In this document: piece by piece, positions 1 to 64,000 of the stretch
How positions within the stretch are numbered: position 1 is the first letter of the stretch
Layout: each line of letters begins with the position of its first letter
Assembly (NCBI RefSeq): GCF_014298075.1
Contig: NZ_CP060418.1
Coordinates: 682,001-746,000, forward strand
From: Enterobacter sp. JUb54
GTDB lineage: Bacteria; Pseudomonadota; Gammaproteobacteria; Enterobacterales; Enterobacteriaceae
Reading direction: 5' to 3'
DNA: 64,000 nt
Notes under the pieces: generated by a model
Database searches by the model: none
What the model saw: only the letters and a program-made list of their open reading frames with translations
Told to the model about the DNA's origin: nothing
Made by a program: the position numbers and the translations under genes

Positions 1-210
1 GTGGTTCCATTCGAGGACAAACTGGCTGGCGAGCATTCCCATGCCCCAACCAACGAGAGGCGTGAGGGTTTCGATCGCGCCGAAAATCAGTCCGGTGCGT
101 AAGGCTTCAGAAAATTTAGGTTTGTGTAAGGTGGCGCCTTTCCCGATTGAGGCGGCGAAAGCGTCCATGGACATGCCAAAGGCAAGAAGAATCGTGGCAG
201 ATAGGTTCAT
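1..210 (-). CDS. mntP: MntP manganese exporter (5' part; runs off the left edge)
   Basis: Inner-membrane Mn2+ efflux pump. Only the first 70 codons are present; the family is about 188 residues, so the 3' end lies left of the window. The ATG at 208-210 begins [21 protein letters not shown], with the conserved Asp in the first membrane helix, followed by the family stretch [19 protein letters not shown]. The long leader (211-450) carries a manganese riboswitch, and MntR-like boxes lie further upstream, the same control logic known for E. coli mntP. Truncation is a window-edge effect, not a gene defect. Confidence 0.93.
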
Positions 211-289
211 ACATGCGTCCTGACCGGGGAAAATCCATATGACACATCACTACCCCCAGTAAACATACGCGACCCGGTAAAGAGGTATG

Positions 290-430
290 GCGTATAGCGG
301 TGATGTGTCTATGGTCTCGCCTGATCGAACATCTTTTCGACCCGTACGTGCCACGTTTTGCAACGAGTATGTTGACACGTACATTTCCTGGCAGGCAGGA
401 AATCGGCTACTCCCCAACGACGGGCGCAAC
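290..430 (-). promoter_or_regulatory. yybP-ykoY manganese riboswitch in the mntP leader
   Basis: On the minus strand the leader contains GTTGGGGAGTAGCC (complement of about 405-418), the GGGGAGTAG signature of the yybP-ykoY Mn2+ riboswitch. It is followed by the hairpin TTTCCTG...CAGGAAA and the pair TGTACGTG...CACGTACG, which can form the long paired arms of this RNA. It precedes the mntP ATG by roughly 80 bases, so it can control mntP expression in cis. Exact ends are estimated. Confidence 0.9.
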
Positions 431-552
431 CTTAACATATTTTTAGAATATAAAACAATAACAGGATTTATTTATTTCGATAACCAAATGATAACGATTT
501 TCATTTGAATTTACAAGTAAATGATTCGTTAATTAATATCGGTGAAGTGGAC

Positions 553-628
553 GAATGAAATATAGCCGGTGCTATATTTCATTCGCTGGAATTGGTTAAA
601 AATTGACGAGATATAGCACGAGTTATAT
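553..628. promoter_or_regulatory. Two MntR-like operator boxes upstream of mntP
   Basis: Positions 560-577 read ATATAGC-cggt-GCTATAT and lie inside a perfect inverted repeat with 14-base arms (553-566 and 571-584, gaatgaaatatagc). A second copy at 611-628 reads ATATAGC-acga-GTTATAT, with one mismatch between arms. Both resemble the AACATAGC-N-GCTATGTT type box of enteric MntR. They lie upstream of the mntP promoter and leader, as expected for MntR acting as an activator of mntP. No T-run follows the palindrome, so it is not a terminator. Confidence 0.65.
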
Positions 629-635
629 TTTTAAC

Positions 636-1094
636 TCATTGAGTTGAAACGAGAAGTTTGTATATCTTCTCAAGGTCATCAATGTTTTTGACCCGAATAA
701 GCAAACGCCGCTGTTCTAATTGCATCACCAGCACGCCATCTTCCGATAAATTCATTTCTTTGATACGGCTATATTCAATCCAGATATTGGCGAAGAAAAA
801 GCCACTGGCTTTGAAGATGATTTTCGGCGTGCGGATCCAGAACAGGTACAAGCCCATCAACGCCAGTGCAGATAATAACCATGTGGTGATTAACGCGCCG
901 TGGTTGGTGATATTGTTGTAAATCAGAATGGCCACCAGGCCGACGAAGATGATCCCATCGACACGACTGCGGCGGAGCAGGGGGATAGTCAGGAGCTGCG
1001 GACCGTTGCGCCGCGGCATAATAAACTGGTCATAAATTGCAAACGCCAGCAGAACAAGAATAAACAGAACCAGCACCAGATCCGTGATTGTCAT
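636..1094 (-). CDS. yobD: YobD, DUF986 inner-membrane protein
   Basis: A 152-residue membrane protein of unknown function conserved next to manZ in enterics. It starts [20 protein letters not shown], giving a first membrane helix, with further hydrophobic segments around residues 45-60 and 70-90 and a basic, soluble C-terminal half. The ATG at 1092-1094 is chosen because GGAGG lies just upstream and the length matches E. coli YobD; the open frame extends further but would read through the manZ terminator. It begins only about 13 bases after the T-run of that terminator, so it depends on read-through or a promoter within that region. Confidence 0.9.
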
Positions 1095-1106
1095 CCATCC
1101 TCCGGT

Positions 1107-1135
1107 AAAAAAAAACCGGGGGCTAAGCCCCCGGC
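1107..1135 (-). terminator. Rho-independent terminator of manXYZ
   Basis: Arms ccgggggc (1116-1123) and gcccccgg (1127-1134) around a 3-base loop, followed on the minus strand by nine T residues. It lies 15 bases past the manZ stop codon. Confidence 0.93.
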
Positions 1136-1149
1136 GTACAACAAGATAC

Positions 1150-2010
1150 TTACAGGCCCAGCAGGCCGATAGCATAGCCCACGATACCGATGACGAAGAA
1201 GCCAACGATGATCCACAGGGCGTTCACTTTCTTACGCAGCAGCCACATACAGGCGAAGGTCAGCAGCAGCGGAACCAGGCCAGGCATCAGCTGGTCAAGA
1301 ATGGTCTGCACGGTGGTGACGCGAGTCTGGCCATCCTGACCGGTGATTGTTGATACCACCAGCGGGATATTCACGTGCGTCCACTTGTTAACCAAAGCCC
1401 CCATGACAAACAGGCCGAGAATTGACGCCCCCTCGGTCAGTTTCTGCAGGAAGCCGCCGCCCATATCTTTAACGATGTCGATACCTTTACGGTAACCGTA
1501 TGCCACGCCGTAGTAACGGGTCAGCAGACGTACTGCGTTAAACAGGATGAAGAACAGCAGAGGACCCAGCAGGCTGCCGCTCATCGCGATACCTGCGCCC
1601 AGTGCAGCGAATACCGGACGAACGGTACCCCAGAAGATCGGGTCGCCGACGCCGGCCAGCGGCCCCATCAGACCGACTTTGATGCCGTTAATCGCACCAT
1701 CGTCGATCTCTGCACCGTTAGCACGCTGCTCTTCCATCGCCAGCGTTACGCCAAGAACCGGCGCCGCGACGTATGGATGGGTGTTAAAGAACTCCAGGTG
1801 ACGTTTAATCGCCTGTTTACGGGCATCGTTGTTCTCCGGGTACAGACGACGAATTGCCGGTACCATTGCGAAGCAGAAGCCCAACGCCTGCATACGTTCA
1901 AAGTTCCATGACCCCTGGAACAGGTTAGAACGAATGAACACGCCACGAATATCACTCTGAGTGAGTTTTTTCTCGGTGGTATTTTTAGTCATATCAACCA
2001 TTTCGCTCAC
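1150..2010 (-). CDS. manZ: Mannose PTS enzyme IID
   Basis: Membrane component IID of the mannose/glucose/glucosamine phosphotransferase system; together with ManY it forms the sugar channel. The 286 residues match E. coli ManZ almost throughout, including the signature stretch [20 protein letters not shown] and the family C-terminus. It starts with GTG at 2008-2010, three bases after the manY stop, so the two genes are translated as a coupled pair. Last gene of manXYZ, with a strong terminator downstream. Confidence 0.97.
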
Positions 2011-2013
2011 CTG

Positions 2014-2814
2014 TTAGTCCAGTTCGTTATCGAGATCGTTATTACCAGCAGCCTGCGCTGGCGCACCCGCTACGCGGTTGTATTTCGGGCTCAGCTGGAT
2101 ATAGAGGATAGCCATTACGGTACCGATCACACCCAGAGCAACCAGGTTGAAGTTGGTGAACGCGGCAGTAACGAAGCCCAGGTAGAAGAACGGCATCAGG
2201 TAGCCCGCACGCATCATGTTGATGACCATTGCGTAACCGACGACGACGATCATACCGCCCGCGATGTTCAGACCACCGGTAACCACTTCAGGAATCGCAT
2301 TCAGCAGACCCTGTACTTCGCTGGTGCCGACAGAGATTGCCACGATAACCGCAGGGATAGCGATACGCATTGCCTGCAGGAACAGGGACGACACGTGCAG
2401 CCATGAAATCGCTGTCAGGTTGCCGTTTTCGGCGGCCTTATCAGCGGCGTGCTGGAATGCCACGGTAATAGTACGAACGATAATGGTCAGTACCTGGCCT
2501 GCTGCTGCCAGCGGGATTGCCAGGGCGATACCGGCGCCAATGCTTTGATGGCCGGCGATAACCAGAACGGTGGATATAATAGATGCCAGTGCCGCATCAG
2601 GTGCAACGGCGGCACCGATGTTCATCCAGCCCAGAGCGATCATTTCCAGCGTACCACCGATGATGATACCGGTTTTCATATCGCCGAGAACGGCGCCGAT
2701 CAGCGTACAAGCGATCAGAGGACGGTGGAACTGAAACTCATCAAGTACCGACTCCATACCCGCAATACACGCGACGATGAACACCAGCACAATCTGAAGA
2801 AGGGTAATCTCCAT
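2014..2814 (-). CDS. manY: Mannose PTS enzyme IIC
   Basis: Integral-membrane IIC component of the mannose PTS, 266 residues, the usual length. Sequence features are the strongly hydrophobic N-terminus MEITLLQIVLVFIVACIAGM, the conserved GxxLGD-type segment LIGAVLGDMKTGIIIGGTLE and alternating membrane helices to about residue 245. ManY together with ManZ carries sugar across the inner membrane and is also the receptor used by phage lambda DNA in E. coli. It lies between manX and manZ in one transcription unit. Confidence 0.97.
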   Translation of the reverse strand: MEITLLQIVLVFIVACIAGMESVLDEFQFHRPLIACTLIGAVLGDMKTGIIIGGTLEMIALGWMNIGAAVAPDAALASIISTVLVIAGHQSIGAGIALAIPLAAAGQVLTIIVRTITVAFQHAADKAAENGNLTAISWLHVSSLFLQAMRIAIPAVIVAISVGTSEVQGLLNAIPEVVTGGLNIAGGMIVVVGYAMVINMMRAGYLMPFFYLGFVTAAFTNFNLVALGVIGTVMAILYIQLSPKYNRVAGAPAQAAGNNDLDNELD

Positions 2815-2870
2815 TGTACTTCTCCTGTTGATTAAGTCTTAAGTTGAAAACGGGGACACGACTTGCAAGG

Positions 2871-3842
2871 TTATTTTGCTACCTTGCTAATCAGGTCCAT
2901 CATTTTCAGTTTCTGGTCGGTGGAAACTTTACGGACTTCCAGTTCGATACCGCGAGCATTCAGCTTTTTGAATGCTTCAATATCTTTTTCATCGACCGAA
3001 ACGGCGTTGTTCACCTGCGTTTTACCCTGACGGAAAGCCATACCGCCGATGTTGACGGTGGTGAGTTTCACGCCGCCTTCAACGATACGTTCTACGTCGG
3101 TTGGGTTGGTAAACAGCAGCATGACACGATCGCCTGCGTATTTCGGGTTGTTGTAAACGCGGATCATTTTCGCCACATCAACAACGTGGGCAGTGACGCC
3201 CGGAGGAGCAACCTGGGTCAGTAACGTCTTACGAACGTTATCGGCCGCGACTTCATCGCTCACGACAATAATGCGGGTGACGTTGGTTTCTTTGGTCCAG
3301 CGAGTCGCGACCTGACCATGGATCAGTCGGTCATCGATACGTGCCAGTCCGATAACCATATAGTCATCGGGGCCCATTGGTTTTAACGGCGCTGCCGCTT
3401 TCGGTGCTGCTGCCTGAACCGGTGCCGGAGCGGCTTTTTCCACGGTTTTCGCTTTCAGCGCTTTCACGCCTTCACGACCCGTTTCTACTGCCAGCGCCAC
3501 TAGTTCATCGAAAGAGGGATCGTCGTCACGCGCCATCAGCGTTTCGACCAGCATGGGAATGTTGACGCCGGCAATGACTTCGTACTGTTCTTTATCAACG
3601 ACAATGCGGCTGGCAGCGTTAAACGGACTGCCTCCCCATGTATCGACGAGGAACAACACGCCTTTCGACGTATCAAGCTTTGCCAGCTGTGCGTTGTACT
3701 TCTCGATCAGCGTTTCTGCGTTTTCACCAGGAACGAAATCAATCCAGCCAACGTTTTCCTGCTCGCCCAACAACATTTCTGCTGTTTTTAGCAGTTGTTC
3801 TGCAGCCCAACCATGTGTGCCTATTACAATAGCAATCGTCAC
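2871..3842 (-). CDS. manX: Mannose PTS enzyme IIAB
   Basis: Cytoplasmic fused IIA-IIB protein, 323 residues. The N-terminal IIA domain begins MTIAIVIGTHGWAAEQLL, with the phospho-accepting His in the GTHG motif. An Ala/Pro-rich linker (about residues 135-155) leads to the IIB domain, where LARIDDRLIHGQVATRW contains the second phospho-accepting His. It takes phosphate from HPr and passes it to mannose, glucose or glucosamine. First gene of manXYZ, with a CRP-like site in the upstream region. Confidence 0.97.
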   Translation of the reverse strand: MTIAIVIGTHGWAAEQLLKTAEMLLGEQENVGWIDFVPGENAETLIEKYNAQLAKLDTSKGVLFLVDTWGGSPFNAASRIVVDKEQYEVIAGVNIPMLVETLMARDDDPSFDELVALAVETGREGVKALKAKTVEKAAPAPVQAAAPKAAAPLKPMGPDDYMVIGLARIDDRLIHGQVATRWTKETNVTRIIVVSDEVAADNVRKTLLTQVAPPGVTAHVVDVAKMIRVYNNPKYAGDRVMLLFTNPTDVERIVEGGVKLTTVNIGGMAFRQGKTQVNNAVSVDEKDIEAFKKLNARGIELEVRKVSTDQKLKMMDLISKVAK

Positions 3843-4289
3843 TTGCTACCTCCTTTATTATCGTGAATGCATCATCTGTGTTGATACATCCTGAATCACT
3901 CTTGCGAACAAAATCGATTCAGTAAGGGTGTAAGATCGAAAATATTGACTACCGTGATTTATTTTAGATAGTGAAAAAATAATTAATGTGATGAAGATCC
4001 GTAAATCACTCATCTGCAATTAATAATTTCGCAGCGCAAAAAATAGCCTTAGCTATTGCAAAGACTGGTAAAGTTTTTTCCAAACTCTCTGCATTTTTTG
4101 CTATGTTTAGCTTCCGTTTAATTACTCAGGAGTATAGGGCATAGCCCGCTGTATGGACCCTCATCGACGTCTTTTCACTTTCTGGCACTATTCTGCCGCG
4201 ACAACCTGCTACGCTTTTTTACCCGCAACCATTATCTCTGTCGTGCGTGACATCACGATGACTTCGTCTGTCGTCAACTGGAGCAACTC
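3843..4289. promoter_or_regulatory. Divergent manX / yoaE intergenic region
   Basis: The 447 bases separate two divergent genes and are markedly AT-rich between about 3940 and 4090, in contrast with the flanking genes. They must contain the promoters for manXYZ (leftward) and yoaE (rightward). I see no open reading frame worth calling. The E. coli manX leader is a target of the small RNA SgrS, but pairing was not assessed here. Confidence 0.6.
3985..4006 (-). promoter_or_regulatory. Candidate CRP site of manXYZ
   Basis: Read rightward, TGTGA (3987-3991) is followed six bases later by TCCGT, giving one perfect and one weak CRP half-site. The position, about 140 bases upstream of the manX start, agrees with the known cAMP-CRP control of manXYZ in E. 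coli. The weak second half keeps confidence moderate. Confidence 0.5.
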
Positions 4290-5849
4290 ATGGAACTCTT
4301 GATGGATCCCTCTATCTGGGTCGGCTTGCTGACGCTGGTCGTACTGGAGATCGTGCTCGGTATCGACAACCTGGTATTTATCGCCATCCTGGCGGATAAG
4401 CTGCCACCCAAACAGCGTGATAAAGCACGTTTGATTGGTCTGTCGCTGGCGTTGTTCATGCGACTTGGTCTGCTGTCGGTTATTTCGTGGATGGTGACCC
4501 TGACTAAACCGCTGTTTAGCGTCGCCGATTTAACCTTTTCCGGACGCGACCTGATCATGCTGGTCGGGGGGCTGTTCCTGCTGTTTAAGGCCACCACGGA
4601 ACTGCATGAGCGGCTGGAGAATCGTCAGCACGATGAGGGTCATGGGAAAGGCTATGCCAGCTTCTGGGTGGTGGTACTGCAAATCGTGGTGCTGGATGCG
4701 GTCTTCTCGCTGGATGCGGTGATTACAGCCGTTGGTATGGTGAACCACCTACCGGTGATGATGGCGGCGGTAGTGATTGCCATGGCGGTGATGCTGTTGG
4801 CATCGAAGCCGTTAACCCGCTTCGTTAACCAGCATCCGACCGTGGTCGTGCTGTGCCTGAGCTTCCTGTTGATGATTGGCCTGAGCCTGGTGGCTGAAGG
4901 CTTTGGTTTCCATATTCCGAAAGGCTACCTGTACGCCGCGATTGGCTTCTCGATCACCATCGAGTTCTTCAATCAGATTGCGCGTCGTAACTTTATTCGC
5001 CATCAGTCAACGCTGCCGCTGCGTGCACGTACAGCAGATGCAATTTTGCGCCTGATGGGCGGACGTAAACAACACGCCGTGAGCCACGATGGTGATAGCC
5101 CGGCGCCGGTTCCGGTGCCTGAAGGGGCGTTTGCCGAAGAAGAACGCTACATGATCAACGGCGTTCTGACCCTGGCTCAGCGTTCGTTGCGCAGCATCAT
5201 GACCCCGCGCGGTGAAATCAGCTGGGTGGACGTGGAGCAAAGCGAAGAAGAGATTCGTCGCCAGTTGCTCTCCTCGCCACACAGTCTGTTCCCGGTGTGC
5301 CGCGGCGAACTGGATGAAATCATTGGTATCGTCCGGGCGAAAGAGATGCTGGTGGCGCTGGAAGCGGGTGAGAATGTCGCGGCGCTGGCCTCGGCTTCAC
5401 CGGCGATAGTGGTGCCGGAAACGCTGGACCCGATCAACCTGCTGGGTGTACTGCGTCGGGCACGTGGGAGCTTTGTCATCGTCACCAATGAATTTGGTGT
5501 GGTGCAAGGTCTGGTGACGCCGCTGGACGTCCTGGAAGCGATTGCCGGTGAATTCCCGGATGCCGATGAAACCCCGGAAATCGTCGCCGATGGCGACGGC
5601 TGGTTGATTAAAGGTTCTACGGACCTGCATGCGCTGCAACAGGCGGTGGGGCTGGACGATCTGCTTCATGAAGAGGACGATATCGCGACGGTAGCCGGAC
5701 TGGTCATTGCCGTAAACGGCCATATCCCGCGCGTTGGCGATGTGGTGGAGCGGGAGCCGCTGCAGTTTACCATCGTGGAAGCGAACAACTATCGTGTCGA
5801 TCTGGTGCGGGTGATTAAAACCCAGCACGAAAATCACGAAGACGAGTAA
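4290..5849 (+). CDS. yoaE: YoaE, TerC-family membrane protein with CBS and CorC/HlyC domains
   Basis: Inner-membrane protein of 519 residues. Residues 1 to about 245 are a TerC-type membrane domain containing [20 protein letters not shown] and a second acidic helix motif, [17 protein letters not shown], typical of metal-handling TerC proteins. Two CBS modules follow (about 295-415), then a CorC/HlyC domain to the end (about 430-510). Length and sequence match E. coli YoaE. Substrate is unproven; TerC relatives are implicated in Mn2+ or metal export to exported enzymes, so proximity to mntP is suggestive only. GGAG precedes the ATG. Confidence 0.93.
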
Positions 5850-5870
5850 TCTGCTCTCGGCGTGATGCTG

Positions 5871-5908
5871 ACCGGCCAGTCTCCTCAGGGGGCTGGCCGG
5901 TTTTTTTT
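5871..5908 (+). terminator. Terminator of yoaE
   Basis: Arms accggccag (5871-5879) and ctggccggt (5893-5901) with a 13-base loop, followed by a run of T to 5908. The T-run overlaps the stop codon of the convergent pdeD gene. Confidence 0.9.
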
Positions 5909-7463
5909 ATCCGCCTTCGCCATGCTCTGCCAGCCATTGCGCAAACGCCGCGACCGGCATCGGTCTGGCGTAGTAGAACCCCTGCAGGACATCAACCCCG
6001 TGCTGCTGCAGATACCGCGACTGAGCTGCGGTTTCAACCCCCTCGGCAACCGTCAGGATGTTCAGGCGGCGTGCCAGGGCAATGATCATGTCGGTCACCG
6101 TCGTATTCACGCTATCGACGCCGATGGCGCTGGTGAAGGATTTATCAATTTTCAATACGTCCGGGCGCAGCTTTTCCAGCCATGACAGTGAGCTATTTCC
6201 GGTACCGAAATCATCAATCGCCAGCATGACTCCTTTAAAATGCAGCAGCTCCGCCATGTGGTGGTCTCCCTCCTGCAGCACATCGCGTTCGGTCAGTTCC
6301 ACCACCAGCTGCTGCACCGGGTGGGCGCTGAACCACAGATGATGCAAATCGCGCATCAGTTCGCCGTTGGCAAAATGGCGGGCGGCGACGTTAATCGAAA
6401 TATGGAAGTTTTTATCCTCGGGGAACTGCGATAGCTGGCGGGCGGTTTCCTTCAGGACATAGCGGGTGAGGGGCACAATTAAGTTCGCCCCTTCCGCGAG
6501 AGGAATGAATACATCGGGAGGGATATTTCCGCGACGCGGATTGTTCCAGCGCAGCAAAATCTCGACGCCGACGCATTTTTGCGACCGCAGATCTTTTAGC
6601 GGCTGGCACCACAACGTAAATTCACGGGCGGCGATCCCGAGGCTGATCTCCCGGGCGAAGCTCATTCTCCCCGCCGTAATCAGCCACATCATGCCACCCA
6701 GCATCACGCTGAGGATCAGCGCCAGCGGCAGTGCGCCAGGAAGTTCCGCAAGGGCGATCGCCGTGGCGCCTGGGCCGCTGACGTTAATCGCGAACGGAAA
6801 CTGGGTTGACTGCTGGTGGTAAATCATCTTCTCGCCTGGCGGCACTTGCTGCTCGGTGATGCCAATACCATGAATAAAATTCTGTGCGCCGACGCTTAAC
6901 CCGATACCGGTAATCAGGGGTGATTTTGCGGCGAGAATTAACTCCCCTGGCAGTTCGATATTGATGACGATCATCACGCCATCGTCGCTGTTTAATCGGG
7001 AGGGATACCATTGCACTAATACCGGCGAGCCGAGCAGCAGCGAGTGGTCTGTTGAAAGCATCAGCAATGGCTGAGGAGAAGGGAGCGCCGACTGGAGCTG
7101 ATGAATGGCAACGTTACGGTCGCCAAAGATACTGGAGCAATACAACGTCCGGGACTTTACCAGGGCGATGGAGCGCACTGTTTGCAGCGACGCCGCCAGT
7201 TTGCGCAGCGGCAGACGGACATCCTGGCACGGTTTCCCCACCAGCTGTAGCAAGGGATGTTGTTGCTCTGATAAAGGGCGCAGCATTCTATCCATGGCCA
7301 CCACCATCTGATGAGTAGTGCTCTGGATACGTTGCTGATTTAAACTACGCTGTGAAATAAATCGGATAACCAGTGTGGTCGTTAACGTCAACAACGCCAC
7401 AATCAAACAAATGACAACGCGTTTACGGCGGTAAGTCGAAATGACTTTCTGAGCATTGTGCAT
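5907..7463 (-). CDS. pdeD: PdeD, CSS-motif c-di-GMP phosphodiesterase
   Basis: Membrane-bound EAL-type phosphodiesterase that hydrolyses cyclic di-GMP, 518 residues. An N-terminal helix (about 15-38) and a second helix (about 235-258) flank a periplasmic CSS domain containing LYCSSIFG. The cytoplasmic EAL domain shows EILLRW, LTERD, AIDDFGTGNSS, KIDKSF and AEGVET, so catalytic metal ligands are retained. In E. coli, the CSS cysteines of this family set activity through DsbA/DsbB-linked oxidation and proteolysis. The ATG at 7461-7463 is chosen over one 14 codons upstream because it aligns with E. coli YoaD. Confidence 0.93.
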   Translation of the reverse strand: MHNAQKVISTYRRKRVVICLIVALLTLTTTLVIRFISQRSLNQQRIQSTTHQMVVAMDRMLRPLSEQQHPLLQLVGKPCQDVRLPLRKLAASLQTVRSIALVKSRTLYCSSIFGDRNVAIHQLQSALPSPQPLLMLSTDHSLLLGSPVLVQWYPSRLNSDDGVMIVINIELPGELILAAKSPLITGIGLSVGAQNFIHGIGITEQQVPPGEKMIYHQQSTQFPFAINVSGPGATAIALAELPGALPLALILSVMLGGMMWLITAGRMSFAREISLGIAAREFTLWCQPLKDLRSQKCVGVEILLRWNNPRRGNIPPDVFIPLAEGANLIVPLTRYVLKETARQLSQFPEDKNFHISINVAARHFANGELMRDLHHLWFSAHPVQQLVVELTERDVLQEGDHHMAELLHFKGVMLAIDDFGTGNSSLSWLEKLRPDVLKIDKSFTSAIGVDSVNTTVTDMIIALARRLNILTVAEGVETAAQSRYLQQHGVDVLQGFYYARPMPVAAFAQWLAEHGEGG

Positions 7464-7544
7464 GCGCGACACCCTGTCGGCTCTGAATGCGGACGAGAAT
7501 AACAACCGCGAGTGAGCAAGTGTAGTGGGTGTAAATAAATAACA

Positions 7545-7573
7545 TAAAAAATGCGCCCGGTGGGCGCATTTGG
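7545..7573 (-). terminator. Terminator of sdaA
   Basis: Arms aatgcgccc (7550-7558) and gggcgcatt (7562-7570) with a 3-base loop; on the minus strand the hairpin is followed by a T-run. It lies directly after the sdaA stop codon. Confidence 0.88.
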
Positions 7574-7585
7574 ATAAAAAATAGT

Positions 7586-8950
7586 TTAGTCACACTGAAC
7601 TTTGATGGCCAGGCCGCCGCGAGACGTCTCGCGATACTTGGCGTTCATGTCTTTACCGGTTTCGTACATGGTCTCGATCACTTTATCGAGAGAGACGCGC
7701 GGCTCGCTGGTGCGACGCATCGCCATACGTGCGGCGTTGATTGCCTTCACCGAAGCGATGGCGTTACGTTCGATACACGGAACCTGTACCTGTCCGGCCA
7801 CCGGGTCACAGGTCAGACCCAGGTTATGCTCCATACCGATTTCCGCCGCGACGCACACCTGCTCCGGGCTGGCGCCAAGCAGTTCAGCCAGGCCCGCCGC
7901 CGCCATCGAACAGGCGACGCCAACTTCACCCTGACAGCCCACCTCAGCGCCGGAAATGGAGGCGTTCATTTTGTATAACGTCCCCACGGCGCCGGAGGCC
8001 ATAAAGTAACGAATATAGATATCCGGGCTGACCGACTCGATAAAGTGGTCATAGTAGGCCAGTACGGCAGGGACGATACCGCACGCGCCGTTGGTCGGCG
8101 CGGTGACCACGCGCCCGCCGGCGGCGTTCTCTTCGTTGACCGCCAGGGCGAACATATTCACCCAGTCAACGACGTTCATTGGGTCATTGGACAGTTTATC
8201 GCTGGCTACCAGCAGACGACGCAGTGCCGATGCCCGACGCGGTACGCGCAGAGGACCAGGCAACACGCCCTCGGTGTTCATGCCGCGATCGATACAGGCA
8301 CGCATGGTCTGCCAGACGTGAGCAAAATAGTCTTCAATCTCTTTCTTGCTGTGCAGCGCCAGTTCGTTCTGCATCACCATGCCGGAGAGCGACATTCCGG
8401 TTTCTTTACAGTAAGCCAGCATCTCTTGCGCCGACTTGAAGGGATAAGGCACGCTTAACTCATCCACGCTGTCTTTGCCGAAATGTTCTTCATCGACGAT
8501 AAAACCGCCGCCGATGGAGTAATAGGTTTTGCAGTAGATCTCTTTCTCGCCGGCCCAGGCATGAATGGTCATGCCGTTTTCGTGCAGCGGCAGGTTGTCG
8601 CTACGAAAACGCATGCCGTCATCGTGCGGGAAATCAACTTCGTGCTGACCTTGTGCCAGCAGCAAACGTCCGCGGGTTTCGACATCGCGGATAAATCCAG
8701 GTATGGCATCAATATCGACCGTATCGGGCTGATTGCCCGCCAGGCCCATAATAATGGCGATATCCGTATGGTGGCCTTTGCCGGTTAATGAAAGCGAGCC
8801 GTAGACGTCAACCGCCACCCGGGTCACTTCATTAAGCAATCCTTTTTCGACCAGGTCATCGACGAACTGTTTACCGGCCTTCATCGGCCCTACAGTATGG
8901 GAAGATGAGGGACCGATCCCCACCTTGAACATGTCGAATATACTAATCAC
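7586..8950 (-). CDS. sdaA: L-serine dehydratase 1
   Basis: Cytoplasmic iron-sulfur enzyme converting L-serine to pyruvate and ammonia. The 454 residues match E. coli SdaA in length and nearly throughout in sequence. The N-terminal serine-binding-type domain contains [14 protein letters not shown]. The C-terminal catalytic domain has [16 protein letters not shown] and cysteines in [13 protein letters not shown] and [19 protein letters not shown], the expected ligands of the labile [4Fe-4S] cluster. It is transcribed alone, with its own terminator and about 245 bases of upstream sequence. Confidence 0.97.
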
Positions 8951-9195
8951 GATAACACTCCTGACAGGGTTACCGCAGTGGCGGTAACGATGTGAAAACT
9001 GCGCATAGTGTAAGAGGGAACCGCACCATCAGCTTAACTATTCACATGAATTAAATTAATGGATAACGGCGAAATTACTAATGGTGAGAGCGCAATCTCA
9101 TTTTAAGTATATACGCTATCTCAGAGGGTGGATTGCACAAGGAAACCGGCTGTCGCGGGGCAGGGTGACCTTCGCGCCAGCCGTAAGCCAGCAGG

Positions 9196-9774
9196 CTAGG
9201 GTTTGATGCCGATTTGCAGGGCCAGTTCGCGAATAATACCGGCGGTCATGCCCCAGACAAAATAGTGCTGATACCATGACAGCCAGACACGATGCGAATT
9301 CCCGCGGCGATGGATATCCAGCGGGTGGTAGCGGCTTAGGCTCAATGCTTCAGCAAGCGGCATTTCGAACACCGCCGACACTTCATCCTGGCTGGCATGA
9401 TAGTGAAGATTGGGCGGAATAATGCCGACCACCGGCGTGACCTGAAAGCCGGTGACGCTGTCCACCGGCGGCAGAACGCCAATAATCTCGACCCGATCGG
9501 GAGGAATCGCGACCTCTTCCTGGGCCTCACGCAGCGCGGCGGCAATCAGGGTAGCATCGGTGTTATCGACGGCCCCGCCGGGAAAGGCAACCTGACCGGG
9601 GTGCTTACGTAACCTCGGCGATCGCTGCGTCAACAGCAGGCCGGGCTGCGGTCGACGCACGATGGGCACCAGCACCGCCGCCTGGCGCTGATTCAGCGCG
9701 CTGCGCGATGGCTGCGGGCGCAGTAATTGAAAGCGAGAAAGAAAGTCGTCCAGCGCAAGGGCGTCATCCGCCAT
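9196..9774 (-). CDS. nudL: NudL, Nudix hydrolase (CoA pyrophosphatase family)
   Basis: Nudix hydrolase of 192 residues, the E. coli length. The Nudix box is visible as [23 protein letters not shown], preceded by the CoA-type signature [20 protein letters not shown]. This subfamily cleaves the pyrophosphate of coenzyme A and related nucleotides; activity of NudL itself is inferred from family. The gene starts three bases after the pabB stop, so it is the downstream member of a pabB-nudL transcription unit. Confidence 0.93.
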
Positions 9775-9777
9775 GGT

Positions 9778-11133
9778 CTAGCTCTCCAGTTGTTGCAAGA
9801 TTCGATTAACTTTATCAAAGGTTTCCTGATACTCAGCGGCCTCTTCACTGTCGGCCACAATACCGCCGCCGGCAGAACAGTATAGCGCTCCCTGGTACGC
9901 CGTCAGCGTGCGGATCGTAATGCTGGTGTCCATATTGCCACACAGGCTGAGATAGCCGATACTGCCGCACCACGCGTTACGCCGCTGGGGTTCCAGCTCG
10001 TCAATGATCTGCATCGCCCGCACTTTAGGGGCGCCGGTAATGGAGCCGCCGGGGAACGCCGCGCGCAGCAGATCGCTGGCGTGAAGACGGGCCGGCAGCC
10101 TGGCGGTAATGGTGCTCACCAGATGGTGCACCGCCGGGAAGGGTTCCACGACGAACAGTTCCGGAACCCGGACGCTACCGGGCTCGGCAACCCGGCCAAT
10201 ATCATTGCGCATCAGGTCGACTATCATCAGGTTCTCTGCCCGATCTTTTGGCGAGTGGGCCAGTTTTTCCGCCTGCAGGGCATCCTGTTGCGGATCGGCC
10301 AGCCGCGGCAGCGTGCCTTTGATCGGGCGAGTCTGGATCTCACCTTGATGAAGCTGGATAAAACGCTCCGGAGACAGGCTGAGCACGGCGCCGTCTTCGA
10401 GGCGAATAAAGGCGCTGAACGGCGCGCGATTGGCGCGATTCAATTGGCAAAACGCCTGCCACTCATCGCCGCGGTAGCTGGCCTGAAAACGTTGGGCCAG
10501 GTTGACCTGGTAGCAGTCGCCGCTGTGCAACCAGGCCTGAACCTGGCGGAATTTCTCGCCATATTGCTCGCGGCTCATGTTGGATCGCCAGGCGGAAGTC
10601 AGGGCGAACGGCGCGGTAGGTGCGGCGGACTGCGCTTGCAGCCATTGTAGACGGGCATGCGGATCGCCGTAGCTAAGCAGCGAGACTTCCTGGCGTTGAT
10701 GATCGACAATCAGCGCCCAGTCGTAGATCCCCACGGCCATATCGGGCAGGGCGATATCCGCCACCGCGTGCGAGGGCAGAGATTCAAAGCGCCGGCCAAG
10801 GTCGTAACCGAACAGCCCCAGCGCGCCGCCGAGGAACGGCAAATGGGAATGCGCCACGGGTGTTAATCCCCGCTTGTCCAGCTGCGTTTGTAACAGCGTC
10901 AGCGGATCTTGCGTCGACTGGCTGCGGCTTTGGCCGTCATCCACCATGGTTGTCCCGCCGCGCGTAAGCAGCGTGGCGCACGGATCGGCCACGATGATGT
11001 CAAAACGGTTATGGGGATGGTCGGCAAAGCCGGAATGCAGCAGCATGGCCCATGGGGCGGTGCTCAACGGCGTAAAGTAGCGCTCGGCAGCATCCGGGTG
11101 CCAGGGCAGGGTAATAATAGCGGGGGACAACAT
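9778..11133 (-). CDS. pabB: Aminodeoxychorismate synthase component I
   Basis: Converts chorismate with ammonia to 4-amino-4-deoxychorismate, the first committed step toward p-aminobenzoate and folate, working with PabA. The 451 residues show the PIKGT motif with the Lys characteristic of aminodeoxychorismate synthases, SPERF, KDRAENLMIVDLMRNDIGRV and GGSITGAPKVRAM, all active-site segments of chorismate enzymes. The ATG at 11131-11133 has GAGGA only three bases upstream, so the adjacent TTG codon could equally serve as start. It is followed at once by nudL. Confidence 0.96.
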   Translation of the reverse strand: MLSPAIITLPWHPDAAERYFTPLSTAPWAMLLHSGFADHPHNRFDIIVADPCATLLTRGGTTMVDDGQSRSQSTQDPLTLLQTQLDKRGLTPVAHSHLPFLGGALGLFGYDLGRRFESLPSHAVADIALPDMAVGIYDWALIVDHQRQEVSLLSYGDPHARLQWLQAQSAAPTAPFALTSAWRSNMSREQYGEKFRQVQAWLHSGDCYQVNLAQRFQASYRGDEWQAFCQLNRANRAPFSAFIRLEDGAVLSLSPERFIQLHQGEIQTRPIKGTLPRLADPQQDALQAEKLAHSPKDRAENLMIVDLMRNDIGRVAEPGSVRVPELFVVEPFPAVHHLVSTITARLPARLHASDLLRAAFPGGSITGAPKVRAMQIIDELEPQRRNAWCGSIGYLSLCGNMDTSITIRTLTAYQGALYCSAGGGIVADSEEAAEYQETFDKVNRILQQLES

Positions 11134-11221
11134 CTTCCTCGATCCTAATCGTTGCCGTCCTCTGGAATATCAGACGGGCGGCATGAAATAATGACGCCAC
11201 ACAATGTAGCAGGAGTGAGTT

Positions 11222-11407
11222 ATGTTTGCAGGTTTACCTTCGCTGAGCCACGAGCAGCAGCAAAAAGCGGTAGAGCGTATCCAGGAACTGATGTCCCAGG
11301 GGATGAGCAGCGGTGAAGCGATTTCACTGGTCGCCAATGAACTGCGCGCCAGCCATACCGGCGACCGGATCGTGGCGCGCTTTGAAGATGAAGACGAAGA
11401 CGAGTAA
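11222..11407 (+). CDS. yoaH: YoaH, small conserved protein (UPF0181)
   Basis: A 61-residue acidic soluble protein of unknown function. It begins [20 protein letters not shown] and ends in an acidic tail, FEDEDEDE; apart from two extra tail residues it matches E. coli YoaH. AGGAGTGAGTT upstream of the ATG gives a good ribosome site. It is divergent from pabB and its stop codon abuts the stop of the convergent yoaB gene with no base between them. Confidence 0.93.
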
Positions 11408-11752
11408 TTAAACCGCGGCGATAATTTTAATTTCGACTTTGTATTCCGGCTTCATTAAGGCGGCCTGAACGGTGCAGCGCACCGGGGCATGGCCGGCCAC
11501 AACCCACGCATCCCACGCCTGGTTCATCGCCGCGAAATCGCTTTTATCCGCAAGGAAGATGGTGGCATCAAGAATACGCGACTTGTTGCTGCCCTGTTTT
11601 TCCAGCACGGCGTCAATCTGTGCCAGGGTGTTCGCGGTTTGCTCAAACGCATCCGCTTCGAGGTTTGCCGGCACGCCGGTGTAGTAAATGGTCTGGTTGT
11701 GAATTACTACATCAGACCAGCGGGCTTCAGCATCGATACGCGTAATTGTCAT
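11408..11752 (-). CDS. yoaB: YoaB, RidA-family protein
   Basis: RidA/YjgF/UK114-family protein of 114 residues. Family members hydrolyse reactive enamine/imine intermediates from PLP enzymes. Diagnostic segments are YYTGVPANLEADAFEQT and APVRCTVQAALMKPEYKVEIKI, including the Arg and Cys region of the active-site pocket. The second ATG (11750-11752) is preferred because AAGGAA is then seven bases upstream; from the first ATG at 11758 it would touch the start codon. The gene is single and convergent with yoaH. E. coli yoaC, which usually sits nearby, is absent. Confidence 0.92.
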   Translation of the reverse strand: MTITRIDAEARWSDVVIHNQTIYYTGVPANLEADAFEQTANTLAQIDAVLEKQGSNKSRILDATIFLADKSDFAAMNQAWDAWVVAGHAPVRCTVQAALMKPEYKVEIKIIAAV

Positions 11753-11883
11753 TATCATTTCCTTGGTTTCATTCCATCAGACTGCGGGCAAGACTGCCAT
11801 AATGTGCCGCCTGCGTCACTACCCGGACTGGTGAAAAGGTCTGCTGCCTGACATAATCACTGTCCAAATCACCAGGGGGTATT

Positions 11884-13794
11884 GTGATCGACGATTTTGC
11901 AGCAGACGGCCAGTTGGCCAAAGCGATTCCCGGATTCAAACCACGCGAGCCGCAGCGCCAGATGGCGATCGCGGTGGCTGAGGCCATCCAGCAGGCGCAG
12001 CCGCTGGTGGTGGAAGCGGGGACCGGTACCGGTAAGACGTACGCCTATCTGGCGCCTGCGCTGCGGGCCAATAAGAAGGTGATTATCTCCACCGGTTCGA
12101 AAGCGCTGCAGGATCAACTGTACAGTCGCGACCTGCCGACGGTGGCAAAAGCGTTAAAATTCACCGGTAAGCTGGCGCTGCTCAAAGGGCGCTCGAACTA
12201 CCTGTGTCTTGAACGCCTGGAGCAGCAGACCCTGGCCGGCGGCGATCTGCCGGTGCAAACCCTGAGTGATGTTATTCTGCTCCGTTCGTGGTCAAATCAG
12301 ACCCTTGATGGCGATATCAGCACCTGCGTCAGCGTTGCCGAAGATTCTCAGGCCTGGCCGCTGGTCACCAGCACCAACGATAACTGTCTCGGCAGCGACT
12401 GCCCGGTGTATCAGGACTGCTTTGTCGTCAAAGCGCGTAAAAAAGCGATGGATGCCGACGTGGTGGTGGTGAACCATCACCTGTTCCTCGCCGATATGGT
12501 GGTGAAAGAGAGCGGCTTCGCCGAGCTTATCCCCGAGGCTGAGGTGATGATCTTCGATGAAGCCCATCAGCTTCCCGACATCGCCAGCCAGTATTTTGGT
12601 CAGTCGCTCTCCAGCCGTCAGCTGTTAGATCTGGCGAAAGACATCACTATTGCCTACCGCACCGAACTTAAAGATACCCAGCAGTTGCAAAAATGCGCCG
12701 ACCGTCTGGCCCAGAGCGCGCAGGATTTTCGCCTGCAGCTGGGGGATCCCGGCTACCGGGGCAACCTGCGCGATCTGCTGGCGGACAGTCATATTCAACG
12801 TGCGCTGTTGCTGCTCGATGATGCGCTTGAACTCTGTTACGACGTGGCAAAGCTGTCGCTTGGCCGCTCGGCGCTGCTGGATGCGGCTTTCGAGCGCGCC
12901 ACGGTTTACCGTGCGCGCTTGAAGCGCCTGAAAGAGATTAACCAGCCGGGCTTTAGCTACTGGTACGAATGCACTTCCCGTCATTTTACCCTGGCGCTCA
13001 CCCCGCTGACCGTGGCGGAAAAATTCAAAGAGGTCATGGCGCAAAAATCAGGCAGCTGGATTTTTACCTCGGCCACGCTGTCGGTGAATGACGATCTACA
13101 CCACTTTACCGCCCGCCTCGGCATTGAAGAGGCGCAATCGCTGCTGTTGCCAAGCCCGTTTGACTATGCCCACCAGACGTTGCTCTGTGTACCGCGTAAT
13201 CTGCCGCTGCCTAATCAACCCGGGGCAGCGCGTCATCTGGCGGCGATGCTCAAACCGCTGATTGAGGCGAACGACGGGCGCTGCTTTATGCTGTGCACCT
13301 CGCACGCGATGATGCGTGACCTGGCCGAACAGTTCCGCGCCACCATGACGTTGCCGGTGCTGCTGCAGGGCGAAACCAGCAAAGGCCAGCTGCTGCAGCA
13401 GTTTGTCAGTGCCGGTAACGCGCTGCTGGTGGCGACCAGCAGCTTCTGGGAAGGGGTGGACGTGCGCGGCGATGCGCTGTCGCTGGTGATCATCGATAAA
13501 CTGCCGTTTACCTCGCCGGACGATCCGTTGCTGAAAGCGCGGATGGAAGATTGCCGTCTGCGCGGCGGCGATCCCTTCGACGAAGTGCAACTGCCGGATG
13601 CGGTCATTACCCTTAAGCAGGGGGTCGGGCGTTTGATCCGTGATATCGACGATCGCGGCGTGCTGGTGATTTGCGATAACCGTCTGGTGATGCGTCCCTA
13701 TGGTGCAGTGTTCCTGGCCAGCCTGCCGCCGGCGCCGCGAACCCGCGATATCCGCCGGGCCGTGCGTTTTCTCGCCGTGCCGCCAGCAAGGTAA
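11884..13794 (+). CDS. yoaA: YoaA, XPD/DinG-like Fe-S DNA helicase
   Basis: ATP-dependent 5'-3' DNA helicase of the XPD/DinG class, 636 residues. Walker A is EAGTGTGKT (about residues 42-50) and Walker B is MIFDEAHQL. Cysteines in [11 protein letters not shown]...[13 protein letters not shown] supply the Fe-S cluster. The C-terminal helicase motifs include [12 protein letters not shown] and QGVGRLIRD. In E. coli it works with the HolC (chi) subunit in damaged-fork repair. Translation starts with GTG at 11884. The 130 bases between yoaB and yoaA contain the divergent start signals. Confidence 0.95.
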
Positions 13795-13861
13795 TCTGTC
13801 GCAAAATGTGGTAAGCTGCGCGCCATTTTGTCAATCTGCTATAGCGAGAGCGCGACAACCC

Positions 13862-14557
13862 ATGCGAATTTTGGCTATCGATACCGCCACGGAGGCCTGC
13901 TCCGCGGCGCTGTGGAATGATGGCACTCTTTGTGCTCATTTCGAAATTTGTCCCCGTGAACACACCCAACGTATTCTGCCACTGGTGCAGGATGTCCTGA
14001 CGGAAAGCAAACTGTCGTTGACTGACCTCGACGCGCTGGCCTTTGGTCGCGGTCCCGGCAGTTTTACCGGGGTGCGTATTGGGATCGGTATCGCACAAGG
14101 ACTGGCGCTGGGGGCCGAACTGCCGATGATTGGCGTGTCGACGCTGGCAACCATGGCGCAAGGCGCATGGCGTAAAACCGGGGCTACCCGTGTACTGGCG
14201 GCTATTGATGCGCGAATGGGCGAGGTCTACTGGGCCGAATACCAGCGTGATGAGCAGGGCGTCTGGCATGGTGAAGAAACTGAAGCCGTGCTGAAACCCG
14301 AAGCCGTCAGCGAGCGCCTGCAACAGCTCGAAGGCGACTGGGCGACCGTCGGGACCGGCTGGCAAGCCTGGCCCGATCTGGCTAAGGACTCAGCGCTGAC
14401 ATTAACCGATGGTGACATTACGCTGCCGACAGCAGAAGACATGCTGCCGCTGGCCTGCGTGCTGCTTGCCAGTGGCAAAACCGTTGCCGTAGAGAAAGCC
14501 GAACCGGTTTATTTGCGTAACGAAGTGGCGTGGAAGAAACTTCCTGGCCGAGGATGA
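13862..14557 (+). CDS. tsaB: TsaB, tRNA t6A37 synthesis scaffold
   Basis: Essential partner in threonylcarbamoylation of adenosine 37 in ANN-decoding tRNAs, acting with TsaC, TsaD and TsaE. The 231 residues match E. coli TsaB. The ASKHA fold is visible as [17 protein letters not shown] and the glycine-rich [20 protein letters not shown]. An upstream extension of the frame into yoaA was discarded because the ATG at 13862 gives the family N-terminus. It begins about 67 bases after yoaA, in the same direction. Confidence 0.97.
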
Positions 14558-14595
14558 ATCTCAGTAATCATAAGACTGAGAGAAGGAGTCGCATC

Positions 14596-15177
14596 ATGGC
14601 GGGTCAAAGCAAAGCAGTACGTTGGTTTTTAGCGGGCGCCGTTGTCGCTGCGTTAAGTGGGTGCGTTTCCGTGCCGGATGCCATTAAAGGCACCAGCCCG
14701 ACGCCACAGCAAGATTTAGTCCGGGTGATGGCCGCACCACAGCTGTATGTAGGCCAGGAAGCCCGTTTTGGCGGCAAAGTCGTCAACATTCAGAACCAGC
14801 AGGGCAAAACCCGGCTGGAAATTGCGACGGTTCCGCTGGACAGCGGCGCCCGGCCTGAGCTGAATGAGCCTTCGCGCGGGCGTATTTACGCCGATGTGAA
14901 CGGCTTCCTCGACCCGGTCGATTTCCGCGGTCAACTGGTCACCGTCGTCGGCCCGATTACCGGGACGGTGGACGGCAAAGTCGGCAGCACGCCGTATAAG
15001 TTTATGCTGATGAATGCGACCGGCTACAAGCGCTGGAACGTGGTGCAGCAGGTGGTAATGCCACCGCAGCCGATTGACCCGTGGATGATCGGTCCGCGCC
15101 CCTGGGCTTACGGCTATGGCGGCTGGGGCTGGTACAATCCAGGCCCTGCAGAAGTCAGAAATGTCGTAACTGAATGA
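14596..15177 (+). CDS. yeaY: YeaY, Slp-family outer-membrane lipoprotein
   Basis: Predicted lipoprotein of 193 residues. The signal peptide ends in the lipobox LSGC, placing the lipidated Cys near residue 22. The Slp domain contains [24 protein letters not shown] and [20 protein letters not shown]. The C-terminus is rich in Pro, Gly, Trp and Tyr. The ATG is preceded by AGAAGGAG and matches E. coli YeaY; a longer frame overlapping tsaB lacks a signal peptide at its start. E. coli yeaY belongs to the envelope-stress regulon, but no sigma-E promoter was verified here. Confidence 0.93.
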
Positions 15178-15194
15178 TTTTGCAGTTTTTGTAA

Positions 15195-15238
15195 GCCAGA
15201 CGAAACAGCGGCTTGTCCGCTGTTTCGCTATTTCTGGC
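15195..15238 (+). terminator. Long hairpin after yeaY
   Basis: Outer arms gccaga/tctggc and inner arms cgaaacagcgg (15201-15211) / ccgctgtttcg (15217-15227) form an extended stem. The T-run is weak, so termination efficiency is uncertain. Confidence 0.6.
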
Positions 15239-15295
15239 CTGATAAGAAAAATAAATAGTGACGCGCTTCGCAACCTGTAAAACGCCTAATTAATA

Positions 15296-15312
15296 AACTG
15301 GTACGCTGAGTT
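15296..15312. promoter_or_regulatory. Candidate FadR operator of fadD
   Basis: AACTGGTACGCTGAGTT agrees with the 17-base enteric FadR consensus (AGCTGGTCCGACnTGTT) at 11 of 16 defined positions, including the CTGGT half. It lies about 75-90 bases upstream of the fadD start. FadR repression of fadD is established in E. coli, and fadR itself is encoded about 9.5 kb away. Confidence 0.5.
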
Positions 15313-15385
15313 AATATAATGTTAACAGAATGTTTGTTGATCAGGGGCTGTGATGACGACGAATAACTATTTCAGAGGTGATGCA

Positions 15386-17071
15386 GTGAAAAAGGTTTGG
15401 CTAAACCGTTATCCCGCCGATGTTCCGGCGGAGATAAATCCTGACCGCTACCAATCCCTGGTTGAATTGTTTGAACACGGCACCGCGCGCTACGCCGACC
15501 AACCGGCGTTTATCAATATGGGCGAGGTGATGACCTACCGTAAGCTGGAAGAGCGCAGTCGGGCCTTCGCCGCTTACCTTCAGCAGGGGCTGGGGCTGCA
15601 AAAGGGCGACCGCGTCGCGCTGATGATGCCAAACCTGCTGCAATACCCGATTGCGCTGTTCGGTATCCTGCGTGCCGGGATGATCGTAGTGAACGTTAAC
15701 CCGCTGTATACCCCGCGCGAGCTAGAGCATCAGCTGAATGACAGCGGCGCAGCGGCGATTGTGATCGTCTCCAACTTTGCGCATACCCTGGAAAAAGTGG
15801 TTGATAAAACCCAGGTGAAGCATGTGATCCTGACCCGCATGGGCGATCAGCTCTCGACGGCGAAAGGCACGCTGGTCAATTTCGTGGTCAAGTACATCAA
15901 ACGGCTGGTGCCGAAGTATCACCTGCCAGATGCTATCTCGTTCCGCAGTGCCTTGCATAACGGCTACCGGATGCAATACATCAAGCCGGAAATTGTCTCT
16001 GAGGATCTGGCGTTCCTGCAGTACACCGGCGGCACCACCGGGGTGGCCAAAGGGGCGATGCTGACCCACCGCAACATGCTGGCCAACCTTGAACAGGTCA
16101 ATGCGACCTACGGCCCGCTGCTGCACCGGGGCAAAGAGTTTGTCGTCACCGCGCTGCCGCTGTACCACATCTTTGCGCTGACCATGAACTGCCTGCTGTT
16201 CATTGAGCTTGGCGGGCAGAACCTGCTGATTACCAACCCACGTGATATTCCGGGGCTGGTGAAGGAGCTGGCGAAGTATCCGTTCACCGCGATGACCGGG
16301 GTAAATACGCTGTTCAACGCCTTGCTGAATAACAAAGAGTTTCAGCAGCTTGATTTCTCCTCGCTGCACCTGTCTGCCGGCGGCGGAATGCCGGTACAGC
16401 AGGTAGTTGCCGAACGCTGGGTTAAACTCACCGGGCAGTATCTGCTGGAGGGCTACGGCCTGACCGAGTGCGCGCCGCTGGTCAGCGTGAACCCGCATGA
16501 TATTGACTATCACAGCGGGAGCATCGGCTTGCCGGTACCGTCGACCGAAGCCAAACTGGTGGACGATGACGACAACGAAGTGCCGCTGGGTATGCCTGGC
16601 GAACTGTGCGTGAAGGGGCCGCAGGTGATGCTGGGCTACTGGCAGCGTCCGGACGCCACCGACGAGATTATCAAAGACGGCTGGCTGCACACCGGCGACA
16701 TCGCGGTAATGGATGATGAAGGCTTTATGCGCATTGTCGACCGTAAAAAAGACATGATTCTGGTCTCCGGCTTCAACGTTTACCCGAACGAAATTGAAGA
16801 GGTGGTGATGCAGCACTCCGGGGTTCAGGAAGTGGCTGCCGTCGGCGTACCGTCAGGAAGCAGCGGCGAAGCGGTGAAGATTTTCGTGGTTAAAAAAGAC
16901 GCGACGCTGACCGAAGAGGCGCTGGTGACGTTCTGTCGCCGCCATCTGACAGGCTATAAAGTCCCGAAACTGGTTGAATTTCGTGATGAGCTGCCAAAAT
17001 CCAATGTTGGAAAAATTTTACGGCGAGAACTGCGTGACGAAGCGCGCGCTAAAGTAGACAATAAAGCCTAA
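15386..17071 (+). CDS. fadD: Long-chain fatty acid CoA ligase
   Basis: Activates imported long-chain fatty acids to acyl-CoA at the inner membrane, using ATP, for beta-oxidation. The 561 residues match E. coli FadD. The ATP/AMP motif is [14 protein letters not shown], followed by GYGLTEC and the fatty-acyl signature [25 protein letters not shown], and a C-terminal Lys in [13 protein letters not shown]. The start is GTG at 15386-15388, giving [13 protein letters not shown] as in E. coli, with GAGG seven bases upstream; the ATG 12 codons earlier adds sequence not found in the family. Confidence 0.96.
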
Positions 17072-17090
17072 GGTATACACGAGTCGCCAG

Positions 17091-17114
17091 ACGCCGGCCA
17101 AGCCGGCGTTTTTT
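17091..17114 (+). terminator. Terminator of fadD
   Basis: Arms acgccggc (17091-17098) and gccggcgt (17102-17109) with a 3-base loop, then a T-run to 17114. Confidence 0.9.
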
Positions 17115-17140
17115 ATGGGCGCAAGTTAAGAGAGCATGAT

Positions 17141-18268
17141 GTGAACTATCAGATGATCACCACCGACGATGAGCTGCGCGCCATCTGTGAAGCGGCTAGC
17201 GCGGCCCCGGCGATTGCGCTGGATACCGAATTTGTCCGTACCCGCACCTACTACCCGCAACTGGGCCTGCTCCAGCTGTTCGACGGCGAACAGGTTTCCC
17301 TGATCGACCCGTTGACCATCACCGACTGGGCGCCGATGCGCGAGCTATTGCTGAATCAGCAGGTCACCAAATTCCTGCACGCGGGTAGTGAAGATCTGGA
17401 AGTGTTCCTTAACACCTTTAATCTGATGCCGCAGCCGTTGATTGATACCCAGATTCTGGCCGCCTTTTGCGGTCGTCCGATGTCCTGGGGATTTGCCTCG
17501 ATGGTTGAGGAGTACTCGGGCGTGGCGCTGGATAAGAGCGAATCACGGACCGACTGGCTGGCGCGCCCGCTGACTTCACGTCAGTGCGACTATGCCGCCG
17601 CGGATGTCTGGTACCTGCTGCCTATCGCCAGCAAACTGATGGCGGAAACCGAAGCCGCAGGCTGGCTGGACGCCGCGCTGGACGAATGCCGTCTGATGCA
17701 GCAGCGCCGCCAGGAAGTGCAGGACCCGGCGCAGGCGTGGCGCGATATCGGCAACGCCTGGCAGTTACGCACCCGTCAGCTTGGCTGTCTGCAGCTGCTG
17801 GCAGAGTGGCGTTTACGCAAGGCGCGCGATCGCGATATGGCGGTGAATTTTGTCGTTCGCGAAGAGCATCTGTGGAACGTTGCCCGCTATATGCCGGGGA
17901 GCCTCGGCGAGCTGGACAGCCTCGGGCTTTCCGGCAGCGAAATTCGCTTCCATGGTAAAACGCTGATTAGCCTGGTAGAGAAAGCGCAGCAGCTACCGGA
18001 ATCGGCGCTGCCGGAGCCGCTGCAAAACCTGATTGATATGCCGGGTTACCGTAAAGTCTTTAAAGAGATTAAAGCGCTGGTGCAGGAAGTGAGCACCGAG
18101 ACGGGGCTGAGTGCGGAGCTGCTGGCCTCCAGACGGCAGATTAACCAGTTGCTGAACTGGCACTGGCAGCTGAAGAGTGGGGCGACCTTGCCTGAACTGA
18201 TTTCCGGCTGGCGTAGCGATCTGATGGCCGATCGTCTGAAAGCGCTGCTGAGCGAATACCCGCGCTAA
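17141..18268 (+). CDS. rnd: Ribonuclease D
   Basis: 3'-5' exoribonuclease that trims tRNA and other stable RNA 3' ends, 375 residues. The DEDD catalytic residues are seen in ALDTEFVRTRTYYP (Asp and Glu), HAGSEDLEVF (Asp) and CDYAAADVWYL (Tyr and Asp). Two HRDC domains follow, roughly residues 205-290 and 295-370. It starts with GTG at 17141. It is followed by a bidirectional terminator and a REP-like repeat, then the convergent minE gene; E. coli K-12 has rnd and min in separate map regions. Confidence 0.96.
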   Translation: MNYQMITTDDELRAICEAASAAPAIALDTEFVRTRTYYPQLGLLQLFDGEQVSLIDPLTITDWAPMRELLLNQQVTKFLHAGSEDLEVFLNTFNLMPQPLIDTQILAAFCGRPMSWGFASMVEEYSGVALDKSESRTDWLARPLTSRQCDYAAADVWYLLPIASKLMAETEAAGWLDAALDECRLMQQRRQEVQDPAQAWRDIGNAWQLRTRQLGCLQLLAEWRLRKARDRDMAVNFVVREEHLWNVARYMPGSLGELDSLGLSGSEIRFHGKTLISLVEKAQQLPESALPEPLQNLIDMPGYRKVFKEIKALVQEVSTETGLSAELLASRRQINQLLNWHWQLKSGATLPELISGWRSDLMADRLKALLSEYPR

Positions 18269-18287
18269 ACGCTATCTAAGCCATAGC

Positions 18288-18318
18288 AAATAGCCCGGAT
18301 GCGTTATCCGGGCTATTT
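18288..18318 (+). terminator. Bidirectional terminator between rnd and minE
   Basis: Perfect 13-base arms aaatagcccggat (18288-18300) and atccgggctattt (18306-18318). The outer A/T pairs supply short U-runs on both strands, so it can serve both convergent genes. Confidence 0.8.
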
Positions 18319-18324
18319 TCAAAC

Positions 18325-18351
18325 TGGCCCGATAGCGCAAGGCTACCGGGT
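18325..18351. repeat. REP-like palindromic repeat
   Basis: cccgatagc (18328-18336) pairs imperfectly with gctaccggg (18342-18350) around gcaag, resembling an enterobacterial REP unit. Together with the preceding hairpin it looks like a small BIME between convergent genes. Confidence 0.55.
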
Positions 18352-18361
18352 GAATCCAACG

Positions 18362-18631
18362 TCAGGGTTTCGACTCTTCCGGTTCTGGTAAAGTCACGTT
18401 CAGCTCCAGAATCGAAATATCACCATCCCGTTGTTCCAGCTGGACGCTAACCATTTCCGGGTCAATCTGCACATACTTACAGATCACTTCCAGAATATCT
18501 TTGCGTAACTGCGGCAGATAGTGTGGTTCAGCATCGCCGCGACGACGCTCGGCGACGATGATTTGCAGGCGCTCTTTCGCAATATTGGCCGTGTTCTTTT
18601 TCCGCGAGAGAAAAAAGTCGAGTAATGCCAT
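18362..18631 (-). CDS. minE: MinE, cell-division topological factor
   Basis: An 89-residue protein that stimulates MinD ATPase and drives the pole-to-pole Min oscillation. It begins [22 protein letters not shown], the membrane-targeting and MinD-contact segment, and continues with the conserved [20 protein letters not shown] dimerisation region. One residue longer than E. coli MinE. Third gene of minCDE, starting four bases after minD. Confidence 0.97.
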
Positions 18632-18634
18632 AAT

Positions 18635-19447
18635 TTATCCTCCGAACAGGCGTTTGAGGAAACCTTTCTTCTCTTCTTCAATGAAGCGGAAAGGACGTTC
18701 TTCTCCGAGCAGACGTTCAACCGTATCGGCATAGGCCTTACCTGCGTCTGACGTATCATCCAGAATCACCGGCTCACCCTGGTTTGAGGCGCGCAGCACG
18801 GACTGATCTTCCGGAATCACGCCTACCAGATTGATGCGCAGAATTTCCAGAACGTCTTCCATGCTCAGCATGTCGCCTTTATTGACGCGACCTGGGTTAT
18901 AGCGAGTCAGCAGCAGGTGTTCTTTGATCGGCTCTTCGCCATTTTCCGCACGACGGGATTTTGACGCGAGAATGCCGAGAATACGGTCGGAGTCACGAAC
19001 GGAGGAGACTTCCGGGTTAGTGGTGATGATGGCTTCATCGGCAAAATAGAGCGCCATCAGGGCACCGGTTTCGATGCCTGCTGGTGAATCGCAGACCACG
19101 AAATCAAAATTCATTTTTTTCAGTTCTTCGAGAACCTTATCTACGCCTTCGCGGGTCAACGCATCTTTATCACGCGTCTGGGAAGCAGGGAGGATGTAGA
19201 GATTCTCGGTGCGTTTATCTTTGATTAACGCCTGGTTCAGGGTCGCATCGCCCTGAATGACGTTGACGAAGTCATACACCACCCGACGCTCGCAGCCCAT
19301 AATCAGGTCGAGATTACGCAGGCCGATATCGAAGTCGATAACGACGGTCTTCTTTCCCTTCTGAGCCAAACCAGTAGCGATGGCCGCGCTGGAGGTGGTC
19401 TTGCCAACGCCCCCTTTACCCGAAGTCACAACAATAATGCGTGCCAT
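18635..19447 (-). CDS. minD: MinD, septum-site ATPase
   Basis: Membrane-associated ATPase of 270 residues that recruits MinC to the membrane and oscillates under MinE control. The deviant Walker A motif is GKGGVGKTTSSAA near the N-terminus. The C-terminal amphipathic helix EEKKGFLKRLFGG is the membrane-targeting sequence. Length and sequence match E. coli. It lies 23 bases after minC and just before minE. Confidence 0.98.
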   Translation of the reverse strand: MARIIVVTSGKGGVGKTTSSAAIATGLAQKGKKTVVIDFDIGLRNLDLIMGCERRVVYDFVNVIQGDATLNQALIKDKRTENLYILPASQTRDKDALTREGVDKVLEELKKMNFDFVVCDSPAGIETGALMALYFADEAIITTNPEVSSVRDSDRILGILASKSRRAENGEEPIKEHLLLTRYNPGRVNKGDMLSMEDVLEILRINLVGVIPEDQSVLRASNQGEPVILDDTSDAGKAYADTVERLLGEERPFRFIEEEKKGFLKRLFGG

Positions 19448-19470
19448 AGAAATTCCTTGTTAAAAAGGGA

Positions 19471-20169
19471 CTAACTCAATGGTTGAATAGTCAAAGCGCT
19501 GTCGCCTAAACGCAGGCGCGCCGCTTTGCCATAAAATTCGGCCGGGATGTTATCGCTCAGCCAGTATTCTCCCGCGATGGACACCAGTTCCGCCGTGAGG
19601 TTTGAACAAAATATTTGTGCTTCTCTATCGCCACTCGCGCCCGCAAGCGCACGTCCTCGCATCATGCCATATACATGGATATTACCGTCGGCAATAAGTT
19701 CCGCGCCGGCACTCACATGGTTTGTAACAATCAGATCACAGTTTGGTGCATAAATGCGCTGACCGGAACGTACCGGCAGGTCAATTAAACGCGTTTTTGT
19801 GATCGGAGTAACAACTGGCGCTGGCGCAACCGGCTCAGGCGGCGCCTGACGGGGCATTTTCTCTTTCCCTTCCGTTAGTAAGGGAATGCCGGTGCGGTCG
19901 ATTTCCGTTTTCAGCCGAGGGATTTTGCATCCACTCACGCCCATAATCCGTAAACCGGTGCTCGCGATAGCTTCATGCATGACACGCCAGTCAATGTCGC
20001 TTTCGACATTGCTGATATTCACCACCACGGGGGCATGACGTAAAAAAGCGGGGGCCTGGGCGATTTTGTCTTCTAACGCCTGACGAATAATCTCGGGATT
20101 TGCATCGTGCAAATGAACGACAGATAAGGTGAAGCTACTGCCCTTAAGTTCGATTGGCGTATTTGACAT
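19471..20169 (-). CDS. minC: MinC, FtsZ polymerisation inhibitor
   Basis: Blocks Z-ring formation away from midcell, 232 residues. The N-terminal FtsZ-inhibiting domain starts [21 protein letters not shown] Pro/Ala-rich linker (about residues 108-125) precedes the C-terminal beta-helical domain, which binds MinD and dimerises, with segments [15 protein letters not shown] and [23 protein letters not shown]. The ATG at 20167-20169 is chosen over one 32 codons upstream because it gives the E. coli N-terminus. First gene of minCDE, divergent from ycgL. Confidence 0.97.
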
Positions 20170-20295
20170 CCTGGCCTTACTCAATTTGCTGTTTATCACC
20201 CGCCGAAGTGCGGTGATATTCCGAAGACTAAAAGGCATGTTATAGTCACTGTTATATTGAGGCAAGTGACCACGGGTCTAATTCCGAGTAAAACT

Positions 20296-20574
20296 ATGTT
20301 TTGTGTGATCTATCGAAGTGCCAAACGCGATCAAACCTATTTATATGTCGAAAAAAAGGACGATTTCTCTCGCGTTCCTGCTGAACTGCTTTCGAGCTTC
20401 GGTACGCCGCAACTGACCATGCTGTTACCGCTTGACGGGCGTAAGCAGCTCGTCGGCGCTGACCTGGAAAAAGTCAAACAGGCGCTAACCGATCAGGGCT
20501 ATTATCTGCAACTTCCTCCTCCGACTGAAAATCTACTGAAGAAACACCTGGCGGAACAGGGGAATATTCCCTAA
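20296..20574 (+). CDS. ycgL: YcgL-domain protein
   Basis: Small cytoplasmic YcgL-domain protein of unknown function, 92 residues from this start. The core is [28 protein letters not shown] followed by [11 protein letters not shown] and [10 protein letters not shown]. The frame is open 13 codons upstream to an ATG at 20257, and E. coli annotation uses a longer N-terminus, so the start is uncertain; neither ATG has a strong ribosome site. It is divergent from minC. Confidence 0.85.
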
Positions 20575-20576
20575 AT

Positions 20577-20691
20577 AATTCGAGTTGCTTGTAGGCGGCA
20601 AGGCCGTAAATCCTCAGGAGCTTACTCAGGTAAGTGACTGGGGTGAACGGGTATAGTCAACACCCAGGCAACTTGAAGTATGACGGGTATA
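20577..20691. repeat. ERIC repeat element
   Basis: The stretch contains the ERIC core: CTCAGGAGCTTAC, then GTAAGTGACTGGGGTGAACG (20631-20650), close to the ERIC consensus. Terminal segments gagttgc near the left end and gcaacttgaagtatgac near the right end are the element's inverted ends. At about 115 bases it is near the typical 127. It lies between ycgL and ycgM and is transcribed with them if there is read-through. Confidence 0.88.
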
Positions 20692-20719
20692 AATCTGATT
20701 AACCCACTGAGGGGAAATA

Positions 20720-21379
20720 ATGTACCAACATCATAACTGGCAGGGAGCATTACTGGATTATCCGGTAAGCAAAGTGGTTTGTGTGGGCAGTAACTATGCC
20801 AACCACATCAAGGAAATGGGCAGTGTCATGCCGGAAGAACCGGTGCTGTTTATTAAACCTGAGACGGCGCTATGCGATATCCGTCAGCCGCTGGTGCTCC
20901 CTGAAGGTTTAGGTTCGGTGCACCATGAAGTGGAACTGGCGGTGCTGATTGGCGGTACGCTTCGCCAGGCAACGGACGATCACGTGCTGAAGGCGATCGC
21001 CGGCTACGGCGTCGCGCTGGATCTGACGCTGCGCGACCTGCAGGGCAAAATGAAAAAAGCGGGTCAGCCGTGGGAAAAGGCCAAGGGCTTTGATAACTCT
21101 TGTCCGGTTTCTGGTTTTATCCCCGCGGCGGAGTTTCACGCCGACCCGCAAAATACGGCATTGAGTCTGAAAGTGAACGGCGAGATTCGCCAGCAGGGGA
21201 CCACGGCGGATATGATCCATAAAATCGTGCCGCTGATCGCCTACATGTCGCGTTTCTTTACCCTGAAAGCCGGAGACATCATCCTGACCGGGACGCCAGA
21301 AGGCGTTGGCCCGCTCAGCAACGGTGATGAACTGGAAGTGGGTTTCAACGGGCTTACGCTCTCTACCCGCGTGCTGTAA
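20720..21379 (+). CDS. ycgM: YcgM, fumarylacetoacetate hydrolase-family enzyme
   Basis: FAH-superfamily enzyme of 219 residues, the E. coli length. Family marks are [15 protein letters not shown], the metal-binding acidic residues in [12 protein letters not shown], and the C-terminal [15 protein letters not shown]. Relatives act on acylpyruvates or oxaloacetate (hydrolysis, decarboxylation or tautomerisation); the exact substrate of YcgM cannot be read from sequence. GAGGGGAAATA precedes the ATG. It follows the ERIC element and precedes ycgN in the same direction. Confidence 0.92.
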
Positions 21380-21474
21380 CGTCCTCTTGCCGCCTTCACG
21401 GGCGGCAAAACTTGCATCAGTGTGCCAGACTGGTTATAAGGTGCACCCTGAATTGCAATGACGGACATCCCCCT

Positions 21475-21921
21475 ATGAGCGAACAACCTTTCTGGCAGCA
21501 CAAGACACTTGATGAAATGACCGACGCGGAGTGGGAATCTCTGTGTGACGGCTGCGGACAGTGCTGCCTGCATAAGCTGATGGATGAGGATACCGATGAA
21601 ATATATTTCACCAACGTTGCCTGCCGTCAGTTAAATATCAAAACCTGCCAGTGTCGCAACTATGAGCGACGCTTCGAGTATGAACCCGACTGTATTAAGC
21701 TGACGCGCGACAATCTGCCGACATTCGAATGGCTGCCGCCGACCTGCGCCTACCGTTTGCTGGCTGAAGGGAAACCGCTGCCGCACTGGCACCCGCTGCT
21801 GAGCGGCTCGAAGGCAGCGATGCATGGCGAGCGTATCTCGGTGCGGCATATCGCGGTAAAAGAAGAGACCGTGCGCGACTGGCAGGATCATATCCTGAAT
21901 AAGCCTGACTGGGCGCAGTAG
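21475..21921 (+). CDS. ycgN: YcgN, UPF0260 cysteine-cluster protein
   Basis: A 148-residue soluble protein of unknown function in the YkgJ/zinc- or iron-chelating-like cysteine-cluster family. Conserved cysteines lie in [41 protein letters not shown] and PTCAYRL, suggesting a bound metal or Fe-S centre (inference). The ATG at 21475 gives [15 protein letters not shown], matching E. coli; the frame remains open further upstream but with no family similarity. Likely cotranscribed with ycgM. Confidence 0.88.
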
Positions 21922-21930
21922 GGTGCACTG

Positions 21931-22275
21931 TTAGTTTTTCTTCGCGTGGAACAGCCCGCTTTCACCGTCGGCATCATCTTCGACCCAAAAGTTAATATTG
22001 AACTGTGCATCATCGCTTAGCTCGATACGGTGCCAGTATTGCGGCGGGCTGGTCGCGAACTGACCGGCATTGATGACCACTTTCGCCTCTGGCTCAGTTG
22101 CCTGCTCATTGGCGAAACCGTAATAGGTTACCGTCCCCTCCATTACGCATAGCTGACCGAAAACACCCGCAGCGGTGTTGTGATGTGTCAGCAGGGCGGC
22201 AGGAACATTTTGTTTGGTAAAGAATGGGGTGGAGCGTTTTACTTTCCAGTTAGCGGGAATACGCAAATGAGACAT
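21931..22275 (-). CDS. DUF1971 (YeaR-like) cupin-type protein
   Basis: A 114-residue protein resembling E. coli YeaR. Shared segments are KVKRSTPFFTKQNVPAALLTHHN, CVMEGTVTYYGFANE and AGQFATSPPQYWHRIEL, consistent with a small beta-sandwich that may bind a ligand or metal. Function is unknown; E. coli yeaR responds to nitrate and nitric oxide. The second of two adjacent ATG codons (22273-22275) is preferred, with AAGGAG six bases upstream; a longer frame to 22320 would run into the operator at 22301-22323. Convergent with ycgN. Confidence 0.85.
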   Translation of the reverse strand: MSHLRIPANWKVKRSTPFFTKQNVPAALLTHHNTAAGVFGQLCVMEGTVTYYGFANEQATEPEAKVVINAGQFATSPPQYWHRIELSDDAQFNINFWVEDDADGESGLFHAKKN

Positions 22276-22300
22276 CATGTGCTCCTTAGTTAACGCATAT

Positions 22301-22323
22301 AAGATGTATTTAATATGCATCTT
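22301..22323. promoter_or_regulatory. NsrR operator upstream of the DUF1971 gene
   Basis: AAGATGTATTT and ATATGCATCTT are 11-base arms around one base, with 9 of 11 pairs complementary. This is the 11-1-11 architecture and sequence of the NsrR nitric-oxide repressor operator (AAGATGCATTT type). It lies 26-48 bases upstream of the chosen ATG, where it would overlap the promoter. Confidence 0.85.
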
Positions 22324-22349
22324 TAAGGTTGTGGGGTCAACTTACGAGC

Positions 22350-22376
22350 AAAAAAAAACGCTCCCGAAGGAGCGCT
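22350..22376 (-). terminator. Terminator of dsbB
   Basis: Arms cgctcc (22359-22364) and ggagcg (22369-22374) with a cgaa loop; on the minus strand a run of nine T follows. It lies 17 bases after the dsbB stop. Confidence 0.9.
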
Positions 22377-22392
22377 TTATCAGCAATTGGGC

Positions 22393-22923
22393 TTAGCGGC
22401 CGAAGAGATCGCGTTTTTTCGGTTTAAAAGGCTGAGCAATCAGGACCAGTACGCCTACGATCAGGTAGGCGGCGAAGATCCCCACCAGCCACTGCGGCAT
22501 CTCGAGGGTCAGAAACTCCCACTGACGAACGGAGCAGTCACCGCTGGCGACGAACATCTGCGGTATCCACTTATCCAGCGGCAGCCACGTCGGGAAGCGG
22601 GCGGCGAAATCACAGGTCTGGAACGGGGAAGGGTGCAGTTGGATCATGGTGTGCTCCCATGCCAGTTGCAGGCCCCGCAGCGCGCTGTACAGCCAGATAA
22701 CCAACGCCACATAACGCAGCGGTGTTTTCGGCGCGATAGCACCGACAATCCCGGCGCCCATAATGCCCAACAGCGCGCAGCGTTCATAAATACACATTAC
22801 GCAAGGTTGCAGCAACATCACGTGCTGGAACCACAACGCGACTAGCTCAAGAACGAACGCGGTTAACGCCATCAGGAGCCAGGCTCCGCGTCCTCTTGAG
22901 CACTGGTTTAAATATCGCAACAT
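22393..22923 (-). CDS. dsbB: DsbB, quinone-linked oxidant of DsbA
   Basis: Four-helix inner-membrane protein of 176 residues that reoxidises DsbA and passes electrons to quinones. The first periplasmic loop holds the redox pair in [11 protein letters not shown]; the second loop holds the other pair, one Cys in [10 protein letters not shown] and one in SGDCSVRQW. Length matches E. coli. It is read in the same direction as nhaB, 133 bases downstream of it, as in E. coli. Confidence 0.97.
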
Positions 22924-23056
22924 ATGTCATTTCCCTGGAACATGCTAAATCATGGCAGTGTAAACGAAAACCGAACCGACGCCAGCAGCTAGCCCGAAAT
23001 TAATACGAAAAGAATCGTAGCCATTTGTCTCAATGCGGCAAATGGCCTGTCGGGTC

Positions 23057-24607
23057 TTAAGGAAGTACCGGCGTGACGATCCACTGGTGATCGAGCATCC
23101 ACTGGGTCACCGGCATCAGGGTGAATTCAACACACAGCAGCCCCACCAGCGTCATCACAACGGTGTAAGGCAGCGCCATCCACACCATCCGGCCGTAGGA
23201 GAGGCGAATCAGCGGCGCCAGGGCGGAGGTCAGCAGGAACAGAAATGCTGCCTGACCATTCGGCGTCGCCACCGAAGGCAGGTTGGTGCCGGTATTAATC
23301 GCCACCGCCAGCAGTTCAAACTGCGGCAGGCTGATCACGCCGTGCTGCAGCGCGGTTTTGGCTTCGTTGATGTACACTGTCCCGACGAAGACGTTATCGG
23401 AAATGGACGACAGCAGGCCGTTGAACAGGTAGAACAGCGACAGCTGGGCGTGAGGCGACGCCTGAAGGACAAACTGAATCACCGGCGTAAAGAGATGCTG
23501 GTCGATAATCACCGCCACCACCGCGAAAAATACGGTCAGCAGGGCGGTGAACGGCAGCGCCTCGGTAAAGGCTTTGCCAATGGCGTGCTCATCGGTGATG
23601 CCGGTCAGGCTGGTTGCCAGAATGATCACCGACAGCCCTACCAGGCCCACTTCCGCCAGGTGCATCGCCAGAGCAAACACCAGCCAGATACCGATAATCC
23701 CCTGGGCAATCAGGCGCAGGCGGTCCTGGCGAGTGCGTTGCTGGGTGCTGCGATCGTCAAAATCTTGCAGCACCTTACGCGCCGCCGGCGGCAGCGGCTC
23801 GCCGTAGCCGAACAGCTTCCATTTTTCCAGCAGCAGACAGGTCAGCAGGCCGCAGATCATCACCGGCAGCGTCACCGGGGACATGCGTAAAAAGAACTCG
23901 CCGAAGTGCCAGCCTGCCGCTTTGGCAATAATCAGGTTTTGCGGCTCTCCGACCATGGTCATCACGCCGCCCAGGGCGGTACCAACGCCGGCATGCATCA
24001 TCAGGCTGCGCAGAAAACCACGGAACTGCTCCAGCACGTCGCGATAGTGCTGGTCGATATGGCTGTCGTCCAGCATATCGTTATCATCCGGACGCGCGGA
24101 AGCCACGCGATGGTAGATGCCATAGAAGCCGACCGCGACGCTTATCACCACCGCCACGACGGTTAACGCATCAAGGAAAGCGGAGAGGAAAGCCGCCGCC
24201 AGACAAAACGCCAGCGACAGCAGCATCTTGCTCCGAATGCCTAGCAGCAAACGGGTAAAGATAAACAGCAGCAGCTGTTTCATGAAGTAGATACCCGCCA
24301 CCATAAACATCAGCAGCAGCAGCACCTCAAGGTTACTGGCGATCTCGTCCCGGATATGTTCGGGGCTGGTCATGCCGATAAACACGGCTTCAATCGCCAG
24401 CAGGCCGCCCGGCAGCAGCGGGTAGCACTTCAGCGCCATCGCGAGAGTGAAGATAAACTCAACCACCAACATCCACCCGGCAATGAAAGGGTCGAAATAA
24501 AAGGCCAGCGGGTTGATGAGTAAAACGATCAGTAACGTTAGTTTATACCAGTCCGGTGACTGGCCAAGAAAATTGCGCCATAGTGCGCGGCCGTACGATA
24601 TTTCCAC
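23057..24607 (-). CDS. nhaB: NhaB Na+/H+ antiporter
   Basis: Inner-membrane sodium/proton antiporter of 516 residues with about twelve hydrophobic segments. Family stretches include [62 protein letters not shown] and [20 protein letters not shown]. The GTG at 24605-24607 gives [15 protein letters not shown], the E. coli N-terminus, and has AGGA eight bases upstream; the ATG 14 codons earlier is discarded. Divergent from fadR. Confidence 0.96.
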
Positions 24608-24846
24608 GACAGATATCCTTCCCGTCAATTTAATGACATGATTTTGCACGTAACTATGTGCAAGATTACCAGTTGAGCAAAATGAGAAGCAACTTTCTTC
24701 GCCTCGCGTTGTGGGAATGCATTCTGTGACGGAAAGCGGAAAATGAAACAGCGAACCCTTTTTAATTACCTCGCGGCGCTATCTGCTCTATAACGGCTCT
24801 GGTATGATGAGTAGAATTTGCAACGCTGTGTAATGGAAATCTAACT

Positions 24847-25566
24847 ATGGTCATTAAGGCGCAAAGCCCTGCGGGTTTCGCGGAAGAGTACATTATTGAG
24901 AGTATCTGGAATAATCGTTTCCCCCCAGGCACCATCCTCCCTGCTGAACGTGAACTTTCTGAACTGATCGGTGTAACCCGCACGACCTTACGCGAAGTGT
25001 TGCAGCGTCTGGCCCGTGACGGCTGGTTAACCATCCAGCACGGTAAGCCGACGAAGGTGAACAATTTCTGGGAAACGTCCGGGCTGAATATCCTCGAAAC
25101 TCTGGCGCGTCTTGATCATGACAGCGTTCCGCAGCTGATTGATAATCTGCTGTCGGTGCGAACCAACATCTCCACCATTTTCATCCGTACCGCCTTCCGC
25201 CAGCATCCTGAAGATGCGCTGAAAGTGCTCGCCAGCGCGCGTGAGGTCGAAGACCACGCTGACGCGTTTGCAGACCTGGACTACAACATTTTCCGCGGCC
25301 TGGCGTTTGCCTCTGGCAACCCGATCTACGGCCTGATCATCAACGGGATGAAAGGCCTGTATACCCGCATCGGCCGCCACTATTTTGCCAACCCGGAAGC
25401 CCGCAGCCTGGCGCTCGGTTTCTACCACCAGTTGACAAAAGTGTGTGAAGAAGGACAGCACGAGCAGGTTTACGAAATCGTCCGTCGCTACGGGCATGAC
25501 AGCGGCGAAATCTGGCATCGGATGCAGAAAACCATGCCGGGCGATCTCGTGATCGGCATGCGCTAA
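24847..25566 (+). CDS. fadR: FadR, fatty-acid metabolism regulator
   Basis: GntR-family transcription factor of 239 residues that represses beta-oxidation genes and activates unsaturated fatty-acid synthesis; long-chain acyl-CoA releases it from DNA. The N-terminal winged helix contains [30 protein letters not shown], and the C-terminal all-helical ligand domain matches E. coli FadR. fadD, a classical target, is in this window with a plausible operator. Followed by its own terminator. Confidence 0.97.
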
Positions 25567-25588
25567 CTGTCGCAGATTCCAGAATGAT

Positions 25589-25618
25589 AACGCCCGGCGA
25601 TGAACCGGGCGTTTTTGT
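25589..25618 (+). terminator. Terminator of fadR
   Basis: Arms aacgcccgg (25589-25597) and ccgggcgtt (25605-25613) followed by a T-rich tail. The convergent ycgB gene ends 19 bases further on. Confidence 0.9.
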
Positions 25619-25636
25619 TTGTTGCGTTAGCGCCTG

Positions 25637-27169
25637 TTACAGCGAATTCGGGCGCGGCGGGCTACGTTCCAGCAGTTCGATGCTGCCATCGGCATTTTGT
25701 TGCTCCAGCAGGATATCGAACCCCCACAGGCGATGAACGTGCTTGAGCACTTCCCGACGCCCCTTATCCAGCGGCGTGCGGTTATGCGGCACGTAGCGCA
25801 GCGTCAGGGAACGATCGCCACGCAGATCGACGCTCCAGACCTGAATATTTGGCTCCAGGTTACTGAGGTTGTACTGGGCGGACAGCTTCGACCGAATCTC
25901 CCGATATCCCTCCTCGTTGTGGATCGCGGAAATCTCCAGATAGTTGTTATGATCGTCATCCAGCACCGTAAAGAAGCGGAAATCACGCATAATTTTCGGT
26001 GACAGGAACTGACTGATAAAACTCTCATCTTTAAAATCGCGCATCGCAAAATGCAGCGTTTCCAGCCAGTCGGAACCGGCAATGTCCGGGAACCAGTAGC
26101 GGTCCTCTTCGGTCGGAGACTGGCAGATGCGTTTAATATCCTGGAACATGGCGAAGCCAAGCGCATACGGGTTAATCCCGTTATACCACTGGCTGTTATA
26201 GGGCGGCTGGAACACCACGTTGGTGTGGCTGTGTAGGAACTCCAGCATAAAGCGCTCGGTCACTTTCCCCTCATCATACAGATGGTTGAGGATGGTGTAG
26301 TGCCAGAAGGTCGCCCAGCCTTCGTTCATCACCTGGGTCTGCTTCTGCGGATAAAAATACTGGCTGACCTTACGCACAATACGCAGGATTTCACGCTGCC
26401 ACGGCTCCAGCAACGGCGCGTTCTTCTCCATAAAGTACAGCAGGTTTTCCTGCGGCTCTGACGGGTAGCGACGGGCGGATTCGATGGTCTTCTCTTCTTC
26501 GCGCTTCGGCAGGGTTCGCCACAGCATATTCACCTGACTCTGCAGATACTCTTCCCGGCTTTTCTGCCGCGCTTTCTCCTCCTGCAACGAGATTTTCTGC
26601 GGACGTTTGTAGCGATCGACGCCGTAGTTCATCAGGGCATGGCAGGAGTCGAGCAGCTTCTCGACCTCATCGACGCCATAGCGCTCTTCGCAGTCGGTAA
26701 TGTATTTGCGGGCAAAAATCAGGTAGTCAATGATGGAGCTGGCGTCGGTCCAGCTGCGGAACAGATAGTTATTTTTGAAGAAGGAGTTATGCCCGTAGCA
26801 GGCATGGGCCATCACCAGCGCCTGCATGGTAATGGTGTTCTCCTCCATCAGATAGGCGATGCAGGGGTTTGAGTTGATGACAATCTCATAGGCCAGGCCC
26901 TGCTGACCGTGCTTATAGGCCTGTTCGGTTTCGATAAATTTCTTGCCGAACGACCAGTGCGGGTAGTTGATGGGCATGCCGACGCTGGAGTAGGCGTCCA
27001 TCATCTGCTCGGAGGTAATGACTTCGATTTGGTGTGGATAGGTGTCGAGACGATACAGCTTCGCTACCCGGTCAACCTCGGCAAGGTAGGTTTCCAGCAG
27101 TTCAAAAGTCCAGTCGGGTCCATCGCTTAAACGAGTGGTGTCCCTGTTCATGGAATCAATCGTAGCCAT
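25637..27169 (-). CDS. ycgB: YcgB, SpoVR-family protein
   Basis: A 510-residue cytoplasmic protein of the SpoVR family, named after a Bacillus spore-cortex gene. It is nearly identical in length and sequence to E. coli YcgB: MATIDSMNRDTTRLSDGPDW at the start, then ACYGHNSFFKNNYLFRSWTDA and QVMNEGWATFWHYTILNHLYD, whose His and Glu residues are conserved in the family. Biochemical function is not established; in E. coli the gene is stationary-phase expressed. The ATG at 27167-27169 is chosen over one 38 codons upstream by family alignment. Confidence 0.93.
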   Translation of the reverse strand: MATIDSMNRDTTRLSDGPDWTFELLETYLAEVDRVAKLYRLDTYPHQIEVITSEQMMDAYSSVGMPINYPHWSFGKKFIETEQAYKHGQQGLAYEIVINSNPCIAYLMEENTITMQALVMAHACYGHNSFFKNNYLFRSWTDASSIIDYLIFARKYITDCEERYGVDEVEKLLDSCHALMNYGVDRYKRPQKISLQEEKARQKSREEYLQSQVNMLWRTLPKREEEKTIESARRYPSEPQENLLYFMEKNAPLLEPWQREILRIVRKVSQYFYPQKQTQVMNEGWATFWHYTILNHLYDEGKVTERFMLEFLHSHTNVVFQPPYNSQWYNGINPYALGFAMFQDIKRICQSPTEEDRYWFPDIAGSDWLETLHFAMRDFKDESFISQFLSPKIMRDFRFFTVLDDDHNNYLEISAIHNEEGYREIRSKLSAQYNLSNLEPNIQVWSVDLRGDRSLTLRYVPHNRTPLDKGRREVLKHVHRLWGFDILLEQQNADGSIELLERSPPRPNSL

Positions 27170-27490
27170 TAGCGCGCCCTCGTTGTAGGTGGCCCTCTCT
27201 GTACGGAGAGCCTCCCAATAAGCATAGAACACGGCATGACAAACTGCGCCTGCGGACAATTTCTTTTCTTCGCGATTTAGCAATCTTAAAGGCCTGATTG
27301 CGGCTTATTTGCAGAATATTATTCTGAGTAAAAATGAAGTGCAGCAGGAGATAGTAAATCCATAGTGGCAGGGCTGGTGCGGTGTGCTGTGAGATAAGTC
27401 ACCATAAATAAAGCGTATGTTGAATAATATTTTCAACTGAGTTATCAATTTGTAATCAGATGATTGTTCTTTAACTATTACGGAGTCGCT
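27170..27490. promoter_or_regulatory. Divergent ycgB / dadA control region with a CRP site
   Basis: The 321 bases are AT-rich and hold both promoters. TGTGA (27388-27392), six bases, then TCACC (27399-27403) is a near-consensus CRP site about 90 bases upstream of the dadA ATG. E. coli dadAX is controlled by CRP and Lrp; Lrp sites are too degenerate to call by eye. No further gene is seen. Confidence 0.7.
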
Positions 27491-28789
27491 ATGCGAGTCG
27501 TCATACTGGGAAGTGGGGTCGTTGGAGTAGCGAGTGCCTGGTATTTAAGCCAGGCGGGACACGAGGTGACGGTCATTGAACGCCAGCCAGGTGCGGCGGA
27601 AGAGACCAGCGCCGCCAATGCCGGGCAAATTTCTCCAGGCTATGCGGCACCGTGGGCAGCACCTGGCGTGCCGCTGAAGGCCATCAAATGGATGTTCCAG
27701 CGCCACGCGCCGCTGGCGATTGGCCTCGACGGTACGCAGTTCCAGCTGAAATGGATGTGGCAGATGCTGCGCAACTGCGATACCCGCCATTATATGGAGA
27801 ACAAAGGGCGAATGGTGCGTCTGGCAGAGTACAGCCGTGACTGCCTGAAAGCGCTGCGCGAAACGACCGGTATCCAGTATGAAGGTCGTCAGGGCGGCAC
27901 CCTGCAGCTGTTCCGTACCGAAAAACAGTATGAAAACGCCACCCGCGATATCGCGGTGCTGGAAGAGGCCGGGGTGCCGTATCAGCTGCTGGAGGCGAAA
28001 CGCCTGCTGGAAGTCGAACCGGCGCTGGCGGAAGTGAGCCACAAGCTTACCGGCGGCCTGCGTCTGCCGAATGATGAAACCGGCGACTGTCAGCTGTTTA
28101 CCACCCGGCTGGCAGCCATGGCGGAGCAGGCGGGCGTTACGTTCCGCTTTAATACTTCGGTTGATGCGCTGCTGTACGAAGGCGAGCAGATCGCCGGGGT
28201 AAAATGCGGCGATGAAATTATCAAAGGCGACGCCTACGTGATGGCCTTTGGCTCTTACTCCACCGCGATGCTGAAGGGGCTGGTGGATATTCCGGTCTAT
28301 CCGCTGAAGGGGTATTCCCTGACGATTCCGATCGCCGAGGAAGACGGGGCGCCAGTTTCGACTATCCTCGATGAGACATACAAAATCGCGATTACCCGCT
28401 TTGACCAACGCATCCGCGTCGGGGGCATGGCGGAAATCGTCGGTTTTAATAAAGAGCTGCTGAAACCGCGGCGTGAAACGCTGGAGATGGTCGTGCGCGA
28501 CCTGTTCCCGCGCGGCGGTCACGTCGAGCAGGCGACCTTCTGGACCGGGCTGCGCCCAATGACCCCAGACGGTACACCGGTCGTCGGGCGCACGCCGTAT
28601 AAGAATTTATGGCTGAATACCGGGCATGGCACCCTGGGCTGGACCATGGCCTGCGGTTCCGGGCAGCTGCTCAGTGATTTGATTTCCGGCCGCACGCCGG
28701 CCATTCCGTATGATGACCTTGCCGTTGCGCGTTACAGCCCTGGTTTCGTCCCGGCACGCGCGCAGCACCTGCACGGTGTGCATAACTAA
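27491..28789 (+). CDS. dadA: D-amino acid dehydrogenase
   Basis: FAD enzyme on the inner membrane that oxidises D-alanine and other D-amino acids to 2-oxo acids, feeding electrons to the respiratory chain. The 432 residues begin with the dinucleotide-binding motif [21 protein letters not shown] and contain the C-terminal FAD segment [20 protein letters not shown] and [16 protein letters not shown]. Length equals E. coli DadA. The ATG at 27491 is chosen over an upstream in-frame ATG lacking family similarity. Pairs with dadX, nine bases downstream, for L-alanine catabolism. Confidence 0.97.
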
Positions 28790-28798
28790 GGAGTCTTC

Positions 28799-29869
28799 AT
28801 GTCCCGTCCCGTACTGGCCAGAATTGATGTGTCGGCCTTGCGACAGAATTTGCAGATTGTCCGGCGAGCGGCTCCTACCTCGCGCCTGTGGGCGGTGGTG
28901 AAAGCCAACGCCTATGGTCACGGGCTGTCGCGCGTGTGGAGCGCGCTCAGCGGTGCCGATGGTTTTGCGATGCTCAACCTCGAAGAGGCGATCCTGCTGC
29001 GTGAGCATGGCTGGAAAGGGCCGATTCTGATGCTGGAAGGGTTCTTCCACGCCGATGAACTGGCGCTGTTTGATAAGTACCGTCTGACCACCAGCGTTCA
29101 CAGCAACTGGCAAATCAAGGCGCTTCAGCAGGCGAAGCTGCACGCGCCGCTGGATATCTACGTCAAGGTGAACAGCGGCATGAATCGCCTCGGCTTTATG
29201 CCGGACCGCATCCATATCGTCTGGCAGCAGCTGCGGGCGCTGGGTAACGTCAGCGAAATGACGCTGATGTCGCATTTTGCCGATGCGGAAAATCCGCAGG
29301 GGATTGTTGAGCCGATGCGGCGCATCGAACAGGCAGCGGAGGGGCTGGACTGCCCGCGTTCGCTGTCCAACTCCGCGGCGACCTTGTGGCATCCGGAAGC
29401 TCATTTCGACTGGGTCAGACCGGGGATTGTGCTGTATGGCGCGTCTCCGTCCGGGCAGTGGCAGGACGTAGCCAACAGCGGCCTCAAGCCGGTGATGACC
29501 CTCAGCAGCGAAATCATTGCCGTGCAGAACCTGAAGGCGGGCGACGCGGTGGGTTACGGCGGTATCTACCGGGCCTCCGGCGAGCAGCGCATCGGGATTG
29601 TGGCCTGCGGTTATGCCGACGGCTATCCGCGCCTGGCGCCGGACAACACGCCGGTGCTGGTGGACGGCGTGCGCACCACCACGGTGGGGCGGATTTCGAT
29701 GGATATGCTGGCGGTGGATCTTACGCCCTGCCCGCAGGCCGGTATCGGCGCGCCGGTGGAGTTGTGGGGCAAAGAGATTAAAATTGACGATGTCGCCAGC
29801 GCCTGCGGCACCGTCGGCTACGAGTTAATGTGCGCGCTGGCCCCTCGCGTGCCGGTAGTGACAGGGTAA
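28799..29869 (+). CDS. dadX: Catabolic alanine racemase
   Basis: PLP enzyme of 356 residues that converts L-alanine to D-alanine, the substrate of DadA. The PLP-binding Lys lies in AVVKANAYGHG near residue 35; the second catalytic base, Tyr, is in GYGGIYRASGEQ; and GRISMDMLAVDL completes the alanine-racemase signature. TAAGGAG lies just upstream of the ATG, nine bases after dadA. Confidence 0.97.
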   Translation: MSRPVLARIDVSALRQNLQIVRRAAPTSRLWAVVKANAYGHGLSRVWSALSGADGFAMLNLEEAILLREHGWKGPILMLEGFFHADELALFDKYRLTTSVHSNWQIKALQQAKLHAPLDIYVKVNSGMNRLGFMPDRIHIVWQQLRALGNVSEMTLMSHFADAENPQGIVEPMRRIEQAAEGLDCPRSLSNSAATLWHPEAHFDWVRPGIVLYGASPSGQWQDVANSGLKPVMTLSSEIIAVQNLKAGDAVGYGGIYRASGEQRIGIVACGYADGYPRLAPDNTPVLVDGVRTTTVGRISMDMLAVDLTPCPQAGIGAPVELWGKEIKIDDVASACGTVGYELMCALAPRVPVVTG

Positions 29870-29900
29870 CTTCCCCTAAGACGGCGCCTCCGTCGAACGT

Positions 29901-29934
29901 ATATACCCAAGCAACTTGAAGGATGAAGGGTATA
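29901..29934. repeat. Short ERIC-end-like palindrome
   Basis: tataccc and gggtata enclose gcaacttgaaggatgaa, closely matching the right end of the ERIC copy at 20577-20691. It looks like an ERIC remnant that has lost its centre. It lies in the 210-base gap after dadX. Confidence 0.5.
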
Positions 29935-30080
29935 AGCCAGAATTTCAACCGGTTGCTGACATTCTGGCTTTTCCATTACTCCAGCCAAAAAAACAACTCA
30001 TCAGGCCCGCCAACTGGCAAGAATGCCCATGACATGACTACAATGCACGTGCAAACAGCGTCGATTATGGGATAGCAATA

Positions 30081-31571
30081 ATGAGTTTTGCCCGATACCT
30101 CAATAAAGCGGGTCTGACAGTGGCCTCGCTAATCAAAAAGATGGCGATTGGCCTGCTTATCATGGTGATCGTTTTTTTTGCCGGGCGAATTTACGAGACG
30201 CAGCGGGGGCCGGCACTGCATCCGTGGCATACCTGGTCCGCTGATGAAATGTCCGCCGCTGAGATTGATCGCACCACCTTCGCGGGGTATCAGGCGCGAG
30301 AAGCGGCGATTTTTCGCGATATGAAGACCGAGCTGATGGACAGGCTTGATGATGATGATAAAACGCCGCTTAACCGCTTTTACGCCCACAGTCAGGTCTA
30401 CCCGCAACAGTTTCAGCCTGACTGGAATCGCTCCTTTGTGCTGCTGCCCGAGGGGACCCCGCGCGGTGCTGCAGTGCTGCTGCATGGGCTGACGGACTCG
30501 CCCTACAGCGTGCGCTATCTGGCCGTCGCCTACCAGCAACAGGGGTTTGTTGCCGTGGTGCCGAGGCTGCCGGGGCACGGTACTGCACCAGGATCGCTGA
30601 CCGCCGTAGACTGGCAGCAGTGGCTGGCGACAACCCGACTGGCGGTGCGCGAAGCTACCCGGCTGGCCGGAGGAAAAGCACCGCTGCATGTGATCGGCTA
30701 TTCCAACGGCGGTGCGCTGGCGCTGAAATATGCGCTCGACGCGCTGGATGATAAAACCTTGCCTGAGCCGCAGCAGATAGTCCTGCTGTCGCCGATGATC
30801 GGGGTGACCGCCTTTGCCCGCTTTGCCGGGCTGACGGGGTTACCGGCGGTGTTTCCGGCTTTTGCGCGGGCGGCATGGCTTAACGTGGTGCCCGAGTTTA
30901 ACCCTTATAAATACAACTCCTTCCCGGTGAAGGCGGCCCGGCAGTCGTGGCTATTAACCCAGGCGCTGCAGGAGCAAATCGTGCAGGACTCCCGCACGCA
31001 GCGTCTGGCGGCGCTGGCGCCGGTGCTGACGTTTCAGTCGGTGATGGACTCTACGGTCAGCACCCGGGCGGTGGTGGAGTCGCTGTATCGCTATTTGCCG
31101 GATAACGGCAGCGAGCTGGTGGTATTTGATATCAACCAGGCCGCGAATTTACGCGCGCTGTTTCGACCCGCGGTCTATACCGCGCTCAGCACCCTCCTGC
31201 CGCCGGTGCCGCGGCGATACAGCACCACGGTGATCACCAATGCCTCGCCCACGACCTACGAAGCCGTCGCCCGTACTACGCCGGCAGGCGAGAACACGGA
31301 ACAGGTGGTGCCGTTGAACCTGGCGTGGCCGCAGGATATGTATTCCCTTTCGCACGTGGCGGTGCCGTTCCCGATGAGCGATTCGCTGTATGGCCGCGAG
31401 CCGACGCAAAAGAATCGTTATGGCATCAGCATCGGTACTATTTCGCTGCGTGGCGAAACCACCACCCTGAGCGTCGGGCTGGATACGCTGATGCGCGTCA
31501 CCTCCAACCCGTTCTTCCCATATATGATGGCGCGTATTCAGCAACATAATGCCCAGCCGTCAGCAAAATAG
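30081..31571 (+). CDS. Membrane-anchored alpha/beta hydrolase
   Basis: A 496-residue protein not recognised by name. Residues about 18-36 form a single N-terminal membrane helix (KMAIGLLIMVIVFFAGRIY), probably leaving the enzyme on the periplasmic side (inference). The hydrolase core begins near residue 120: AAVLLHGLTDSPYSVR is the oxyanion-hole region and VIGYSNGG is the nucleophile elbow with Ser. Candidate acid and His residues lie toward the C-terminus (HVAVPFPMSD). Substrate is unknown. It is single, between dadX and pagP, and reads in the same direction as both. Confidence 0.8.
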   Translation: MSFARYLNKAGLTVASLIKKMAIGLLIMVIVFFAGRIYETQRGPALHPWHTWSADEMSAAEIDRTTFAGYQAREAAIFRDMKTELMDRLDDDDKTPLNRFYAHSQVYPQQFQPDWNRSFVLLPEGTPRGAAVLLHGLTDSPYSVRYLAVAYQQQGFVAVVPRLPGHGTAPGSLTAVDWQQWLATTRLAVREATRLAGGKAPLHVIGYSNGGALALKYALDALDDKTLPEPQQIVLLSPMIGVTAFARFAGLTGLPAVFPAFARAAWLNVVPEFNPYKYNSFPVKAARQSWLLTQALQEQIVQDSRTQRLAALAPVLTFQSVMDSTVSTRAVVESLYRYLPDNGSELVVFDINQAANLRALFRPAVYTALSTLLPPVPRRYSTTVITNASPTTYEAVARTTPAGENTEQVVPLNLAWPQDMYSLSHVAVPFPMSDSLYGREPTQKNRYGISIGTISLRGETTTLSVGLDTLMRVTSNPFFPYMMARIQQHNAQPSAK

Positions 31572-31696
31572 ATCTTAGCGAACGGCCATAAGCACGGCGT
31601 ATTACCAGTAATTGGGATCGGCGAAATTTGCAAAGCGTGGTTATTATTTCCAGAATAAATAACTTACCGCTGATTTTTTTCTTTAAGGAAAAACCT

Positions 31697-32272
31697 ATGC
31701 AACAGTGTCGGCCGATCGTGTGGGGAACCCTGATGCTTTTCGCTTCTGCGGTGCAGGCTGAGGAGCCGGTTTACGGTGAAAAGCGTATCAGCGGCTGGTG
31801 GAACTGGCTGAAAAATGACGTTTCGCAAACCTGGAATCAGCCGCAAAACTATGACCTGTATCTGCCGTTTCTGAGCTGGCACAACCGCTTAACCTACGAT
31901 AAAGAGAAAACGGATAACTACAATGAGATGCCCTGGGGCGGCGGCTTCGGCTTCTCTCGTTATCATGATGACGGCGACTGGAGTTCGCTGTATGCCATGA
32001 TGTTTAAGGATTCGCATAACAAGTGGCAGCCGATCGTCGGCTACGGCTGGGAGAAGGGCTGGTATCTGGATAGCCAGAAGGATTTCCGCCTTGGACTCGG
32101 GGTGACCGCCGGGATCACCGCCCGTGATGATTTCGCGAATTACGTCCCTTTGCCGATTATTCTGCCGCTATTCTCCGCCAGCTACCGGCGGCTGAGCGTA
32201 CAGTTCACCTATATTCCTGGTACCTACAACAACGGTAACGTCCTGTTTGCCTGGCTCCGCTATGGCTTTTAA
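31697..32272 (+). CDS. pagP: PagP-type lipid A palmitoyltransferase
   Basis: Outer-membrane beta-barrel enzyme that transfers palmitate from phospholipid to lipid A, giving resistance to cationic peptides. The 191 residues start with a signal peptide ending VQA (cleavage about residue 21). Catalytic residues known from E. coli PagP are in place: His in [11 protein letters not shown], and Asp-Ser in [11 protein letters not shown]. The protein ends with Phe, as outer-membrane barrels usually do. TAAGGAA precedes the ATG at 31697; an upstream ATG in the same frame would bury the signal peptide. No PhoP box was recognised upstream. Confidence 0.88.
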
Positions 32273-32282
32273 TCCCGCACTA

Positions 32283-33248
32283 TTAAAGAGTGATCACTTT
32301 TTTAGCGACAGAATTTGATAGCGCCAGCATTGAAATCAAGACCGAGGCGATAAACGTCAGGGCAATCAGAATTAATTTTGTCGTCAGCGACCCGATCGGA
32401 ATAAGCGCGCTAAGCAGATGGAAAATGGAGTAATGAAGAATATAGACCCCGGTCATCGTTTTGCTGATTGCCGCCAGAATACTCTCTTTAAACTCACTGT
32501 TTTTGCGAAAACGGACGCCGTTTGCCGCAATAACCAGCGCGACAACCAGAATATAAATTTGCGAACCCGTCAGAATGAACGCATTTCTATCGGCCTTAAA
32601 CAGCGCAAAAAAGAAATGACGTTCATAAAACCAGGTGAAAATATAAATAAACGGGATGGCGATCATCGCGGCTTTAACCACCTTATCGCGACTGAGCCAG
32701 CGAACAACCAGCGGATCGTTAAACAGCTGGCCGGTTAAATAGAACAGCAGCCAGGTCCACAGGCGGTACTGCGGCGCCAGGGTTAGCGCATGAATGTCGG
32801 GGTAGAGAACCGCCAGCAGATCGTAGCCGTACGAGAAAAGCAGCAAGCCGAACACCACGCTAAAAAACAGCCTTCTGCGCAGGCTTAGCCATTCGACCAC
32901 CGGGTGAAAGGTATAAATCACAATAAAGGCGAAGACAAACCACGGCTGGATAAGATAGCCGCGCTGGTAAGGCTCCCAGAGATAGTAAATCGTCACCCAG
33001 AACAGAAAGACGATCACCACGCTTTTAATTTTGCCCATCTGCCAGCGGGCGTTGTGCCGGGACTGCGCATCGAGATAGCCCGCCACCACAAAAAACAGCG
33101 GGGTGGCGATGGTCGAGATAAACGTCAGAAAACCGAGGATCCAGTGATAGTCGTAATCATAGCGATCCCAGGTGTTATAGATGGTAAAGAACGTTACCGC
33201 CGTCATGCATCCCAGCGTTTTAATAATATTCAGCCCGGTGGTGTTCAT
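32283..33248 (-). CDS. Acyltransferase-3-like membrane protein, coupled to the RND pump
   Basis: A 321-residue integral membrane protein with about ten hydrophobic helices and the acyltransferase-3 (OafA/WecH-like) layout. The family normally has an Arg-x10-His motif in helix 1; here the corresponding stretch is NIIKTLGCMTAVTFFTIYN, with Lys for Arg and no His at the expected place, so acyl transfer by the usual mechanism is doubtful. Later it has PLFFVVAGYLDA, a family-like motif. Its ATG overlaps the stop of the RND pump gene (ATGA), so it is translated with it. Substrate unknown; O-acetylation or succinylation of an envelope molecule is possible. Confidence 0.75.
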   Translation of the reverse strand: MNTTGLNIIKTLGCMTAVTFFTIYNTWDRYDYDYHWILGFLTFISTIATPLFFVVAGYLDAQSRHNARWQMGKIKSVVIVFLFWVTIYYLWEPYQRGYLIQPWFVFAFIVIYTFHPVVEWLSLRRRLFFSVVFGLLLFSYGYDLLAVLYPDIHALTLAPQYRLWTWLLFYLTGQLFNDPLVVRWLSRDKVVKAAMIAIPFIYIFTWFYERHFFFALFKADRNAFILTGSQIYILVVALVIAANGVRFRKNSEFKESILAAISKTMTGVYILHYSIFHLLSALIPIGSLTTKLILIALTFIASVLISMLALSNSVAKKVITL

Positions 33249-36200
33249 TGTGGTTGCGGCTTATCCTCGTGGTGGAAACAGGCGTAAATCACCGGCAGAA
33301 CCAGCAGCGTCAGGATGGTCGCGAAACCGAGCCCGAACATGATAACCACCGCCATACTCTGGAAGAATACGTCCAGCAGCAGCGGCGCCAGCCCGAGCAC
33401 GGTGGTGAAGGCGGTGAGCAGAATAGGGCGCAAGCGCGAGGTTGCCGCATAGATAATCGCCTCGTGCTGTGGTTTTTCCTCTTTTTGCTGCTCAATCTCT
33501 TCCACCAGCACGATGCCGTTGCGGATCAGCATGCCACTCAGGCTCAGTAAACCGATAAGCGCCATAAAGCCGAACGGGATACCGGTCATTAAAAAGCCCG
33601 GCGTCACGCCGATCAGCGCCAGCGGCACGGTCAGCCAGATGGCAACGGCATTTTTCAACGAGCTGAACATCAGCACGGTGATGACAAACATCACCAGATA
33701 CCCTAATGGCAGGGTGGTGAACAGTCCCTGCTGCGCTTCGCTGGAGTTCTCGGCATCGCCTCCCCACTCAATGCTGTATCCGTGCGGCAGGCTGAGTGCG
33801 TTAATCTGCGGCTGCACGCGCGCCAGAACGTCGCCCGGAGTTTGATTGCTCAGCGGGTCCGGATCGGTCATCACCGTGAGTACGCGGCTGCGGTCGCGGC
33901 GGAGAATCAACGGATCTTCCCATTCGAGATTAAAGCCGCTGACCACGTTGCTCAGCGGAATATATTGCTGACGGCTCTGGCTCCACACCAGCACGTTGTT
34001 CAGATGGTTCGCATCCTGACGTTCATCGGCAGGCGGGCGCACCACCACCGGCAGCAGGTCGGCCCCTTCGCGGTATAGCCCCGCGCGGCTGCCGGAAAAG
34101 TTCATCTGCAGCGCCTCATCGATATCCTGCTTATCGACCCCCAGTTCGCGGCCGAGGGTAGGTGAATACTGCGGGCGGATCGTTTTGCTGCGGTTTTGCC
34201 AGTCGTTACGCACGCTGCTGATGGCCGGATCTGCGGTGAGGATTGCGCTGACCTGGCTGGCTATTAGCCGCAATCTGTCGGGGTCCGGGCCTTTAACCCG
34301 CACCTCGATGGCACTGTCGCCGGACGGGCCGAACATCACCCGTTGGCTGCTGGCATTCACCTGCGGATAGTGGCGGGCAATGTAGGCATCCACGTGGCGA
34401 GTGAGGGCGGCTATATTGCGCTGGTCGTCCATGCGTACCATGATCTGCGCATAGTTGCTGTACTGCCGCTGGCCGCTGTAGGTGAGGATAAAGCGCATGC
34501 TGCCCTGGCCGACGGTCGCCACGGTCGTCACCACGCCGGGCTGGCCGTTAATCGCGGTTTCGATATCGCTGGCCATTTTTTCTGTCGAAGCAATATCGGT
34601 GCCGTAGGGTAGCCACAGATCAACAAAAAAGATCGGCGTGTTGGATGACGGGAAAAAGTTCTGTCGCACCGAACCGAATCCCCAGATAGCGGCGGCCAGC
34701 AGCGCGGCCATCACCACCAGGGTGGCGGTTTTCTGCAGCAACAGGGCGTTGAGGATCTTCTGATAGCTGCGGTAAAAGCCGCCACGGTAGGGATCGGCCT
34801 CGGCGGCGGGCGCCGGGGAGGCGTTGCCTTTGAACAACCACCATTTGATCAGCACCGGGGTAATGGTGAGCGCCGAGAACCAGCTGAGCATCAGGGAGAT
34901 TAACAGCACCTGGAACAGCGATTTGCAATACTCCCCGGTCGAGTCCTGCGACAGGCCGATTGGCGCAAAGGCGAGGATCGCAATCACGGTTGCCCCCAGC
35001 AGGGGCAGGGCGGAGCGGCGGATCACATAGTTGATGGCGGTGAGCAGCGTCGATCCCTGCTGGCGGGCAATCAGCACCCCTTCGACAATCACAATGGCAT
35101 TATCGACCAGCATACTGAGGGCGATGATCAGCGCCCCCAGCGAAATCCGCTGCAGCTCGATACCCCACAGATACATAATCAGCAGCGTGCCCAGCACGTT
35201 GAGGGCCAGCGAGAAGGCAATGATAATCCCGCTGCGAACGCCCATAAAAATCAGCAGCACGCCGACAACAATGGCCAGCGCCATCAGGAAATTAGTGATA
35301 AAGCCGTTAACCGAGTGGCCGACTTCCGCCGCCTGATCGTAGAACAGATCGATATGGATCCCGGCGGGTTTTTCCGCCGACATTTGGGCAAGCTTTGCCT
35401 CCAGCGCGCGGCCAACATCAATGACGTTGACGCCTGGAATAAACGACACGCCCATCGTCACCGCCTGGCGACCGTTGGCGTGGTAGATGCTGGAGGGCGT
35501 TTCGCTCAGGCCGCGGGATATTGTCGCGATATCCCGCAAGCGGGTGGCGGCCCCCGTGCCGTGCGGGTTGATCGGCAGGTCGCCCAGCTCGTCGATATTC
35601 TCAAATTCCCCGGTCGGATGCAGGCGAATGGACTCGCTACCGGATCTGATCTCCCCGGCGCTGGAAACGACGTTCAGGCGGCCGAGAATGGCGGAAAGCT
35701 GGTTGAGCGTAATGCCGCGGGCGGCCATTTTAGGCAAAGAGATATCAATATTCACTTGCTGGGGGATCTCGCCGCCGATGGCGACTTTGCCGACGCCGGG
35801 CACCAGTACCAGCTCCCGACGCAGCTGTTCGGCGTAGCGGGCAAGCTCTGGGTTGGTAAAATTATCGCCGGAAATCGCAAAGAAGAAGCCGAACACATCG
35901 CCGAAATCATCGTTTACGAAAGGCGTAACCACCCCAGGCGGGAAGAGGCGGGCCGCATCGCCGACCCGGCGGCGCAGCTCATCCCAAATTTGTGGTAGCT
36001 CGTTGGAGTGGTAATTCGAGGCGATATTAACGGTAATCTGCGACAGTCCGTTGGATGAAATCGAGCTGACGTTATCGAGATAGGGCAGCTGTTGCAGGGC
36101 GTTTTCCAGCGGAAGGGTGACCTCTTCTTCGACCTGCTGCGCCGAGGCGCCCGGATAGTGGGTAATGACTACCGCCGTTTTGATGGTAAAGGCCGGGTCT

Positions 36201-36307
36201 TCCAGGCGCCCGATATTGAGCAAGGCGAAAATACCGCCAACGCCCAGCAGCAGAATGGATAACCACACGCGAACGGGATTATTAATAAACTGGCGAGAGA
36301 TATCCAT
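33245..36307 (-). CDS. RND efflux pump, inner-membrane permease
   Basis: Hydrophobe/amphiphile-type RND transporter of 1020 residues. The first helix begins PVRVWLSILLLGVGG; two large periplasmic loops follow helices 1 and 7; and the proton-relay helix 4 reads ISLGALIIALSMLVDNAIVIVEG, with Asp-Asn rather than the AcrB Asp-Asp. The C-terminal half repeats the layout (LMALIGLLSLSGMLIRNGIVLVEEI type). This places it nearer the VexK/MexK/TriC branch than AcrB. Its ATG overlaps the adaptor stop by one base (TAATG) and its stop overlaps the acyltransferase start. No outer-membrane factor gene is adjacent. Confidence 0.9.
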   Translation of the reverse strand: MDISRQFINNPVRVWLSILLLGVGGIFALLNIGRLEDPAFTIKTAVVITHYPGASAQQVEEEVTLPLENALQQLPYLDNVSSISSNGLSQITVNIASNYHSNELPQIWDELRRRVGDAARLFPPGVVTPFVNDDFGDVFGFFFAISGDNFTNPELARYAEQLRRELVLVPGVGKVAIGGEIPQQVNIDISLPKMAARGITLNQLSAILGRLNVVSSAGEIRSGSESIRLHPTGEFENIDELGDLPINPHGTGAATRLRDIATISRGLSETPSSIYHANGRQAVTMGVSFIPGVNVIDVGRALEAKLAQMSAEKPAGIHIDLFYDQAAEVGHSVNGFITNFLMALAIVVGVLLIFMGVRSGIIIAFSLALNVLGTLLIMYLWGIELQRISLGALIIALSMLVDNAIVIVEGVLIARQQGSTLLTAINYVIRRSALPLLGATVIAILAFAPIGLSQDSTGEYCKSLFQVLLISLMLSWFSALTITPVLIKWWLFKGNASPAPAAEADPYRGGFYRSYQKILNALLLQKTATLVVMAALLAAAIWGFGSVRQNFFPSSNTPIFFVDLWLPYGTDIASTEKMASDIETAINGQPGVVTTVATVGQGSMRFILTYSGQRQYSNYAQIMVRMDDQRNIAALTRHVDAYIARHYPQVNASSQRVMFGPSGDSAIEVRVKGPDPDRLRLIASQVSAILTADPAISSVRNDWQNRSKTIRPQYSPTLGRELGVDKQDIDEALQMNFSGSRAGLYREGADLLPVVVRPPADERQDANHLNNVLVWSQSRQQYIPLSNVVSGFNLEWEDPLILRRDRSRVLTVMTDPDPLSNQTPGDVLARVQPQINALSLPHGYSIEWGGDAENSSEAQQGLFTTLPLGYLVMFVITVLMFSSLKNAVAIWLTVPLALIGVTPGFLMTGIPFGFMALIGLLSLSGMLIRNGIVLVEEIEQQKEEKPQHEAIIYAATSRLRPILLTAFTTVLGLAPLLLDVFFQSMAVVIMFGLGFATILTLLVLPVIYACFHHEDKPQPQ

Positions 36308-37392
36308 TACAGGCCTCGTTCACGCGTCCAGATACGCACCGGCTGTTGCGCATGCAATTCGTTTACCCCAGCCGCCACCACGCGCTCGCCGACACTGAGT
36401 CCCTCGGTGATCACCACCCCCTGGGTTGTGACCTGCCCGACCCGCACTTTGCGGTCTTCCAGCTGCAGCTGTTCTCCATCACCTTTGATCACCCACACGT
36501 GTGGCTCATTGCGTTGATGATTATCGGGATTGAACACCGCTTCAACCGGAACCACCAGCGCTTCGCGGCCCGCGTTGGCGGGCAGGTTTGCCAGATTTAT
36601 CGTCACGGTGCCGCTGACGCCGCCCACCGTCGGGAAGTCCGCCGGGCGTGGCATGGTCAAAATCACCTGCCAGGTGAGGGTATTGTTGTCGCTGCTGCCG
36701 GAATGCTCTTTGTACTCGGCGGTGAACTGGCGATCCGGCAGGGAGTTGATTTTCACGATCGGGCGATACTGCGCGTTGCGGATATCAAAGGCGGTAAACA
36801 GGTTTTCCGGGATGCTGAACACCACGTCGAGGAGATCGGTGCGCGTCAGGGTCACAACGGTCTGGCCAGCGGCAACCACCTGGTGATTGCGGACCGGCAC
36901 GCTGGCCGCAATCCCGCTAAATGGCGCGTTAAGCGTCATCTGGTCGAGCTCTTCGCGAGCAATTTTCAACGCGGCATTGGCCGAATCACGGCTGGCACGC
37001 TGGACGTCCATTTCGGCTTTTGAAATCGCCTGGCGGCCTGCGAGGGTCTGAAAACGGTCGAACTGCCGCTGAGCGAGGGTGGCGGCGGTTTGTCGTTCAT
37101 TTAAACGCTGCTGGGCTTCCCGCGCGTTGAGACGGGCGAGCGCCTGTCCTTGCGTGATACTTGCCCCCTGGCGCACGTCGAGTGATTCAATCTGGCCGCC
37201 ACGTTTAAACGACAGGTCCGTAGAGTCCCCGGACTCGATACGCGCAGGGAAAATACGCTGCTGTGAATCGCCGACGGCGGTCACCTCCACCACTTTAACC
37301 ATTCGCGGAAGTGGTGTGACCTGCGGCGCTTTCTGATCGCAAGCTGTTGTTATTAAAATAACAACAGGAATGAGAGAAAAATAACGGTTCAC
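36307..37392 (-). CDS. RND efflux periplasmic adaptor lipoprotein
   Basis: Membrane-fusion protein of 361 residues. The signal sequence ends in the lipobox-like ITTAC followed by Asp, so the Cys near residue 18 is probably lipidated. The lipoyl half-motifs are GGQIESLDVRQGASITQGQALARL and LNAPFSGIAASVPVRNHQVVAAGQTV, separated by a helical hairpin (about 90-150), then beta-barrel and membrane-proximal domains. The start is GTG at 37390-37392 with GAGGGG eight bases upstream. First large gene of the pump operon, 57 bases downstream of a small membrane-peptide ORF. Confidence 0.9.
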   Translation of the reverse strand: MNRYFSLIPVVILITTACDQKAPQVTPLPRMVKVVEVTAVGDSQQRIFPARIESGDSTDLSFKRGGQIESLDVRQGASITQGQALARLNAREAQQRLNERQTAATLAQRQFDRFQTLAGRQAISKAEMDVQRASRDSANAALKIAREELDQMTLNAPFSGIAASVPVRNHQVVAAGQTVVTLTRTDLLDVVFSIPENLFTAFDIRNAQYRPIVKINSLPDRQFTAEYKEHSGSSDNNTLTWQVILTMPRPADFPTVGGVSGTVTINLANLPANAGREALVVPVEAVFNPDNHQRNEPHVWVIKGDGEQLQLEDRKVRVGQVTTQGVVITEGLSVGERVVAAGVNELHAQQPVRIWTRERGL

Positions 37393-37448
37393 TGTATTCC
37401 CCTCAGAGCTAAATGGTTTATTTTACATATTGTTTACAATCATTGGGG

Positions 37449-37559
37449 TTATTCAGCCAAAGCAGAAACAACGACATAAGTTAATAACCCTGTGGCCGTG
37501 CAGGCGATTATTGCCAGGGCGATAAAGAGGCTCAGGCGAAACAGATTATAACCAAACAT
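37449..37559 (-). CDS. 36-residue single-helix membrane peptide upstream of the RND operon
   Basis: A short frame with ATG at 37557-37559 and TAA at 37449-37451. It begins MFGYNLFRLSLFIALAIIAC, has one uninterrupted hydrophobic helix (about residues 9-33) with Arg on the N-terminal side, and ends SALAE. AAGGAG lies five bases before the ATG, an excellent ribosome site and the main support for translation. It is on the same strand as the pump genes and 57 bases before the adaptor, so probably cotranscribed. It is not recognisably similar to AcrZ, but size and topology suggest a possible pump-associated small protein (inference). Confidence 0.65.
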   Translation of the reverse strand: MFGYNLFRLSLFIALAIIACTATGLLTYVVVSALAE

Positions 37560-37924
37560 CGTTACTCCTTCAGTGTTAATCATATGGCAAGAAATATCTC
37601 ATCTACTTAATTATTGAATGGTTTTTGCAGGCGCTGTTGCTCCTGATTATGAGCATAGTCGTAGAAAAGCGGAAATGTTAAAAAGAGTAAAAATTGCCCT
37701 TATGTCGACGATTTGCTGCCGTTTGCAGCCGATTTGTCTGAGGGTGGTGGCCTCTGTGATGTTTATTAATATAATAATTGGTAGTTTCATAATGTTAACA
37801 GTCCTGTGCTACGTTTAATTATACCGACTTCTGCGCCAGCTTTGGTTCTTGAGATTCTTTCCTCAATACGACACGTTGGGCGTTATTCGCCCTCTATTCT
37901 ATTGGTAACAAAAGGATTGTTTCT
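37560..37924. promoter_or_regulatory. Divergent control region between RND operon and usp gene
   Basis: The 365 bases are AT-rich and separate the leftward pump operon from the rightward stress gene. A small hairpin, gggcg-ttatt-cgccc (about 37876-37890), sits in the usp leader. Open frames here have no ribosome site or family resemblance. No specific operator was recognised. Confidence 0.5.
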
Positions 37925-38356
37925 ATGTATAAAAATATACTGGTCCCGGTTGATGTCTTTGAAATCGGCCTGGCCGACAAAGCGTTATCCCATGCACAAT
38001 TTCTGGCTAAAAGCGCTTCCGGGAAAATTCACTTACTACACGTAAACCCACTTTTCTCTCCTGAACTAACGCGCGGATTTATTTCTGATGCGCGAAAAAT
38101 GGATGACTATCTGATTAAAAACTCTGAGGAAAAACTTAGCGAGTTGGCCAAAAAGTCGACCCTCGACGAGAGTGATATCCGCATTCATGTACGCAGCGGC
38201 AATATCCGTGATGAAGTGATAAAGCTGGCCGATGAACTGCAGGCTGACGTGGTGATTATTGGCTCGCGCAACCCCAATATTCAGACGCATTTGCTGGGCT
38301 CTGAGGCGGCAAGCATCGTTCGTTATGCTCACGTTCCGGTTTTTGTTGTGCGTTAA
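37925..38356 (+). CDS. Universal stress protein (UspF/UspG-like)
   Basis: Cytoplasmic UspA-fold protein of 143 residues. It starts MYKNILVPVDVFEIGLADKAL, the usual first strand and Asp, and ends with the nucleotide-binding loop VVIIGSRNPNIQTHLLGSEAASIVRYAHVPVFVVR (G-2x-G-9x-G-S/T type, read as GSRN...GSEAASI). It resembles E. coli UspF/UspG but is not at either usual locus. The P-type ATPase begins 50 bases downstream in the same direction, so the two probably share a transcript. Confidence 0.9.
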   Translation: MYKNILVPVDVFEIGLADKALSHAQFLAKSASGKIHLLHVNPLFSPELTRGFISDARKMDDYLIKNSEEKLSELAKKSTLDESDIRIHVRSGNIRDEVIKLADELQADVVIIGSRNPNIQTHLLGSEAASIVRYAHVPVFVVR

Positions 38357-38406
38357 GGGCGGCCTGACGCTGTTCTGATTTCCGTTACAGGAGTGAGGGG
38401 ATAACT

Positions 38407-41094
38407 ATGAGTACAGACAAACCGGGAGGCCCGTTCTACAGGCTCTCCGTCGATGAAACCCTGACCAGCACCAACAGTTCCTCCGAAGGTATTAGCAGTG
38501 CCGAAGCGGCCTCGCGACTCCAGCAGTACGGCGAGAACGCGTTACCGCAAAAGCCGGGCAAGCCCGCGTGGCTACGCTTCCTGGCGCATTTCAACGATGT
38601 CCTGATTTACGTCCTGCTGGCTGCCGCGCTCTTGACGGCGGTCATGGGGCACTGGGTCGATACCCTCGTGATTCTGGGGGTCGCGGTCATCAACGCCCTG
38701 ATCGGGCATATTCAGGAAAGTAATGCGGAAAAATCGCTGCAGAGCATTCGCAATATGCTGTCCAGCGAGGCGGTGGTCGTCCGTCAGGGCAACCATGAAA
38801 CGGTGCCAACCACCGCGCTGGTGCCTGGGGATATCGTGGTGATCCGCGCCGGCGACCGGATCCCGGCCGACCTGCGGGTGATTGAAGCCCACAATCTGCG
38901 GGTGGAAGAGGCGATACTCACCGGCGAGTCGACGGTGGTGGAAAAAAGCACCGACGCGCTGAGCGGCGACCTGCCCCTCGGCGATCGTACCAACCTGCTG
39001 TTTTCGGGAACCACGGTCAGCTCCGGCGGGGGCAAAGGCCTCGTGGTGGCGACCGGCGGCGATACCGAGCTTGGCCATATCAACCAGATGATGGCGGATA
39101 TTGAAAAGCACCGGACACCGCTGCTGGTTCAGATGGATAAGCTGGGTAAAGCCATCTTTATCATCATTCTGGTGATGATGGCGGCGCTGTTTGTCTTCAG
39201 CCTGCTGTTCCGCGATATGCCGGTTTCAGAGCTGATGCTCTCGCTGATCAGCCTTGCGGTGGCGTCGGTGCCGGAAGGGTTGCCAGCCATCATCTCGATT
39301 ATTCTCTCGCTCGGCGTGCAGACCATGGCGCGGCAGAAGGCGATCATTCGTAAGCTGCCGACCGTTGAGACTCTCGGAGCGATGACGGTGATTTGCTCGG
39401 ACAAAACCGGGACGCTGACCATGAACGAGATGACGGTCAAAGCCGTCATTACGGCGGATACCGTCTACCGGGTCGAAGGCGATAGCTATGAGCCGATTGG
39501 TAATATTCATCCTGTAGATGGTTCCGGGCCGGTGGTGGTTGCCCCCGGTACGTTGCTTGAGCGCTATTTGCGAACCATTGATCTCTGTAATGACAGCCAA
39601 CTGATCAAGGATGAAACCGGGTTATGGAAAATCACCGGCGGCCCAACGGAAGGGGCGCTGAAGGTGCTGGCGGCGAAAATCGCGCTGCCGACGCTGGCAA
39701 CCGAGTTGCGCAGTAAGATCCCTTTCGATTCGCAGTACAAATATATGTCGACGCTGTATCGGATCGGGGATGAAGAGATGATCTTAATTACCGGTGCCCC
39801 GGATGTTCTGTTCCGGCTGTGTCAGCAGCAGCAGACGGATGATGGCCTGCAGCCGCTGGATCAGCCCTACTGGGAAGCCAAAATTGAAGAGTACGCGCGG
39901 GAAGGGTTGCGTATGGTGGCGGCGGCGTGGAAACCTGCGGCCAGCGGGCAAACCGAACTGACGCATCAGGATTTACAGCAAGGGGTGATCCTTCTCGGTA
40001 TTGCCGGGATGATGGATCCGCCGCGTCCGGAGGCGATTACGGCGATTGGCGACTGCCTGCAGGCAGGGATCCGGGTGAAGATGATCACCGGCGATCATCC
40101 GCAAACGGCGATGAGCATCGGCAAAATGCTCGGCATTGGCAATGCGGAAAATGCCATCACCGGGCGTGAACTGGAGGTGATGGACGACCAGCAGCTCAGC
40201 GAAGCCGCGCAGAAATTTGATATTTTCGCCCGTACCAGCCCGGAGGATAAATTCCGCCTGGTGCAGGCGCTGCAGAGCAGAAAAGAGGTCGTAGGGATGA
40301 CCGGCGACGGGGTCAACGATGCACCGGCGCTGAAGCAAGCTGATGTCGGGATTGCCATGGGCATCAAGGGAACCGAGGTGACCAAGGAAGCGGCCGATAT
40401 GGTGCTGACGGATGATAACTTCGCCACCATCGCCAGTGCGGTCAGAGAAGGGCGGCGGGTGTACGATAACCTGAAGAAAACCATCCTCTTTATTATGCCG
40501 ACCAACCTGGCGCAGGGGCTGTTAATCATCATTGCGCTGCTGGCGGGTAATTTAATCCCATTGACCCCGGTGCTGATCCTCTGGATGAACATGGCGACCT
40601 CCGCCACGCTCTCCTTCGGCCTGGCGTTTGAGGCCGGCGAGAAGAACATTATGCAGCGGCCGCCGCGCGATCCGAAACTGCATGTGATGGATGGTTTTGC
40701 TATCTGGAGGGTGATATTTGTTGGTTCGATGATTGCCGTGAGCGCCTTCGTTCTGGAAGCCTGGCTCCAGCCGCGCGGCTACTCGCCGGAGTTTATTCGC
40801 ACCGTCCTGCTGCAAACCCTGGTAACAGCCCAGTGGTTTTATATGCTCAACTGCCGCATATCCGACGGCTTCTCTCTGAGTAAAGGATTGCTGGCAAACC
40901 GCGGTATCTGGATCGTCAGCGGCGTCCTGCTGGTGTTGCAGCTGCTGATCATCTACGCGCCGTTCATGCAGATGCTGTTCGGGACCACCGCGCTGCCGTT
41001 CCGCTACTGGGTGATCACCTTTATCATCGGATTTGTGATGTTCCTGATTGTGGAAGTGGAAAAGCCGTTAACCCGCAAATGGCGTACCGCCTGA
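38407..41094 (+). CDS. Type II P-type cation-transporting ATPase
   Basis: An 895-residue cation pump with all core motifs: the actuator sequence LTGESTVVEK, the phosphorylation motif SDKTGTLT (Asp about residue 332), nucleotide-domain KGAPD-like ITGAPD, MITGDHPQTA and the hinge MTGDGVNDAPALKQADVGIAMG. Helix 4 has VPEGLP as in Ca2+ and Na+/K+ pumps. The helix 5 segment PTNLAQG has Gln where SERCA has Glu, and helix 6 MNMATSATLSFGLAFE has Ser where SERCA has Asp. Cation specificity is therefore open. Length fits the bacterial PMA/SERCA-like class. Confidence 0.9.
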   Translation: MSTDKPGGPFYRLSVDETLTSTNSSSEGISSAEAASRLQQYGENALPQKPGKPAWLRFLAHFNDVLIYVLLAAALLTAVMGHWVDTLVILGVAVINALIGHIQESNAEKSLQSIRNMLSSEAVVVRQGNHETVPTTALVPGDIVVIRAGDRIPADLRVIEAHNLRVEEAILTGESTVVEKSTDALSGDLPLGDRTNLLFSGTTVSSGGGKGLVVATGGDTELGHINQMMADIEKHRTPLLVQMDKLGKAIFIIILVMMAALFVFSLLFRDMPVSELMLSLISLAVASVPEGLPAIISIILSLGVQTMARQKAIIRKLPTVETLGAMTVICSDKTGTLTMNEMTVKAVITADTVYRVEGDSYEPIGNIHPVDGSGPVVVAPGTLLERYLRTIDLCNDSQLIKDETGLWKITGGPTEGALKVLAAKIALPTLATELRSKIPFDSQYKYMSTLYRIGDEEMILITGAPDVLFRLCQQQQTDDGLQPLDQPYWEAKIEEYAREGLRMVAAAWKPAASGQTELTHQDLQQGVILLGIAGMMDPPRPEAITAIGDCLQAGIRVKMITGDHPQTAMSIGKMLGIGNAENAITGRELEVMDDQQLSEAAQKFDIFARTSPEDKFRLVQALQSRKEVVGMTGDGVNDAPALKQADVGIAMGIKGTEVTKEAADMVLTDDNFATIASAVREGRRVYDNLKKTILFIMPTNLAQGLLIIIALLAGNLIPLTPVLILWMNMATSATLSFGLAFEAGEKNIMQRPPRDPKLHVMDGFAIWRVIFVGSMIAVSAFVLEAWLQPRGYSPEFIRTVLLQTLVTAQWFYMLNCRISDGFSLSKGLLANRGIWIVSGVLLVLQLLIIYAPFMQMLFGTTALPFRYWVITFIIGFVMFLIVEVEKPLTRKWRTA

Positions 41095-41124
41095 AGCAAG
41101 GGGCCGCCGAGTCGCGTATTACCC

Positions 41125-41158
41125 AGCCCGCTTATGTTCAGACTGAGCGGGCTTTTTC
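41125..41158 (+). terminator. Terminator of the usp-ATPase unit
   Basis: Arms agcccgct (41125-41132) and agcgggct (41146-41153), 13-base loop, then a short T-run. Confidence 0.85.
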
Positions 41159-41299
41159 ATGATGACGCGGGGTATTGCAAAAGAGAAAAAAGGCTCCGGA
41201 GCGTATAATACTGGCAGGGCGCACGGGTTACTTGCTATGGACTTTTGTCACTGGCTATTTAATGCGCTACCATGAGACCTCATTTACCAGGTTTTAAAT

Positions 41300-41899
41300 A
41301 TGAAAAAAATGAAAAAGAGCAGAGCAGCATCTATGGCAGCGTTAATGGCGCTGTCGATGGGGCCGATCCCTGCTAATGCTGTGGGTTATCGGGATATCAC
41401 GCCGCACAGCACTGAAGCGAATACCACACTGCAGTCGCTGCATGAAGAAGTGGTATATATCTCAATCAGCGAGGCAACCAGACTACTGGCTGAAATTGCG
41501 GAGCGTCAGCGTTTCCACCTGATAAACTTGCGTGCTGAATGGGAAGTAAAACAAACGCCCATTGATATGAAAAAGCAGTCCCCTCTTGTTCAGAAACATC
41601 TGGTAAAAGAGTATAAACAACGGATTACCATTGCTGCGGGTTATATCGAAGCGGTAAAAATGGCTCTTCAGGAAACCCTGGATGAAGCGCTACGAGAAGA
41701 GATAACCACGTTCGGGCGTGCAGCTGCAAAATTACGTAATACGGCAGAAGATACACTGGCGTTCATTGAACAGACTAACCCGCCCAAAAAAACGTCATCA
41801 ACGCCGATTAGCGCTAGTGGGGATGATGTCAGAGCGTTAATTCATGCTGAGCATAAAGCGCTGGGACTAAATCCACCGGGCTTTGATCGGGTTTCATAA
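41300..41899 (+). CDS. Unknown 199-residue protein with signal-peptide-like start, overlapping a YafO-like gene
   Basis: Not recognised. The N-terminus is basic then hydrophobic and ends ANA (about residue 27), which looks like a Sec signal peptide. The rest is mostly helical and charged, with a Lys/Pro/Thr-rich stretch near 160-170 and the C-terminal segment HAEHKALGLNPPGFD. Its stop codon overlaps the start of the next frame by one base (TAATG), so the two are translated together. This position is where an antitoxin would be expected, but a 199-residue exported-looking protein is atypical for one. Base composition is more AT-rich than its neighbours. A -10-like TATAAT lies at 41204-41209. 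Confidence 0.7.
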   Translation: MKKMKKSRAASMAALMALSMGPIPANAVGYRDITPHSTEANTTLQSLHEEVVYISISEATRLLAEIAERQRFHLINLRAEWEVKQTPIDMKKQSPLVQKHLVKEYKQRITIAAGYIEAVKMALQETLDEALREEITTFGRAAAKLRNTAEDTLAFIEQTNPPKKTSSTPISASGDDVRALIHAEHKALGLNPPGFDRVS

Positions 41900-42276
41900 T
41901 GGTGAGAGTTTCTGTTCACAAGGATGTTGAACTGCCTGAGATCGCTGCGCAATATGCGCAGGTGCTGGAGATCTGGAAGAAACACCACACACTCCCTGAT
42001 TTTTTCGGCAATGAGGGGTAGTGGGAAGAGAATCGCAGGTTGTGCGATTCTTACGTTTACAAAATCCATATTCAGCTTCCCGATCAACCGGCCTGGAAGC
42101 CGCACACTCCTCAGGCAGCCAGAAAATCAAATCATTATCTCGTCTACTCGCGGCACTGGCTGGATGACGATCGCTATCAGGTTATCAGTATCATGAGTCC
42201 CGACGCCCATGAAAAAGCCAAAACCTCATTTATGACTGAGCTTGAGCGCCGGGCAGAAGAATTTCAGAACAGTTAA
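41899..42276 (+). pseudogene. YafO-family toxin gene interrupted by an amber codon
   Basis: From the ATG at 41899 the frame reads 40 codons to TAG (42019-42021), then continues in the same frame for 84 sense codons to TAA at 42274-42276. The two parts together resemble E. coli YafO, a ribosome-dependent mRNA-cleaving toxin: LPDFFGNEG before the stop aligns with LPDIFGRD, and HIQLPDQPAWKP, HYLVYSRHWLDDDRYQVI and the C-terminal ERRAEEFQNS follow in register. The TAG falls where a Tyr codon (TAT/TAC) would fit, so one substitution could have created it. Most likely an inactivated toxin; it overlaps the upstream gene by one base. Confidence 0.7.
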
Positions 42277-42277
42277 A

Positions 42278-42312
42278 CAAAAGCCTCGCATCTGCGAGGC
42301 TTTTGTTTTTTC
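42278..42312 (+). terminator. Terminator after the YafO-like gene
   Basis: Perfect 13-base arms caaaagcctcgca (42278-42290) and tgcgaggcttttg (42293-42305) with a 2-base loop, then a T-run. Confidence 0.92.
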
Positions 42313-42382
42313 GAGGTCTTTATGTGGACCGTTGATTGATAAAATATAAATATCAAGTGATTCGGTGTTGATATGAGGCGGG

Positions 42383-44116
42383 TTACTCCGCCTCATCTTC
42401 TGCGACGCGGACCCCGACCTTCAGAACGTGGTCATCCTCTTTTTCCGCGACCGTCCACAGCATGCCGGCGAATTCTACCTGGTCACCGACAACCGGAGCG
42501 GCGCCGAGCAGATGCTGAACCACATCGCCCAGCGACTGCTGGCTATCGTTAAAATCATCCACGTCATCGAGACCGTAAATTTGCGCCACATCGACAAATT
42601 TGGCACTGGCATCGAGAATAAAGTCCCCGAAGAAACGCTGATCGAGCGCCACCGGCGGCGACTGGCTGAACATTTTACCCAGCGCCGGCAGGTCACGCTC
42701 GCGGCCAATCACGCACAGAATATCCCCTTCCAGCAGGCGGGTGCTGCCGGTCGGGTGCAGCAGGACATTGTCGCGGAACAGGGCGGCAATACGGGTTTCC
42801 GGCGGCATATGTAAGTCACGCAGCGCCGCGCCAACGCACCATTTGTCTGCGCTGAGCTGGTAGACGAACTGCTCCCAGGGGTTCTCCGGGTGAATATCCA
42901 ACCCGACGCGGGAAATGGGCCAGCCGACCGGCGGTACCACCACTTTGGCTTTTTTGGCCGCCCAGGAGAGGGACGTCCCCTGTAACAGCAGCGACACCAG
43001 CACCACGAAGAAGGCGACATTGAAGAACAAGCGCGCGTTTTCAAGGCCGGCCATCATCGGGAAGACGGCGAGAATGATCGGCACCGCGCCGCGCAGCCCC
43101 ACCCAGCTGATAAACACCCGCTCGCGCAGGTTAAACCCGCGAAACGGCAGCAGACCGGCAAACACCGACAGCGGACGGGCCACAAAAATCATCCACATGG
43201 AGAGCAGCAGCGCCGGGATGGCGATAGGCCACAGATCCGACGGGGTGAGCAGCAGCCCGAGCACCAGGAACATGGCAATCTGCGCCAGCCACGCCAGTCC
43301 GTCGAAGTTTTGCAGGATCCCATGACGGTTACGAATCGGTCGGTTCCCCAGCAGGAAGCCGCACAGATATACCGCCAGAATGCCGCTGCCGTCGAGGGTG
43401 GTGGTTACCGCAAAAATCATAATCCCGCCGCTGAGCGCCAGCAGCGGATAGAGCCCGGTCGGCAGCACGATGCGGTTTATCATCTGCAACAGCAGATAAC
43501 CGCCGCCGAGGCCAATCGCAATCCCGAGGCCGAACTGCTGCACGATATGGACGGCGAACATCCAGCTCAGGCCGCTTTCATGCTGCTGAATCATCTCGAT
43601 AAGCGTAATGGTCAGGAACACCGCCATCGGGTCGTTGCTGCCGGATTCGATCTCCAGGGTGGAGCCGACACGTTCGTTCAGGCCTTTGCCGCCGAGCAGC
43701 GAGAAGACCGCCGCCGCATCGGTGGAGCCGACAATCGCGCCGATCAGCAAGCCTTCGATAAGATCGAGATGGAACAGCCAGGCGGCCATCAGCCCGGTCA
43801 GGCAGGAGGTGATCAGGACGCCGACGGTCGCCAGCGAGAGCGCGGGCCAGAGGGCAACGCGAAAGGAGCTGGCCTGGGTGCGCATACCGCCGTCAAGCAG
43901 GATCACCGCCAGCGCCAGGTTACTCACCATGTACGCGAAAGGGTAATTGTCAAAAGGGATGCCGCCGATACCGTCAACCCCGGCCAGCATACCAATGGCA
44001 AGGAAGATAACCAGAATCGGGATGCCCAGGCGCGAAGAAAAGGAACTCAATAAAATGCTACAGGTTACTAATACAGAACCCAGAATAAACAGGCTAATGA
44101 CCGCACCGGCGTCCAA
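42383..44116 (-). CDS. cvrA: CvrA (NhaP2-type) K+/H+ antiporter
   Basis: CPA1-family cation/proton antiporter of 577 residues. Residues 1 to about 390 hold twelve or more membrane helices, including the acidic transport core [20 protein letters not shown] and [14 protein letters not shown] TrkA-C regulatory domain (about 405-490) and a CorC/HlyC-like domain (to the end) follow. In E. coli it is YcgO and matters for volume control at low osmolarity. The start appears to be TTG at 44114-44116, giving [14 protein letters not shown], with AGGAG ten bases upstream. It lies between the YafO-like locus and ldcA. Confidence 0.94.
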
Positions 44117-44207
44117 TGTTGACGTACTCCTTACTGCGTGAATTTTTTAGACAATGAGGCTCAGTTTACCAACCCTCGGAGTATCCTGAAATGTGTAACA
44201 GAAGATT

Positions 44208-45122
44208 TTATTCTGTTAGCACCGGATGCCCGCTGAGCGTTAAGGTCGTGGTGATGTCGCGATGCACCAGCCGCGCGTTTGCGCCAAGCGGCAGGGTGAC
44301 GGTTCGCTGTTCGTGGCCGAAATCCAGCCCGCTAATCACCGGGATATCCAGCTGGGTGCGCAGATAGTCGTAGACTGCCGGCAGGTCATAACCGGCGTCG
44401 TAATCGTTCGGGTTCGCGCCGCTGAAGCTGCCGAGGATCAGCGCCTGCTGGCGGGCGAGAACGCCGCTGTGCAGCAGCTGCAGCAGCATGCGCTCGACGC
44501 GGAATGGATGCTCGTTAATATCTTCCAGCACCAGAATGCCGTCGCTAATCTGCGGCATCCACGGGGTGCCCATCAGCGATGTGAGCATCGCCAGGTTGCC
44601 GCCCCACAGGGTGCCTTCGACATCACAGGGCTGGCCATCGCCCGGCCATTCAAGGGTAAATTCCGGGCTGCGCAGCGCCTGCCAGAAGTGGTGCCATGTA
44701 AACGCGTTCATCGTTTCCGCACCAAAGTTACCTGCCAGCATCGGACCGCTGAAGGTGATTATGCTACTCTTTGCCAGCAGGCCCATTTGAATCGCTGTGA
44801 AATCACTGTGGCCGCAGATTAAAAGCGGATTTTCCCGCTGGCGTGCGGCCAGGGCCTGCCAGTCGATATCCGGCAGCAGGCGGCTGGCGCCGTAACCGCC
44901 GCGCACCGGCATCACGATGCGGTTAGGGCCTTCGAGGGTAGCCAGCTGGTTAATATCGTTCAGGCGCTCATGTTCAGTTCCGGCAAAGCGCTGTTGCCGA
45001 CGGGGGATGACCTCCTGGTGCATCACCTGATGTCCGGCCTCCTGCAGACGTTCAACGCCGCGGAGCGCCGCCTCCTGGTTAATGCAGTAGCCTGAAGGGG
45101 CAACCAGATAAAACTGAGACAT
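44208..45122 (-). CDS. ldcA: Muramoyltetrapeptide L,D-carboxypeptidase
   Basis: Cytoplasmic S66 serine peptidase of 304 residues that removes the terminal D-Ala from murein tetrapeptides during peptidoglycan recycling. The nucleophile Ser lies in LLICGHSDFTAIQMG near residue 106; the Glu is in ILVLEDINEHPFRVERM; the His is in DFGHEQRTVTLPLGA. Length equals E. coli LdcA. Divergent from mltE, as in E. coli, linking two murein-recycling genes. Confidence 0.96.
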   Translation of the reverse strand: MSQFYLVAPSGYCINQEAALRGVERLQEAGHQVMHQEVIPRRQQRFAGTEHERLNDINQLATLEGPNRIVMPVRGGYGASRLLPDIDWQALAARQRENPLLICGHSDFTAIQMGLLAKSSIITFSGPMLAGNFGAETMNAFTWHHFWQALRSPEFTLEWPGDGQPCDVEGTLWGGNLAMLTSLMGTPWMPQISDGILVLEDINEHPFRVERMLLQLLHSGVLARQQALILGSFSGANPNDYDAGYDLPAVYDYLRTQLDIPVISGLDFGHEQRTVTLPLGANARLVHRDITTTLTLSGHPVLTE

Positions 45123-45217
45123 GACAATTCCTTGCTAAGAATGAAAGGGTTATCATGCCGCCTGGAGGGATTATTGTCATCTCCAGACGGCAAACTTCAG
45201 CCAATAAGGATAGATGT

Positions 45218-45829
45218 GTGAAATTGAGATGGTGTGTTTTTTTGATGGTATTGTTGGCCGGTTGTAGCTCGAAAAAGGATTATCGTAACCCGCCGTGGAA
45301 CGCTGAAGTTCCGGTCAAGCGGGCGATGCAGTGGATGCCGATCAGTGAAAAAGCCGGTGCGGCATGGGGCGTTGACCCGCAGCTGGTGACGGCGATTATC
45401 GCCATTGAATCTGGCGGTAACCCAACGGTGGTCAGTAAATCCGGCGCGGTAGGCCTGATGCAGCTGAAGCCTTCAACATCGGGTCGCGACGTTTACCAAC
45501 GCATGGGCTGGCGGGGTGAGCCGTCGGTGAGCGAGCTGAAAAATCCCGAACGCAATATCTCAATGGGGACCGCTTACCTGAGCATCCTCGAAAACGGCCC
45601 GCTTGCCGGGATTAAAGACCCGCAGGTGATGCGCTATGCGGTGGTGGTTTCCTACGCCAACGGCGCCGGGGCGCTGCTGCGCACGTTCTCTTCGAATCGC
45701 CAGGATGCGATTGATGAGATCAATGATATGGATGCCGATGAGTTCTTTGAACACGTGGCGAAGAAGCATCCGGCACCGCAGGCCCCCCGCTATATCTGGA
45801 AGCTGCAGCAGGCGCTGGACGCCATGTAG
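45218..45829 (+). CDS. mltE: MltE, endo-type membrane-bound lytic transglycosylase
   Basis: Outer-membrane lipoprotein that cleaves murein glycan strands internally, 203 residues. The signal peptide [19 protein letters not shown] ends in the lipobox LAGC. The SLT catalytic Glu is in [10 protein letters not shown], followed by [15 protein letters not shown] and [13 protein letters not shown]. The GTG at 45218-45220 is chosen because AAGGA lies at a good distance and it gives the E. coli N-terminus; the ATG 21 codons upstream would mask the lipobox. In E. coli ycgR follows, but here it is replaced by iron and molybdenum uptake genes. Confidence 0.96.
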
Positions 45830-45877
45830 CCATCTGGAGCAAGCCCCCGGCCGGTACCTGACCACCGGGGGCGTTTA

Positions 45878-47998
45878 TCAGAAGTCGTAGCCGACGGTGG
45901 CGGTGATGCTACGCTCGGCGCCCCAGTAGCAGTTGCCGGTGCCGTAGCAGCCGGAGACATACTCCCGGTCGCTGAGGTTGTTGGCATTGACCTGAACAAA
46001 AGCCCCTTTCAACGACGGCGACCAGACGCCGAGATCGGCGCGAACCATCGCATCCAGCAGCGTTACCGACGGCAGACGCTCGGTGTTGGCATCATCTGCC
46101 CACTGTTTACCAATATAGCGCACGCCAGCTCCCGCGCTGATCCCGGCCGGGAACTGATAACGCGCCCAGAATGAAGCCATCTGATCCGGCGTGAGCTGCG
46201 GGGTATTGTCGTTGGTGCCATCTTTGGTGTCCTGGAAGCGCAGGCGGTTCCAGGTGTAGGAGGCCAGGGTGCTCAGCTCAGGCGTAATCTGGTTATGCAT
46301 CTCCAGCTCGACCCCTTGCGAGTGAACTTTGCCGGCCGGAATAAAGGTGGCGGTGGCGATATTCGGATCGCGGGTGGCCACGTCTTTCTGGGTTAAATCA
46401 TAGATGGCGATACTGTACATATCGCGGGTCCCCGGAGGCTGGAATTTCAGCCCCGCTTCCAGCTGTTCGGCGGTGGTCGGTTTCAGCAGCGTTCCGTCGG
46501 CGCCCGGCAGCATCGCCGGTGTAATGGCCTGGCTGTAGCTCAGGTACGGCGAGAGGCCGTTTTCCAGGGCATACAGCAACGACGCGCGACCGCTGATATG
46601 GTCATCGGAACGGCGGCTGGAGGTGCCGAAGGTATCGCTGACCTGCTGCGAGACGATGCGATCGTAACGGCCGGAAACATCAAGATGCCAGCGATCCCAC
46701 ACCATTTCATCCTGCAGATAAATCCCGGTCTGATAGTAGCGACGATTATTGTTATCGCTGTAGGTCACGGTGTGTCCGGTTTGCGCGGTATAGCCGCTAA
46801 ACGGATCGAGCGGCGAGGCGCTGCCGGCACCGGTCCACAGATCGTTGCGGAAGCGGTGATATTCCGCCCCGAGGATCAGCGTATGGGCCAGTTCACCGGT
46901 GGTGAAGTCGGCGCGCAGGCGGTTGTCGGTGGACCACGCATCCAGCGATCCACGAGAGCCGCTGTAGCCGCGGGCCAGCATATCGCTGTCGCCAACCCAG
47001 CCGACCTGGTAGACCTGATCGAGGGAGACGTTGGTATGGGTGTAGCTCCCGGCGGAGTAAGCCGACCAGGTATCGTCGAACTGATGGCTAAACTCGTAGC
47101 TGTAGATCTGCTCGCGACGCTGATAGCCGTCGGACGGATCGCCTTCATTGGTGCTGGTGGAGAGCTTGCGCCCGTTGTGCGCGTAGCGGGTGCCGTCCAG
47201 CGGCAGCGAGCCGTGGTAGCCGCCCGACGGATCTTTTTGCAGGTAAGCGCGCAATAACAACGAGGTGTCGGCGTCCGGCTGCCAGAGCAGGGACGGGGAG
47301 ATGGCATAACGCTCTTCACGGGTATTGTCGTACTGGGTGTCGCTGTTACGCGTCATCCCGATGATCCGGTACGCCCACTGGTCGTTAATGGCATCGGTAT
47401 AATCGAAGGCGGCCCCTTTGGTGTTTTGCGTCCCGCCGCTCAGGCGGAAATGGCCTTCGGAAGTAAACTGCGGGCGTTTCGAGGTCAGGTTAACCACGCC
47501 GCCGGGCACGCTCTGGCCATACAGCGCCGAAGAGGGGCCGCGGATCACATCAACCCGCTCGATAAACCACGGGTCAATCTGCAGGACGTTGTGGCTCCCG
47601 CCATCGCTCATCAGACGCATGCCGTCGAGGAACAGGTTATCCACGTCGCCGCCGTGATAGCCGCGCAATGACACCGTATCAAAACGGGTCGCGCCGCCGC
47701 CAAAGCTGGAGTACACGCCTGGGGTATATTCCAGCGCCTGGCTGATGGTGTTGGCCCCCTGGTCATCCATTTGCTGTCGGGTGATCACCGAGACCGACTG
47801 CGCGGTGGTGATTAACGGCTGGTCGGTTTTGGTGGCCCCGGCGGAGGTTTTCGCGCTATAGCCCTCGGTGGGGGCGGTGGCGGAGTCAACGGGTTGCGCG
47901 GTGACGACCACGGTCTCTTCCGCCACGCTGGCGAGAGGGAAGGCGGCGGCCAGGGCGCACAGGAGCGCGGAGCGTTTAAAGGTGGTGCGGGCGATCAT
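45878..47998 (-). CDS. TonB-dependent siderophore receptor, FoxA/FhuA-like
   Basis: Outer-membrane receptor of 706 residues. Signal peptide about 1-26; the TonB-box-like ETVVVTA follows; the plug domain contains QALEYTPGVYSSFGGGATRFDTVSLRGYHGGDVDNLFLDG and IERVDVIRGPSSALYGQSVPGG. The 22-strand barrel ends in ATVGYDF, and CYGTGNCYWGAERS near the end resembles the C-terminus of hydroxamate receptors. Best guess is a ferrioxamine- or ferrichrome-type receptor. It stands alone, with a Fur-like box about 85 bases upstream, and is separate from the adjacent molybdenum-type operon. Confidence 0.88.
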   Translation of the reverse strand: MIARTTFKRSALLCALAAAFPLASVAEETVVVTAQPVDSATAPTEGYSAKTSAGATKTDQPLITTAQSVSVITRQQMDDQGANTISQALEYTPGVYSSFGGGATRFDTVSLRGYHGGDVDNLFLDGMRLMSDGGSHNVLQIDPWFIERVDVIRGPSSALYGQSVPGGVVNLTSKRPQFTSEGHFRLSGGTQNTKGAAFDYTDAINDQWAYRIIGMTRNSDTQYDNTREERYAISPSLLWQPDADTSLLLRAYLQKDPSGGYHGSLPLDGTRYAHNGRKLSTSTNEGDPSDGYQRREQIYSYEFSHQFDDTWSAYSAGSYTHTNVSLDQVYQVGWVGDSDMLARGYSGSRGSLDAWSTDNRLRADFTTGELAHTLILGAEYHRFRNDLWTGAGSASPLDPFSGYTAQTGHTVTYSDNNNRRYYQTGIYLQDEMVWDRWHLDVSGRYDRIVSQQVSDTFGTSSRRSDDHISGRASLLYALENGLSPYLSYSQAITPAMLPGADGTLLKPTTAEQLEAGLKFQPPGTRDMYSIAIYDLTQKDVATRDPNIATATFIPAGKVHSQGVELEMHNQITPELSTLASYTWNRLRFQDTKDGTNDNTPQLTPDQMASFWARYQFPAGISAGAGVRYIGKQWADDANTERLPSVTLLDAMVRADLGVWSPSLKGAFVQVNANNLSDREYVSGCYGTGNCYWGAERSITATVGYDF

Positions 47999-48080
47999 GG
48001 CATAATCCTGAGTAACCGCAGCCTGGTACTCCTGTACGCCGCTACGGAAAAGGCGAAAGTGTCTTCTTTCGTAAAAAAGT

Positions 48081-48099
48081 AATGCGAATTATTATTGTT
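48081..48099 (-). promoter_or_regulatory. Fur-like box of the FoxA/FhuA-like receptor gene
   Basis: On the minus strand AACAATAATAATTCGCATT agrees with the AT-rich left half and the CATT end of the Fur consensus (GATAATGATAATCATTATC). It lies 83-101 bases upstream of the receptor start, compatible with a promoter position. Match is partial. Confidence 0.55.
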
Positions 48100-48262
48100 A
48101 CTCTTTGCGTTATCAAGTGATGATTGCGTAGCGTGACAATCAAAACCCATGAAAAGGTTACTGTTTACTGAGTACATCTGGGACAGCGCGGGGCGTGCGG
48201 GACAGTCGACGGGATGACTGGCTACCAGATCTGGTAGCCAGGGTGAACGAAAACCAGGGGAG

Positions 48263-48904
48263 TTACGGACGACTGTCTAAGCGTAGTAACGCAATCGCCC
48301 GCCAGGGCGCGGCAAGGTAGGGCATTGCCGATAGCGCCAGCAGCTCTTCCCTGGTGCCGCCGTCACCGAAGATAATCGATTGAACCCGGCTGAGCGGCCA
48401 CTCTGTGGCGGAGCGGTCGATCAGCCGGAATGTATCACCGCAACGTGTTTCTCCGGGCCTGACAACCCGATAAAACCAGCCGTTGCGCGACAGGTTGTGC
48501 ATCAGCATCGGCGCATCAGGATCCTGTAAGCGCGTTGCCATCGTCTGACAGGCAACGCGTCCCCAGCTGATTTGCACTTCAGCATCGCCAAGGCGAAACA
48601 CATCGCCGGGACAGACGTCGTGTTCCGTCATCCCGTAAGTGGAAAAGTTTTCGCCAAACAGACCGGTATACAGATGCTGCCCGGAGAGTGCCGGGTATCG
48701 TTCACGCCAGAATTCATAATGTTCGCGCGCATAGTGCATCAATGCACAGTCCGGATCCTCAAAATGTTCCTGAACGCCGTTGTCTGCCTCCAGACCATGG
48801 GCACTGAGGTACACGCTGCCGCTTAATGCGACTTTGCGTAGTGAACCATCCGCCTGGCGTTGATTGCCGAGTATCGAACGTAGCACCACGTTAACATCTG
48901 TCAT
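48263..48904 (-). CDS. MOSC-domain protein (YiiM-like), last gene of the ModE-linked operon
   Basis: A 213-residue MOSC-domain protein. YiiM-type segments are LSAHGLEADNGVQEHFEDPDCALMHYAREHYEFW, LFGENFSTYGMTEHDVCPGDVFRLGDAEVQISW and the Cys in GRVACQTMATRL. YiiM/YcbX relatives use molybdenum cofactor to reduce N-hydroxylated compounds (family knowledge), so a Mo-linked role is expected. The ATG at 48902-48904 is preferred; an ATG five codons upstream is equally possible. A longer frame overlapping the receptor gene is rejected. It begins 40 bases after the receptor stop, in the same direction. Confidence 0.85.
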   Translation of the reverse strand: MTDVNVVLRSILGNQRQADGSLRKVALSGSVYLSAHGLEADNGVQEHFEDPDCALMHYAREHYEFWRERYPALSGQHLYTGLFGENFSTYGMTEHDVCPGDVFRLGDAEVQISWGRVACQTMATRLQDPDAPMLMHNLSRNGWFYRVVRPGETRCGDTFRLIDRSATEWPLSRVQSIIFGDGGTREELLALSAMPYLAAPWRAIALLRLDSRP

Positions 48905-48944
48905 TATAGGGTTCTCCATATAGCTCCGCAGGGCGGAGAATGAA

Positions 48945-50915
48945 TCAGAAGGTGTATTCCACGCCGGCCCAGAAGTTTCGGCCCTCTTCGATAAACCCCT
49001 CGCTATAGTAGTAGCGGGTATCAAAGAGATTATTGATTGAGGCGTTGAGGCTAAAGCCGTGACCAATGGCATAGTCAGCACGCAGGTGAGAGATAGCGAA
49101 CCCTGCCGCTGTTTGCGAACCGTCGCTGTTGCTGTAGCTGGAAGAACGCGCCTCTTCAGAGAGCGTAACCTTGAGTGACGCCGTCGGTTTAAACGTCAGC
49201 CAGGCGTTGAGCGTTTGGTCCGGCAGGCCGGTAATTTTGCCCACGTCTTGTTGTTTAGGATTGCTGTGGACCCAGCCATAGCTTAGCCCGACGTCCAGCC
49301 ACGCCAACGGCGATCCCTTAATGCCCAGATCAAGACCGGTATAGTCGACCTGGCCGCTGTTCTGATTCTGAACCGTATCGGCATCAATATTAATCGACAA
49401 AATTGCGTCGCTGACCTGTTTGTACCAGGCGCTGATTTCATAGGCCCAGCTATCGCTAAGATGACCGTTCCAGGTCAGGTCAAGGCTGCGGGCTCGCTCG
49501 GGTTTCAGCTGCGGGTTGACCAACGAAATCTGATCTTTGGCCGGTTTAGTCGTGGTGTAGCGCTCTTTTAGCGTCGGAAAGCGGGTGCGATCGGACCAGG
49601 AAAACGCGAGGGTATCCTGATTAGCAAAATGATAGCGGGCCAGCGTTTCCCAGTTGAACGCATTCTGCCTGTTGCCGTCATAGCGGGTCAGGCTGCCGTT
49701 TTTTTCATGTTTTATGCCCTCAATACTGTTGCGCCAGTCGTAGCTCAACCCGACGACGATATCGAGATTGTCCATCGCCTCCCATTGATATTCGCTGGCG
49801 AATGACCAGGTACGATCCTGGTAACGATCGTAGGGCCCGTCACTGGTACTTTTTTCTCGGTGGACATCATCTTTCCAGTTGACGGCAAAGGCGAGCTGAT
49901 CGTTATGACGAACGTCGGCGGAGAGCTGTAGACCCGCGCCGGTGCTGTAATCGTTATAGCGGCTGTAGATGCCATTTTTGCTACGCAGATCGCCCAGCGA
50001 GTTATACATCATCAGGGTATTTTTGAAGGTGTCGTGATACAGGCGGCTTTTTAGCGTGAAACGCTCGCCGAGGTGCGTTGTGCCTTGATAGTAGTAGCTC
50101 TCTTTATCGTACTCCGGCCACTGCCAGTATCGGGCTTTCTGCGAACTGCTCCCGGCATAGGGTGGGTTCTGTTTCTCGCCATCCTGCTTAATCCAGGTCA
50201 AGGCGTACTCATCATTGCCTCGTGGGGTGAAGCCGAGCTTCACGATGCCGCGTTTATCATCGCTCGCCGAATTTGTCATTTTGCCGTCTTCACCGGCGAC
50301 CGGGTTGGTTGTTCCATGCGGCAACCCCAGGACGTCGCGCTTCAGGCGGCTGCCGCTGAGCTGGAAATAGCCCAAATCATTGCTTGCGCCAAATGAGGCA
50401 TGCGTGTCATAGGCATTGTCTTCACTGCGGCTCCAGCCTTGGCGGTAGCCGATGTTGGCTTCCAGGGGCTTGGTCGGGCGAGGTGTCGTAATATTGATAG
50501 TACCCCCCATCTGGTTGGGGCCTTGAAGCAAGGAAGAGTAGCCTTTCGATACTTCAACTGAGGCCACGTCCGAGGTGAGAAAGCGCCCGAGATCGAGATT
50601 GCCATCGTAGGGAACATAAACCGGTACACCGTCGAAAAATACGGGTACCTGGCGGCTGTCAAAGCCGCGCACTTTTACCTGCAGTTCATTGCGGTTACCT
50701 GATTTTTGCAACACCACGCCAGGTACAACCGAAAGGGCATGTGCAACATCCTGTTTATCCAGACTCTGGATAGTCTCCTGCCCGAGAATGCTGATCGTTG
50801 TTGCGGGAATGGCGCTGGACCATACGGTCATTGCCTCTTCCGGGCGTTCCGCCCACGCGAGCTGACTGACCAGCAGACCGATCGAGATACAAAGGTACTG
50901 TTTCCTGACTCTCAT
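48945..50915 (-). CDS. TonB-dependent receptor of the ModE-linked operon
   Basis: Outer-membrane receptor of 656 residues. Signal peptide ends about residue 22 (LAWA); EEAMTVWSS is the TonB-box region; the plug contains QDVAHALSVVPGVVLQKSGNRNELQVKVRGFDSRQVPVFFDGVPVYVP and LQGPNQMGGTINITTPRP. The barrel carries NLFDTRYYYSEGF and ends VEYTF. Sequence does not identify the ligand; it looks neither like FepA nor BtuB closely. It follows modD by 25 bases and AAGGAA precedes its ATG. Context (ModE site, ModD, ABC transporter, MOSC) suggests a molybdenum-containing ligand. Confidence 0.88.
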   Translation of the reverse strand: MRVRKQYLCISIGLLVSQLAWAERPEEAMTVWSSAIPATTISILGQETIQSLDKQDVAHALSVVPGVVLQKSGNRNELQVKVRGFDSRQVPVFFDGVPVYVPYDGNLDLGRFLTSDVASVEVSKGYSSLLQGPNQMGGTINITTPRPTKPLEANIGYRQGWSRSEDNAYDTHASFGASNDLGYFQLSGSRLKRDVLGLPHGTTNPVAGEDGKMTNSASDDKRGIVKLGFTPRGNDEYALTWIKQDGEKQNPPYAGSSSQKARYWQWPEYDKESYYYQGTTHLGERFTLKSRLYHDTFKNTLMMYNSLGDLRSKNGIYSRYNDYSTGAGLQLSADVRHNDQLAFAVNWKDDVHREKSTSDGPYDRYQDRTWSFASEYQWEAMDNLDIVVGLSYDWRNSIEGIKHEKNGSLTRYDGNRQNAFNWETLARYHFANQDTLAFSWSDRTRFPTLKERYTTTKPAKDQISLVNPQLKPERARSLDLTWNGHLSDSWAYEISAWYKQVSDAILSINIDADTVQNQNSGQVDYTGLDLGIKGSPLAWLDVGLSYGWVHSNPKQQDVGKITGLPDQTLNAWLTFKPTASLKVTLSEEARSSSYSNSDGSQTAAGFAISHLRADYAIGHGFSLNASINNLFDTRYYYSEGFIEEGRNFWAGVEYTF

Positions 50916-50940
50916 TTTTATTATTCCTTTATCAGTTTTT

Positions 50941-51795
50941 TTATTTTGATGCCTTCGGCTGCAGTCGAACCTGAATATCAGCCGGCGGCGCGTACCACGG
51001 CGCCGAAGTTATAAACAACTCAATTCCACAATCGAGGTATTGCCCCAGGCTGCCCAGAGTGATCCCGCCGGTCAGCGCCAGCGTGCAAGCAGGGGCAATA
51101 TCGCGAGCGTGACCGGCGACCTGACGGGCCTGTTCGGGGGTAAATTTATCCAGTTGCAATATGTCGGGCTGCGCCTGCAGCGCGGCCAGTGCTTCGGGGA
51201 GGGTGTCGGCTTCGACCGCCACTTTCTTTTCAGGTGAGCGCTGGCGCAGCAGGCTAATCATCTGTGCCCAGTCGCCGTTATCCGCGAAAAAATGCCGGTG
51301 GTTGGCAAATAACAGCAGGGTTTCGGCACAGCCGGCGCGGTGGATCAAGCCACCTGCTGCAACGATGGCCTGCGTACCGAGCAGGCGGGTGCCGGGAATC
51401 GCCTTACGAGTACAGGCGATGTGCGCATCGGGAAGACGGGCATGCAGCAGGTCCAGCATCTGCGACACATAGTTTGATACGCCGCAGCTCCATTCGAGCA
51501 CGTTCTGCGCTGCTTTCCAGCCCTGATGCAGCGCGCTGGCGCTGCCGCTCGCCCGTAGCAACAGCCCGCAAGGTGCGGCCTGTTCGCCATCTGCAAGGGA
51601 GGTCGTGACCGTCAGGCCAAGGCTACGCAGCATCTGGGACGCAGGAGAAATGCCGCTGACGCAACCCCCCTGGCGATGACGAAATTCCATGATTCCGGGC
51701 TGGCTACCGATCCCCAGCGCCCGGGTTGTCAGGTCGCCACCCTGAATATCCTCCATCAGCCATGCATCGGTGAGCGCCTGGGGGAAGTAGATCAT
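50941..51795 (-). CDS. modD: ModD, QPRTase-like protein of molybdenum loci
   Basis: A 284-residue relative of nicotinate-nucleotide (quinolinate) pyrophosphorylase, the ModD subfamily found beside molybdate transport genes. Features are LMEDIQGGDLTTRALGIG at the start, LEWSCGVSNYVSQMLDLL, ACTRKAIPGTRLLGTQAIVAAGG with the TRKxxPG phosphoribosyl-enzyme motif, and LALTGGITLGSLGQY. Its reaction is unknown; phosphoribosyl transfer to a small ring acid is plausible. The ATG (51793-51795) overlaps the methyltransferase stop (ATGA), with GGAG seven bases upstream. Confidence 0.88.
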   Translation of the reverse strand: MIYFPQALTDAWLMEDIQGGDLTTRALGIGSQPGIMEFRHRQGGCVSGISPASQMLRSLGLTVTTSLADGEQAAPCGLLLRASGSASALHQGWKAAQNVLEWSCGVSNYVSQMLDLLHARLPDAHIACTRKAIPGTRLLGTQAIVAAGGLIHRAGCAETLLLFANHRHFFADNGDWAQMISLLRQRSPEKKVAVEADTLPEALAALQAQPDILQLDKFTPEQARQVAGHARDIAPACTLALTGGITLGSLGQYLDCGIELFITSAPWYAPPADIQVRLQPKASK

Positions 51796-52601
51796 GCCGT
51801 CACTCCGCAATCCCAGGAGATGAGCGCCCAGTCCCGGGTGGCGGGCGCGATGGTTTGTGGGTCTTGTTGCTGATACCAGTGCTGAAGCCGCGCGCGGTCT
51901 TCATCGTTCAGCGCGCCAAGCGTCCAGCTGACGTTCTCCTCAAAACGCGCAAAAGTGGTGTTATCCCCCTGGCAGTTACCGCCGCGGATAAAATCGACCC
52001 GCGCCTGAATTCCCATCTGATACAGCACGTTCAGCGCGTAGATGTAGTTAGGCAGCTCGATGACTTCGCGTCCTAATGCCCGTTGGATGGCCGGTGACAT
52101 AAACGTCGGGCTGACAAGGTGGGTGGTATAGACGCGCAGTCGCGCCTGGCGATTGAGCTTCGTCATTGCTTCGCGCATATCGCTCACCAGCGTTGAGCGC
52201 GAGGCGACCGCGATATCGCAGCGGGGAATGTCATCCCATGTGGCCTCCCAGGAACGACAGTGCCAGTGCGCATGAGTGACGTTCATCTGCGCAGCGCGCG
52301 CTCTGGCGACATCCAACATCTTCGGGCTGTAATCAACGCCGTGGACCGCGCGGAGTTTGTCAGCCAGTGCCAGGGCGACAGTACCCGGCCCGCAGCCCAT
52401 ATCGAACAGGGTCTGGGCGCCGGTTAAGTCGATTTTTTCCAGTAATTGTACGAGATAACCGTCTGCTGGCCGCGCGCAGTTGACGGCCATTTTTTGCGCC
52501 CTGGCGTCCCAGTGGGCGGGGGTCTTTTCCGTGCGTCCGGCAATCTTGAGCTGTTGTCGGTACAGGTGGGCAAAATCAATATCATCAATAAGCATCATCA
52601 T
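51792..52601 (-). CDS. Class I SAM-dependent methyltransferase
   Basis: A 269-residue Rossmann-fold methyltransferase. Motif I is TLFDMGCGPGTVALALA (about residues 65-80), followed by the acidic motif II residue in VHGVDYSPKMLDVA. The C-terminal part (NYIYALNVLYQMGIQARVDFI) is less typical and may bind substrate. Substrate is unknown. Three Met codons in a row leave the start uncertain by two residues; GAGGA lies just before them. It overlaps the ATPase gene upstream and modD downstream by four bases each, so it is made with the transporter. Confidence 0.85.
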   Translation of the reverse strand: MMMLIDDIDFAHLYRQQLKIAGRTEKTPAHWDARAQKMAVNCARPADGYLVQLLEKIDLTGAQTLFDMGCGPGTVALALADKLRAVHGVDYSPKMLDVARARAAQMNVTHAHWHCRSWEATWDDIPRCDIAVASRSTLVSDMREAMTKLNRQARLRVYTTHLVSPTFMSPAIQRALGREVIELPNYIYALNVLYQMGIQARVDFIRGGNCQGDNTTFARFEENVSWTLGALNDEDRARLQHWYQQQDPQTIAPATRDWALISWDCGVTA

Positions 52602-53362
52602 TCCTCAAAGTGAACGTTGCCGAGATGGCGGTGGATTTGGGCGGGGGTCACGCCGTAGAGTCTGGCGAGGTTATTCGGTTGCAGCTGCGTGCGCGGTTCA
52701 CCCAGGTCTGTCGTCCCGTCTGGCTCCACGCTGAGGACCGTGTCGACGATGGCGAGGGCGTGCAGCGGATGATGCGTTGCCATCAGCAGCGTGATACCGC
52801 GCCGGCGAAGCTGTTGTAGGGTATCGAGCAGGCGAATTTGATGACCAAAGTCGAGGCTTGAGGCCGGCTCATCGAGCAGCAACAGCCGTGACCGTTGTGC
52901 CAGCGCCCGGGCAATAAGCGTCAGCTGACGTTCACCGCCGCTCAACGTCGCGTAACTTCTGCTGGCGAGGTGGGCGATGCCGAGGGCATCCAGTTGTGCA
53001 AGGGCAATATCCCGTTCGCGGCTGGAGGGTTGGGAAAAGGTGCTGATATGCGGGCTAAGTCCCATGAGTACCATATCAAGGACATGAAAGGTGAACACGG
53101 CGTCATGCGCTTGCGGTACCCAGGCAATGGCGCGTGCGCGTTCGCGGGCGCACATCTGACTGATATCCACATTATCGATCAGCACCTGACCTGCACGCAG
53201 GGGAAGAAGGCCGAGGATCGATCGCATCAGGGTGGTTTTACCGCTGCCGTTGGCCCCCAGCAGGCAGCAAATCGAACCAGGCGATAGCGAAAATGACACC
53301 TCGCGAAGCACCACCCGACCCGGATAACCCACGTCAGCGTGCTGTACCCTGAGCATCGTCAT
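52598..53362 (-). CDS. FecE/BtuD-type ABC transporter ATPase
   Basis: Cytoplasmic ATPase of 254 residues. Walker A is LLGANGSGKTTL, Q-loop WVPQAHD, signature YATLSGGERQLTLIARAL, Walker B LLLLDEPASSLD, and the switch His is in LMATHHPLHA. This is the siderophore/cobalamin importer class (type II), also used by MolBC molybdate importers. It overlaps the permease gene upstream by four bases. Confidence 0.92.
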   Translation of the reverse strand: MTMLRVQHADVGYPGRVVLREVSFSLSPGSICCLLGANGSGKTTLMRSILGLLPLRAGQVLIDNVDISQMCARERARAIAWVPQAHDAVFTFHVLDMVLMGLSPHISTFSQPSSRERDIALAQLDALGIAHLASRSYATLSGGERQLTLIARALAQRSRLLLLDEPASSLDFGHQIRLLDTLQQLRRRGITLLMATHHPLHALAIVDTVLSVEPDGTTDLGEPRTQLQPNNLARLYGVTPAQIHRHLGNVHFEE

Positions 53363-54351
53363 GGGCGGCTCCCACGAATCAGTAGTACCAGGAAAAACGG
53401 CGCGCCAACAAACGAGGTCAGGATCCCAAGCGGGATCTCGGTCGCGCTCAGGCCACGCGCCAGGGTGTCAGTGAAGAGCAGCAGAATTGCGCCGAGCCCC
53501 ATTGATACCGGCAGTAGACGCTGGTGATTACTGCCAATGAGCAGGCGCCCCGCGTGCGGGATGATGAGCCCGATCCAACCAATAATCCCGGCCACGGCCA
53601 CGGCGCTGGCGGTAGTCAGGGTGGCACAAACCACCACTATCAGCCGCAAACGTGTGACATCAATACCCAATGAACGGGCTTCATCATCAGACAGCGTCAA
53701 CAGGTTAAGGCGCCAGCGCAGCAGCCATAGCGGCAGACACCCGACGATCATCAGCGGGGCGGCAAAGGTCAGATCGCGTGGGGTAATGTCCGCTAACCCT
53801 CCCAGCAACCAGAAGGTGATAGAAGGGAGCTGTGTATAGGGATCGGCAAGGGTTTTGATTAATGAAATGCCAGCGCCGCATAAGGTTCCCAATGCAATGC
53901 CCACCAGTACCAGGGTGAGCGCCGGATCGCGCCGCGTGATGACGCGGGACAAGGCCCCGACTCCCGCCACCACCAGCAGACCGCCGCAAAAGGCAAATAA
54001 CTGGATAAAGAATGTCGATAAGCCACACCAGATAGCAAGGCAGGCACCCAGACCCGCACCGGCGGCAACTCCAAGGATATCCGGCGAGACCAGCGGGTTA
54101 CGGAACATCCCCTGGTAGGCCGTCCCCGCCGCACAGAGGGCCGCGCCGATGGCCAGTGCGGCCCCAATACGCGGCAGGCGTATCTGCCAGAAAACGACAC
54201 CGGCCTGCGGTGGAAGCGAGGCGCTGTCAGGCACAAACAGGAGATCGAACAGACCTCCGACGGTGAGATCCCATGGCCCGGTGAGTAAGGCGCCCATAAT
54301 GGTCAGGAGCGCGGCAAGCAGCAAGATCGTGCTAAGCGTGGATATTTTCAT
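53359..54351 (-). CDS. FecCD/BtuC-type ABC transporter permease
   Basis: A 330-residue inner-membrane permease with about ten helices. FecCD-family segments are LPRIGAALAIGAALCAAGTAYQGMFRNPLVSPDILGVAAGAGLGA, LLGGLADITPRDL and the C-terminal GWIGLIIPHAGRLLIGSNHQRLLPVSMGLGAILLLFTDTLAR, plus the cytoplasmic coupling region around DDEARSLGIDVTRLR. The family imports siderophores, haem, cobalamin and, in MolB, molybdate or tungstate. Four-base overlaps on both sides show tight coupling. Confidence 0.92.
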   Translation of the reverse strand: MKISTLSTILLLAALLTIMGALLTGPWDLTVGGLFDLLFVPDSASLPPQAGVVFWQIRLPRIGAALAIGAALCAAGTAYQGMFRNPLVSPDILGVAAGAGLGACLAIWCGLSTFFIQLFAFCGGLLVVAGVGALSRVITRRDPALTLVLVGIALGTLCGAGISLIKTLADPYTQLPSITFWLLGGLADITPRDLTFAAPLMIVGCLPLWLLRWRLNLLTLSDDEARSLGIDVTRLRLIVVVCATLTTASAVAVAGIIGWIGLIIPHAGRLLIGSNHQRLLPVSMGLGAILLLFTDTLARGLSATEIPLGILTSFVGAPFFLVLLIRGSRP

Positions 54352-55373
54352 ACGCTATGCATCAGCGTGGCGTAGCGGGCAGGGGTCAGCGTGCTGTGCC
54401 AGAAGATTTCGCTATAGCGGGTCAAATCTTCCTGAAGCGAACGCTGTATCCGCGGGTCAAGCCAGGCGTGCAGCCGACGCATTCCTGCAAGACGATTAAT
54501 GCCCGGCGGGGCATCCAGCCAGCCGAACGGCAGACCGTCCAGCAGCATAACCTGGCGTTTTGCCACGGCGGTGACGCTCTGCCACGCCGGATCCTGCAGG
54601 ATGTAATCGCGGGTGGCGGCATTTTGGGTCAGGATCAAGTCCGGCTGCCACGTCAGCAGATTCTCCAGTGAGACCTGGGTCAGCCCACTGCGCCCGGCAA
54701 CCCGAGCGACGTTTTCCAGCCCCAGCAGTTCCGCCGCTTCGGTATGCAGCGAGCCGGCCAGTCCGGTCTCCAGCCCTTTAGCCCCGCGTGCCGCATAAAA
54801 GCGTGTTCGAGCCCCGGCTCCGGTTGAAAAAGCCTGGGCATCGGCGATAAATCTCTGCGCCAGCGCCGCCTGTTGCCGCGTACGGTCTTCGGTGCCGACG
54901 ATTTCGCCAATCGCTAGAAACTGTTCGGCAGATGACGCCAGCGTTCCGCCGATCAATACCCACGGAATGTGACTGCGTTCGCTGATCCGCTGGGCCTGGG
55001 AGAGCCAGCTACCGTCGGTATCGCCGCAGTCCACCACCAGATCTGCCTCAAGCGCGAGCAGCGTTTCCAGCGACAGCGTACTGGCGTGTCCGGCCAGTCG
55101 GCCCAGTTTGGGAAGCCGGGCGATTTCCCCCGGGAAAGGTACATCCGGGAAGCGAGAAAAGTCGAAAGAGGAGAACCCCAACAGTTTTTCCGGCGCGGCG
55201 GCTAGCAGCAGCATGTCAGCCGGTGAGCCTGCGCTGATTATCCGCCGGATACCGGTGGGAGAGGGGCGATTACCGATGCTGAAAACCACAGGTGAGGCTG
55301 CCGTAGCCTTCAGGCTGGGGAAGCAGAGCAGGAAGCTGAGTGACTGGAGGAACGTCCGTCGCGAAAGAGGCAT
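54348..55373 (-). CDS. Tat-exported periplasmic binding protein of the ModE-linked operon
   Basis: A 341-residue cluster-B (FepB/BtuF/MolA-type) binding protein and first gene of the operon. The N-terminus MPLSRRTFLQSLSFLLCF has an SRRTFLQ twin-arginine motif, so it is exported folded through Tat. Conserved-looking ligand or interface segments are GSPADMLLLAAAPEKLLGFSSF, DLVVDCGDTD and the C-terminal PFGWLDAPPGINRLAGMRRLHAWL. Ligand cannot be read directly, but a ModE-type operator 33 bases upstream of its ATG points to molybdenum. Confidence 0.88.
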   Translation of the reverse strand: MPLSRRTFLQSLSFLLCFPSLKATAASPVVFSIGNRPSPTGIRRIISAGSPADMLLLAAAPEKLLGFSSFDFSRFPDVPFPGEIARLPKLGRLAGHASTLSLETLLALEADLVVDCGDTDGSWLSQAQRISERSHIPWVLIGGTLASSAEQFLAIGEIVGTEDRTRQQAALAQRFIADAQAFSTGAGARTRFYAARGAKGLETGLAGSLHTEAAELLGLENVARVAGRSGLTQVSLENLLTWQPDLILTQNAATRDYILQDPAWQSVTAVAKRQVMLLDGLPFGWLDAPPGINRLAGMRRLHAWLDPRIQRSLQEDLTRYSEIFWHSTLTPARYATLMHSV

Positions 55374-55405
55374 ATGTTTCCATCCTGAAACAAATTGATT
55401 AAATT

Positions 55406-55433
55406 ATCGCTGTATATTTACATATATAGCGAT
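55406..55433. promoter_or_regulatory. ModE operator of the TonB/ABC/ModD operon
   Basis: Inverted repeat ATCGCTGTATA (55406-55416), six bases, TATATAGCGAT (55423-55433); the arms pair at 10 of 11 positions. This matches the ModE-molybdate operator pattern (CGnTATATA-N6-TATATAnCG). It overlaps the AT-rich promoter region of the operon, with its nearest edge 33 bases from the first ATG, a position typical of repression when molybdate is plentiful. Confidence 0.88.
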
Positions 55434-55555
55434 GGGTGGATTGCTTGAGATCAAGACATCTTGAATTAGATCGTTGCCGATCGACTCAGGAGGAAATGCA
55501 GTAAAGGCTGGTCTGGAAGAACAAGACGCGGCGGCGATCCCGCCGCGCCAGAGGG

Positions 55556-57307
55556 TTACGGCGCCGCTTTTGCTGCCGGAGCCGCGACTGCATCGTTGGC
55601 GGCAGGTGCGGTGGTGGGGGGCGTGCTGGTGGCGGTCGCCGGTTGGGCTGTACTGTCGACCGGGCGCGTGGCCGGCAGCGAGTCGCAGGGTTTGTCCTGC
55701 GGGCAGACCAGATCCAACATTTTCAGCGTCACACCGTTGGTCCAGCCGAAGCCGTCCTGCAGTGGATATTCACCGCCGCCTCCGCCGGTGCCCGTCGAGC
55801 TGACGTCATACTTTTCAACCAGTTTTTGCTGGCTGTTATAAGTGTGCTGGACGTTGCTGAGGAAGCGCCAGCTGACCTCGAGGGCGACCTTTTTCTGACC
55901 GTAGTTCTGCAACCCTTCCGCGGCCACCCACTGCAGCGGCGCCCAGCCGTTGGGCGCATCCCATTGCTGGCCGCTGTTGACGGTGGTGGTGGTTAAACCG
56001 CCGGGTTTCAGCAGTTGCGATTCGGCGGCAGCGGCCACCTTCGCGGCCCGCTCGCTGGAGGCGGCATTGACGTACAGCGGGAACAGGGCGGCGGCGGTCA
56101 GCTGGTTTCTGACCTTATGGGTCTTGAGGTCGTAATCGGCGTACCAACCTGCTTTATCGTTCCACAGATATTTCTCCAGCGCCTTCTGACGGGCATTGGC
56201 CTGGGCGTCATACTGCGTCGCCTTGCCGTTATCCCCGGCCGCTTTGCTGGCCCGGGAGAGCACCTTCTCCATGTGGAACATCAGGGCGTTCAGGTCCACC
56301 GGCACGATGCTGGTAGTGCGAATGGTGCCCAGCTGCTGCGGGTTATCCATCCAGCGCGAGCTAAAATCCCAGCCCGAGGCGGCGGCGGAACGCAGGTCAC
56401 GATAGATCTCGGTGGCCGGGCGATTAGGGTTGTTCTTCGCGGTGGTCACATCATCAAGCCAGGATTCCGGGCGCGGGGTGTCATTATCATCCCAGTAGCG
56501 GTTCAGCAACGCGCCATCTTCCATGCGCACTACCCGCTGGTTGGCTTTCCCTGGCTCCAGCGTATCGGCGCCTTTCATCCAGTACTGGTACTCTTTTTCC
56601 ATCTGCGGCAGGAAGGTTTTTAGCGCCTGATCGCCCTCGTGGCTGGCGAGCAGCTCCACCATAAACGGGAAGAACGGCGGCTGCGAGCGGCTCAGATAGT
56701 AGCTGCGGTTGCCGTTGGGGATATGCCCCCAGGTGTCAATTTCAGAGGCGAAGTTCGCCACCATATCGGCAACTTTATCCCAGTGGCCGCTCTCCGCCAG
56801 GCCCAGCATGGTGAAGTAGCTATCCCAGTAATAAACCTCGCGGAAACGCCCGCCGGGAACCACGTACGGTTTGGGCAGCGGCAGCAAAGAATCCCACTTC
56901 TCGACCTCAACGGTACTGCGGGTCAGCACCGGCCACAGGCCGTTAATATGCTGACGCAGCGTCTGGCCTTTCGGCGGCACATACTGGTCATTCTCTCGCG
57001 GCAGGGTGAAATTGAGCTCGACGAAATGGCGCAAGTCGAAGCTGGTCTGGTTTTTTTGCATCCGATAATCGGCGAGGATCATCAGCGGGTCGCTATTGGG
57101 AATGGCGTCGGCAAAGGTTTTTTGATCGGCGAAGAGCCGGGCGCTTTGCACATCGTTGAACAACGGTCCGAGCAGAATATCCGGGGATTGCGGCGTGGGG
57201 TGATTTTCCAGGGCCTGGGCGCTCAGCGTCGATAGCGCAAACAGCGCGCCTCCCAGCGCTATAGCGTAGGGCAGCGTAGGGGGGCGACGTGAAACCTGAC
57301 TCGTCAT
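55556..57307 (-). CDS. treA: Periplasmic trehalase
   Basis: GH37 enzyme that splits trehalose to two glucose in the periplasm, 583 residues. Signal peptide ends near residue 33 (LSAQA). Both trehalase signatures are present: [20 protein letters not shown] and [13 protein letters not shown], and the C-terminal [20 protein letters not shown]. The last about 45 residues are a low-complexity Pro/Ala/Thr tail, longer than I would expect from the E. coli enzyme. No strong terminator; a weak GC hairpin lies near 55530-55548. Confidence 0.95.
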
Positions 57308-57527
57308 GGGGCGTTCTCCTTATTATTTCAGACGGTCTTACCACTGCGTTTGACCATCAGAAAACCTTAGACGAAGATCCGCCGTCCGGGGTGTTGCAGA
57401 TAACATTTTGCGTGAAAACAGATAATTTACCTGCCATTCCCCGCAGGCTGGCGACACGGCAAAACAAAAAACCTATGCTGATCGGCAGCGAATGCTGGCC
57501 GCAATTTGCCGGGTGAGGAGGGTGCAG

Positions 57528-58421
57528 GTGGATCGACGTCATTTTCTGCTGCTGGGGGCCGCGTCGCTGCTGGCAGGCCGCGCTGCTCAGGCCCTTGACG
57601 CTCCGCAGCAGCGATTAAATCTCTGGCCGGGAGAACCGCCGGGCGGCGGTGGCCCTTCCGGCGGGCCAGTGCTATCGGCAAGCGGCGCCCTCAGCCAGGT
57701 TGCCGTGCCGCAGATGTCGGTCTGGCAACCGGCGACAGCCCGTGGGCACGGCGTGCTGATTGCCGCCGGAGGCGGGTATCGCCATATCGAACTGGCGAAG
57801 GAGGCCTGGCCTGCCGCACGCTGGCTGACGGCGCGCGGCTATACCGCCTATGTACTGAGCTACCGGCTGCCCACGGAAGGCTGGCGGGCCGGGGCGCTGG
57901 CGCCGTTACAGGACGCCCAGCGGGCGCTGCGCCTGATCCGTCAGCGCGAGCAACGAGTCAGCCTGCTGGGGTTTTCCGCTGGCGGACATCTGCTGGGCAT
58001 GGCCGCCTGCCGCGCCGCTTTTGCGGCGTACCCGGCGATAGATGCCCTCGATACGCAGCCCGCCCGCGCCGACGGGGCGGCGCTGATTTACCCGATTATT
58101 TCCCTGCTGCCGCCCTACAGCCATACCGCGACGCACCGGATCCTCGCCGGGCCGCATGCCAGTGAGTCGGTTGACCGCGCCTGGTCGGTACAGAGCTATG
58201 TGAATGCGCAAACCCCGCCCTGCTTTCTGGTTCAGGCCGAAGACGATCCGGTGTCCGATCCGCATAACACGCTGATCATGGCCGACGCCTGTCGCCAGCA
58301 TCAGGTTCCGGTCAGCCTCTATCGGTATGCTCACGGCGGGCACGGTTTTGCCATGGGGCGTGCCGGTACTCAGACCGTCGAGTGGCCGGAGCACTATGCA
58401 CAATGGCTGAAGGGGCGATAA
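57528..58421 (+). CDS. Tat-exported alpha/beta hydrolase (acetylesterase type)
   Basis: A 297-residue serine hydrolase. It starts with GTG at 57528-57530, with GAGGAG seven bases upstream, giving VDRRHFLLLGAASLLAGRAAQA, a twin-arginine (RRHFLL) signal ending AQA. The oxyanion region is LIAAGGGYRHIEL; the nucleophile elbow is LLGFSAGGHLLG; the acid is likely in AEDDPVSDP and the His in HGGHGFAMG. The class includes acetylxylan and other carbohydrate esterases. Substrate unknown; it stands alone and divergent from treA. Confidence 0.82.
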   Translation: MDRRHFLLLGAASLLAGRAAQALDAPQQRLNLWPGEPPGGGGPSGGPVLSASGALSQVAVPQMSVWQPATARGHGVLIAAGGGYRHIELAKEAWPAARWLTARGYTAYVLSYRLPTEGWRAGALAPLQDAQRALRLIRQREQRVSLLGFSAGGHLLGMAACRAAFAAYPAIDALDTQPARADGAALIYPIISLLPPYSHTATHRILAGPHASESVDRAWSVQSYVNAQTPPCFLVQAEDDPVSDPHNTLIMADACRQHQVPVSLYRYAHGGHGFAMGRAGTQTVEWPEHYAQWLKGR

Positions 58422-58627
58422 CCGTCATGGCGCAAACGGCCGGTTTTTTGCCTCATGGTGGTGCAAAACGGGCCTGGAACCAGCCAGCGCGCTGATGATT
58501 TTTTGCACAATCGCGCGGCACCTTCAGGAGGCATTGCACGCCGATCTCGCGACCCGCTACCTGGCATAATAAATGCTTATCTCTTACCGGGGTTACCCCA
58601 AAGTGAGTACAACCGGAGGAGACGGCC

Positions 58628-60067
58628 ATGATAAAAATAACGCTTCCTGACGGGCATTATTATGATGAGATGCTTACCGCGCAGGGACAGCAGCGTCAGC
58701 ACTATAACGCCTGGTGGCAATGGTTTCACAGCACCGATCAATTCTCTATCCGGCAAAAGAAACAGCAGGCGGAACTGCTTTTTCACCGTATCGGCATCAC
58801 CTTTAACGTCTACGGGGAAGATGAGGGGACCGAGCGCTTAATTCCGTTCGATAGCGTACCGCGCATTATTCCCGCCGCAGAGTGGAAGAGGATCGATCGC
58901 GGGATCCGCCAGCGGGTCAAAGCGCTCAATGCCTTTTTATACGATATCTATCATGATCAGAATATCCTGCGTGCCGGGCTGATCCCGGCGGAGCAGGTGC
59001 TGGCCAATGAGCAATATCAGCCCTGTATGCAGGGCATCGACCTGCCCAATAATACCTATGCGCACATCACCGGCGTCGATATGGTGCGCAACAGCGACGG
59101 CCAGTATTACGTGCTGGAGGATAACCTGCGGACCCCGTCAGGGGTGTCGTATATGCTGGAAAACCGCAAGATGATGATGCGTCTCTACCCGGAGATGTTC
59201 GAAAATCACCATATTGCGCCGGTGGAACGCTATCCGGGCTATCTGCTGCAGACATTGCGTGAAAGCTCGCCGGTCGACGACCCCTGCGTGGTGGTGATGA
59301 CGCCGGGGCGTTTTAACAGCGCCTATTTCGAACACAGCTTCCTGGCTCAGCAGATGGGGGTTGAGCTGGTGGAGAGCGCCGATCTGTTTATCAAATCGGG
59401 CGCCGTCTACATGCGGACCACCGAAGGGCCGCGTCGGGTGGATGTGATCTACCGGCGTATCGACGATGCCTATCTCGACCCGCTGGCCTTCCGTGCCGAT
59501 TCGATGCTCGGGGTGCCGGGGCTGCTGTCGGTGTACCGCGCAGGCGGAGTGGTGCTGGCCAATGCCATCGGCACCGGGGTGGCGGACGACAAGTCTATCT
59601 ATCCTTTTGTGCCGGAGATGATCCGCTTTTATCTCGGCGAACAGCCGATCCTCAACAATATTCCAACCTGGCAGTGCCGCAAGCCGGAGGATCTCCAGTA
59701 CGTGCTCGGTAATCTGGAGACCATGGTGGTCAAGGAAGTGCATGGCGCCGGGGGCTACGGCATGCTGGTGGGGCCGCGCTCAACCAAAGAGGAGCGCGAG
59801 GCGTTTCGCCAGCGTCTGCTCGCCAACCCGGCCAACTATATCGGACAGGACACCCTCGCGTTATCGACCTGCCCGACGTTCGTGGAAGACGGCCTGGCAC
59901 CGCGACACATTGATTTACGTCCCTATGTGCTCTCCGGTCATGAGATCCGCCTGGTGCCCGGCGGCCTGACGCGGGTGGCGCTCACGGAAGGCTCGCTGGT
60001 GGTGAACTCATCGCAGGGCGGCGGCACCAAAGATACCTGGGTAATGGAGGATGACGAATCATGCTGA
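58628..60067 (+). CDS. Circularly permuted ATP-grasp protein of the Anbu operon
   Basis: A 479-residue circularly permuted ATP-grasp protein (CP_ATPgrasp). Marks are YVLEDNLRTPSGVSYMLENR, VDVIYRRIDDAYLDPLAF, VVLANAIGTGVADDKSIYPFVP, VVKEVHGAGGYGMLVGP and HIDLRPYVLSG. Family analyses propose peptide-bond-type ligation of an unknown substrate. GGAGGAGACGGCC precedes the ATG. It overlaps the alpha-E gene by seven bases, in the conserved order ATP-grasp, alpha-E, transglutaminase, Anbu. Confidence 0.9.
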   Translation: MIKITLPDGHYYDEMLTAQGQQRQHYNAWWQWFHSTDQFSIRQKKQQAELLFHRIGITFNVYGEDEGTERLIPFDSVPRIIPAAEWKRIDRGIRQRVKALNAFLYDIYHDQNILRAGLIPAEQVLANEQYQPCMQGIDLPNNTYAHITGVDMVRNSDGQYYVLEDNLRTPSGVSYMLENRKMMMRLYPEMFENHHIAPVERYPGYLLQTLRESSPVDDPCVVVMTPGRFNSAYFEHSFLAQQMGVELVESADLFIKSGAVYMRTTEGPRRVDVIYRRIDDAYLDPLAFRADSMLGVPGLLSVYRAGGVVLANAIGTGVADDKSIYPFVPEMIRFYLGEQPILNNIPTWQCRKPEDLQYVLGNLETMVVKEVHGAGGYGMLVGPRSTKEEREAFRQRLLANPANYIGQDTLALSTCPTFVEDGLAPRHIDLRPYVLSGHEIRLVPGGLTRVALTEGSLVVNSSQGGGTKDTWVMEDDESC

Positions 60068-60990
60068 GCCGGACTGCGAGTGAACTTTTCTGGATGGCGC
60101 GCTATCTGGAACGCGCGGAAAGCTATGCCCGGGTGCTGGACGTGACCTGGAAGTTATCGATGATCCCGCGCCACAGCCAGCAGTCCAGGGACCTGGCGTT
60201 GCCGCTGAATTTATCCTCAACCCATGAGCTGTTTCAGGCGCGGCATGCGCGTTTTACCATGAGCAATCTGCTCAATTTCTTCGCCCTCGATGGCAACAAC
60301 CCGTGCAGCATTTACAGCTGCGTGGAGATGGCCTGGAACAATGCTCACGCGGTGCGCGGCAGCCTGTCAGCGGAGGTGTGGGAGTGCATCAACGCCACCC
60401 GCATTGAACTGCGTAAGCTGCGCCAGCAGGGGATTAGCGAGCTGGGCCCTGACGGCTTTTTCGAATGGGTCAAAGAGCGGGTGCACCTGTTTCGCGGGGC
60501 GGTTATCGGCACGCTGCTGCGCAACGATGCGCTGAGCTTTATCGGCATCGGCACGTTAATCGAACGGGCCTATTCCACGACGCAGCTGCTGTTGATTAAG
60601 GACCAGCAGCTGAACAGCGACCCGGATTCGGTGCGCGAATACTATCGTCTGGACACGCTGCTGAGCGCGGTCAGCGCCCGGGAAGCCTACAACAGCATAT
60701 ATCGCCAGCCGGTGAGCCGGGAAACGGTGATGGAGCTGCTGATCCTGCGCAATGACGTGCCGCGATCGCTTCGGGCCTGTATCTCTGACCTGATTGGTCA
60801 ACTGGAGCATATTGCCAACGATCGCTCCCATCTGCCGCTGCGCCTGGCGCATCAGCTAAACGTCGATCTGCGTTTCAGCACCCGCGACGATCTGGCGAGC
60901 GCGGATATCCAAAGTTACCTCAACGGGCTGCTGGCGCGCATTAACGCCCTGTCCGACAGCATCAGACAAACGTATCTGGAGGCGCTATGA
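60061..60990 (+). CDS. Alpha-E domain protein
   Basis: A 309-residue all-helical alpha-E protein starting MLSRTASELFWMARYLERAESYARVLD, the family's diagnostic N-terminus (FWxxRYxERAE). No catalytic residues are known; it is always linked to ATP-grasp and transglutaminase genes, so it is probably a partner subunit. It overlaps the ATP-grasp gene upstream and the transglutaminase gene downstream (60987-60990). Confidence 0.9.
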   Translation: MLSRTASELFWMARYLERAESYARVLDVTWKLSMIPRHSQQSRDLALPLNLSSTHELFQARHARFTMSNLLNFFALDGNNPCSIYSCVEMAWNNAHAVRGSLSAEVWECINATRIELRKLRQQGISELGPDGFFEWVKERVHLFRGAVIGTLLRNDALSFIGIGTLIERAYSTTQLLLIKDQQLNSDPDSVREYYRLDTLLSAVSAREAYNSIYRQPVSRETVMELLILRNDVPRSLRACISDLIGQLEHIANDRSHLPLRLAHQLNVDLRFSTRDDLASADIQSYLNGLLARINALSDSIRQTYLEAL

Positions 60991-61802
60991 AACTGGTCAT
61001 CGATCACCTGACCCGCTATGGCTATGACGAAGAAGTGAAGTTTTCGACCCAGTATCTGCGCCTGACGCCGCGCAGCACCGGGCGGCAAACCGTGAGCTCA
61101 TGGACGCTGACGCTCCCGGATGGCTCGGCGATAACTACCACCGACGCCTGGGGCAACGTTCTGCATGTGTTAACCCTCGACAACCCGCATAAGGAGATTG
61201 CGATCCGCGCCAGCGGCGTGGTGGATATCGCTGAGGACGAGGAGGAGAACGAAATCCTTGAGGCGGAGTTGCTCTCGCCGCTGGTCTTTTTGCGCAGCAC
61301 GCCGCTGACGCGCGCCGACGAGCAGATCCGTGAATTTGCCCAGCGCCTGTATCGCGGCGACGACCCGGAGGAGAGCCTGAATCAGCTGATGGCCGAGTTG
61401 CAGCTGAGAATGCCTTACACCCCAGGCTCCACTCAGGTGCAGGACAGCGCCGCCGATGCCTTTGCGCGTGCCAAAGGGGTCTGCCAGGATCATACCCATG
61501 TGTTCCTCGCCTGCTGCCGGGCGCTGGAGATCCCGGCGCGCTACGTCAGCGGCTACGTCTACAGCGATAATGCCCAGCACGTCGCGATGCACGCGTGGGC
61601 GGAAGTGTGGCTGAACGGGCGCTGGAAATCCTTTGATATCACCAACAACACCCGCCATCTGAACCAGCATCTGCGTCTGGCGACCGGGCTGGACTATCTC
61701 GATGCCTGCCCGGTACGCGGTACCCGGCTGGGCGGCGGCGGGGAAATTATGTTAACCAATGCTGAAGTGCGCGAACATTCGCAACAGGCGCAGCAGCAAT
61801 AA
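60987..61802 (+). CDS. Transglutaminase-like cysteine protease of the Anbu operon
   Basis: A 271-residue protein with an N-terminal beta domain (HLTRYGYDEEVKFSTQYLRLTPR) and a transglutaminase-like papain-fold domain. The catalytic Cys is in AKGVCQDHTHVFLACCRAL, the His in MHAWAEVWLNGRW, and the Asp in SFDITNN. Such enzymes may cleave or form amide bonds. The four-base overlap with alpha-E indicates one operon. Confidence 0.92.
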   Translation: MKLVIDHLTRYGYDEEVKFSTQYLRLTPRSTGRQTVSSWTLTLPDGSAITTTDAWGNVLHVLTLDNPHKEIAIRASGVVDIAEDEEENEILEAELLSPLVFLRSTPLTRADEQIREFAQRLYRGDDPEESLNQLMAELQLRMPYTPGSTQVQDSAADAFARAKGVCQDHTHVFLACCRALEIPARYVSGYVYSDNAQHVAMHAWAEVWLNGRWKSFDITNNTRHLNQHLRLATGLDYLDACPVRGTRLGGGGEIMLTNAEVREHSQQAQQQ

Positions 61803-61820
61803 GGGCAGGAACAAACGACG

Positions 61821-62561
61821 ATGACCTACTGTGTGGCCATGTGTTTAGAAGACGGGCTGGTTTTTGCCTCCGACTCCCGCACCAACGCGGGGGTGGACCA
61901 TATCGCGACCTTTAAAAAGCTCCATGTTTTTGCCAAAGACGGTGAACGGGTGATGGTGCTGCAATCCGCCGGCAATCTGGCCACGACCCAGAGCGTGATA
62001 AGCCTGCTGACGACGCGAATGGCGACGCAGCAGGAACCGCATCTGATGCAGGTCAGTTCGCTGTATGACGCGGCGATGCTGATTGGCAAAACGCTGCAGG
62101 AGGTGATTCAGCGAGACAGCAGCAACCAGCAGAACTGCGGCAACACCAACTTCAACTGCAATCTGCTGCTGGGCGGGCAGATTGCCGGTGAAACCCATCG
62201 TCTGTTCCATATTTACCCGGAAGGCAACTTTATCGAAGCGTCGAGCGATACGCCTTATTTCCAGATTGGCGAAAGCAAGTACGGCAAGCCGATCATCGAC
62301 CGGGTATTAAGCCGCGAGACATCGCTGGAGCAGGCGATGTGCTGCGCCCTGATCTCGATTGACTCTACGCTGCGCAGTAATCTCTCCGTCGGCCTGCCGC
62401 TGGACACGCTGCTGTACCGCAGCGACAGCCTCAGCAGCGGCGAGCAGCACCGCATCACCGACAACGATCCCTACTTCAATACCATCCGCAAAGCGTGGTC
62501 CGAAGGGCTGCAACACACCTTCCTGACGCTGCCGCCGTTTGGGGCCGGCAATCAGCAGTAG
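61821..62561 (+). CDS. Anbu, proteasome-type peptidase homologue
   Basis: A 246-residue Ntn-hydrolase of the Anbu (ancestral beta-subunit) family, related to HslV and the 20S proteasome. It begins MTYCVAMCLEDGLVFASDSRTNAG: after Met removal Thr becomes the N-terminal nucleophile, and DSRTNAG is the usual Asp/Arg region, followed by the Lys in TFKKLHVF. The gene starts 18 bases after the transglutaminase stop and ends the operon. Whether it is a protease or processes the product of its partners is not known. Confidence 0.92.
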   Translation: MTYCVAMCLEDGLVFASDSRTNAGVDHIATFKKLHVFAKDGERVMVLQSAGNLATTQSVISLLTTRMATQQEPHLMQVSSLYDAAMLIGKTLQEVIQRDSSNQQNCGNTNFNCNLLLGGQIAGETHRLFHIYPEGNFIEASSDTPYFQIGESKYGKPIIDRVLSRETSLEQAMCCALISIDSTLRSNLSVGLPLDTLLYRSDSLSSGEQHRITDNDPYFNTIRKAWSEGLQHTFLTLPPFGAGNQQ

Positions 62562-62778
62562 GGCGGCCGGCGGCTGATACCGCGGTGGCCGATGCCACCG
62601 GGGTATCGCTCGCGGCGCGGGCGTTATCTGCCGGTGACATATTTTGCCTGACAAACGGTGCGCTCAGCGTCTGATATTCCGTTTCTGCAAAAGCTAAGTG
62701 ATTTAAATACTTTGTTTTTTTCTTTCATTTCTCACATCGTCGGGAGGTCAACGTCACGCACAAAGAGTCCCGGTAGTC

Positions 62779-63765
62779 ATGACAAAAAAAACGTCGATGT
62801 ATCTGCATCCAAAGCAACGTGCGCTTCTCCGTCAGCTGTCCCGTCGCTGGCTATGGCGCAGTGAATTACCCACCTGGTTATTAATTATTGTGGTCTATGG
62901 CGGCTGGTTTATGACGCTGACGTACTGGCAGACGCTGGGGATTTTCCCGGCGACGGTGCTGCTGATCTGGTTTACTGCCTGGTATATGTCGTTGCAGCAT
63001 GAGCTGATTCACGGCCACCCCACCAACCGGGCGTGGTGTAACCAACTGCTGGGCACGCTGCCGCTGGCGGTGTGGTATCCCTACGGCCTTTACCGGGACT
63101 CCCATCTGGCGCACCACCATAACGAGCGTCTGACGTTGCCGGTGGATGACCCCGAATCCTACTATTTTACCGACGAGAGCTGGCGGCGTTTCTCGCCCTG
63201 GCAGCGTCAGGTGATTCATCTGCGCAATACCTTTATCGGCCGGCTGCTGCTGGCCCCGCTGCTGGATATCGGGCAGACGCTCGCCAGCGCGGTGAAGGCG
63301 TTTCGCTATCGGCAGGGCAAAGCGATGGCGATGTGGCTGATTCACCTCGGCTTGCTGGCCGGGCTGCTGGCGTGGATCGCGCACTGTGATTTTTCACCGC
63401 TCTATTATGTGGTTGCGGTCAGTTATCCGGCGCTGGCACTGACCAAAATTCGTTCCTTCCTTGAGCACCGGGCCGCAGACGATCCGTTGGCCCGGTCGGT
63501 CATCAATGAGGCCGGACTGGTGTGGCGGGTGCTGTTTCTTAATCTGAACTACCACGCTGTACATCATGATCTGCCCGGCGTTCCGTGGTACGGCCTGCGA
63601 AAAATCTACCTGCTTGAACGCGAGCGCTATCAGCAGCGTAATCACGGATTTTTGGTGCGAGGCTACGGGGAATGGTTACGCGCTTTTCTCTTCAAGGCAG
63701 TGGAGGTCAACGCCCATCCCGGCATCAAAAGCGTTAAGCCGGACGGAGAACATGATGCGCCATAA
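62779..63765 (+). CDS. Membrane fatty acid desaturase-like di-iron protein
   Basis: A 328-residue membrane protein with the three His boxes of the FADS/desaturase-hydroxylase superfamily: HELIHGH, HLAHHH (as DSHLAHHHNE) and NYHAVHH. Hydrophobic segments at about 35-55, 57-75, 175-200 and 205-220 fit the usual four-helix arrangement. It may desaturate or hydroxylate a lipid or other hydrophobic substrate. It lies 217 bases after the Anbu gene and overlaps the next gene by about ten bases. Confidence 0.85.
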   Translation: MTKKTSMYLHPKQRALLRQLSRRWLWRSELPTWLLIIVVYGGWFMTLTYWQTLGIFPATVLLIWFTAWYMSLQHELIHGHPTNRAWCNQLLGTLPLAVWYPYGLYRDSHLAHHHNERLTLPVDDPESYYFTDESWRRFSPWQRQVIHLRNTFIGRLLLAPLLDIGQTLASAVKAFRYRQGKAMAMWLIHLGLLAGLLAWIAHCDFSPLYYVVAVSYPALALTKIRSFLEHRAADDPLARSVINEAGLVWRVLFLNLNYHAVHHDLPGVPWYGLRKIYLLERERYQQRNHGFLVRGYGEWLRAFLFKAVEVNAHPGIKSVKPDGEHDAP

Positions 63766-64000
63766 TGTCGATTTACCGATGTACGCCATTCACCCTCAGG
63801 AGAATCAGGCTTTAGAGGCTGCGGTACGAGAACTTTTGCAGGCCCGGGGAATTGCCGCGAGTCTGCCGTCAACCGCCACGGATTTACTCTCCCACTGGCG
63901 TCAACCGGATCTGTTGCTGAGCCAGACCTGCGGCTACCCGCTCGTGACTTTGCTGCCCGACGTTCAGACGGTAGGGTGCTTTCACTATGGGGCCCCCGGC
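63755..64000 (+). CDS. PhnD-like periplasmic-binding-fold protein (5' part; runs off the right edge)
   Basis: The first 82 codons of a frame open to the window edge. MYAIHPQENQALEAA and LLLSQTCGYPLVTLLP resemble the PhnD-like phosphate/phosphonate-type binding proteins (QTCGYPL is typical). No signal peptide is apparent at this start. Two ATG codons (63752 and 63755) are possible; GGAG suits the second. It overlaps the end of the desaturase gene, so the two are probably cotranscribed. Confidence 0.75.
   Translation, partial: MRHNVDLPMYAIHPQENQALEAAVRELLQARGIAASLPSTATDLLSHWRQPDLLLSQTCGYPLVTLLPDVQTVGCFHYGAPG

Follow-up and report, generated by a model that had tools for sequence, protein, structure and literature searches.

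A ModE-linked seven-gene operon of Enterobacter sp. JUb54 is a candidate TonB-dependent uptake system for molybdenum

The window analysed here is a stretch of 64,000 nucleotides from the genome of Enterobacter sp. JUb54 (contig NZ_CP060418.1, positions 682,001 to 746,000), and the feature of interest is an operon of seven genes at positions 48263-55373 of it, all on the minus strand and all with open reading frames. The first five genes, from that of the solute-binding protein (SBP) to modD, overlap by four bases each, and the gaps that follow measure 25 bp and 40 bp. A preliminary description of the locus had proposed both this gene content and this spacing; the reading frames and family scans agree with the former, and the coordinates bear out the latter. 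The features are:

55406..55433, no strand assigned: ModE operator, ATCGCTGTATATTTACATATATAGCGAT, differing from the E. coli consensus at 1 of its 20 fixed positions
54348..55373, minus strand: cluster-B SBP with a twin-arginine signal (Peripla_BP_2)
53359..54351, minus strand: FecCD-type permease (FecCD), best PDB relative HI1471 (MolB)
52598..53362, minus strand: ABC ATPase (ABC_tran)
51792..52601, minus strand: class I SAM methyltransferase (Methyltransf_25), of a small family that accompanies such transporters
50941..51795, minus strand: ModD, quinolinate-phosphoribosyltransferase-like (TIGR01334)
48945..50915, minus strand: TonB-dependent outer-membrane receptor (plug and barrel), whose E. 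coli relative in print is prrA / ECs1693
48263..48904, minus strand: MOSC protein, YiiM-like (MOSC and YiiM_3-alpha domains)
48218..48241, no strand assigned: perfect 24-bp palindrome, CTGGCTACCAGATCTGGTAGCCAG, read from the sequence just past the last gene; it has no T-run and is a possible terminator

The ModE palindrome, also named in the preliminary description, is confirmed. Its core lies at 55408-55431, 34 bp before the start codon of the SBP gene, and extends to 55406-55433 when the ATCG...CGAT ends are included. When the promoter was shuffled base by base, none of 200 versions equalled its match to the consensus, which we used as quoted in the portion of PMC545781 consulted. The 5.3 Mb genome contains nine sites with at most one mismatch, this one included, and others of them precede modA, moaA, dmsA and a NarU/NarK-type gene; the reversed pattern, used as a control over the whole genome, gave no match at that threshold. 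Only this class separates from its control, because at up to three mismatches the window showed no excess (the match count was reached by 17 of 100 window shuffles) and the genome scan equalled the control (66/53 versus 68/69). The genome also encodes a full-length ModE at 2430168 (NF007957, 484.7 bits, cut-off 369; Mop domain, 116.2 bits). Taken at the level of sequence, control of the operon by ModE is strongly supported.

The comparison covered 18 loci (two of the window's genus, two of Escherichia, two, six and two of the groups f6, f9 and f27, and four others), which are related and therefore represent fewer than 18 independent cases. A clear ModE site (score of at least 19.6, 0/200 dinucleotide shuffles) stands before the SBP or the receptor gene in 13 loci, is weak in three (L057, L059 and L062) and was absent on scanning from two (L080 and L083), and the methyltransferase accompanies the transporter in 10 of the 18 and the MOSC gene in only four. 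The receptor gene of the window, which lies inside the operon, scored 5.3 with 0/200 shuffles and was not counted as having a site; the shuffle count by itself is thus insufficient. Separate ModE sites, one before the SBP gene and one before the receptor gene, occur in L054, L061 and L058. In a distant gammaproteobacterium (L081) modE itself and the receptor gene are divergently oriented and a ModE site lies at the start of the latter, and in an actinobacterial locus of the Eggerthellaceae (L006) the permease, ATPase, SBP and methyltransferase genes are flanked by two MoeA-type genes.

No Fur box scored above chance in the six promoters tested; the best match in the window promoter had 9 mismatches in 19 positions and was equalled in 159 of 200 shuffles. 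For a Zur-like match in the same promoter (8 of 22 positions mismatched), only 2 of 200 shuffles were as good, the corresponding figures for the five other promoters being 26 to 186 of 200, and we counted this match against the molybdenum reading.

Among the transport proteins, the SBP is probably exported by the Tat system, its twin-arginine pair being invariant in all 18 aligned SBPs. It scores 57.1 bits against the profile of MolA (HI_1472), compared with 467.6 bits for the genome's own MolA orthologue, to which it is 26.6% identical; on these figures it is a distant relative of MolA and not an orthologue. The permease is assigned to the MolB type: its best PDB match is HI1471 (MolB) at 210.3 bits, the next reaching 156.9 bits, and the MolB orthologue is the closest paralogue that it has among the 11 other FecCD loci fetched. 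Two siderophore-type control permeases of the same genome (L102 and L105) were closest to FhuB and scored 92.1 and 116 bits against HI1471. The receptor contains the domains PF07715 (72.4 bits) and PF00593 (106.7 bits), fell below every NCBIfam cut-off listed, with sub-cut-off matches that include haem, siderophore and B12 receptors, and has EAMTV at its N-terminus, a candidate TonB box judged by eye. The closest P. aeruginosa receptor found, P0237, which we take to be PA2911, is 46% identical to it.

ModD scored 398.8 bits against TIGR01334 (cut-off 178.85). Aligned to 4kwv, it has Lys94 and Phe163 at what are presumably the positions of the substrate-side Arg and Lys of solved quinolinate phosphoribosyltransferases; the first is Lys in all eight ModD proteins compared and the second is Lys in none of the eight. 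Assignment as a NadC-type quinolinate phosphoribosyltransferase is not supported at these residues, the substrate-side Arg and Lys not being kept. The MOSC protein has a Cys119 that is invariant in the four proteins aligned, and its score of 119.1 bits against NF008577 lies under the cut-off of 294, so that it was not accepted as YiiM (6-hydroxylaminopurine reductase).

A ModE operator on this cluster most likely points to molybdenum uptake across the outer membrane, probably in chelated form. We give a probability of roughly 0.72 to the reading that the operon encodes TonB-dependent uptake of molybdenum (or tungsten), repressed by molybdate-loaded ModE, with an organic chelate as the most likely cargo. 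The receptor would move the molybdenum species across the outer membrane, the SBP would hand it to the MolB-like permease and ATPase, and the cytoplasmic methyltransferase, ModD and MOSC protein would probably alter or break the ligand and so free molybdate. The sequences show the genes, their arrangement as an operon, the ModE operator with its conservation, the MolB-type permease and the moeA-type and modE neighbours in relatives; that ModE represses, that the cargo is molybdenum, that it is chelated and what each enzyme does are inferred. The interpretation in the preliminary description stands in part: genome-wide, comparative and gene-neighbourhood evidence argues well for control by ModE and for a connection with molybdenum, while its chelated or organic cargo, as opposed to free molybdate or tungstate or the chelate of a different metal, is a reasonable expectation for a TonB-dependent receptor. 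More tentatively, the operon may form a molybdophore pathway in which the chelate is imported whole and its chelator is then destroyed by the cytoplasmic enzymes, releasing the metal. In that scheme the methyltransferase would cap a donor atom, an aromatic acid ligand would receive phosphoribose through ModD, and an N-hydroxyl donor would be reduced by the MOSC protein, likely a molybdenum-cofactor enzyme itself. As the genome encodes a further ModE-linked receptor, of FemA type, two chelates may be imported.

It is unlikely, by comparison, that the cargo is free molybdate or tungstate, or a weak complex, with a receptor whose sole effect is to increase affinity when supply is very low and enzymes whose task is unrelated. 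Small oxyanions pass through porins, and the methyltransferase repeatedly travels with the transporter. The genome is already equipped with ModA, with another transporter of the ModB type and with an orthologue of MolABC, each preceded by a ModE site, and tblastn with three receptors found no receptor relative in the stretches of 6 to 14 kb fetched around them. The closeness of the permease to MolB, whose system is described in the portion of the source consulted as a low-affinity molybdate carrier, speaks for such a cargo. Still less probable, in our view, is a cargo in which a different metal (Fe, Co or Zn) is chelated, with ModE merely coupling uptake to molybdoenzyme demand; the Pseudomonas receptor and the published proposals discussed below favour it, and the recurrence of ModE sites across loci, the modE and moeA-type neighbours and the lack of a Fur box above chance stand against it. 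The least probable cargo is a pterin-type fragment or precursor of the molybdenum cofactor, to which the MOSC protein and the MoeA-type neighbours in L006 would be suited, but none of the seven genes scored above cut-off for a cofactor breakdown or salvage family and MOSC genes are confined to the four loci.

Iron, B12 and zinc are among the cargoes known to be taken up in a TonB-dependent manner. If our reading is true, the operon would provide a genetic handle on the entry into cells of molybdenum held by catechol chelators. The molybdenum uptake described in the parts of PMC7759655 and PMC4031551 consulted is by inner-membrane importers; with a ModE-controlled receptor, control would shift to the outer membrane.

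Of the systems to which the operon can be compared, H. influenzae MolBCA (HI1470-HI1472) shares the FecCD-type permease, the ATPase and the cluster-B binding protein. It differs in that the SBP of our operon is non-orthologous and the receptor, methyltransferase, ModD and MOSC protein are additional; MolABC proper is a separate locus (L072) in the same genome. The same gene set is found in prrA-modD-yc73-fepC of E. coli CFT073 and in ECs1693-ECs1699 (S-loop#83, OI#55) of O157:H7, adjoining ymgE and ycgR. The operon of the E. coli type strain lacks the MOSC gene, and its receptor, ModD and methyltransferase are 71.8%, 68.6% and 73.4% identical to those of the window. Gut bacteria, many E. coli included, carry a cluster hitherto filed under iron uptake: prrA-modD-yc73-fepC was published as a putative iron uptake system, with no mention of ModE in the portion consulted. 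The cluster occurs in 2,102 of the 5,426 complete E. coli genomes and, if our reading is true, would be re-labelled from iron to molybdenum. P. aeruginosa PA2911-PA2914 likewise combines a receptor with an ABC importer for a metal chelate, but it is Zur-controlled and is reported to import pyochelin-cobalt, and the methyltransferase, ModD and MOSC protein are not named in the part of PMC11481552 consulted; specificity in operons of this kind may therefore shift. Fur-controlled siderophore uptake systems share the architecture of receptor, binding protein and FecCD importer, whereas here a ModE operator takes the place of the Fur box and the receptor lies below the listed NCBIfam cut-offs.

The window operon comprises seven open genes on the minus strand, the first five overlapping by four bases and the rest spaced by 25 bp before the receptor gene and then 40 bp before the MOSC gene, which agrees with the preliminary description of same-strand genes with four-base overlaps or short gaps. 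The ModE palindrome that it placed in the promoter was also borne out: the site has 1 mismatch in 20 fixed positions to the E. coli consensus, ATCGNTATATA-N6-TATATANCGAT as quoted in PMC545781, and belongs to the strict class of matches, in which the reversed control had 0. The features discussed here are:

55406-55433: ModE palindrome ATCGCTGTATATTTACATATATAGCGAT (28 bases), core 34 bp upstream of the first start codon
55373 down to 48263, minus strand: seven-gene operon
48218-48241: perfect 24-bp palindrome immediately past the operon, without a T-run
45878-47998: separate FoxA-like ferrioxamine receptor gene downstream of the operon (661.3 bits, under the cut-off of 1300)

The FoxA-like gene has no ModE site upstream, where a modest Fur-like match lies (6 of 19 positions mismatched, as good in 10 of 200 shuffles).

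The window spans 682001-746000 of a 5.3 Mb genome, and its proteins have their best named matches in Enterobacteriaceae. The genome carries a full-length modE gene at 2430168 (484.7 bits), and we scanned the genome with a 15-position core pattern of the ModE site. Nine places had at most one mismatch; the pattern read backwards gave 0 such places, its 12 strand hits all having two mismatches. When up to three were allowed, the ModE pattern did not differ from the control in either the window scan or the genome scan, so only the strict class (at most one mismatch) counts. The textbook ModE targets modA, moaA and dmsA were all recovered, which shows that ModE sites in this genome are picked up by the pattern.

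Places in the Enterobacter sp. JUb54 genome with at most one mismatch to the ModE core pattern
Adjoins modA (496.6 bits, NF007958)
Adjoins moaA (357.6 bits)
Adjoins dmsA (1861.3 bits)
NarU/NarK transporter gene about 300 bp off (941.3 bits)
SBP_bac_11 binding protein, ModB-type permease (233 bits, TIGR01581) and ATPase
MolA orthologue (467.6 bits to HI_1472), locus L072
Second TonB-dependent receptor, FemA-like, locus L073
L075:4716-4739, perfect match lying 3' of a yghX-type gene, no obvious target start close by
Window operon

Conservation of the site was followed in 18 loci, namely the neighborhoods of 11 and 4 other genomes from profile searches with the binding protein (12 genomes out of 394 in the order at E up to 1e-60, and 5 out of 369 in the class at E up to 1e-40; each count includes the own genome), together with L005, the E. 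coli type-strain locus L011 and the window. Using a matrix trained solely on the own-genome modA, moaA, dmsA and narK-type sites, we found a site scoring at least 19.6 upstream of the binding-protein or receptor gene in 13 loci, a score that 0 of 200 dinucleotide shuffles reached. The site was weaker in three loci (L062, 12.1, 0/200 shuffles; L057, 12.5, 3/200; L059, 10.8, 8/200), and the matrix scan found none in L080 and L083. A ModE-domain match was present in 18 of the 19 genomes examined and over the cut-off in 15; the genomes of L080 (G616) and L083 (G538) are among the three with a match under it. L054, L061 and L058 have a site at each of two promoters, those of the binding-protein and receptor genes; L063, L064, L081 and L082 have one at the receptor promoter only; and the receptor gene has none of its own in the four loci where it lies inside the operon (window, L055, L005 and L011). 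L056 has no receptor within its 19 kb, and the receptor matches of L060 and L062 are partial only. The E. coli operon lies between treA and ymgE, with CGCTATATGTGTAAGTATATAGCG upstream of its binding-protein gene. At the level of sequence, we consider the window operon, its ModE site and the conservation of that site established.

In L081 (65% G+C) a modE gene (6493-7302) is divergent from the receptor gene; it scores 161.8 bits to the ModE equivalog, under the cut-off of 369, and its DNA-binding (99.8 bits) and Mop (116.8 bits) domains are both over cut-off. The placement of the site at 7438-7461, with two mismatches, depends on the receptor start: with the ATG at 7465, where a signal-peptide-like stretch begins, the site is between the two genes, and with a start at 7402 it falls barely inside the receptor reading frame.

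L073:4834-7979 (1400833-1403978 of the genome) contains the FemA-like receptor (178.9 bits to FemA) together with a third Peripla_BP_2 binding protein, 103 bp downstream of a one-mismatch ModE site. At E up to 1e-100, 3 of the 247 genomes searched in the order carry such a receptor, own genome included. In another genus (G126, L085/L093), a receptor 40% identical to it adjoins a binding protein and is preceded at 37 bp by a perfect site; genome G060 has an operon of this kind in the order receptor-binding protein-ATPase-permease, with no ModE site at the operon and no ModE match found in the genome.

The window permease has HI1471 (MolB) as its nearest solved structure (210.3 vs 156.9 bits). 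Two control permeases from this genome, L102 (scoring above the enterobactin permease family cut-off) and L105, are nearest to FhuB (201.9 and 174.3 bits); their scores to HI1471 are 92.1 and 116 bits. Of thirteen FecCD matches in the genome, 12 gave loci, including that of the window itself; among the 11 others, the MolB orthologue is nearest to the window permease (192 bits at 43.7% identity; the runner-up has 156 bits). This MolABC orthologue (L072:4750-7554; 467.6 bits to HI_1472, 326.8 to HI1471) carries, 27 bp upstream of its binding-protein gene, a ModE site with one mismatch, which makes ModE a candidate for the previously unknown regulator of MolBC-A. The window receptor is under the cut-off of every NCBIfam model matched, and its PDB matches are weak (33.6 bits or less).

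A separate tie of the transporter family to molybdenum comes from L006, an Eggerthellaceae metagenome-assembled genome, where 3-7922 contains a permease, ATPase, binding protein and methyltransferase of the operon's families between two MoeA-type genes. The first, truncated at the contig edge, scores 67.4 bits for MoCF_biosynth and 24.7 for MoeA_N (under cut-off), and a regulator-like ORF separates it from the permease; the second (MoeA_N 93.7, MoCF 72.9 bits) is under the NCBIfam MoeA cut-offs (189.8 vs 440), and after it comes a DUF364/DUF4213 gene ('putative heavy-metal chelation'). The best PDB match of the permease is again HI1471 (228 vs 172 bits), and neither a receptor nor a ModE-pattern site was found in this locus. 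The findings point with good, but not complete, force to molybdenum (or tungsten) as the cargo. A chelate is the best reading of its form, because the TonB-dependent receptor coexists in this genome with other molybdate-type importers that have none near them within the fetched stretches.

The methyltransferase accompanies the transporter in 10 of the 18 loci (window, L005, L011, L054, L055, L056, L061, L063, L064 and L081) as well as in L006, and occurs in 4 of 299 genomes of a phylum sample (E up to 1e-25, own included). A lone relative with one internal TAA lies at L101:9591-10385 (G033, family f9), with no transporter of the window kind found in the fetched 15.8 kb. ModD is inside the cluster in the window, L055, L005 and L011, and near it in L058 and L083. 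The TRK and HR motifs are conserved between ModD and the solved QPRTase 4kwv; in ModD, Lys94 replaces an Arg and Phe163 a Lys, which we take to be quinolinate-binding residues. At L016:1456-3782, in another family of the order, ModD stands beside a permease and binding protein of another kind, read by eye as a different transporter partner. Four loci (window, L055, L063 and L064) have the MOSC gene in or beside the cluster, and all 4 aligned proteins share Cys119. The methyltransferase, ModD and MOSC proteins may have a shared role in modifying the imported ligand.

The E. coli form of the operon has a match in 2,102 of 5,426 genomes of the E. coli collection, and at least 80% of the operon is present in 2,094. 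According to PMC1890555, ECs1693-ECs1697 of O157:H7 are homologous to prrA-modD-yc73-fepC on a CFT073 pathogenicity island, for which Guyer et al. 1998 are cited as proposing iron uptake, and ECs1698-ECs1699 encode additional transport functions. These genes and their neighbors ymgE and ycgR agree with the E. coli type-strain locus. The cluster is thus already published; what seems new, within the literature searched, is its regulator and metal. The P. aeruginosa receptor P0237, presumably PA2911, is 46% identical to the window receptor. PMC11481552 describes PA2911-PA2914 as Zur-controlled and reports it to be an importer of pyochelin-cobalt. Compared with H. influenzae MolBCA, the window permease is MolB-like, whereas the binding protein differs from MolA, and its assignment as MolA was rejected (profile 57.1 bits, 26.6% identity to the own-genome MolA orthologue).
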